From Halomonas sp. (GTDB lineage: Bacteria > Pseudomonadota > Gammaproteobacteria > Pseudomonadales > Halomonadaceae), in the NCBI RefSeq assembly GCF_007625055.1, contig NZ_VMQS01000028.1, forward strand, positions 1 to 33,785: a stretch of DNA of 33,785 nt, read 5' to 3'. Positions 1-33,785 of the stretch are shown piece after piece (within the stretch, counting starts at the first letter, position 1; each line of letters opens with the position of its first letter). The notes under the pieces are model-generated. The model was not told the origin of the DNA. It made no database searches and worked only from the letters and a program-made list of their open reading frames with translations. The position numbers and the translations under genes were made by a program.

Positions 1-87
1 CAGCGCGAAGCTGAAGAAGAAGCCCGACGCCAGCGCGAAGCCGAAGAAGAAGCCCGGCGCCAGCGTGAAGCCGAAGAAGCCCGCCGC
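1..87 (+). repeat. In-frame 30-bp tandem repeat in tolA
   Basis: There are two full 30-base units (1-30 and 31-60) and a third of 27 bases (61-87) that lacks one GAA codon. Each encodes [10 protein letters not shown] or its shortened form. The units differ mainly at third codon positions. The array continues past the left edge, so the copy number is unknown. It builds the charged helical rod of TolA. Confidence 0.85.
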
Positions 88-417
88 GCGGCCGAGGCAG
101 CGGCCAATGCGCGTCAGGCAGAGCAGGCAAGCAATGCGTTTATTAATATCGTGCGCAGTGCCGTCGAACAATCCTGGATTATTCCATCCAATGCCCGCGA
201 TAGTTTGACCGTTACATTGACAGTTCGCCTTGGCCCTTCAGGCGAGGTGTTGGCAACATCAGTTGCGTCAACCAGTGGTGATGAAAGTTTTGATCGTTCT
301 GCCCAGCAGGCTGTAGAACAAGCGGCGCCTTTCAGTGAGCTCCGTGATGTACCTGCTGAATTTCAACGTAATCTGCGCCAGTTCAATTTGCGCTTTACTC
401 CGGGGGATATTCGCTGA
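1..417 (+). CDS. tolA: TolA, C-terminal part (5' end outside window)
   Basis: This is the 3' end of an open frame that runs in from the left edge and stops at TGA 415-417. The visible 138 residues begin with an Arg/Glu/Ala-rich helical stretch (repeats of [10 protein letters not shown]), typical of TolA domain II that spans the periplasm. They end in a globular domain (from about residue 45, [15 protein letters not shown]) typical of TolA domain III, which contacts TolB, Pal and outer-membrane proteins. The energy-transducing N-terminal membrane anchor lies outside the window. The stop overlaps the tolB start by one base, so the two are probably translationally coupled. The identification rests on the domain style plus the following tolB-pal-cpoB order. 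A GTG at 151 would only give an internal fragment and is not the start. Confidence 0.9.
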
Positions 418-1703
418 TGCCAATGATAAGACGAATAGGGATCTTGTTAGCGTTGTGTCTGCTGAGCAGCACAGCGAATGCTAACCTCACCATCGAAATA
501 ACACGTGGCAGTGACCGTGCCTTGCCGATTGGTGTTGTGCCCTTTGAACAAGCCAGCAACGCGTCTGAAGACGTCGCTCAGATCATACAGGATGATCTTG
601 AGCGCAGCGGCTACTTTGAGCCCCTTGAACGTGATGCCATGTTTGAACAGCCAACCCGTGCCGACGACGTGGCTTTTGGTCCATGGCGTTCTCTGGATGT
701 GCGCTATCTGGTGGTCGGCAATGTCGACGAAACCGCTGATGGAGTGGAAGTGACTGCTGCCTTAATGGATATCAGTGGGCAGCGCCGGATGCTGACGGAA
801 CGTGTCACAACACAGAAAGATGATTTACGCAGTGCCGCTCATTACCTGAGCGATCAGATATTTGAAGCAATTACCGATATTCGTGGCGCTTTTTCTACCC
901 GCATTGCCTATGTCACCGCCAACGGCGTCGGTGACGATATACAATTTGCGCTGCATGTGGCTGATAGCGATGGACGCAACAGCCAGGAAATACTCAGCTC
1001 TGATCAGCCCATCCTGTCACCCGCCTGGTCGCCAGATGGAGAAAAGCTTGCCTACGTTTCCTTCGAGTCCGGGCGTCCTGCCATCTACGTTCAGCAGGTA
1101 ACCTCTGGTCAACGTGTTGAGTTGACCTCTTTTGAGGGAATCAATAGCGCTCCATCCTGGTCACCTGATGGCAGGCGCCTGGCCATGTCACTCTCCAAGG
1201 ATGGTCAGCCTGAAATCTATATCATGAACCTGGCGGATCGTTCGCTGACGCGGATTACCAACAATAGCAGTATTGATACCGAGCCTTCATGGGCACCGGA
1301 TGGACGCAGCCTGCTGTTCACGTCGGATCGCAGCGGTGGCCCACAGATCTACCGCCACTCTCTCACAGGACAGGAGACTCAGCGCCTGACCTTTACCGGA
1401 AATTACAATGCAAGAGGACGCTTTTCACCGGATGGTGACGCTATTTTCCTGATTCATCGTACCGACAGCGGCTATCAGGTGGCACGACAGGATCTTTCAA
1501 GCGATAGACTTGTGGTGCTGAGCGACTCCTCCCAGGATGAGTCTCCCAGTGTAGCGCCCAATGGTACGATGGTCATTTTTGCCACCCAACGTGGAGGCAG
1601 CGGCGTACTGAGTGCGGTTTCTGCAGATGGGCGATCGTCTTTTCGACTACCGTCACCTCAGGGTGATGTACGGGAACCTGCCTGGTCACCGTTTATGGAT
1701 TAA
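417..1703 (+). CDS. tolB: Tol-Pal system protein TolB
   Basis: Periplasmic beta-propeller protein of the Tol-Pal complex, which binds Pal and TolA during outer-membrane constriction at division. It has 428 residues, close to the 430 of E. coli TolB. Residues 1-22 form a signal peptide ending in STANA. An N-terminal alpha/beta domain (about 25-160) is followed by WD40-like PD40 repeats, seen as recurrent [24 protein letters not shown] and ARGRFSPDG blades. The ATG at 417 shares its A with the tolA stop. It sits between tolA and pal, the canonical order. Confidence 0.97.
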
Positions 1704-1706
1704 CCC

Positions 1707-1736
1707 ATGAGACTTCTCAGTTGGCTCAGGTCTCAT
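1707..1736 (+). other. Hairpin between tolB and pal
   Basis: A 7-bp perfect inverted repeat (ATGAGAC at 1707-1713, GTCTCAT at 1730-1736) with a 16-base loop lies just after the tolB stop. Only a broken T-rich stretch follows. It may be an RNA-processing or partial-termination element that lets pal be expressed more strongly than tolB, but this is inference. Confidence 0.35.
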
Positions 1737-1768
1737 TTACTTTCACTGTTCAGACAAGGAGTCTGATA

Positions 1769-2335
1769 ATGCAAATCAAATCAATGGTTCGTTTATTCGC
1801 GGTAGCGTTCTCAATCAGCATCATCGCCGGTTGCTCCAGTACAGGAGGGACTCAGGGAAGTGATGTCTCCGGTTCTCAGCAAGGGTCGGGGAGCGATTCC
1901 GGTAGCAGCGCTTCAGGTGCATCCACTTCAGGTGTCAGTGGTACAGGGCAGTCCGGTTCAACCTCGGGGAGCGGATCATCAGCCGGTCAACAGGCAGATT
2001 CCAGAATTCCTTCTGCTCGAACCATCTACTTTGATTTTGATCGTGACAGGATAAAAAGTGAATTTGAATCTGTCGTTATGGCCCATGCGCGTTACCTTCG
2101 CTCGAATCCTAGCGCTCAGGTAACTCTCCATGGCCACACCGATGAACGTGGCACCCGTGAGTATAATCTGGCGCTCGGAGAACGACGTGCGAACGCTGTA
2201 CAGCGTTTTCTGAATATTCAGGGCGTCTCCAACAGCCAGATGAGCGTGGTGAGCTACGGTGAAGAACGTCCCGCGGCGCGCGGCAGTGATGAAAGCGCCT
2301 ACTCCCAGAACCGTCGGGTAGTTTTTGATTATTAG
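1769..2335 (+). CDS. pal: Peptidoglycan-associated lipoprotein Pal
   Basis: Outer-membrane lipoprotein that ties the outer membrane to peptidoglycan and partners TolB. The chosen start (1769) has AAGGA at 1756-1760 and gives a lipoprotein signal peptide with lipobox IAGC, the lipidated cysteine being residue 22. The upstream in-frame ATG at 1721 would add 16 residues and spoil the signal peptide. A Ser/Gly/Thr-rich linker (about 25-75) leads into an OmpA C-terminal domain (about 85-188) with the FDFDRD start and the HGHTDERGTREYN peptidoglycan-binding motif. Length is 188 residues, slightly above typical Pal because of the long low-complexity linker. Confidence 0.96.
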   Translation: MQIKSMVRLFAVAFSISIIAGCSSTGGTQGSDVSGSQQGSGSDSGSSASGASTSGVSGTGQSGSTSGSGSSAGQQADSRIPSARTIYFDFDRDRIKSEFESVVMAHARYLRSNPSAQVTLHGHTDERGTREYNLALGERRANAVQRFLNIQGVSNSQMSVVSYGEERPAARGSDESAYSQNRRVVFDY

Positions 2336-2344
2336 GGGCCTGTT

Positions 2345-2441
2345 TTGTTGATCGGTCAGTGAACTCAACAAGGTGATATAGGCAGTGCTGTCCAGGATGC
2401 GCGTTTGATCCACAGGTCAGTCACTGCCTTTTGTTTTTTGG
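2345..2441 (+). terminator. Tandem hairpins with U-tract between pal and cpoB
   Basis: The 121-base gap holds two structures. The first is TTGTTGA (2345-2351) with TCAACAA (2365-2371). The second is a long interrupted stem with AGGCAGTG (2380-2387) pairing to CACTGCCT (2422-2429). Inside it are CTGT (2388-2391)/ACAG (2412-2415) and GGAT (2395-2398)/ATCC (2408-2411). It is followed by a T-rich run (2430-2439). This looks like an intrinsic terminator or attenuator inside the tol-pal operon. CAGTGA (2357-2362) in the first loop can also pair with TCACTG (2421-2426), giving a competing fold. Confidence 0.6.
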
Positions 2442-2456
2442 ATTAAGGGTGGTCGT

Positions 2457-3389
2457 ATGAATCACAGTCTCGCCGCAAGGCGCCCAAACCTATCAGCGCA
2501 GCAAGGGCATGCCGTCAGTCAGGCTAAAGGGTTTTTTGGGCTGCCCGTTTGTGCCAGTGGGATAACGTTGTCGCTAGGCCTGATGGTTGCTCCCATGGTG
2601 CTTGCCCAACAGCCTGTTGTGCAGGACCTGTCAGCCTCGTCGGCAAGCAGCTTTTATCAACAGGCCGATACCCAGACAGCCTCTGATGGTGCCTTGGTGA
2701 TGTTCAATCAGGTTCAGGAACATCAGCGGGAAATACAGGAGCTACGTGGCCAGTTGGAGGAATTACGTCACGAACTGGAGCAAGTACGCGAACAGGGGCA
2801 GCAGCGTTATCTGGATACGGACGACCGCCTGGCAGCGCTGGAAAATACAGTGCCTGGGGGGAGCGTTGATCCGACGCTGGAGGGGGATGTTATACCTGTC
2901 AATACGCCTGAATTGGATAGCACCTCTGAAGATTCCGTGGATACGGCAGATGCCTCCGTGGAGGAAGACGACACGCCTGCATCTGACCGGCAAAGTGCTG
3001 ACAGGTCCTCTGCGCAAGAGCAAGAAGCCTATCAGGCGGCATTTGCCTTCGTTCAAGCACGTGAATTTGATGATGCAATTGATGCCTTCAATGAATTTGT
3101 TGATGATTACCCGGATACTCGGCTGACACCCAACGGTTATTATTGGCTGGGTGAGTTGCATGCAGCCAATGACGACCTGGGCGAGGCTGAAGTATCATTT
3201 GAAAAGGTGATCAATGACTTTGCCGGCAACAATAAAGTAGCTGATGCGCTTTACAAGCTTGGGCTTGTCAAGGCTCGACAGGGCGAAACAGAACGTAGCC
3301 GTGAAATATTGAACCGCTTACGTGAGGAGTTTCCGGAAAGCAGTGCCGCCGGGCTTGCGGGTGATTTTTTGCGCCAGACGCCGGAATAA
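2457..3389 (+). CDS. cpoB: Cell division coordinator CpoB (YbgF)
   Basis: Periplasmic TPR protein that coordinates Tol-Pal-driven outer-membrane constriction with peptidoglycan synthesis. It has 310 residues. A hydrophobic segment ending in PMVLA after a long N-terminal stretch (about 30-52) forms a signal peptide with an extended n-region. A coiled coil follows (about 80-130, with EHQREIQELRGQLEELRHELEQ-type heptads), then an acidic linker (about 140-185) and tetratricopeptide repeats in the last 120 residues (YQAAFAFVQAREFDDAI, YWLGELHAANDDLGEA, DALYKLGLVKARQGE). It is the last gene of the tol-pal cluster. The ATG at 2457 follows a purine-rich AAGGGTGG. Confidence 0.93.
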   Translation: MNHSLAARRPNLSAQQGHAVSQAKGFFGLPVCASGITLSLGLMVAPMVLAQQPVVQDLSASSASSFYQQADTQTASDGALVMFNQVQEHQREIQELRGQLEELRHELEQVREQGQQRYLDTDDRLAALENTVPGGSVDPTLEGDVIPVNTPELDSTSEDSVDTADASVEEDDTPASDRQSADRSSAQEQEAYQAAFAFVQAREFDDAIDAFNEFVDDYPDTRLTPNGYYWLGELHAANDDLGEAEVSFEKVINDFAGNNKVADALYKLGLVKARQGETERSREILNRLREEFPESSAAGLAGDFLRQTPE

Positions 3390-3447
3390 CAACCTGCCAC
3401 GACGCTCTTTAAACAAATTCGTCTATCAATTCATTAAAGGAAATGCC

Positions 3448-4233
3448 ATGAGCTGCAAGATTGACTACCAAGCGCCTGCTGATCTTCTGGCAAATCGTAT
3501 TATTCTGGTTACCGGTGCCGGTGACGGTATTGGCCGAGTTGCCGCACTTGCCTATGCCCGCCATGGTGCCACCGTCATCTTGCTGGGCAGGACCATCACT
3601 AAACTGGAAAAGGTTTACGATGAGATTGAAGCGGCGGGGGGGCCACAACCGGCCATTTTCCCGCTTAATTTTGAAGGTGCTACGCTGAAGGACTATCAGG
3701 AGATGGCCCAGACGCTGGACACTGAGTTCGGGCGTCTGGACGGCATTTTGCATAACGCCGGGCTACTCGGGCGTATCACCCCGTTTGAACAGTATAATCC
3801 TGAGCTATGGGCGCAGGTCATGCAGGTCAATATTAATGGGCCTGTGTGGATGACACAGGCACTGCTGCCTCTGCTTGAAGCGTCCGAAGATGCATCGATT
3901 ATCTTTACTTCATCGAGTGTCGGTCGCAAGGGTCGTGCTTACTGGGGCGCCTATTCTGTCTCCAAATTTGCTACCGAAGGCTTCATGGAAGTGCTTGCTG
4001 ATGAGCTGGATAGCCAGCCTAATGTGCGTGTAAACACCTTGAATCCCGGGGCAACCCTTACCCAGATGCGGCGAACTGCCTATCCGGGTGAAGACCCGGA
4101 AACGCTGCGAACGCCTGAAGATATAATGTCAACCTATCTGTGGCTGATGGGCCCTGACAGCACAGGTATCAGCGGTGAAAAGTGGGACGCGCAACCACCG
4201 CGCAACCAGGGCCTGAACAGTAACGGCGGATGA
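3448..4233 (+). CDS. yciK: YciK-family short-chain dehydrogenase/reductase
   Basis: NAD(P)-dependent oxidoreductase of unknown physiological substrate. Of 261 residues, the Rossmann motif TGAGDGIG lies near residue 23, the N-A-G element near 95 (HNAGLLG), a catalytic serine in FTSSSVG, and the Y-x-x-x-K pair in YSVSK. The start at 3448 has AAAGGA just upstream. The open frame extends further 5', but that part overlaps cpoB and matches nothing in the family. In Pseudomonas the same neighbours (yciK, mupP, ubiG) occur together, which supports the name. The substrate cannot be read from sequence. Confidence 0.9.
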   Translation: MSCKIDYQAPADLLANRIILVTGAGDGIGRVAALAYARHGATVILLGRTITKLEKVYDEIEAAGGPQPAIFPLNFEGATLKDYQEMAQTLDTEFGRLDGILHNAGLLGRITPFEQYNPELWAQVMQVNINGPVWMTQALLPLLEASEDASIIFTSSSVGRKGRAYWGAYSVSKFATEGFMEVLADELDSQPNVRVNTLNPGATLTQMRRTAYPGEDPETLRTPEDIMSTYLWLMGPDSTGISGEKWDAQPPRNQGLNSNGG

Positions 4234-4238
4234 TAATG

Positions 4239-4895
4239 TCAGGATGGTTTCGGCAAGGCGCTGACCAGTTCGGCGCAATCAGCAAACCAGGTGTCAGCCG
4301 GCCATGTGCGGTAATCATCCTGCTCGGCTATGTAACCGTAGCCAACCGCAACAGCATGCATGCTTGCCGCCTTGGCAGCTTCCATATCACGCAGATGATC
4401 GCCAACATACCAGCAGTCTTCAGGCCGGATACCCAGCTGCCGCGCCGCTTCCCACAAAGGCTCTGGTGAGGGTTTTTTGACGGCGAGGTCATCGGCACAA
4501 AGCAGGGCACCCGGCGTGAGAGTCAATGCCTCAAGCAACGGTTCCGTGTAGCGGCGTGGCTTGTTGGTCACTATGCCCCAGGGTTTCTTGAGTGTTTCCC
4601 ATTGGTGAAGCCACTCATCCAGTGGTGAGAACACTCGGCTATGTGTCGCCACGGCCTGTTCGTAGGCGTCCAGCAACCATTGCCTTGCTGAGCCATGCTC
4701 TGGTTCATTGGTTTCCAGCCCGAGCGCCAGTGTAACCAGAGCGCTGCCACCGTTGGACACTTCCCTTCGAATAGTCGCAAACGGAAGTGGTGGCAAGCCA
4801 TGGCATGCGCGAAGACGGTTAGTGGCATTTGCCAGGTCAGGCGCGGTATCAACCAGAGTGCCGTCGAGATCAAACAGAATGGCCTTGGGGGTCAT
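4239..4895 (-). CDS. mupP: HAD phosphatase, probable N-acetylmuramic acid 6-phosphate phosphatase MupP
   Basis: HAD-superfamily phosphatase of the Gph/MupP group, 218 residues. The nucleophile motif DLDGT gives Asp9 and Asp11, a threonine-rich motif II surrounds GIVTNKP, and a lysine plus acidic motif follow in KKPSPEPL and [12 protein letters not shown]. In Pseudomonas the homologue beside ubiG is MupP, which dephosphorylates MurNAc-6-phosphate in the cell-wall recycling route that bypasses de novo UDP-MurNAc synthesis. The identical neighbourhood favours MupP over phosphoglycolate phosphatase, but the two cannot be told apart by motifs alone. Its start codon overlaps the ubiG stop by four bases (4892-4895), so the two are probably coupled. 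Confidence 0.88.
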
Positions 4896-5638
4896 GAGTC
4901 ATTTCCTCGACGGCAATGCATCATATAGTTGACGGATACATCATGGGGATTCAGTCGGTAACGTTTCAGCAGCGGGTTATAGGTCAGGCCGGTTTGTTCC
5001 TTTACGTCAAGCCGGTTGGCGCGACACCAGGTCGCCATTTCCGAAGGGCGGATAAACTTGGCATGTTGATGCGTACCACGCGGTAGCAGTTGGAGCAGGT
5101 ATTCGGCTCCTACAATGGCAAAGACATAAGACTTGTGAGTTCGGTTAAGGGTAGAGAAAAAAACATGCCCACCGGGGCGGACAAGCCGGCTGCATGCGGC
5201 TACCACTGAAGCCGGGTCGGGTACGTGCTCAAGCATCTCCATGCAAGTCACTACATCAAACTCTTCGGGGTGTTGACTGGCGAAGTCCTCGACAGCGCAA
5301 AGCTGGTAGCTGATCTCAACGCCCGTTTCTTCAGCATGGTGACGCGCTACATTAAGTGGGGCTTCCCCCATGTCAATGCCGGTGACTTCAGCGCCGCGGT
5401 GGGCCATTGACTGGCTGAGTATTCCGCCACCGCAGCCCACATCAAGCACGCGTTTGCCCGCCAGCCCCGCGCGCGCGTCGATGAAGTCCAACCGCAAGGG
5501 GTTGATATCATGCAACGGTTTGAACTCACCGGTCTTGTCCCACCATTGGCTGGCCAAGGCTTCAAATTTTGCCACTTCTGCCGGGTCAACGTTGTCCTGA
5601 GAACCCTGTGCAGTGCTATCCTGAGGTATTGCTTGCAT
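4892..5638 (-). CDS. ubiG: Ubiquinone biosynthesis O-methyltransferase UbiG
   Basis: SAM-dependent methyltransferase that performs both O-methylations in ubiquinone synthesis. It has 248 residues with SAM motif [16 protein letters not shown], the acidic end of motif II in VTGIDMGE, and the UbiG-typical [10 protein letters not shown] near the N-terminus and NPLLKRY near the C-terminus. The start at 5638 is preferred over the upstream ATG at 5668 because GGGAAG lies six bases before it and family members begin near this point. It is first in a two-gene unit with mupP and divergent from the gene at 5862. Confidence 0.96.
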
Positions 5639-5753
5639 TTTTAGCTTCCCGCATCGATCAACGAGCATTAACCCGTGTGGGTGTGTACAGATGTGTCGTG
5701 TATGATAACTATTCTAACCACTCCTGAGTCGTAACGCATGAAAAGGACCATGT

Positions 5754-5858
5754 ATGATTCGTAAAGCTGTACTTCCCTCATCAGGCTTGGATAATCGCTG
5801 TCTATTGTCCTGCGAGGCAATATCGCCAGGGATGTCGCGCTGTTACCAGGAGTTCTGA
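5754..5858 (+). pseudogene. Truncated galU-like remnant, 34 codons
   Basis: A short frame with an excellent Shine-Dalgarno sequence (AAAAGGA, 5741-5747, six bases before ATG) encodes MIRKAVLP followed by SSGLDNRCL and EAISPGM. As I recall the family, this aligns without gaps to the N-terminus of GalU (UTP-glucose-1-phosphate uridylyltransferase: MIRKAVLP, AGLGTRCLP, KAIPKEM). The nucleotide-binding G-x-G-T-R and the K-x-x-P-K-E-M residues are altered, and the frame stops at TGA 5856-5858, three bases before the next ATG. It therefore cannot be an active enzyme. It may be decaying galU, or a retained leader peptide that couples translation of the dehydrogenase-like gene. In Pseudomonas, galU and ugd are neighbours, consistent with an ancestral galU-ugd pair. 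Confidence 0.65.
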
Positions 5859-5861
5859 GCG

Positions 5862-7154
5862 ATGCGGATATTTATCTATGGTAGCGAACTTAGTGCAGCA
5901 ACGGCGGCAGCCGCGCTTTCCTGGGTAGGGCATCATGTACATTGGCTGGCACATGAATCCGAGACATGGGAGTCGCTTGAGCAGGCGGGATGGATGTCCC
6001 GCGAACCGCATCTGCTTGGACAACTGCAGGAGAGCAGGGCAGAAGGGACCTTGATAGTTGAACACCAGGCTGATGCCATCTCCCAGGTAGATGTCATCTG
6101 GCTGGCATTATCGCCCGAACAACGCAGCGATGCGGCCCGCCTGATGATGCGAGCCTCCGCAAAGGCACCTGCTGGCTTACTGCTGATCAATAATTCGACC
6201 TTCCCGGTCGGGGAAACCGAGCGTTTGCAAGGACTTTTAAAAGAAAGTCAGCTAAGTGTTGCGTTGCCCGACATGCTGGAAGAAGGCCGCGCATGGTTGA
6301 CCTTTACCCGACCAACCCGATGGCTTCTCGGCTGTGACGATGCGGAAAGCGAACGTCTGGTCAGGGAATTATTGCGGGCGTTTAATCGTCGCAGCGAGAT
6401 ATTTCAGAGCATGCCCCGTCGTGCCGCTGAGCTCACCAAACTGGCCATCAACGGTATGCTGGCCACACGCATCAGTTACATGAATGAAATTGCCGGGCTG
6501 GCAGACACTTTGGGAGTGGATGTAGAGTACGTACGCCAGGGTATGGGCGCTGATACACGTATTGGCTTTGAATACCTTTACCCGGGGTGTGGTTTTGGTG
6601 GTCCCAATTTTTCACGCGACCTGATGCGACTTGCAGATGTCCAGTTTTCCAGTGGCCGAGCGTCAGCTCTGTTGGAACAGGTCATGGATATCAACGAGAA
6701 CAAGAAGGAAACCCTGTTTCGCAAGCTTTGGGCACATTTTGATGGCAACCTCAGTGGCAAGACCATTGCTATCTGGGGAGCTGCTTTCAAACCAGGCACG
6801 GCCCGTATTGATCAGGCGCCAGTGTTGACCCTGCTTGAATCATTATGGGCTCAAGGTGTGAAGGTGCAACTGCACGATCCGGCGGCCATTCCTGCTTTAT
6901 TGGAGGCCGTGGGTAAACGCGAGGATCTGAGTACCTTCGAGGAGGATCCCTATCTCGCCTGCGAGCAGGCTGATGCCCTGATGCTGGTTACCGAGTGGAA
7001 AGCTTACTGGAATCCTGACTGGCAGAAACTACGCCGTCTGCTCAATGCCAACCTGATACTGGATGGACGTAATATCTACGATCCGGCATTTGTAGCCAGC
7101 TGTGGCTTGGACTATCGAGGTATCGGCCGTCGTGCCGACGTTACCGCTCATTGA
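5862..7154 (+). CDS. UDP-glucose/nucleotide-sugar dehydrogenase homologue lacking the catalytic Cys
   Basis: A 430-residue protein with the three-domain layout of UDP-glucose 6-dehydrogenase. It has an N-terminal NAD-binding-like domain, a central helix containing AAELTKLAINGML (Lys193 and Asn197 in the expected places) followed by ISYMNEIA, and a C-terminal UDP-binding domain (IWGAAFKPGTARIDQAPVL, ALMLVTEWKAY, LILDGRNIYDP). Two key elements are abnormal. The family motif GFGGSCF-x-KD reads GFGGPNFSRD, so the catalytic cysteine is Asn249. The dinucleotide loop G-x-G-Y-V-G reads GSELSA. It is probably not a standard four-electron dehydrogenase and may be a regulatory or repurposed paralogue. 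CAGGAG (5847-5852) supports the start. It follows the galU-like remnant and precedes a membrane coiled-coil gene with a 9-base gap, suggesting one operon. Confidence 0.85.
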   Translation: MRIFIYGSELSAATAAAALSWVGHHVHWLAHESETWESLEQAGWMSREPHLLGQLQESRAEGTLIVEHQADAISQVDVIWLALSPEQRSDAARLMMRASAKAPAGLLLINNSTFPVGETERLQGLLKESQLSVALPDMLEEGRAWLTFTRPTRWLLGCDDAESERLVRELLRAFNRRSEIFQSMPRRAAELTKLAINGMLATRISYMNEIAGLADTLGVDVEYVRQGMGADTRIGFEYLYPGCGFGGPNFSRDLMRLADVQFSSGRASALLEQVMDINENKKETLFRKLWAHFDGNLSGKTIAIWGAAFKPGTARIDQAPVLTLLESLWAQGVKVQLHDPAAIPALLEAVGKREDLSTFEEDPYLACEQADALMLVTEWKAYWNPDWQKLRRLLNANLILDGRNIYDPAFVASCGLDYRGIGRRADVTAH

Positions 7155-7163
7155 GGAGAACCC

Positions 7164-7988
7164 ATGTCTGAATCCGCTTCGTCAAGGCGTATTGTCCCGG
7201 ATGTTGAGCAAAGCGTCAGTGCGCAACATCTGCGTTACCGTAAAAGCCCGACCATCTGGCCCATCTGGCTGGCACTGGTAGCGCTATCGGGACTGCTCTT
7301 CGCCGCTGCCGTCGGACTCTGGTACGAGCGCGAGCGGCTGCTCGACGAAGTCAGTGGACTCAGTGGCGAAATCTCCAATATGCATGCCCGGCTGGATTCG
7401 GGTGACACGCAGATAGAAGAAACCATCACACTCTTGCAGGCTCAGATGGCCACTCTGTTTCAAGAGCAGGACCAGCTGGGGCTGGCATTGAGCGATACGC
7501 GTAGTGAACTGTTTGGCCTGATACCTGCCAGCCAGGATATGGTATCGACGGATGCGATTGATGAGCTGATCGAACAGATCGATTCACAGCAGGCAGCGGC
7601 CGCTGAACGTGACCGCCAACTATCAGCACTTGAGTCTTCCCTGGAAACACTTGAGCAGACCAGCAGCCGCGCCCGGAGTGATTTGGCCGATGGCCTTACC
7701 AGCCTGAACAGGCAGCTTGAACGCCAGGAAACTGTGTTGCTGGAAGACATGGAAACGCTGAGAGCAGAACAACAGGCACTACAAGGTCGTGCACAGGATC
7801 TGGATGATGCCATTGACGAAGCGCTGGTTGACAATAGTGCCGATATCGTCAGTCGTGCTGAAATGACGACGCAGATTGCCGCTGCACAACAGACCTGGCA
7901 GGAGGAAATGAATGCCCTGGAAAGCGATCTACGCCAGATCAGACAAGCGCAACTGGCCTTCAGCGCTCAGTTGGAAATGCTCAGATGA
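7164..7988 (+). CDS. Membrane-anchored coiled-coil protein, function unknown
   Basis: I do not recognise a named family. The 274 residues comprise a short polar, probably cytoplasmic tail (1-30), one transmembrane helix (31-53, IWPIWLALVALSGLLFAA) and about 215 residues of largely helical, Glu/Gln/Leu-rich sequence with heptad character (LLDEVSGLSGEISNMHARL, LSALESSLETLEQ, DDAIDEALVDN). The long domain presumably lies in the periplasm. GAGGAG just before the ATG and the 9-base gap from the upstream dehydrogenase homologue suggest co-transcription. It could be a scaffold for envelope or polysaccharide functions, but nothing in the sequence proves this. Confidence 0.8.
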   Translation: MSESASSRRIVPDVEQSVSAQHLRYRKSPTIWPIWLALVALSGLLFAAAVGLWYERERLLDEVSGLSGEISNMHARLDSGDTQIEETITLLQAQMATLFQEQDQLGLALSDTRSELFGLIPASQDMVSTDAIDELIEQIDSQQAAAAERDRQLSALESSLETLEQTSSRARSDLADGLTSLNRQLERQETVLLEDMETLRAEQQALQGRAQDLDDAIDEALVDNSADIVSRAEMTTQIAAAQQTWQEEMNALESDLRQIRQAQLAFSAQLEMLR

Positions 7989-8023
7989 GCGCCGCCCGGG
8001 CCATGTAGCTAGGAAACCAATCC

Positions 8024-9907
8024 ATGGATAACTGTTGCCGAGGAAAGGCGATCAAGCAATTCCGGATAGTCAGTGGGATGTCGCTGCTATTTATATCTTC
8101 CTCATTGCTGGCATTTGACGTTCAGATCGACGGAGTTGAGGGAGAGGTTAGCGACAATATCAGTGCCTACACCACGGCAATCAAGGCGAGTGAGTTTACC
8201 GAGGCGCGCCTGGAGGGTGAAATTCGCCGACGTGTGGCCGAGGCCATGCGGCCCTTTGGGTATTACGAGCCTGATATCGACTTGACACTGGAAAGTGGCA
8301 ATGACGGCGTTTCCATATCGGTTGATCCAGGCCAACCGGTCACTATAGACGTCTTGTCATTACAGCTTGATGGCGACGCCAGTGAAGATCCGCCCTTTAT
8401 CAGCGCTGTTGACAACTTTCCTCTTGAACAGGGGGATGTATTGCGTCATAGCCCTTGGGACAGCCTGGTCAGCCGACTGTCAACTCTGGCTCTGGAGCGG
8501 GGTTACTTCAACTGGCGGTTTGCCGATAGACGTATGGAAGTTCGGCCTTACCTGAACAGCGCGCGCCTGTATATGCACTTTGATAGTGGGCAGCGTTACC
8601 GCTTTGGTGATATCCATATAAAGGGAAGCCACATAGAGCCGGAGCGCCTTGAAAACATGCGTCCCTTTGAGTTGGATGCGCCGTATCTGGCCGAATCAAT
8701 CGCTGAGTACAATCAACGCCTGTCAGAAACCGGCTGGTTCAACGCGGTTTCTGTGCGACCGAGGTTAACCGACCCGGCAGAACTGATGGCGATGACACCT
8801 GATGAACACTCTGCTTCCCTGTGGTGGCAGGAAGCCACCGGGCGGCAAATGCCCGACACCGACAGCACGACGATAAATGCCAATATCAGTGTGGACGCCG
8901 TGCGCAGCGCTTTGAGGCTCAGTCCATCGGACAGGGTCTCGATGCCGATTGATATCAGCGTACAACCCGCTGATCGTCACAGTTTCGAGATCGGGGTCGG
9001 GTTTGCCAGTGACGTGGGGCCGCGGATGAGCTTTTCCTGGCAGCAACCCTGGGTTAATCGCTTTGGTCACGGGCTTGATAATGATCTGTATGTCTCGGCA
9101 CCTGAACAGCGGCTCTCCGGTGAGTACATCATTCCACTGGATGACCCGCTCAAAGACAGCTATGAATTGCAATACGGTATCAAGCATGAGGACGATAATG
9201 ATACGCGCTCATTGGAAGGCTCCCTGCAGATCGCCAGACGCTGGAAGTTTGATAATGACTGGGAACAGACCATCTATCTACGCACGACTTACGAGGATTT
9301 TACTCAGGGGGGTGAATCCGACAAGGTCTGGCTGCTTTACCCCGGCGTTCAATGGACACGCACGCGTACCCGAGAACAGCGCTTTCCCGTCTGGGGTGAT
9401 CGCCAGAGACTGTCGATTGACTACTCGGATACATTTTACGGATCAGATGCCCGCTTCCTGAGGGTGGACGGTGAGACCCAATGGATCCGTATGATCGGTA
9501 ACGACAACCGTTTTATCGGCGGTGTGGGGCTTGGCGCTATTGAAACAGACGATTTTGACCGCATTCCTCCTTCGCTTCGCTTTTTTGCCGGGGGTGACCG
9601 TAGCGTACGCGGGTACTCCTATGAAAGCCTTTCCCCTCTCAATGAGGAAGGGCGCCTGCGCGGAGGCCAGCAGCGGCTGACCGCCAGCCTCGAATACCAG
9701 CGTAGGGTTAAAAACAGTTGGTGGAGTGCGGCGTTTGTCGATACCGGCGACGCTTTTGACGATTGGGGCCCTGATAACCTCAAGACAGGCGCCGGGCTCG
9801 GCGTTCGCTGGATATCGCCGGTCGGCCCCATTCGTCTTGATGTCGCCCATCCGTTTGATCACGAAGACGACTGGAGACTGCATTTCTCTATCGGGCCTGA
9901 GTTCTAG
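8024..9907 (+). CDS. tamA: Translocation and assembly module protein TamA
   Basis: Outer-membrane Omp85-family protein that works with TamB in assembling some outer-membrane proteins and in lipid transport between membranes. It has 627 residues. A signal peptide ends around residue 30 (LLFISSSLLA). Three POTRA-like domains occupy about 35-275, and a 16-strand barrel fills the rest, with the Omp85 motif in FFAGGDRSVRGYSYES and the final strand ending DWRLHFSIGPEF with a terminal aromatic residue. tamB follows nine bases later, the usual pairing. Confidence 0.95.
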   Translation: MDNCCRGKAIKQFRIVSGMSLLFISSSLLAFDVQIDGVEGEVSDNISAYTTAIKASEFTEARLEGEIRRRVAEAMRPFGYYEPDIDLTLESGNDGVSISVDPGQPVTIDVLSLQLDGDASEDPPFISAVDNFPLEQGDVLRHSPWDSLVSRLSTLALERGYFNWRFADRRMEVRPYLNSARLYMHFDSGQRYRFGDIHIKGSHIEPERLENMRPFELDAPYLAESIAEYNQRLSETGWFNAVSVRPRLTDPAELMAMTPDEHSASLWWQEATGRQMPDTDSTTINANISVDAVRSALRLSPSDRVSMPIDISVQPADRHSFEIGVGFASDVGPRMSFSWQQPWVNRFGHGLDNDLYVSAPEQRLSGEYIIPLDDPLKDSYELQYGIKHEDDNDTRSLEGSLQIARRWKFDNDWEQTIYLRTTYEDFTQGGESDKVWLLYPGVQWTRTRTREQRFPVWGDRQRLSIDYSDTFYGSDARFLRVDGETQWIRMIGNDNRFIGGVGLGAIETDDFDRIPPSLRFFAGGDRSVRGYSYESLSPLNEEGRLRGGQQRLTASLEYQRRVKNSWWSAAFVDTGDAFDDWGPDNLKTGAGLGVRWISPVGPIRLDVAHPFDHEDDWRLHFSIGPEF

Positions 9908-9916
9908 GAGTTACCT

Positions 9917-12900
9917 GTGTCCCAAGATAAACAAACCGTGGTCAAGCGGCATTATTTCTCAGCCCGAAAACGCCTGTGGCTACTGGCCTGGAGCTTGATA
10001 CGTCTGATCATCGTATTGCCTGTCTGGACGATATCCCTGTTATGTGTCGTTCTCGGTTGGGCATTGTCTCCGTGGGGAACCAACGTGCTGCTGGACCAGG
10101 CGGAACAGCGACACTGGATTCAGCTGGACGATCATCAGGGTAGCCTGCTTGAGCGCCTCAAGCTTGAAGGCCTTAGCCTTGACCTGGCAGGCGTTTCCCT
10201 CTCATTCGATGAGTTTGAACTGGCCTGGGCAGAGGATTGCGTACTTTCCGGCCGTTTGTGCATTGATACGCTGAGATTGATCAATGCTGATATTCGCCTG
10301 CCGGCTGGCGGTGACACACCTGAAAAGGAACAGCAGGACTCGGCGCCGATGCAAGAAATACGCTTGCCTTTCCCGGTTGAACTGCGTGAGCTGGTGGTGG
10401 AAAACATGGATGTGCGCCTCGGCGATGGCACTCGAATCCGCTGGGAGAGTTTTACTTCTGCTATCAGTGCAGAAGAAAACCTGATCCGTATTGCGCCCAC
10501 CCACCTTGAGCGTCCTCAGGTCTATTTGCCCCCAGGTCCGGGCGTCTTGTTGGCAGCTTCAGAGGATGCGCCGCTTTCCAGTGAGGCGATTGATGCCGCC
10601 ATTGAATTGCAGGGCCCGCTTGAACCTGTCAATCAGGCTTCAGCTGCAGAAGTCATCGCCAATCGCGAGCCGATTGAGTTACCCGTTATCAGCCTGCCCA
10701 TCAATCTTGAACTGCCTGAATTCAGCCTGAATGAATTGACACTTTCCGGCGTTACAGAGTACACCGTCAACAGCCTGCAACTGGACCTTACCGCCAGAGG
10801 GCGTCAGATCAACCTGAACCAGCTTGACGTCAGAACCCCGGATGCTTCCATGCAGTTGACGGCTGATGTGGCACTGGAAGGAAACTACCCGCTGAATGCT
10901 CAGCTTGATGGGCAACTTTTTCTACCGGAGATCATGCCGGAACTGGCCGGTGAAGAAATTTCCCTGCGTCTGGATGGCAATCTGAATGACTTGAACGCGA
11001 CGCTAGACGCCCGGGGGCCAGTGTCAGCGAACCTGACCGCCAACCTGGATGCTCTGGCGCCGACCCTGCCTTTCCGGATAACGCTGGACAGCGACGAATT
11101 GCGCTGGCCGTTAACATCCGCGTCCATCGCTGAGGACAGTGAATCAGCGGATGAACCTTATGTGATTGACGGATTGGCGTTAACAGCCGAAGGTGATCTC
11201 GAAGACTACCGGCTGGATCTTCAGCTTGATGCCCAGGGCCCACAGGTGCCGCCCAGCCGGTTGTCATTGAACGGCCAGGGGAATCTGGGCATGTTTAACT
11301 GGGCCCCCTTGTCACTGACCGTTGATGATAGCCAGATATCCAGTAGAGGTAATGTCACCTGGCAAGACGGACTAGGCGTTGAAGCGATTGTTGAGCTGTC
11401 CAATCTTAACCCCAATGATCTTGCACCCTCGGTGGAAGGGCGCCTGGATGGGCGCATGGATGTCTCTGTACGCCAGCAGGGTGAGCTTTGGACGGTTTCA
11501 CTGCCGCAGCTTGAAGTCAACGGCGAGCTACAGGACTATCCACTTACTCTTGAGGCTGCGCTGACCGCAGACAGTTCGCTTGACGTCAATCTTCAGCAGC
11601 TGGAATTTGCTCAGGGTGACAACCGGCTCAATGCCAGCGGTCAGATACGTCCGGATAACATGGATCTGGACGCCAGCATTGATATGCGTGGCCTGCAAAC
11701 CCTGGCCCCCGGATTACAGGGCGGCCTGACGGGGCAGGTTCAGGCGCGGGGCAGCCTGGAGCAGCCGCAACTTACCGCCAATCTTGAAGGCCAGGGGCTG
11801 CGGTTTGGCGAAAATCGTCTGGATACTTTGCAGCTGGATGCGGATATCACTGGCATGGAAGACCCGCAGTTAGATGTCCGCCTGGCAGTAGATGATGCTG
11901 TTGCAGGTGGTCAAACATTTGAAAGTATCCTGCTTTCACTGGATGGCAGGCTTTCTGAGCATAACCTGACGCTGGATGTGCTCGGTGGGGCAGATAATGC
12001 ACTGCTTGACAGTGTCACCCTGGCGCTTGATGGTCAGTTTGATCAGCCAGGCGAGCGCTACCAGGCCAGGCTGTCACCTTTTGAGGTTGTATCAGCATTC
12101 GGCACCATAGGCCTTGAAGCCCCTTTGGATCTGGGTTACCGCCTGGATAGTGGAGAAGCCCGTCTGTCCACATTCTGCTTGCGTCGCGAAGAAGGGGGCA
12201 TAATCTGCTCCGACGAGTCCATCAACGCCTCTGCTGAGGCCGGCCAGGCTGTCCTGTCTGTCAGCGAAGTGCCCATGCAGGTGCTTGCTCCCTTTTTACC
12301 TGATGGCTGGTCGCTACAGGGTGATACCACGGCCGATATGACGGCTTCCTGGCAACAGGGCGGTGCTCGCTGGCAGGCGGATCTGGGGCTCGACAGCAGT
12401 CTGGAAATTACCGCACTGAATGATTTTGGCCAGCCCGTGACTTTGCCGCGCCTGCGCCTTGAAACCGGCATAGAAGCTAACCCACAACAGGTGGATGCCA
12501 ATGCCACGCTTGCGCTGGGTGATGCCGGGGATATCAATCTTGACCTGGCGATAACAGACCCAATGGGGGCCGCCGGTCTCGGCGGTGAGCTTAGTGTCGC
12601 CGGCGTTCGTCTGAACCACTACCGCGACATGGTTGTTGGGCTTGATACCCTGGAAGGGCAGCTCGATGGCACTGTCAGTATCAGCGGCACCTTGGTACAG
12701 CCTGATCTTCAGGGGCAGTTAAGTCTCGAGCAGCTTCAGGTCGCCGGCCCCGATCTGCCAATAGTGGTTCCCGATGGTGAAGTTACCGTGGCGTTCGACG
12801 GGGCCTCTGGCCAAATTGATGGTTTTGTGGATGCCGAACGCGGACGCCTGAATATTCAGGGCGATGCCGTCTGGCCAGGAGATGATGACTGGGGGATCAG

Positions 12901-13921
12901 CATTGACCTGGAGGCAACCGAGAACCCACTATTGGTGGCATTACCACAGTTTGGCCGCCTGGAAGCCGCACCTGATATACGCATCCGCGTCGTTCCTGAG
13001 CGCTTGCAGGTACGTGGCAATGTCAATATTCCCTGGGCGCGTCTTGAAGCAGGTGAATTGCCCTCTTCGGTGACGGGGCCTAGCAGCGATGAGATCATCA
13101 TCACCGAGCGCGATGATCAGGAAGCGGAACAGCGGGCGGGTGGGCCGAGTGCTGCAGAAAGTCTCGAGGAGGGGGGAATGGCCATGGATGTCCAGGTCAG
13201 CATCAACCTTGGTGAAGACATGCAGCTGTCTGCGTATGGGCTGAACTCGAACCTTCAGGGCACGCTTGAAGTGGACCAGAATAGTGGAGGGCTGCAGCTG
13301 TTTGGCGACGTTAACCTGGCCGATGGCCGTTTCAAATCCTTTGGACAGGATCTGCTTATCCGGCGTGGCGCCATTATTTTCAGCGGGCCACCGGGGGCAC
13401 CATCGCTTGATTTTGAAGCAATCCGTAATCCTGAGGTTACCCAGGATGATGTGGTGGTGGGTGTCAGGGTGACCGGACTGGCTGATTCCCCCAACCTGAC
13501 CATTTTTTCCAACCCGGCCATGAATGAAACCCGTGCGCTTTCCTATCTGTTGCGCGGCAGGGCGCCCGATGAATCCGGAAGCGGATTTAACAGTGCCATG
13601 ACCACGGCACTGATCAGCATGTCGCTAGGCCGAACTGGTGGCGCAGTAGGATCTATCGGTGAGACATTTGGTATTGATGACCTGCGTCTGGATACCGCAG
13701 GCGCCGGCGAGGATAGTCAGGTAGCGTTGAGTGGTCAGCTGACCGACGACATCAGCGTCAGCTATGGCGTCGGTATCTTTACCCCGATAGCAGAACTTAC
13801 CCTGCGCTATACCTTATGGCGTGACCTGTATCTGCAGGCTGTTTCAGGTGCCAATCAGGCGGTTGACCTGATTTACCAATTCAGCCGCAGTGGTAACCCT
13901 TCAACGTTTCAAGCGAGGTAA
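9917..13921 (+). CDS. tamB: Translocation and assembly module protein TamB
   Basis: Very large inner-membrane-anchored periplasmic protein that forms a beta-taco groove and partners TamA. It has 1334 residues and starts at GTG 9917 with TAGGAG seven bases before. A transmembrane anchor near residues 20-50 (LLAWSLIRLIIVLPVWTISL) is followed by about 1000 residues of repetitive beta-strand sequence rich in LDLxLxAxG patterns. The C-terminal DUF490 domain (about 1090-1334) includes GDVNLADGRFKSFGQDLLI and GVGIFTPIAELTLRYTLWRD and ends in an Omp85-targeting-like beta segment. Length fits the family (E. coli about 1260). Confidence 0.95.
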   Translation: MSQDKQTVVKRHYFSARKRLWLLAWSLIRLIIVLPVWTISLLCVVLGWALSPWGTNVLLDQAEQRHWIQLDDHQGSLLERLKLEGLSLDLAGVSLSFDEFELAWAEDCVLSGRLCIDTLRLINADIRLPAGGDTPEKEQQDSAPMQEIRLPFPVELRELVVENMDVRLGDGTRIRWESFTSAISAEENLIRIAPTHLERPQVYLPPGPGVLLAASEDAPLSSEAIDAAIELQGPLEPVNQASAAEVIANREPIELPVISLPINLELPEFSLNELTLSGVTEYTVNSLQLDLTARGRQINLNQLDVRTPDASMQLTADVALEGNYPLNAQLDGQLFLPEIMPELAGEEISLRLDGNLNDLNATLDARGPVSANLTANLDALAPTLPFRITLDSDELRWPLTSASIAEDSESADEPYVIDGLALTAEGDLEDYRLDLQLDAQGPQVPPSRLSLNGQGNLGMFNWAPLSLTVDDSQISSRGNVTWQDGLGVEAIVELSNLNPNDLAPSVEGRLDGRMDVSVRQQGELWTVSLPQLEVNGELQDYPLTLEAALTADSSLDVNLQQLEFAQGDNRLNASGQIRPDNMDLDASIDMRGLQTLAPGLQGGLTGQVQARGSLEQPQLTANLEGQGLRFGENRLDTLQLDADITGMEDPQLDVRLAVDDAVAGGQTFESILLSLDGRLSEHNLTLDVLGGADNALLDSVTLALDGQFDQPGERYQARLSPFEVVSAFGTIGLEAPLDLGYRLDSGEARLSTFCLRREEGGIICSDESINASAEAGQAVLSVSEVPMQVLAPFLPDGWSLQGDTTADMTASWQQGGARWQADLGLDSSLEITALNDFGQPVTLPRLRLETGIEANPQQVDANATLALGDAGDINLDLAITDPMGAAGLGGELSVAGVRLNHYRDMVVGLDTLEGQLDGTVSISGTLVQPDLQGQLSLEQLQVAGPDLPIVVPDGEVTVAFDGASGQIDGFVDAERGRLNIQGDAVWPGDDDWGISIDLEATENPLLVALPQFGRLEAAPDIRIRVVPERLQVRGNVNIPWARLEAGELPSSVTGPSSDEIIITERDDQEAEQRAGGPSAAESLEEGGMAMDVQVSINLGEDMQLSAYGLNSNLQGTLEVDQNSGGLQLFGDVNLADGRFKSFGQDLLIRRGAIIFSGPPGAPSLDFEAIRNPEVTQDDVVVGVRVTGLADSPNLTIFSNPAMNETRALSYLLRGRAPDESGSGFNSAMTTALISMSLGRTGGAVGSIGETFGIDDLRLDTAGAGEDSQVALSGQLTDDISVSYGVGIFTPIAELTLRYTLWRDLYLQAVSGANQAVDLIYQFSRSGNPSTFQAR

Positions 13922-13927
13922 GACATC

Positions 13928-14539
13928 ATGCGTTTTTTTGATCGTGTTCCAACCGGGCGAGACACGCCGATACCCACCAGTGAGTATCATGCCATCAGCG
14001 GAGAAGCGCTGAAGCCGGCGCACCGCGAAGGCTACGCCACGCTGGTGGTTGGCATGGGGTGTTTCTGGGGCGTCGAACGCCTCTTCTGGTCAGTTCCCGG
14101 GGTTCTGGTCACGGCCGCAGGCTACGCAGGCGGCAAGACGCCCAATCCCAGCTATGAAGAAGTCTGTACGGGTCAGACCGAACACGCGGAAGTGGTCCTG
14201 ATCATTTATGATACCGCTGAAGTCAGTCTGGAATCGCTGTTAACCATTTTCTGGGAAAACCATGACCCCACGCAGCTGAACCGCCAAGGGAACGACAGGG
14301 GTACCCAATACCGTTCAGCTATCTACACCACCGATCAACGACAGCTTGAAACAGCCCGGCACAGCGCCGAACTTTTTCAGCAACAGCTGGATCAGGCCGG
14401 ACGAGGAACGATCACGACGGAGATAAAGCCGCTGGATACGTTTTATTATGCCGAAGCCTATCACCAGCAGTACCTACACAAGAATCCGGGTGGTTACTGT
14501 GGTCTGAAAGGCACCGGTGTCAGCTGCCAACTGGTGTGA
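13928..14539 (+). CDS. msrA: Peptide methionine sulfoxide reductase MsrA
   Basis: Reduces the S epimer of methionine sulfoxide in damaged proteins. It has 203 residues with the active-site motif GCFWGVE (Cys45), the substrate-pocket sequence NPSYEEVCTG, and HDPTQLNRQGND-GTQYRS. The C-terminal Cys191 (in YCGLKGTG) and Cys200 can serve as resolving cysteines recycled by thioredoxin. It lies six bases after tamB and may be co-transcribed with it. Confidence 0.97.
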   Translation: MRFFDRVPTGRDTPIPTSEYHAISGEALKPAHREGYATLVVGMGCFWGVERLFWSVPGVLVTAAGYAGGKTPNPSYEEVCTGQTEHAEVVLIIYDTAEVSLESLLTIFWENHDPTQLNRQGNDRGTQYRSAIYTTDQRQLETARHSAELFQQQLDQAGRGTITTEIKPLDTFYYAEAYHQQYLHKNPGGYCGLKGTGVSCQLV

Positions 14540-14572
14540 GGACATTATTTCTGACGAGGACATACGATCATC

Positions 14573-15100
14573 ATGAGAAGCTTATGCATATTACCCGGGC
14601 ATATCAGTCTTTTTGCCTGTACAGCGGTCGCAGCGGCTCTCTTACTGGGTACAGTATCTTCCCAGGCCAGCGAGAATGATCCCTGGGCGTCTCCGCCAAG
14701 CAGCGCTGAAAGTACTTCCTTTGCAGATCAACGTGAGGCCGTCATCTGGCGTCAGAATACATTCGACGAATCCAAGAGCCTGTTACGCCAACTACGATTT
14801 GATATCGTTAATCAGCGCGATCTGTCTGCCGCTGAGCCGCGTATTGAATCCCTCAGGCAAATGCTCAGTGCAGATAAAATGCTCCCGGCGTTCATTGAAG
14901 GCAGTCATGGTTCAGGGTCTGATGCCAGACCGGAAATCTGGGAGGAGTGGGATCGCTACCGATCGGGCTTTGATCAACTGGATACCGACATAGCCACTCT
15001 CCAAGAGGCAGTCAGCAATGAGGATTTGAGGGCTGCCGCCAAGGGGCTCTCAGTTGTTGGAGAAAGTTGTAAAAGCTGCCACCGTGGTTATCGCTACTGA
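14573..15100 (+). CDS. Cytochrome c'-type periplasmic haem protein
   Basis: A 175-residue exported protein. A signal peptide covers about 1-33 (LFACTAVAAALLLGTVSSQA). The mature part is helical with WRQNTFDESKSLLRQLRFDIV, and the C-terminus carries a single haem-attachment motif CKSCH (Cys166, Cys169, axial His170) followed by RGYRY. Four helices with a C-terminal CxxCH is the signature of cytochrome c' (class II). Such proteins bind nitric oxide or act in electron transfer; which applies here is not shown. The first helix replaces the usual short R-Q-x-x-M start with longer sequence, so the match is to the fold rather than a close homologue. Confidence 0.85.
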   Translation: MRSLCILPGHISLFACTAVAAALLLGTVSSQASENDPWASPPSSAESTSFADQREAVIWRQNTFDESKSLLRQLRFDIVNQRDLSAAEPRIESLRQMLSADKMLPAFIEGSHGSGSDARPEIWEEWDRYRSGFDQLDTDIATLQEAVSNEDLRAAAKGLSVVGESCKSCHRGYRY

Positions 15101-15138
15101 TCAATTCATGGCGGCTATCAAGGCCGCCACCTTGATCA
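15098..15138 (+). other. Interrupted hairpin after cytochrome c' gene
   Basis: TGATCAA (15098-15104, including the stop codon) pairs with TTGATCA (15132-15138). Inside it GGCGGC (15110-15115) pairs with GCCGCC (15123-15128) around a 7-base loop. No T-run follows, so it is not a classic intrinsic terminator but may end or protect the transcript. The rest of the gap to 15362 holds no convincing gene. Confidence 0.4.
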
Positions 15139-15362
15139 ATCGCCAGCGTCGAGGCCGTCAACTCGATGAAGGGTCGCCACCTGGCAGAGATCATCTATTC
15201 ACCCTGATACCTGTATTTCCGGCCATGCATGACGATTTGTGGACCTCGCTGCCAGAGGTTCGAGATAAACCGCGCGCCTCATAGAACCTGCCGTGTCACG
15301 GGCATATTTAATGATCAGGAAATACCCTTTAACCTATTGATATTGAATGAAAGGAGCACGGA

Positions 15363-16757
15363 ATGACGGATAAAACCGCTTATGAATACGACCTCTTTGT
15401 CATTGGCGCCGGATCAGGCGGCGTGCGCGCAGCCAGAATGGCGGCGGCTGAAGGTGCCAAGGTCGGGATAGCGGAAAACCGTTATCTGGGAGGAACCTGC
15501 GTCAATGTGGGATGCGTACCCAAAAAACTCTATTCCTATGCTGCGCACTTTCACGACAGCTTCGACGATGCGGCTGGCTTTGGCTGGCAATTACCTGGCC
15601 CGGCTACGTTTGATTGGGCAACCCTGAGAGAGAACAAGAAAGGTGAAATCAAGCGCCTGAACGGTATCTATCACCGCTTGCTCGAAGGTGCCGACGTATC
15701 GCTTTACAATGCGCATGCCAGCGTCATGGATGCGCATACCGTCGTCCTGCATAACGACGAAGGTGAGCATCAGGTCACCGCACAGCGGATTCTGGTGGCC
15801 ACCGGCGGCTGGCCCTGGCTGCCGGATTTCCCGGGTAGCGAACATATGCTCAGCTCCAACCAGATTTTTGATCTGGAACATTTCCCCAAACGCTTTCTGA
15901 CCCTTGGCGGTGGTTATATTTCGGTCGAATTTGCCAGCATTTTCAATGGCCTTGGTAGTGATACCCACCTTATCTATCGCGGCGATCTTTTCCTGCGTGG
16001 CTTTGATCAGGAAGTACGTGAATTTACCCGCGATGAGATGGCGCGTAAGGGAGTAAACCTGCACTTTAACGTCAATATTGCCCAGATCGATAAAGTAACG
16101 GGTGATAACAACCGCGATGAATACCGGGTGACATTGACTGACGGCCAGGTAATGCACGTGGATGCGGTTCTGGCGGCCACCGGCCGGCATGCCAATATTG
16201 AAGGGTTAGGGCTGGATACATTGGGCATACGCTTGGACGAGCAGGGCAAGGTGCCTGTCAATGAGCGTTTTGAGACCAGTATCCCTTCCATCCTGGCCCT
16301 TGGCGATCTGATTGCAGGGCCAGAACTGACCCCTATCGCACTGGCTGAAGCCATGCACCTGGTGGATGTTCATTTTCGTGATGTTGATGCGAGCCCGATG
16401 GATTACGCCAACATTCCCACCGCCGTGTTCTGTCACCCCAATATAGGAACCGTCGGGCTGTCTGAAGAAGAGGCCAGAGAAAAAGGCAATATTCGTGTTT
16501 ACCAGGCCGATTTTCGCGCGATGAAACATACCCTGTCAGGCAGCCAGGAACGTACCCTGATGAAGCTGATTGTGGATGATGCTACCGACGTGGTGCTTGG
16601 CGCGCATATGGTAGGGGACGAGGCGGGAGAAGTTATCCAGGGCATAGCCATCGCCGTCCGGGCAGGGCTCACCAAGGCTGACTTCGACCGTACAGTGGGC
16701 ATTCATCCAACCGGCGCTGAAGAATTTGTCACCATGCGCAACGTCACCCGCTGCTAA
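15363..16757 (+). CDS. gorA: Glutathione-disulfide reductase
   Basis: FAD-dependent NADPH oxidoreductase that keeps glutathione reduced. It has 464 residues with the FAD-binding GAGSGGVRAARMAA near the N-terminus, the redox disulfide in GGTCVNVGCVPKK (Cys46, Cys51), an NADPH-binding loop GGGYISVEFA, the second FAD motif ALGDL, and the dimer-interface catalytic His448 in HPTGAEE. The presence of HPTGAEE plus the glutathione-reductase-type GTCVNVGCVPKKLY favours Gor over dihydrolipoamide dehydrogenase or mercuric reductase. AAAGGAGCACG precedes the ATG. Confidence 0.95.
   Translation: MTDKTAYEYDLFVIGAGSGGVRAARMAAAEGAKVGIAENRYLGGTCVNVGCVPKKLYSYAAHFHDSFDDAAGFGWQLPGPATFDWATLRENKKGEIKRLNGIYHRLLEGADVSLYNAHASVMDAHTVVLHNDEGEHQVTAQRILVATGGWPWLPDFPGSEHMLSSNQIFDLEHFPKRFLTLGGGYISVEFASIFNGLGSDTHLIYRGDLFLRGFDQEVREFTRDEMARKGVNLHFNVNIAQIDKVTGDNNRDEYRVTLTDGQVMHVDAVLAATGRHANIEGLGLDTLGIRLDEQGKVPVNERFETSIPSILALGDLIAGPELTPIALAEAMHLVDVHFRDVDASPMDYANIPTAVFCHPNIGTVGLSEEEAREKGNIRVYQADFRAMKHTLSGSQERTLMKLIVDDATDVVLGAHMVGDEAGEVIQGIAIAVRAGLTKADFDRTVGIHPTGAEEFVTMRNVTRC
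16660..16667 (+). other. KOPS-like octamer (GGGCAGGG)
   Basis: Matches GGGNAGGG on the plus strand inside the glutathione reductase gene, left of dif and pointing toward it. Confidence 0.45.
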
Positions 16758-16799
16758 CCGGTGAAAAGCCGAGAGTATAATTTTTTATTATAGTACGGC

Positions 16800-16968
16800 C
16801 GGTCATGATCGCCCCAGATTTGCTGTTATCATAATTTAAAGTTATAGTAACGATAAATTGTTTTTAAACAATCTGTTCATAAGATACTCGTTTCTTAAAG
16901 TACTTTTCGAACAATGTACGTATTGAACAGCGTACCACTTGATTAAATCGCAAAAGCGAAGCTTAACC
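16800..16968 (+). promoter_or_regulatory. AT-rich leader/promoter region of ectA
   Basis: This region is clearly more AT-rich than its neighbours. It holds a perfect inverted repeat ATTGTTT-TT-AAACAAT (16857-16872) and an 11-base direct repeat with 9 of 11 matches: GAACAATGTAC (16909-16919) and GAACAGCGTAC (16925-16935), start-to-start distance 16. In Halomonas elongata ectA is driven by osmotically responsive promoters upstream, so the region probably carries the regulated promoter. I cannot place the -10 and -35 boxes with confidence. Confidence 0.5.
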
Positions 16969-17565
16969 ATGACAACGCCAACACCACCCTTTACGCCCTC
17001 TGCCGATCTGGTTCGTCCTACCGTTGCGGATGCCGTGGTAGGGCATGCAGAGACCCCTTTATTCATACGCAAACCGAATGCTGAAGACGGCTGGGGGGTA
17101 TACGAACTCATCAAGTCCTGTCCACCGCTGGATGTCAACTCAGCCTATGCCTACCTGCTGTTGGCAACACAGTTTCGTGATACCTGTGCTGTGGCTATCA
17201 ATGAAGAACATGAGGTCGTCGGCTTTGTATCCGGGTATGTCAAGGATAATGCGCCGGATACGTATTTCCTGTGGCAAGTGGCCGTGGGGGAGAAGGCGCG
17301 TGGAACGGGCTTGGCCCGCCGTCTGGTTGAAGCCATTATGACACGCCCCGAACTTCAGGAAGTCCATCATCTTGAAACGACCATCACCCCGGATAACCAG
17401 GCCTCATGGGGTTTGTTTCGCCGGCTTGCAGCCCGGTGGCAAGCGCCGCTGAACAGTCGTGAATATTTTTCCACCGAACAGCTCGGCGGAGAACATGATC
17501 CTGAGAATCTGGTCAGGATTGGTCCTTTCCAGACAGGCACTATCGCTGGTTATCAGGGTGATTGA
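16969..17565 (+). CDS. ectA: L-2,4-diaminobutyric acid acetyltransferase EctA
   Basis: GNAT-family enzyme that acetylates L-2,4-diaminobutyrate to N-gamma-acetyldiaminobutyrate, the middle step of ectoine synthesis. It has 198 residues. The start at 16969 matches the family N-terminus (PFTPSADL-VRPTVADAVVG) and has a purine-rich site at 16954-16961; an in-frame ATG at 16939 would add ten atypical residues. Visible landmarks are DGWGVYELIKSCPPLDVNSAY, the acetyl-CoA loop VAVGEKARGTGLARRL and HLETTITPDNQASWGLF. The gene that should follow, ectB, is absent: ectC comes after only 50 bases. Confidence 0.97.
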   Translation: MTTPTPPFTPSADLVRPTVADAVVGHAETPLFIRKPNAEDGWGVYELIKSCPPLDVNSAYAYLLLATQFRDTCAVAINEEHEVVGFVSGYVKDNAPDTYFLWQVAVGEKARGTGLARRLVEAIMTRPELQEVHHLETTITPDNQASWGLFRRLAARWQAPLNSREYFSTEQLGGEHDPENLVRIGPFQTGTIAGYQGD

Positions 17566-17615
17566 CGTACTATTCTATTGACGCTATCAGTGGCTAAACG
17601 AATAAGGAAACTATT

Positions 17616-18011
17616 ATGATCGTCCGCAATATTGAAGAAGCGCGCCAGACAGACCGCCTAGTCAAGGCAGAAAATGGCAACTGGGACAGCACTCGCCTGG
17701 TACTCGCCGCAGATGGTGGTGATTTTTCTTTTCATATCACGCGTATCTACGAAGGTACAGAAACGCATATTCACTACAAGCATCACTTTGAATCGGTATA
17801 TTGCATTGAAGGGGAAGGGGAAGTTGAAACCCTGGCCGATGGCAAGATCTGGCCAATCAAGCCTGGCGATATCTATGTCCTTGATCAGCATGACGCGCAT
17901 CTCCTGCGTGCCCATAAGACGATGCATCTGGCTTGTGTATTCACACCCCCCATTACGGGGACTGAAGTTCATCGGGAAGATGGCTCTTATGCGCCTGCTG
18001 ATGAGGAATAA
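17616..18011 (+). CDS. ectC: L-ectoine synthase EctC
   Basis: Cupin-fold enzyme that cyclises N-gamma-acetyldiaminobutyrate to ectoine. It has 131 residues with [16 protein letters not shown], the cupin metal-binding stretch [22 protein letters not shown] and [18 protein letters not shown], all at family positions. The Shine-Dalgarno AAGGA lies at 17605-17609. A strong bidirectional terminator follows. With EctB missing here, ectoine production requires diaminobutyrate from a transaminase encoded elsewhere, or external supply. Confidence 0.97.
17812..17819 (+). other. KOPS-like octamer (GGGAAGGG)
   Basis: Matches the FtsK-orienting consensus GGGNAGGG on the plus strand, left of dif and therefore pointing toward it. 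It lies inside ectC, where coding constraint (Glu-Gly-Glu-Gly) could also explain it. Confidence 0.45.
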
Positions 18012-18031
18012 GGCATAGCCGTATGATAAAA

Positions 18032-18069
18032 CAGCCCGCCAAAGACACCTGTTGGCGGGCTGATTTGTT
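18032..18069. terminator. Bidirectional intrinsic terminator between ectC and the DUF3833 gene
   Basis: An 11-bp perfect stem, CAGCCCGCCAA (18032-18042) with TTGGCGGGCTG (18052-18062), has a 9-base loop. ATTTGTTT follows on the plus strand, and GTTTTAT follows on the minus strand. It separates two convergent genes and can serve both. Confidence 0.9.
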
Positions 18070-18611
18070 TAGCGCTGTTCAAATACCAGCGTGATTTCGC
18101 CGAGTGTTAAACCAAATTTACGCATTGCCGTACGGTTAATCAGTTTTCCATCGGGTTGCAGGTACATCCAGTCATCCATGGTGAACGTCAAGGTCCGGCC
18201 ACTGACTTCTATATCCAATGGGTAACGCATGTGAAAAGCATTGCCGTATTGTCTGGCTTCAACGTTGCCTTCCACATCGTTGGCCGAGCCATTCCAGGTG
18301 TGCTCGTCAATACGTTCAAATGTCCATACCCGTCGGTCTGTTTCACCGTTGGCAAAGACAAAGGCTTCATCCAGCACCAGGGTGTCACCCTCGTAAGTCC
18401 CTTCAATATCCACGGTAAACTGGCGCTGAATTTCGCCACTGTAGTCCTGTACGATTCCCCAGGCCCGGGTTTCACCTTCAAAGTATTCGGCAATATCCAG
18501 CGTGGGCGTGGTGTCTGCATACTGTTCGATATCAACGCTGGTACAACCGGTTAAAAGCAGGATTGCCAGCGATAGCACGCTCCAACGCCAAAAACGATCT
18601 AACAGGGCCAT
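18069..18611 (-). CDS. DUF3833-family lipoprotein
   Basis: A 180-residue lipoprotein. The start at 18611 has AGGAGA at good spacing and gives a signal peptide with lipobox LTGC, lipidated Cys23. An ATG at 18683 would place 24 extra residues before it. The body has family landmarks FEGETRAWGIVQDYSGEIQRQF, DGETDRR-type turns, WTFERIDEHTWNGSA and DDWMYLQPDGKLINRTAMRKFG, typical of DUF3833, a lipocalin-like fold of unknown role in the envelope. It is convergent with ectC and divergent from the gene at 18859, with dif in between. Confidence 0.85.
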   Translation of the reverse strand: MALLDRFWRWSVLSLAILLLTGCTSVDIEQYADTTPTLDIAEYFEGETRAWGIVQDYSGEIQRQFTVDIEGTYEGDTLVLDEAFVFANGETDRRVWTFERIDEHTWNGSANDVEGNVEARQYGNAFHMRYPLDIEVSGRTLTFTMDDWMYLQPDGKLINRTAMRKFGLTLGEITLVFEQR

Positions 18612-18721
18612 GGGAGATTCTCCTGAGGACAGCCAAGGGGTAAATATCACAAAACCATACACTGTACAGGAGTTGTCGAGCAACGCCTTGTCAAAATTAC
18701 AGAACCAATGGACGACCCTAG

Positions 18722-18749
18722 AGTTCGCATAATATATATTATGTTAAAT
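18722..18749 (+). other. dif: dif, chromosome dimer resolution site
   Basis: The 28 bases comprise a XerC-type arm AGTTCGCATAA (18722-18732), a central TATATA (18733-18738) and a XerD-type arm TTATGTTAAAT (18739-18749). The right arm is identical to that of E. coli dif as I recall it, and the whole differs from it at three positions (1, 4 and 13). The 11-6-11 spacing is exact, and the site is intergenic, between divergent genes. XerCD act here with FtsK to resolve chromosome dimers, so this marks the replication terminus. Confidence 0.93.
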
Positions 18750-18858
18750 ATGCTGATTGATGATATCACTTGTTCACAATGTCGTCTGCACGGTGTTGGA
18801 CAAGCTTGCCATCGACTCCTTATCATGCCTCATTCGTTGATCAAGGGATTTATCTGCT

Positions 18859-19773
18859 ATGCGCAACGGTTGTTCATGGATGGCCATCTCGCCCACCCCC
18901 CTTAACAAAAACCTCTCCAGGCTACTTATGGTCACCCTGCTAGCGACCCAGTTGACCGGGTGTGCCGCTCTGCGATCAGACCAACCGCAGGATTCTGCTC
19001 TCCAGCCGCTAGGCAGAGAGGCGTTTAATCAGCGCATTGATGAACTGGCTTTATCCCTTGAATCGCAGTGTGATACTTCGCCGCTATTAGACAGCCAGCA
19101 GCGTCAGGCGCAGCGCATGACGGCCGATGTGCGTGAAATTGGCAGCTTGTTAAGAAAACTCAACGATAATGTAGACAACCTGACGCTGGCCGCCCCTCAA
19201 ATCGTCCCGACGGGCACTCAACAACCCGTGGCGGCCGAATTATGCAGTCAGGAGAATTCGCCCAGCGGAAACAAGACCCTCGTCGGTCGCAGTGAGTGGA
19301 TTGGTTTACCTCATCTAGGCACATCTCTCAAGGCGCGTATTGATTCCGGGGCCAATACGGCATCGCTTTCTGCAACGGAAATTACCCCCTTTGAACGTGA
19401 CGGTGAAGACTGGGTGCGCTTTAAATTGGCACTTAATGACAACGACGAGGTCGTAGAAAGTGCCCAAAAGGAAGCGTTCGAAGCCCCGGTTGAACGCCGG
19501 GTCAAGGTGCTACAGGCAACAGGTGAAGATTCACGCCCGGTTATTTCACTATTGGTGATCCTGGGGCCGATTCGTCAGCATGCTGAATTTACCCTGAATG
19601 ATCGTACCCATCTCAATTTCCCTGTATTGCTGGGTAGGCGTTTTTTGCTGGATATCGCGCTTATCGATGTGGCTGAAAGCTATCTGCATGAGCGGCCAGA
19701 GTTTTCTGGCGGCACCCCTGCAGATCAAACGGTCAATGCCCCTTCATCAGACATGGATACGAATGATGACTGA
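18859..19773 (+). CDS. Retropepsin-like 'ATP-dependent zinc protease' family lipoprotein (PF05618-type)
   Basis: A 304-residue lipoprotein with lipobox LTGC near residue 35, a helical linker (about 50-120) with VREIGSLLRKLNDNVDNLTL, and a C-terminal aspartic-protease-like domain (about 145-290). The catalytic-type D-S-G is in ARIDSGANTASL (Asp162), and the later LGRRFLLDIALIDV matches the retropepsin hydrophobic-Gly segment. The historical name 'zinc protease' is doubtful: the motif is that of retroviral-type aspartic proteases. ATG 18859 has AAGGGA ten bases upstream; ATGs at 18880 or 18928 are alternatives. It starts a three-gene cluster with the transglutaminase-like membrane protein and the ATP-grasp ligase. 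Confidence 0.85.
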   Translation: MRNGCSWMAISPTPLNKNLSRLLMVTLLATQLTGCAALRSDQPQDSALQPLGREAFNQRIDELALSLESQCDTSPLLDSQQRQAQRMTADVREIGSLLRKLNDNVDNLTLAAPQIVPTGTQQPVAAELCSQENSPSGNKTLVGRSEWIGLPHLGTSLKARIDSGANTASLSATEITPFERDGEDWVRFKLALNDNDEVVESAQKEAFEAPVERRVKVLQATGEDSRPVISLLVILGPIRQHAEFTLNDRTHLNFPVLLGRRFLLDIALIDVAESYLHERPEFSGGTPADQTVNAPSSDMDTNDD

Positions 19774-19811
19774 CCACTCATCGTACTGAGTGGCTACCTA
19801 ACCAAGGAAGC

Positions 19812-21335
19812 ATGATGTCACGACTGCCCTTCTATTTTATTGTCGGGATTTTATTGGTGGCTGGTATCGCCATGAGCGTTCAGCGCCACCTGCAGTTTGA
19901 AATTCCCTGGTTGCCTGGAAAGCAGCAAGAAGTCTGGGAAGTTGAAGCCATGATCAATTTCAGCGCCCAGGATGCACCGGTGGAAGTCAATTTTGCCCTG
20001 CCTTCCCATCAGGAAGGGTTTCGGATACTGACTGAAAATACGGCATCATCGGGGTATGGTCTGGCATACCAGTCAAATGAGCGGGGTCGCCGTGCCCAAT
20101 GGTCTATTCGTCATGCCAGTGGTTCACAGCAGTTGTATTACTCAGCGCAGATACTGGTGTCACCTGAGGCTCGTGCGCCGGAGCAACGACCACCGGACCT
20201 ACCCTCGGTAACCGCCTGGGAACGTCCCTATGATACGGCTGCCCGAGAGGTTATCGAACGCGCTTGGACGCGCAGTGCCAATAATGCCTCCTTTACGCGC
20301 GCGTTGATTCGCGATGTCAATGGCGAACAGCAAGGTGAAAACGCCAGGCTGTTGCTGACCCAGTTTGAACCTGGCGAGCTTATCGTGAGACTGCTCGGAC
20401 AAGCCGACGTAAAAGCGCGGTCCATCAGTGGCCTTTTGCTTGAAGACGGCCGACGTCGGCAGACATTGACCCAATGGATCCAGGTCTACAGCGAAAACGA
20501 CAAGCAATGGTGGTTATTTGACCCGGAAACCGGTGAGCAGGGAAAGCCGGACAATCTGTTACTTTGGGAAACTGGCGGGCAGGCTGTACTGGAGGTACTG
20601 GGCGGAACAAACTCGCGGGTCACCTTCTCAATGTTGACCCATTCCCAGCCGGCTTCTGCGGCGGTACGCAACCACCTCTCTGACGACACCTTGCTCAACT
20701 TTTCAATCCATAGCCTACCGCTTGAGGAACAGGCACTTTTCCAGACAATCCTGTTGATTCCGATTGGTGCGCTGGTCGTCGTTTTCCTGCGTGTGCTGGT
20801 AGGCATCAAGACATCCGGTACCTTCATGCCTGTGCTGATTGCCCTGGCGTTTATCCAGACCACCCTTTTAACCGGTTTGATCGGGTTTTTGCTGATCGTT
20901 GCAGTGGGTCTTGTCATTCGTAATTATCTGTCCTATCTCAACCTGCTGTTGGTTGCCCGGGTGTCTGCGGTGATAATAACGGTGATTGCGATTATTTCGA
21001 TCTTCTCGGTCGTTGCCTATCGGATGGGGCTTAATGCGGGGCTTACGATTACCTTTTTTCCGATGATTATCCTTGCCTGGACGATAGAGCGCATGTCGAT
21101 CCTGTGGGAAGAGGAAGGTCCCAAGCAGGTATTGATTCAGGGTGGCGGCAGCCTGATTACCGCCGTGTTGGCTTTTCTGGCGATGAACAATCCTGTTGTG
21201 CGCCATATCACCTTTAATTTCCTGGGCATTCAACTGATCCTGATGGCGCTGATTCTGCTATTGGGAAACTATACCGGTTACCGCCTGCTTGAACTGCGCC
21301 GTTTCAAACCCATCACCGATGACGAACCGTCATGA
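19812..21335 (+). CDS. Inactive transglutaminase-like domain fused to seven-helix membrane domain
   Basis: A 507-residue inner-membrane protein. One N-terminal helix (about 5-22) leads to a periplasmic domain with a transglutaminase-like core (about 140-260). The C-terminal 200 residues form about seven helices (LFQTILLIPIGALVVVFLR, SGTFMPVLIALAFIQTTLL, VARVSAVIITVIAIISIFSV and others). In the transglutaminase part the catalytic Cys is absent and the usual His-Ala-Trp reads TQW, though W-x-x-F-D is kept. It is therefore a binding rather than a catalytic module, as in the known family. AAGGAAGC precedes the start; ATG 19815 is an equally good alternative. Its stop overlaps the next start (21332-21335). 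Confidence 0.88.
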   Translation: MMSRLPFYFIVGILLVAGIAMSVQRHLQFEIPWLPGKQQEVWEVEAMINFSAQDAPVEVNFALPSHQEGFRILTENTASSGYGLAYQSNERGRRAQWSIRHASGSQQLYYSAQILVSPEARAPEQRPPDLPSVTAWERPYDTAAREVIERAWTRSANNASFTRALIRDVNGEQQGENARLLLTQFEPGELIVRLLGQADVKARSISGLLLEDGRRRQTLTQWIQVYSENDKQWWLFDPETGEQGKPDNLLLWETGGQAVLEVLGGTNSRVTFSMLTHSQPASAAVRNHLSDDTLLNFSIHSLPLEEQALFQTILLIPIGALVVVFLRVLVGIKTSGTFMPVLIALAFIQTTLLTGLIGFLLIVAVGLVIRNYLSYLNLLLVARVSAVIITVIAIISIFSVVAYRMGLNAGLTITFFPMIILAWTIERMSILWEEEGPKQVLIQGGGSLITAVLAFLAMNNPVVRHITFNFLGIQLILMALILLLGNYTGYRLLELRRFKPITDDEPS

Positions 21336-22345
21336 AGGGGTTTCTGAATCAACTGACCCTAGCGTGGACATCGCCGTCGCGCCTGCGTGATAAAGGCATA
21401 ATCGGTATGAACAGGCGAAATATCCGCTATATCGGCCGCTATAACAATCGTCGTCTCTATCCGCTGGTGGATGACAAACTCAAGACCAAGCTGCTGGCGC
21501 AATCGCACGGTGTCACCTCACCGGTATTGATTGGTACGGTGGAGACCCAATTTGGCATCAAGCAGTTGAGAGCTACCTTACAGGGGCATCGCGGCTTTGT
21601 GGTCAAACCGGCCAAGGGTAGCGGAGGCAAAGGCATTCTGGTGATTGAGCAATCTGATGGTCAGGCCTATATCAAACCAAGCGGCGCCCGGCTGTCGCTG
21701 GTCGATATAGAGCGTCACGTATCAAATATTCTTTCTGGCCTCTACTCGCTGGGTGGGTCACCGGATGTTGCCGTTATCGAAACACTGATCAATTTTGATA
21801 AAAGCCTGCTGGCCTACACCTACGAAGGTGTGCCGGATATTCGCGTGATCATTTTCAAAGGCTATCCGGTCATGGCCATGATGCGCCTGTCAACTGCTGC
21901 GTCAGATGGCAAGGCCAACCTGCACCAGGGAGCAGTGGGAGTCGGGCTGGATATTGCCAGTGGCCATGCATTGCGCGGTGTTCAGTTCGACCGCCCTTGT
22001 CAGCGTCACCCGGATACGGATCATGATCTGGCCGAGCTTAAAGTGCCGCATTGGCAAACCCTGCTCAACCTGGCAGCCAGCTGCTATGAAATGACAGGCC
22101 TGGGTTACCTGGGCACCGACATGGTACTTGACCGGGACCACGGCCCCATGCTTCTGGAACTGAATGCGCGTCCGGGGCTGGCGATCCAGATGACCAACGG
22201 GGAAGGTTTACGGCCGCGCCTGGACCTGATCGAACGTCAACCGGAGGGCTTGGCGCCCCGGGCCAGAGTCGCCTTTGCCCAGCATCACTTTGCACGGCAC
22301 AGCGAACTGGTAAGCAGCGCTGACAGTACGGATGTAAACACGTAA
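21332..22345 (+). CDS. RimK-related alpha-L-glutamate ligase-like ATP-grasp protein
   Basis: A 337-residue cytoplasmic ATP-grasp enzyme. Landmarks are the phosphate-binding loop VVKPAKGSGGKGILVI (about 90-105), the ATP-contact stretch DIRVIIFKGYPVMAMMRLS, and the metal-binding end TDMVLDRDHGPMLLELNARPGLAIQ. The group is related to RimK, which adds glutamate to proteins; the true substrate of this branch is unknown to me. It overlaps the previous gene by ATGA, so expression is coupled. Together with the retropepsin-like lipoprotein and the transglutaminase-like membrane protein it forms a set predicted, from comparative genomics of ATP-grasp ligases, to make or process a peptide modification. 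Confidence 0.88.
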   Translation: MKGFLNQLTLAWTSPSRLRDKGIIGMNRRNIRYIGRYNNRRLYPLVDDKLKTKLLAQSHGVTSPVLIGTVETQFGIKQLRATLQGHRGFVVKPAKGSGGKGILVIEQSDGQAYIKPSGARLSLVDIERHVSNILSGLYSLGGSPDVAVIETLINFDKSLLAYTYEGVPDIRVIIFKGYPVMAMMRLSTAASDGKANLHQGAVGVGLDIASGHALRGVQFDRPCQRHPDTDHDLAELKVPHWQTLLNLAASCYEMTGLGYLGTDMVLDRDHGPMLLELNARPGLAIQMTNGEGLRPRLDLIERQPEGLAPRARVAFAQHHFARHSELVSSADSTDVNT

Positions 22346-22388
22346 ACTGAAGATGTTCCCTATTATCGCTACCCAGTAGAGCCTCTGC

Positions 22389-22835
22389 ATGCCCCAGACC
22401 ACTGCCTTGATCCAGCAAGCTGCAAACCAGTGTCAGTCACGTGGCGTTCGTTTCACGCCTATTCGTCGTAAAGTGCTGGAATTGATCGCTCACAGCGGTG
22501 GCGGTTTGAAAGCCTATGATCTGCTTGATCAGCTCTCGACCGAGCATGCGGCAGCCCGTCCGCCGACGGTCTACCGTGCGCTGGATTTTCTGATAGAACA
22601 GGGCCTGGTGCATCGCATAGAATCGCAGAATGCTTACGTGGCCTGCGCCTGCCCTGAACATGCGCATGGTTTTCAGCTTTTGATCTGCCGTATTTGCGGC
22701 TATGTGGAAGAGCTGCATCTTGACGATATTGGGGCACAGCTGGCGGCCAAAGCGAACGATAAGGGCTTCAAGGTAGAGCGTCAGACCATTGAATTGCAAG
22801 GCCTTTGTGCGCATTGCCAGTCAGCGGCCGAGTAA
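22389..22835 (+). CDS. zur: Zinc uptake regulator Zur (Fur family)
   Basis: Fur-family metal-responsive repressor, 148 residues. The winged-helix domain (about 1-80) contains [15 protein letters not shown] and the recognition helix [23 protein letters not shown]. The metal and dimer domain has [23 protein letters not shown] and a C-terminal CAHC, giving the two CxxC pairs of the structural zinc site. The sequence style (AYDLLDQL, cysteine-rich centre) fits Zur rather than Fur. It represses zinc uptake genes, none of which are in this window. No strong ribosome-binding site precedes the ATG. Confidence 0.9.
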
Positions 22836-22894
22836 CACAACCCTGTATCGACAACCTCGTACTTCCATTATCATCGTTATTTCAAGAGAGCCTT

Positions 22895-23338
22895 ATGTCG
22901 ACTCTGTTCAAGCAGCTAGAGCCAGCCGAACCTGCGATTGACCTGCCTGACCTGAATACCCTGCTGGATGCCATCAAGTTCAACGAGCAAGGCCTGATTC
23001 CCGCCATTGCCCAGCAGTTTGATAGTGGTGAAGTGTTGATGATGGCCTGGATGAACCGTGAAGCGCTGAATGAAACTCTGCGTACCGGGCGGGTTTGCTA
23101 TTATTCCAGGTCACGCGGGACGTTATGGCGTAAAGGGGAATCTTCCGGTCAGCAGCAGCGCTTGAAGTCAGCGGCGCTGGACTGTGACGGGGATACCCTG
23201 CTGGTCAAGGTGGATCAGACCGGACCGGCCTGCCACTCGGGCCGACGCAGCTGTTTCTATATTGAGCTTACTGAAAACAGGATAGATATCAATACTCAGC
23301 CGCTTATCGACCCCGCTGAACTGTATGGCAAGGGTTAA
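22895..23338 (+). CDS. hisI: Phosphoribosyl-AMP cyclohydrolase HisI
   Basis: Third enzyme of histidine biosynthesis, opening the purine ring of phosphoribosyl-AMP. It has 147 residues with the family stretch [37 protein letters not shown], the metal-binding [28 protein letters not shown] and no fused HisE domain. The start at 22895 has AAGAGAG; an earlier ATG at 22805 would overlap zur and add 30 unrelated residues. Its end overlaps yidD by 14 bases. The other his genes are not nearby. Confidence 0.96.
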
Positions 23339-23678
23339 GTTCTCACTACCGGGCGTATGCCGCGCAGTCATCAAGGGCCTCAAGCGAGCTCTTGTGCTAC
23401 TCCTGGTGGGGTTGATCCGCCTTTACCAGCTGGTGATCAGCCCGCTGCTTGGGCCGCGCTGCCGGTTCTGGCCGAGCTGCTCGTCCTACAGCATAGAGGC
23501 ACTACAGGTGCATGGCCCACTCAAGGGGGGATGGATGGCAATCCGGCGTATCCTCAAATGCCACCCGGGTAACCCCGGCGGAATGGACCCTGTGCCCGGT
23601 GGGCGCAGCGAACAGCTCTGCAAGGACGATGATTGCACGCCTGACTCTCAAAAGGTGTCAGACAATAAAACGCCTTAG
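23325..23678 (+). CDS. yidD: Membrane protein insertion efficiency factor YidD
   Basis: Small amphipathic protein that helps YidC-dependent membrane insertion. It has 117 residues, longer than the usual 70-90. The core (about 20-90) has [31 protein letters not shown], the Gly-rich [29 protein letters not shown] and three conserved cysteines. It has an extra N-terminal arm and a C-terminal tail of about 25 residues ([12 protein letters not shown]). It normally lies next to rnpA and yidC near the origin; here it overlaps hisI near dif. Its stop overlaps the convergent sufE stop by four bases (23675-23678). Confidence 0.93.
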
Positions 23679-24085
23679 TTCGTCTGTTTGGCCACGCTGT
23701 AGATACGCTCTAACATGGCATTCAGGCCGTTACTGCGCGTCGGCGAGAGATGCTTGTCGAGTCCGAGGTCTGCCATGAAGTGCGGTGGCGTACTCTGTAT
23801 GTCCTCCGCTGAGCGCTCATTATAGATGCGCAGCAATACGGCAATCAGCCCGGCAACAATTGCAGCATCAGAAGTTGCCTTGAACGTCAGCTTGTCGCCC
23901 TGCTGCTCATGGATCATCCAGACATTGGATTGACAGCCCTGAATCTTGTTTTCCTCTGTCTTTAATGTATCTGGGAACTCAGGCAACTGTTTTCCCATGT
24001 CGATAATGTATTGATAACGGTCCATCCAGTTATCAAATATCTCGAACTCTTCAACCAGCTCTTGCTGGGCTTGCTCAGTACTCAT
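23675..24085 (-). CDS. SufE/CsdE-family sulfur acceptor protein
   Basis: Accepts persulfide sulfur from a cysteine desulfurase (SufS or CsdA) for Fe-S cluster assembly. It has 136 residues with the family N-terminus, [19 protein letters not shown], and the active cysteine in GCQSNVW at residue 51, the same position as Cys51 of E. coli SufE. No desulfurase is adjacent, so the partner is encoded elsewhere and SufE versus CsdE cannot be decided. AAGGAAAG precedes the ATG. It lies 66 bases downstream of the integrase on the same strand. Confidence 0.93.
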
Positions 24086-24151
24086 GATCTTTCCTTAAGG
24101 TGTGTCGGGTCGATGCTTTATAAGCTTGACAGGATTATAACGCGTAACGCC

Positions 24152-25387
24152 CTACTCAGGCGATGATGACTGCAAACGGTGACGCTGCTGTTCAAGGTGC
24201 CACTGCTCATCTTCGCTGTGTAAATAACGGGAAGTGGTCTCCAGCCGGGCATGACGGGCACTTTCAGCCAGATAACGCAGACTGACGCCGGCCTGGGCCT
24301 GGTGGGTAATCGACGTATGACGAAGCCAATGAGGGGTGGCATGACGTAAGGCCTCTGTCTGCGCTGCGTCACCACCCTCCTGTTCCAGTGCGTCTGCCGC
24401 TTGCTGGAAGGTGGCGCGGATCAGGCGATAAAGCTGATTATCGCTGATACGACGTTGACCATTCAGCGAACGCAACAAGGGGGTGTCTTCCTGGAATAGC
24501 GGCTCGGGCGTCAACCCCAGAACGTTTCTCCATTGCGCCAGTTGGCGTATGAAATCATCCGGAACCGGCACCTTGGCAACCTTGTCGCCCTTACCGGTCA
24601 CCTCCCACCACCAGCGCCCTTCTCTTTGCTGGATATCTCCCATGTGTGCCGCCGCCATTTCGCTGATGCGTGGGGCCAGCATATAAGCAAAGGCGAAGAT
24701 AATCCGGCGGCGTGCCTGCTCGAATTGAGCACGTGGGTGGCTGTCTGTCTCCCGCTGCAGCCATTCCCATAGCCAATCCCACAGGCTTTTTTCCAGGTAT
24801 CGCTCGATTCGGGGCGTCTGATTGTTCAGGCGACGGGATTTATCGCGCATCAGTCTGAACGGGTTGTGCGTCACCCAGCCAGCTTCCACCAACCAACTGA
24901 ACATACCTTGCAGGATTACCAGGCTCTGGCGGCGGCTGGAAGCTGACAAAGGGCCGCGAAAAGGACGCCAATCCGGGTGCTGCCTGGGTTTTGAAGGCCC
25001 GACCCATATCCTGCTGGGCTGGGGGTCCGCCAGAAAGGCTTCAAACGCCTGAAGTGCTGCACGATCAACCGCGTTAAGGCTCAGCTGTTGCTGGGCAAGC
25101 CATAACAGCAAACGTTCCGCTTCGCGCTGATAGGTACGCCAGGTTTGCGGGCTGGCAGTGTATTCGCTCAACCAGTGAGTGACAGCATCAGCATCGTTGT
25201 ATGCGTTGATCCGCAGTGACGGCTGAGGACTCGGTTTGCCAGGCAGCCATTCGGTACGTAAAGCATTGTTTTCTAGTCCACTAACAGTACCTTGAGATTC
25301 CAGCCCTGTATCCACGCCCTGCCCCTTTGAATGCCTATGTATCCAAGACCTGAAGGTCTTATCACAACACCTTGCTGACAGTGCCAT
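24152..25387 (-). CDS. Tyrosine recombinase (phage integrase family)
   Basis: Site-specific recombinase of 411 residues. A SAM-like core-binding domain (about 60-190; TWRTYQREAERLLLWLAQQQ, VILQGMFSWLVEAGW) is followed by the catalytic domain. All catalytic residues are seen: Arg240 (MLAPRISEM), a Lys in GKGDKVAK (267-269), His353-x-x-Arg356 (HWLRHTSI), His379 and the nucleophile Tyr388 in SRYLH. It is longer than XerC/D (about 300), with a charged N-terminal extension. No clear ribosome-binding site precedes the ATG at 25387, so the true start could be further in, for example the GTG codon of Val25. It is divergent from a KfrA-like gene across an AT-rich, repeat-rich gap. No phage or cargo genes flank it. 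Confidence 0.9.
   Translation of the reverse strand: MALSARCCDKTFRSWIHRHSKGQGVDTGLESQGTVSGLENNALRTEWLPGKPSPQPSLRINAYNDADAVTHWLSEYTASPQTWRTYQREAERLLLWLAQQQLSLNAVDRAALQAFEAFLADPQPSRIWVGPSKPRQHPDWRPFRGPLSASSRRQSLVILQGMFSWLVEAGWVTHNPFRLMRDKSRRLNNQTPRIERYLEKSLWDWLWEWLQRETDSHPRAQFEQARRRIIFAFAYMLAPRISEMAAAHMGDIQQREGRWWWEVTGKGDKVAKVPVPDDFIRQLAQWRNVLGLTPEPLFQEDTPLLRSLNGQRRISDNQLYRLIRATFQQAADALEQEGGDAAQTEALRHATPHWLRHTSITHQAQAGVSLRYLAESARHARLETTSRYLHSEDEQWHLEQQRHRLQSSSPE
25317..25324 (-). other. KOPS-like octamer (GGGCAGGG on minus strand)
   Basis: Reads CCCTGCCC on the plus strand. It lies right of dif, and its minus-strand GGGNAGGG orientation points back toward dif, opposite to the octamers on the left side. 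Confidence 0.45.
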
Positions 25388-25398
25388 TACTGTTGACT

Positions 25399-25430
25399 AA
25401 ATTCAAGATAATAAGGGTAATCTTGAATTT
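25399..25430. repeat. Perfect 11-bp inverted repeat between integrase and KfrA-like genes
   Basis: AAATTCAAGAT (25399-25409) and ATCTTGAATTT (25420-25430) are exact inverse complements separated by 10 bases. It lies 11 bases before the integrase start codon. It could be an operator for the KfrA-like protein, a core recombination site for the adjacent recombinase (11-bp arms are typical of Xer-like sites, but the spacer is longer than the usual 6-8), or a regulatory hairpin. Confidence 0.7.
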
Positions 25431-25450
25431 ATTCTCGCATCATAAATATT

Positions 25451-25481
25451 ATTACATAATACGTAAAATGTAATTTACATT
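25451..25481. repeat. Cluster of ATTACAT/ATGTAAT inverted motifs
   Basis: ATTACAT (25451-25457) is the inverse of ATGTAAT (25468-25474). Overlapping it, AATGTAA-T-TTACATT (25467-25481) is a perfect 15-base palindrome with a single central base. Three copies of the same half-site within 31 bases suggest cooperative binding by a dimeric regulator, probably the KfrA-like product of the next gene. Confidence 0.6.
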
Positions 25482-25511
25482 ACTTTAAGCCCATCACTGA
25501 CAAAAATCCGC

Positions 25512-25517
25512 TATAAT
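25512..25517 (+). promoter_or_regulatory. Probable -10 box (TATAAT) of the KfrA-like gene
   Basis: A consensus TATAAT lies 33 bases before the start codon. No good -35 box is found at 16-18 bases; CTGACA at 25497 is only 9 bases away. The promoter may depend on an activator or the AT-rich upstream DNA. Confidence 0.5.
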
Positions 25518-25550
25518 CGCGGCTAAACACAGCTGCCACAGGAGCAAACC

Positions 25551-26636
25551 ATGGCCCGCAATGGCATTCAGTACAGCGATGTACAACAGGCAATTGATGA
25601 ACTTCTGACCCGCGGCGACACGCCCAGTGTGCAGCGTATTCGCGATGTATTGGGTACCGGCAGCTTTACGACCATCAGCGAGCATTTCCGCCATTGGCGC
25701 CTGGAACGTGAGCAGAACAAGGATGTTCCCCCACCCAAAGGGGTGCCGGAAGTTGTCGTGACCGCCGCTTCTGAGCTTTGGCGTCAGGCACAGGAAGCCG
25801 CCCACCAGGGACTTCTGCATTACCGGGAAGAAGCTGACAGGAAAGTGGCTGATGCACATCAGGCCGTCGAACTGGAAAAGCAGAAAGCAGCGCATGCAGA
25901 ACAGCGTGAAAAGGCCTTAACGGCGCATTTGCGCCATATCGAGGAACAACTGAACCAGACCACCACGGCGCTGGCGCAAACCCAGGCGCATGCCCAACAT
26001 TGGGAAGCGGAATCACAGCGGCATGCCAGAGCGCATGATCAGGCGGTGGAACAGCTCAAGAACGTACGCCAGCAACTGCAGCACAGCGCAAATCGTTATC
26101 AGGAAGAGATGCACCAACAAAAGCAGCGCCTTGAAGGGCAGCTCAAGCAGGAGCAGCAGCGCAATGAAACTACCGAAGCCAAATTGATGGGGTTGCTGGA
26201 CAAGACCCGTCAGGAGCGCACCAGTGAGCAGAAAGCGCTGAATAAAAAGTTGCATCAGCAGGAGGAGCAGATTGAAAAGTTGCAGCATTCTCTGAAAGAA
26301 GAACAGCACGCACGTCAGGCGTTAGCGTCCAGGCTGGCACTAACAGAAGGGTCGCTGGAAGAAAAGTCTCAAAGAAATGAGCAACTACAACACCAGCAAG
26401 CACAACAGCATGCGCAACTGGAATCAACCCGGCAGGAACTGGCGCGTTGTCAGCAGCAATATACTGAGGCGCTCAAACAGCAGGATAACCAGTGGCAGAA
26501 GGAAATTATCGACAGCGTACAGGCGCTACAGCGCCAGGTGTCTACACTGCCCACCCGCCTGAATGATGACGGGAAGCCGCAGGGTGCTCAGATATCAGCC
26601 GCCCAGAAAAACACTGATGAACCATCAGGGTCATAA
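25551..26636 (+). CDS. KfrA-like DNA-binding coiled-coil protein
   Basis: A 361-residue protein with an N-terminal KfrA-type DNA-binding domain (about 1-70; YSDVQQAIDELLTRGDTPSVQRIRDVLGTGSFTTISEHFRHWR) and a very long alpha-helical tail (about 80-335) extremely rich in Gln, Glu and Arg. Plasmid KfrA proteins are autoregulating, filament-forming DNA binders linked to partition. Here the gene is chromosomal, near the terminus and divergent from a recombinase. ACAGGAG (25538-25544) fixes the start. The inverted repeats upstream are candidate operators. Whether it acts on chromosome organisation or only on the recombinase is not known. Confidence 0.88.
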   Translation: MARNGIQYSDVQQAIDELLTRGDTPSVQRIRDVLGTGSFTTISEHFRHWRLEREQNKDVPPPKGVPEVVVTAASELWRQAQEAAHQGLLHYREEADRKVADAHQAVELEKQKAAHAEQREKALTAHLRHIEEQLNQTTTALAQTQAHAQHWEAESQRHARAHDQAVEQLKNVRQQLQHSANRYQEEMHQQKQRLEGQLKQEQQRNETTEAKLMGLLDKTRQERTSEQKALNKKLHQQEEQIEKLQHSLKEEQHARQALASRLALTEGSLEEKSQRNEQLQHQQAQQHAQLESTRQELARCQQQYTEALKQQDNQWQKEIIDSVQALQRQVSTLPTRLNDDGKPQGAQISAAQKNTDEPSGS

Positions 26637-26669
26637 AAAAAAGGCGCCCGGCTTTCAACAGCAGGCGCC
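26635..26669 (-). terminator. Intrinsic terminator of nfuA
   Basis: Read on the minus strand, GGCGCC (26664-26669) pairs with GGCGCC (26643-26648), with an added GC/GC inner pair, and is followed by eight consecutive T (26642-26635). It lies 54 bases after the nfuA stop. The T-run shares bases with the stop codon of the convergent KfrA-like gene. Confidence 0.85.
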
Positions 26670-26723
26670 AGATTTCGACTGGATTTGAGCTACCCGCTCA
26701 GCCTATAGCGGCTGGCGTGACAC

Positions 26724-27332
26724 CTATCGATAATAGGCGTTGGTAGTATCGGTATGGTCGGTCACATCGCGTATACCTGCCAATTCAGGTATGCGTTCCA
26801 TCAGCGTTTTTTCCACGCCATCTTTCAGGGTCAGATCAACCGCGGCGCAACCTTGGCAACCGCCGCCAAAAGCCAGAACAGCGACCTTATCGTCAGTCAG
26901 TTCAATCAGCTTGATTTCACCACCGTGGGCAGCAAGCCCCGGATTGATTTCGCTGTAGAGGGTATAGTTGATGCGATCCTCCATCGGGCTATCAGCGTTG
27001 ACCTTCGGCATTTTGGCATTGGGGGCCTTGATGGTCAGTTGGCCGCCCATGCGGTCTGCGTTAAAATCAACAACGGCTTCTTCAAGGAATGCCAGGCTGT
27101 TCTTGTCCAGAAAAACATTAATTTTCTCGAGTTCAAGCATTTCGTCGGTGGGCTCTTCTTCCCCCGGACGACAGTAGGCCAGGCAGGTTTCTGCATAGGG
27201 TGTGCCTGGCTGAGTAATAAAGATGCGCACGGCAATGCCGTCAACGTTCTGTTTTTCCAGCAGTTCAGCAAGATATTCCTGTGCGCTGTCGGTGATTTCA
27301 ATACCTTGGAGTTCTGTTTCAGTCGTGCTCAT
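26724..27332 (-). CDS. nfuA: Fe-S cluster carrier NfuA
   Basis: Scaffold or carrier that delivers 4Fe-4S clusters, important under oxidative stress or iron limitation. It has 202 residues. The N-terminal degenerate A-type domain (about 8-110; [36 protein letters not shown]) is followed by a C-terminal Nfu domain with [17 protein letters not shown] and the cluster-binding [11 protein letters not shown] (Cys159, Cys162). The start at 27332 is preceded by AGAGGAA. It is divergent from metH and shares a 227-base upstream region. Confidence 0.96.
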
Positions 27333-27559
27333 GGGAATATATTCCTCTCGTGGCGGTGGCGAAAACCACTTTCACATCCTGTTTTCATCTATGGTAAGCA
27401 AAACTCACCGCCGACACAATCCCGACCGTTTTAGTAGGCTTTATATTTTGTATACTGTGTCAGGCACTTTGCTCTGGTAGTATCATCTTTATTCTTTTAC
27501 AGACTATTAAAATTTCACCATCCTTTTGATGAGGGTGATGATGGAGACTTTTTCCTGCC
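27333..27559. promoter_or_regulatory. Shared upstream region of nfuA and metH
   Basis: A 227-base divergent intergenic region. TATACT (27453-27458) in an AT-rich stretch is a plausible -10 for metH. GGAGAC (27543-27548) is the likely metH ribosome-binding site, though spaced somewhat far from the ATG. I see no SAM, SAH or cobalamin riboswitch. Confidence 0.4.
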
Positions 27560-30500
27560 ATGTCTGCTAGTGACTTGACTGCGACTTTAAATGAACGTCT
27601 TTCCCAACGTATTCTGATTCTGGATGGCGGCATGGGCACCATGCTGCAGAATGCTGAACTGAGTGAAGCGGAGTTCCGAGGTGAACGTTTCAAGGATTGG
27701 CCTTCTGATCTGAAAGGCAACAATGATCTGCTGGCGCTTACCTGCCCGGATGTGGTGTCACGCATTCATCGTGCCTATCTGGAGGCCGGTGCAGACATTA
27801 TCGAGACCAATACCTTCAACAGTACGCGCTTGTCTCAATCGGATTATGGCATGGAAGATCTGGTGGTTGAGATCAATCGTGAATCTGCCCGCCTTGCCCG
27901 GGACGTCTGTGATGCCGTGGCTCAGGAAACCGGTCAGCCACGCTACGTGGCCGGCGTTCTGGGGCCAACGTCGCGCACTGCCTCACTGTCACCGGATGTT
28001 AACGACCCGGCAAAGCGCAATGTGACTTTTAATGAGCTGCGTGCAAATTATCATGAAGCCGCCACTGCTCTGATTGAAGGTGGGGCTGATCTGATTCTGA
28101 TTGAAACCATTTTCGATACCCTGAACGCCAAGGCGGCCATCTACGCCCTTGAAGAGCTGTTTGATCAACGTGGTGAGCGCCTGCCGGTAATGATCTCCGG
28201 CACGATTACCGATGCGTCGGGCCGTACGCTTTCCGGGCAGACCACAGAGGCCTTCTGGAATTCAGTCAGGCATGCCCGACCGCTGTCTATCGGTCTCAAC
28301 TGCGCGCTCGGGGCCGAAGAGTTGCGTCCTTATCTGGAAGAGCTGGCAACCAAGGCTGATACCTTCGTTTCGGCCCACCCCAATGCCGGTCTGCCTAACG
28401 AATTCGGTGAGTATGACCAGACGCCGGAAGAAATGGCCAGCATTGTCGGCGAATTTGCCAGCAGTGGCCTGGTGAATATTATCGGCGGCTGCTGTGGTTC
28501 CACGCCGGAACATATCCAGGCGGTGGCTGAAGCGGTATCCGGCACCAAACCACGCCTGGTGCCCGAGCGCCCCGCGGCGTGCCGCTTGTCGGGCCTGGAG
28601 CCTTTCAGTATCGCGGCAGATTCCCTGTTTGTTAACGTGGGCGAGCGCACCAATGTGACCGGTTCAGCGCGCTTCAAGCGGCTGATCGTTGAAGAAGATT
28701 ACACCACCGCTCTGGAGGTGGCACTGGAACAGGTTGAAAACGGCGCCCAGGTGATTGATATCAACATGGATGAAGGGATGCTCGAATCCCAGGATGCCAT
28801 GGTGCGTTTTCTGAACCTGATTGCCGGTGAGCCGGATATTGCCCGAGTGCCCATCATGATCGACTCTTCCAAGTGGGAGATCATCGAAGCGGGCCTGCAA
28901 TGTGTTCAGGGCAAGGCAGTGGTCAATTCGATTTCCCTCAAGGAAGGTGAGGCTGCGTTTCGCGAACAGGCCAGCAAATGCCGCCGCTATGGCGCCGCTA
29001 TCGTGGTGATGGCTTTTGATGAACAGGGCCAGGCAGATACGTTCGCACGCAAGACCGAAATCTGTGAACGCGCCTATCGCGTGCTGGTCGATGATATCGG
29101 CTTCCCGCCGGAAGACATCATCTTTGACCCCAATATCTTTGCCATTGCCACCGGTATTGAAGAGCATAACAACTACGCTGTTGATTTCATCGAAGCAACT
29201 CGGTGGATTCGTGAGCATCTGCCCCACGCCATGGTGTCTGGCGGCGTCTCCAATGTGTCTTTCTCGTTCCGGGGCAATAATGCCGTTCGCGAGGCGATAC
29301 ACTCGGTTTTTCTCTATCACGCCATTCGTGCCGGATTGTCGATGGGGATCGTCAACGCCGGCCAGTTGGCGGTCTATGATGACCTTCCCGGTGAATTGCG
29401 CGACGCCGTTGAAGATGTGGTGCTTAACCGCCGCGACGACGGAACCGAGCGCCTGCTGGAGATTGCTGACCAGTTCAAGGGTGATGGAAGCGGTAGCGCC
29501 CGCAAGGAAGACCTGGAGTGGCGAGAGTGGCCCGTCAACAAGCGCATTGAACACGCCCTGGTCAAAGGCGTCACCGCCTATATCGAAGAGGATACCGAGG
29601 AGGCCAGAGCCCAGGCTGAACGCCCGATCGAGGTGATTGAAGGCCCGCTGATGGACGGCATGAATGTGGTCGGAGACCTGTTTGGTGACGGCAAGATGTT
29701 TTTGCCCCAGGTGGTCAAGTCCGCACGGGTCATGAAACAGGCGGTTGCCTACCTGATCCCTTATATCGAAGCGGAAAAGACCGAAGCCACCAAGGCCAAA
29801 GGCAAGATCGTCATGGCGACGGTCAAGGGCGACGTTCACGATATCGGCAAGAATATTGTCGGCGTTGTGTTGCAATGTAATAACTACGAGGTTATTGACC
29901 TGGGCGTTATGGTGCCTACCGAGAAAATCCTTCAGGCAGCCGAAGAGCATAACGCGGATATTATCGGCCTTTCCGGTCTGATTACCCCTTCCCTGGATGA
30001 AATGGTGCATGTTGCCAAGGAAATGCAGCGACGCAAGATGCGCTTACCGCTGCTGATTGGTGGTGCCACCACTTCCAAGGCGCACACTGCCGTCAAGATC
30101 GAACCGCAGTATGAGCATCCAGTGATCTATGTCACCGATGCCTCCCGCGCCGTTGGGGTTGCCGGGCGGTTGCTGACAGACTCTCTCAAACACAGCTATG
30201 TAGCCGAAATCCGCAGCGACTATGAAAAAGTGCGTGAACGCAATGCCAAGCGTCGCCCGAAAGCCGCAGACCTGAGTTACGAACAGGCCCGCAAGCGGCG
30301 TTTCCGCACAGACTGGACGGCCTACAGCCCACCGGTCCCGAGTTTTACCGGGATCAAGGTTTTTGATGAATACGACCTTGCAGAGTTAGTCGAACGGATT
30401 GACTGGACGCCGTTTTTCATGAGCTGGCAGTTGGCTGGGAAATATCCGAAGATTCTCGATGATAACGTTGTAGGGGAAGCTGCGCGAAGCCTGTTCAGTG

Positions 30501-31276
30501 ATGCCCAGGCCATGCTCAAGAAGCTGATCGATGAAAACCTTATCAATGCTCAGGGCGTGGTTGGCTTCTGGCCAGCCAACAGCGTTGACGATGACGTGAT
30601 TGAAGTTTATCGCGACGAGAGCCGCCATGACGTCATCAAGCGCTTGCATCATATTCGTCAGCAGACCACCAAGGGCCGTGATGGCCTGTGCTACAGCCTG
30701 GCTGACTTTATTGCGCCAAAAGAGACTGGCACCGCGGACTGGATCGGTGGCTTTGCCGTCACAACCGGGCACGGCGTCCAGGCGCTAAGCAAGGCTTATG
30801 AAGCGGCCGGTGATGACTATAATGCCATCATGGTGCAGGCATTAACCGATCGCCTGGCGGAAGCCTTTGCCGAACGTCTGCATGAACGGGTTCGCAAGGA
30901 ATTCTGGGGCTATGTGCCTGAAGAATCACTGGATAATGAAGCACTGATCGCCGAGAAATATCAGGGCATCCGCCCTGCTCCAGGCTACCCTGCCTGCCCG
31001 GATCATACCGAAAAGACGGCGCTTTTCGAGCTCCTTGATGCGCCCCGCCACACCGGACTTGAGTTAACGGAAAACTTCGCCATGTGGCCAGCAGCGGCGG
31101 TATCCGGCTGGTATTTCTCGCACCCGCAATCGAAATATTTTTCAACCGGTAAGATAACCCGTGACCAGGTAGAGGTGCTGGCGCAACGCAAGGATATGCC
31201 GCTTTCGGATCTGGAACGCTGGCTGGCGCCCGTGCTGTCCTATGAGCCTGCCGAAGAAACTGCCCCAGTGGTGTGA
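27560..31276 (+). CDS. metH: Cobalamin-dependent methionine synthase MetH
   Basis: Transfers the methyl group of methyltetrahydrofolate to homocysteine through cobalamin. It has 1238 residues (E. coli 1227) with all four modules. The homocysteine domain (about 1-340) has zinc ligands Cys248 (LNCALGAEE) and Cys311-Cys312 ([10 protein letters not shown]). The pterin domain (about 350-640) contains [14 protein letters not shown] and [10 protein letters not shown]. The B12 module (about 650-890) has the D-x-H-x-x-G motif with His760 (GDVHDIGKN). The C-terminal reactivation domain (about 910-1230) has [14 protein letters not shown] and [11 protein letters not shown]. The long minus-strand frame across its middle is a shadow. 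The presence of full MetH implies a B12 supply. Confidence 0.98.
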
Positions 31277-31316
31277 TAGATCGTGAAGCGTTCGGCATCA
31301 CTCTGATAATCAATTA

Positions 31317-31425
31317 AGTAATAAAAAAATAATTATATATTACTTTGAAGCATATTTGACCCTTGTTAGAGTGTCATCAGACATGTTCGGCGTTGAGCGC
31401 TTTCTCAACGCCGAGTCAATGACAC
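31317..31425 (+). promoter_or_regulatory. Structured leader upstream of cysI
   Basis: An AT-rich inverted repeat (AGTAAT 31317-31322, ATTACT 31339-31344) is followed by a long composite hairpin. Its outer arm GTGTCAT (31371-31377) pairs with ATGACAC (31419-31425). GAC (31380-31382) pairs with GTC (31415-31417). The inner 11-bp arm TCGGCGTTGAG (31387-31397) pairs with CTCAACGCCGA (31404-31414) around a 6-base loop. No T-run follows on either strand, so a classic terminator for metH is unlikely. It could be a leader element controlling cysI or an RNA-stability structure. Confidence 0.6.
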
Positions 31426-31466
31426 CTGCACAGCCTTAATGTGCATTCAGCAGGGTTCAGCCATTT

Positions 31467-33122
31467 ATGTACCGTTACGATATTCACGACCAGACCCTGG
31501 TTGATGAACGCGTTGACCAATTCCGCGATCAGATGCAGCGCTACCGCTCCGGGCGTTTGGGAGAAGAAGAATTTCGCCCACTGCGCCTGCAAAACGGCCT
31601 GTATATCCAAAAACATGCCCCTATGCTGCGGATCGCTATCCCTTATGGCATGTTGGCGGGTTACCAACTGCGTGCCCTGGCGGCAATCACTCGGCGCTAT
31701 GACCGTGGCTACGGTCATTTTACCACCCGCCAGAACCTGCAACTGAATTGGCCTGCACTGGAGGACATTCCCGATATCCTGGCGGATCTGGCCAAGGTAC
31801 AGATGCATGCCATCCAGACCAGCGGCAACTGTATCCGCAATACCACCAGCGACCAGTTTGCAGGAATTGCCGGCGATGAAGTGGAAGACCCACGCCCCTG
31901 GTGTGAACTGATTCGTCAGTGGTCAACACTGCATCCGGAATTTGCCTATCTGCCGCGCAAGTTCAAGATTGCGGTCAGTGGCGCGGCCGAAGACCGCGCC
32001 GCCATTCAGATACACGATATCGGCCTGCGTTTCTGGCGCAATGCCGAAGGCGAACTGCGCATCAAGGTACTGGCTGGCGGCGGCATGGGGCGTACCCCCA
32101 TGATTGGCGATGTGGTACGGGAAGACTTGCCCTGGCAGCATCTGTTGACCTACCTGGAGGCCTGTGTACGCGTTTACAACCAGTTTGGCCGGCGTGATAA
32201 CAAGTTCAAGGCGCGCATCAAGATTCTGGTCAAGGCGCTCGGCATTGAGGAATTTCGACGCAGGGCCGACGAAGAGTGGATGCATCTCAAAGATGGGCCC
32301 CAGACCCTCAATCAGCCAACCGTTGACGCAGCCAAGGCACATTTTCCTGAGCCGGAAAGGCGCACCGTTGCTGAAAGCGCTGTGCAGGAATATGAAAAGC
32401 TGCGCAGCGAAAACCGCGCGTTTGCCCGCTTTGTGACCAATAACGTCACCGAGCACAAGGTGCCCGGCTACAAAGCGGTGACCCTCTCACTCAAGCGTCG
32501 TGAGCATGCTCCGGGAGACGTGACGGCAGACCAGATGGACGCCGTGGCGACTTTGGCCGACCGTTACAGTTTTGGTGAAGTGCGAGTGACCCACGAACAG
32601 AACCTGGTACTGTCTGATGTTCCGGTGGATGAGCTAGAAGCTCTCTGGCAGGAGCTTGACGCCCTGGGTATGGCCAACCCCACGGTAGGCACCCTCAACG
32701 ATATCATCTGCTGCCCCGGCGGTGACTATTGTGGCCTGGCGAATGCTGTCTCCATCCCTATCGCTCAGGCACTGCAGGAGCGTTTCGAGAACCTCGACTA
32801 TCTCTATGATCTCGGCCCGCTGGATCTGAATATTTCAGGCTGTATGAACGCCTGTGGTCATCATCATGTCGGCCATATCGGCATTCTCGGGGTGGATAAA
32901 AAAGGCGAGGAGTATTACCAGATTTCAATTGGCGGTAATTCAACTGACGACGCTTCGCTGGGCAAGATTCTCGGCCCGTCCTTCTTTCGCGAAGACGTGC
33001 CAGATGTGGTGGAGAAGGTACTGGATGTCTATGTTGCCGAGCGCCATGACGACGAGCGCTTTCTTGATACCTACCGCCGCATTGGCCTGAAACCTTTCAA
33101 GGAGCATGTTTATGCCCGGTAA
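31467..33122 (+). CDS. cysI: Nitrite/sulfite reductase haemoprotein, probable assimilatory sulfite reductase
   Basis: Sirohaem and 4Fe-4S enzyme that reduces sulfite to sulfide for cysteine synthesis. It has 551 residues with two ferredoxin-like and two sirohaem domains. The cluster ligands follow the C-x5-C plus C-x3-C rule: Cys416 and Cys422 (CCPGGDYC) and Cys459 and Cys463 (GCMNACGHHH). TSGNCIRNTTSD and the arginines around YDRGYGHFTTRQNLQ fit sirohaem and substrate binding. No flavoprotein partner (CysJ) is adjacent, so the electron donor is probably ferredoxin or another protein. Its end overlaps the DUF934 gene by 11 bases, the common pairing in Pseudomonas-like genomes. Sulfite rather than nitrite is inferred from this pairing. 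Confidence 0.92.
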   Translation: MYRYDIHDQTLVDERVDQFRDQMQRYRSGRLGEEEFRPLRLQNGLYIQKHAPMLRIAIPYGMLAGYQLRALAAITRRYDRGYGHFTTRQNLQLNWPALEDIPDILADLAKVQMHAIQTSGNCIRNTTSDQFAGIAGDEVEDPRPWCELIRQWSTLHPEFAYLPRKFKIAVSGAAEDRAAIQIHDIGLRFWRNAEGELRIKVLAGGGMGRTPMIGDVVREDLPWQHLLTYLEACVRVYNQFGRRDNKFKARIKILVKALGIEEFRRRADEEWMHLKDGPQTLNQPTVDAAKAHFPEPERRTVAESAVQEYEKLRSENRAFARFVTNNVTEHKVPGYKAVTLSLKRREHAPGDVTADQMDAVATLADRYSFGEVRVTHEQNLVLSDVPVDELEALWQELDALGMANPTVGTLNDIICCPGGDYCGLANAVSIPIAQALQERFENLDYLYDLGPLDLNISGCMNACGHHHVGHIGILGVDKKGEEYYQISIGGNSTDDASLGKILGPSFFREDVPDVVEKVLDVYVAERHDDERFLDTYRRIGLKPFKEHVYAR

Positions 33123-33693
33123 CCCTTTAGCCGCCTTGGCATCGCCAACAGATGAGACAGACATCGTTCCGATATGTGCCGATCACCTGATCGTTAACGG
33201 TGAGCTTGCCAAAGCAAATGCCTGGTGTGTTTCCTATGATGAAGCCACGTTGCCTGCGCAACGCCCTGCTTTCGTTCCCTTGGCCTTATGGCAAGCTCAC
33301 AGAGCAGACGAACAGGTGGCACCCTTATTGGTCAGTGACACCCTTCTCAGCCCGGAAATGGCTGCCGAGCTTGGCCGAGCCAGCGCTATTGCAATTGATT
33401 TTCCCACCTTTACTGATGGGCGTGGCTATACGCTGGCGCGCCTGCTGCGTGAGCGTTTCGGCTACCAGGGCGAAATTCGCGCCGTTGGCGATGTTCTGGT
33501 CGATCAGCTGGACTATATGCGCCGCTGCGGATTCAGCGCTATGGCGCTCCGCCACGATCAAGATCCTGAAGACGCATTACGCGCTATTAATGCCATCAGC
33601 GTGCGCTACCAACCAGACGTTGAGCTGCGTCAGGCCCTGTTTGAAAGGCGCCAGACGCAGCCTGACGAGCGGGAAATCCTGGCGTGCAGCTAA
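33112..33693 (+). CDS. DUF934 protein linked to sulfite reductase
   Basis: A 193-residue protein of the DUF934 family, regularly found directly after this type of cysI and presumed to assist sulfite reduction; its biochemical role is unknown to me. Visible landmarks are LAKANAWCVSYDEATLPAQ near the start, the conserved core IDFPTFTDGRGYTLARLLRERFGYQGEIRAVGDVLVDQL, then MRRCGFSAMALRHDQD. The start at 33112 has AAGGAG seven bases upstream; the ATG at 33106 is too close to that site. It overlaps the cysI end, implying coupling. Confidence 0.9.
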   Translation: MPGNPLAALASPTDETDIVPICADHLIVNGELAKANAWCVSYDEATLPAQRPAFVPLALWQAHRADEQVAPLLVSDTLLSPEMAAELGRASAIAIDFPTFTDGRGYTLARLLRERFGYQGEIRAVGDVLVDQLDYMRRCGFSAMALRHDQDPEDALRAINAISVRYQPDVELRQALFERRQTQPDEREILACS

Positions 33694-33744
33694 GAAGGTA
33701 CAAATAGCTATTTCAGGAAGCAGGGGCAAATACCGGTGTCAGGC

Positions 33745-33776
33745 GACAGGGCAGTTGAGACTGCCCTGTCGTTCTT
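33745..33776 (+). terminator. Intrinsic terminator after the cysI-DUF934 operon
   Basis: A perfect 10-bp stem GACAGGGCAG (33745-33754) with CTGCCCTGTC (33761-33770) has a 6-base loop, followed by GTTCTT. It ends the cysI unit 51 bases after the last stop. Confidence 0.85.
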
Positions 33777-33785
33777 GACGGTACT

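Follow-up and report, generated by a model that had tools for sequence, protein, structure and literature searches.

A classical dif site and a second tyrosine recombinase module near the chromosome terminus of Halomonas, with relatives in families that lack XerD

Two recombination modules lie about 6.7 kb apart in the window analysed here, a 33,785-nucleotide stretch of Halomonas DNA that forms the whole of contig C41 (33.8 kb) of a 149-contig draft genome, 88.9% complete (Table 1). We are confident of a joint reading in which the site at 18722 is the chromosomal dif, a tyrosine recombinase (TyrRec) and a symmetric site constitute a second module, and relatives of this module probably resolve dimers in families that lack XerD. 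We also lean, by a modest degree, towards a broader reading: that the module represents a further single-recombinase Xer family, with a plasmid-type recombinase, a 12-6-12 site and often a divergent kfrA gene, which has taken the place of XerCD/dif across many families of the order, FtsK/KOPS having been redirected to its site, and which in Halomonas coexists with XerCD/dif and provides the resolution site of small plasmids.

Table 1. Features of the window discussed in the text
Feature	Position	Strand	Remarks
KOPS-like octamer	5923-5930	+	directed toward dif
KOPS-like octamer	16660-16667	+	directed toward dif
KOPS-like octamer	17812-17819	+	directed toward dif
DUF3833 gene	18069-18683	-	left neighbour of dif; Pfam PF12915, E 5e-62; same neighbour in G026
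dif	18722-18749	+	XerC arm 18722-18732, hexamer 18733-18738 (TATATA), XerD arm 18739-18749
Retropepsin-like putative protease gene	18859-19773	+	right neighbour of dif; PF05618; RloA/RimB-like; same neighbour in G026
TyrRec, 411-aa tyrosine recombinase	24152-25387	-	PF00589; R240, K266, H353, R356, H379 and Y388 present
KOPS-like octamer	25317-25324	-	directed toward dif, away from the second site
Second dif-like site	25400-25429		12-6-12 near-perfect inverted repeat, AATTCAAGATAA TAAGGG TAATCTTGAATT; 11/12 arm pairs
TTACGTA-type repeat	25449-25476		between second site and kfrA; conserved in the aligned genus loci except G044 (L183)
KfrA_N-domain DNA-binding protein gene	25551-26636	+	PF11740, E 8e-25; likely coiled coil; divergent from TyrRec; weak SMC-like matches
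KOPS-like octamer	29986-29993	-	directed toward dif

The site at 18722-18749 reads AGTTCGCATAA TATATA TTATGTTAAAT on the forward strand. As an earlier sequence-only reading had described, it is a genuine 28-base site of 11-6-11 layout, placed between one open reading frame on the minus strand (18069-18683) and another on the plus strand (18859-19773). The three differences from the E. coli dif that this reading had counted were also recovered, with the XerD arm identical and the hexamer TATATA. The dif pattern was matched in none of 100 shuffles, and neither an Rfam nor a tRNA scan of the window gave a match. A second or better dif elsewhere in the genome would have counted against the assignment; at up to three mismatches there was one match across the 149 contigs, and none for the reversed control. 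Among relatives in the genus, dif is single-copy in 46 of 48 genomes, the two misses being genomes only 66% and 71% complete, and the pattern extends to 19 of 29 genomes from other families of the order. The XerD arm is constant across the 46 genus sites, the hexamer of which is TATATA in 43, TGTATA in two (G016 and G034) and TATTTA in one (G028). A blastn search of plasmids with the dif region returned seven records, which are 60-80% identical over 3-14% of the query. In the compilation of Carnoy & Roten (PMC2731167), the rows for Pseudomonas, Hahella and Yersinia show the same XerD arm, and TATATA is the hexamer printed for Hahella and Francisella.

KOPS polarity provides a positional test of this assignment. 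The octamers at 16660 (+), 17812 (+) and 25317 (-), on which the sequence-only reading had relied, are real and directed toward dif, and two further octamers that it had overlooked, at 5923 (+) and 29986 (-), have the same polarity. The window thus has five exact copies of GGGNAGGG, all of which point to dif (one-sided 1/32); as their number matches chance expectation (mean 4.77), only their orientation carries weight. Of octamers with exactly one mismatch, 35 plus-strand and 14 minus-strand copies occur to the left of dif, compared with 17 and 24 to the right. The cumulative GC skew reaches its maximum within the window at ~30.97 kb, 12 kb to the right of dif, and the window by itself is therefore no proof of a terminus. 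Accordingly, the skew shift anticipated at ~18.7 kb fails within the window, although it does appear in the relative G026 and, roughly, in G012. Since the contig spans just 33.8 kb, polarity was examined in G026, a complete genome with the same gene order, and here the anticipated reversal at dif is clear: 21 plus and 3 minus octamers on the left, 3 plus and 18 minus on the right, such that 39 of 45 within 200 kb are directed toward dif. The best polarity break in G026 falls between 1,894,743 and 1,911,418, with dif at 1,900,448; GC skew is +0.048 to the left of dif and -0.034 to the right, and its cumulative maximum lies 15 kb from dif. In G012, from sampled stretches, the skew changes sign between 2.22 and 2.38-2.42 Mb, with dif at 2.414 Mb.

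The dif surroundings are syntenic with the window: all 30 of the window ORFs queried have a match around dif in G026 and 29 of 30 in G012, in the order of the window except for two overlapping ORFs. The genome itself encodes XerD (367.6 bits, over the TIGR02225 cut-off), a probable XerC (a second TIGR02225 match of 253 bits, assigned from that XerD model alone) and an FtsK-gamma domain (98 bits, over cut-off). Synteny, the KOPS and skew flip in G026 and these machinery genes together support the earlier placement of the terminus at dif. The skew maximum lying off dif inside the window would suit a 28-mer that is only a dif look-alike, that is, a plasmid or element site with the terminus elsewhere; given the synteny, the uniqueness of the site and the flip of KOPS and skew in complete relatives, we regard this as extremely improbable. 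The site at 18722-18749 is an ordinary classical dif at the ordinary terminus of a Halomonas/Vreelandella-type chromosome.

Several features of the dif surroundings deserve mention in their own right. Adjoining dif (18859-22345) is a row of genes for a retropepsin-like protease, an inactive transglutaminase-7TM protein and an ATP-grasp glutamate-ligase-like protein, resembling RloA/RloB/RimK. On the other side (16939-18011) are genes for a GNAT acetyltransferase and an ectoine synthase, between which an aminotransferase gene is usual; here it is absent. Relative to G026, G012 has ~10 kb of extra DNA around dif (~2,408,400-2,418,600), with dif still near the skew change. In G055, from another family of the order, dif and a degenerate copy of it flank a corticovirus-like provirus (L107, ~4985-17880) that encodes a P2 coat protein and a Phage_GPA replication protein; the two sites are in the same orientation, as expected for an element integrated via the host Xer system.

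The second module is centred on TyrRec, whose residues R240, K266, H353, R356, H379 and Y388 are invariant in all 11 aligned proteins and presumably constitute the catalytic set, going by the motif. TyrRec scores far under cut-off against the NCBIfam models for XerC (76.7 bits) and XerD (56.5 bits), and PADLOC gave no match to it. The nearest solved structures to its predicted fold, of moderate confidence (mean pLDDT 70.5), are Cre and then XerH. By sequence, TyrRec is best placed among Vreelandella and Halomonas proteins, with 87% identity to that of V. azerica. Relatives are widespread on plasmids, with matches in 1,659 plasmid records (E <= 1e-8), five of which were inspected; some of these records probably belong to different subfamilies. 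A TnpR subgroup is described as abundant in bacterial genomes (PMC8138268).

Directly 5' of TyrRec, and reading AATTCAAGATTA CCCTTA TTATCTTGAATT in the orientation of the gene, lies the second dif-like site. Five 12-6-12 repeats with at least 10 of 12 pairs occur in the window (mean of 1.7 under a first-order Markov model), so that an inverted repeat alone proves nothing and the argument rests on conservation. With the pattern ATTCAAGATTA-N6-TTATCTTGAAT at up to three mismatches across 78 genomes, the site was found in the genome itself and in 46 of 48 genus relatives, compared with 0 of 78 for the reversed control, and it occupies a single location in 37 of these 47 genomes. Beyond the genus it was matched in one of 29 genomes from the order, with three mismatches and chance-like, while it is present with one mismatch in a Myxococcota draft whose recombinase is 44% identical. 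When 29 sites of the clade are compared, no arm position is shared by fewer than 25 of them, whereas four of the six hexamer positions are freer. The distance to dif is 6.4-33.9 kb (median 6.6 kb; below 7.5 kb in 41 of 45) in the 45 genus genomes measured, a set that leaves out G016, where the two sites are on separate contigs. The surroundings being syntenic too, this constant place by itself reflects vertical inheritance and is a weak argument.

Could the inverted repeat instead be an operator through which TyrRec or kfrA regulates itself? Most genus loci have it between TyrRec and kfrA, in the intergenic region just 5' of TyrRec; kfrA genes are autorepressors; and in Halotalea, where 8.8 kb separate the site from TyrRec, it still adjoins kfrA. 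This 8.8-kb separation nevertheless argues against an operator, as do the constancy of the arms while the hexamer varies, the location of the L187 site 3' of the kfrA stop codon, the presence of the site on plasmid-like contigs in which no relative of TyrRec was found (five of these contigs being searched in part) and, in genomes that lack XerD, a site at the KOPS flip that can be as much as ~31 kb away from the gene. We therefore consider an operator alone improbable, although the second site may have an additional operator role. The TTACGTA-type repeat at 25449-25476, which resembles one in two Burkholderiaceae plasmid loci, would be either an accessory sequence or the KfrA operator.

Read as a recombination site, the second locus comprises one recombinase with a complete active site and mirror-image arms to which, judging from their symmetry, it would bind. 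In this genome it has not displaced XerCD/dif, as XerD, a probable XerC and dif are all present; replacement is indicated only in the families that lack XerD. Moreover, the four octamers located between dif and the second site (one in the window, two in G026 and one in G012) are all directed toward dif. KOPS convergence in Halomonas is thus on dif and not on the second site, which argues against TyrRec as the principal resolver of the chromosome in this genus.

The distribution of the second site on other replicons suggests a different role. In ten of the 47 genomes it has 12 extra locations, two on contigs of 403 and 593 kb and the rest on contigs of 4.4-39 kb. Four of the latter (L186, L188, L190 and L193) carry 55- or 121-base repeats at their ends, like circular assemblies; Rep3 initiators are encoded by L186, L187, L188 and L193, MobA by L187, and a replicase together with its own Integrase_1-type protein by L190. 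No TyrRec relative was found at 1e-3 on the small site-bearing contigs besides a weak match in L192 and an XerC/D-like match in L189; L189, L192, L194, L195 and L206 were searched in part. A blastn search of 72,556 plasmid records with the 32-base second site (E up to 10) returned five records. Two are Halomonas plasmids, of H. qaidamensis (45.9 kb) and pHAL40 (4.3 kb; three arm mismatches), in both of which the site is outside annotated genes; the others, one Piscirickettsia and two Tolypothrix plasmids, match within genes. As E-values of 0.7 and 9 are not significant alone, the host organism, Halomonas, is the argument here. The second-site pattern also occurs in ten viral contigs, two of which (L209 and L216) resemble Halomonas plasmids, two (L208 and L211) are possible and the other six are chance-like. 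A phage collection gave 17 records with matches to the site; those in the 15 records examined were set aside as short, partial and mostly within annotated genes.

A palindrome of the type CGTGA-N5-TCACG precedes the 28-mer at exactly -28 to -14 in seven replicons (one of the two sites of L186, L188, L190, L193, L206 and the viral contigs L209 and L216), and is perfect in two. Plasmid Xer sites use fixed accessory sequences of this kind. The second site is thus found, with an accessory sequence, on plasmids in which the contigs or parts of contigs searched gave no clear TyrRec relative, as would be expected of a plasmid resolution site. As separate observations, L186 (sites at 30 and 5038) and L193 (1982 and 4849) each carry two second sites in the same orientation on a small circular contig, reminiscent of pdif modules; and RdgC proteins that carry an FtsK_gamma domain (PF09397, over cut-off) at the C terminus are encoded by the H. 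qaidamensis replicon NZ_CP080628.1 (L269:964-2115) and the viral contig L209 (6379-7545), both of which also carry the second site. In E. coli, FtsK-gamma activates XerD, and the RdgC fusion could therefore be a plasmid-borne activator of Xer-type recombination.

Some plasmids carry a similar module complete with its recombinase. In two Burkholderiaceae plasmids (L267 and L268), divergent TyrRec and KfrA_N genes flank a 12-6-12 repeat with 12/12 and 10/12 pairs, and Halioglobus pRR3-57 has a perfect 12-6-12 repeat three mismatches from the Halomonas second site; in the loci inspected on Cupriavidus necator pHG1 and a C. taiwanensis plasmid, neither site nor KfrA_N neighbour was found. Such plasmid relatives, and the shared divergent gene pair, raise the question of whether the module is what remains of a plasmid or element integrase and its old attachment site, domesticated or in decay and with no present function for the cell. 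TyrRec also appears disrupted in G045, and stops were reported inside the matching segment of G008, G027 and G031, so that it may be dispensable. The gene, its active-site residues and the site are, however, kept genus-wide near dif (place alone being weak evidence), and plasmids retain the site. On balance a functionless relic appears unlikely, and we prefer to view TyrRec and its site as a working module.

Further indications of what the module may do come from families in which XerD is absent. Among 29 genomes of the order, one per family, XerD (TIGR02225) was over cut-off in 18 and under it in 11. One of the 11, G055, has a classical dif; in another, G050 (75% complete), dif is missing as well, although there is an XerC-level match of 295.7 bits; it has no TyrRec relative, giving at most a presumed XerC/XerD cross-match. 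In the remaining nine (G053, G059, G063, G064, G066, G069, G071, G074 and G077) no classical dif was found, nor anything convincing with a looser pattern, and all nine carry a TyrRec relative (E 5e-14 to 2e-36), that of G059 being fragments at a contig end. In comparison, the 18 genomes with XerD gave no match to TyrRec or matches of E >= 7e-8, which we read as cross-matches of XerC and XerD. The XerD model also matches G063 at 250-257 bits, close to the 253 bits of the Halomonas XerC; being repeated copies, like extra ones in G051, these genes were read as mobile Xer-like genes and left uncounted as XerD. Within the family of G053 (f6), a TyrRec relative occurs in 21 of 22 genomes and XerD over cut-off in none, lower matches reaching 242.8 bits. 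In the tree, the Halomonadaceae TyrRec proteins group with the Myxococcota row in a clade (97/93) whose sister is the clade from XerD-less genomes (98/99), and the sole Xer rows, the XerC and XerD of the present genome, are placed apart from both. The idea that G055 carries both systems was rejected, as the TyrRec-like protein of this genome falls outside both clades on a long branch (6.42 changes per column).

A first palindrome scan of the loci without XerD gave mixed candidates only. Mirror repeats with arms of 12 or 13 bases do occur near the TyrRec relative in several of these genomes, for example TATTTCCTGTAAT CTTT ATTACAGGAAATA. A degenerate pattern at up to two mismatches, the reversed control of which matched 2 of 48 genomes, found such a symmetric site in 20 of 22 f6 genomes (18 with one location), in six of eight other genomes without XerD and in none of 18 with XerD; some of the matches in G063, G066 and G081 may be chance. 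Gene and site can be far apart (~119 kb in G074; on separate contigs in G066). Neither was found in G091, while G098 and G077 have the gene, and G059 gene fragments, with the site absent at up to two mismatches.

As some of the genomes searched had also served to derive the motif, KOPS position is the independent test. For three of the four single-contig f6 genomes, we located the polarity break over spans of 180-208 kb, with GC skew in 1-kb bins. The break falls at 1,723,140-1,731,576 in G053 (site at 1,728,849; 22/23 octamers directed toward it; skew maximum ~5.5 kb away), at 1,719,894-1,734,121 in G085 (site at 1,731,691; 22/27 octamers; ~0.7 kb) and at 1,829,697-1,833,342 in G093 (site at 1,832,407; 22/23 octamers; ~1.4 kb). 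In all three genomes the symmetric site is inside this interval and the recombinase gene outside it, which indicates that the terminus goes with the site rather than with the gene. Pieces of 20 kb from the fourth single-contig genome, G079, and from G082, G087 and G096 showed 14 of 16 octamers directed toward the site, with the skew passing from plus to minus there in G082 and G087 and not in G079 and G096. Octamers in the wrong direction thus numbered 7 of 73 in the three larger spans and 2 of 16 in the pieces.

An attachment site favoured by mobile elements, with dimers resolved elsewhere or never, might also occupy such a position: elements that exploit Xer have their attachment sites at dif (PMC9765430), and some genomes have extra copies of the symmetric site, one of them beside a second TyrRec relative. 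That gene, in G092 (C79:6065-6799), is divergent and has its own symmetric site, possibly as a mobile copy of the module. But 18 of the 22 f6 genomes have the site at one location, and its coincidence with the KOPS flip in three of three genomes, 0.7-5.5 kb from the skew maximum, is as expected of a dif. A mobile-element site is accordingly the less favoured explanation, to which we would give about one chance in five. In the families without XerD, the TyrRec relative and the symmetric site at the flip of KOPS and GC skew are probably the chromosome dimer resolver, as far as gene content and position can indicate.

A mechanism can be proposed on this basis. For dif it rests on the known E. coli mechanism together with the anatomy and positional tests given here: FtsK, guided by KOPS, would move terminus DNA until XerC and XerD are on dif and would switch on XerD, and strand exchange by XerCD would then convert a chromosome dimer into two monomers. 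TyrRec, in turn, may bind both mirror-image arms of its site and recombine pairs of sites, resolving in the first place dimers of plasmids that carry the site and perhaps, as a back-up, those of the chromosome; in Halomonas, XerCD/dif would be the main chromosome resolver and the TyrRec system accessory to it. The simplest history would be that a plasmid stability module settled at the terminus and replaced XerCD in some lineages, with direction and timing inferred. If true, Halomonas would be a living intermediate in a swap between systems, one genus bearing both together, and a resolution site could be swapped while FtsK guidance is kept. The dif site alone is useful mainly as a mark of the terminus. 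The second module bears on a question posed in 2009, namely how dimers are resolved in bacteria with large chromosomes and no detectable dif/Xer; Carnoy & Roten (PMC2731167) name Legionellales, Saccharophagus degradans and Colwellia, and the Legionellales case was answered in 2022 with XerL (PMC9765430). New here is the proposal of a testable recombinase and site for the XerD-less families of the order to which the window belongs.

Compared with known systems, the first site follows XerCD/dif of E. coli, Pseudomonas and Hahella in its 11-6-11 layout, XerD arm, intergenic position and location at the terminus, and in the accompanying genes for XerD, a probable XerC and FtsK-gamma; it departs from the gamma-proteobacterial dif in having TATATA for TGTATA, shared with Hahella and Francisella, and a changed outer XerC arm. 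The plasmid copies of the second site recall cer, psi and pdif: small plasmids carry a site of chromosomal type together with a conserved palindrome at a set distance, and no gene for a recombinase of this family was found on them. They differ in their presumed recombinase, TyrRec in place of XerCD, and in the CGTGA-N5-TCACG-like palindrome. The Burkholderiaceae plasmid recombinases beside kfrA (~40% identical; L267 and L268) share the divergent TyrRec/KfrA_N arrangement with a 12-6-12 repeat between, but are plasmid-borne and have another arm sequence. A literature search, mostly outside subscription papers, returned none that joins Halomonas, a tyrosine recombinase and dimer resolution, and no single-recombinase system beyond those of Legionellales, Epsilonproteobacteria, streptococci/lactococci and archaea. 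Like XerH/difH and XerS/difSL, as described in PMC9765430, the second module has one recombinase with its gene near the site; XerH is among the structure matches of TyrRec and XerS is a weak profile match only, and both belong to other hosts. The nearest printed system, likened by description alone, is XerL of Legionellales (Lpg1867), which according to the same paper is also a single tyrosine recombinase with uninterrupted mirror-image arms at a site near the terminus. The XerD-less families share with it the lack of XerD above cut-off, whereas Halomonas differs in retaining XerCD/dif, in having the gene adjoin both site and kfrA, and in plasmids that bear the site.
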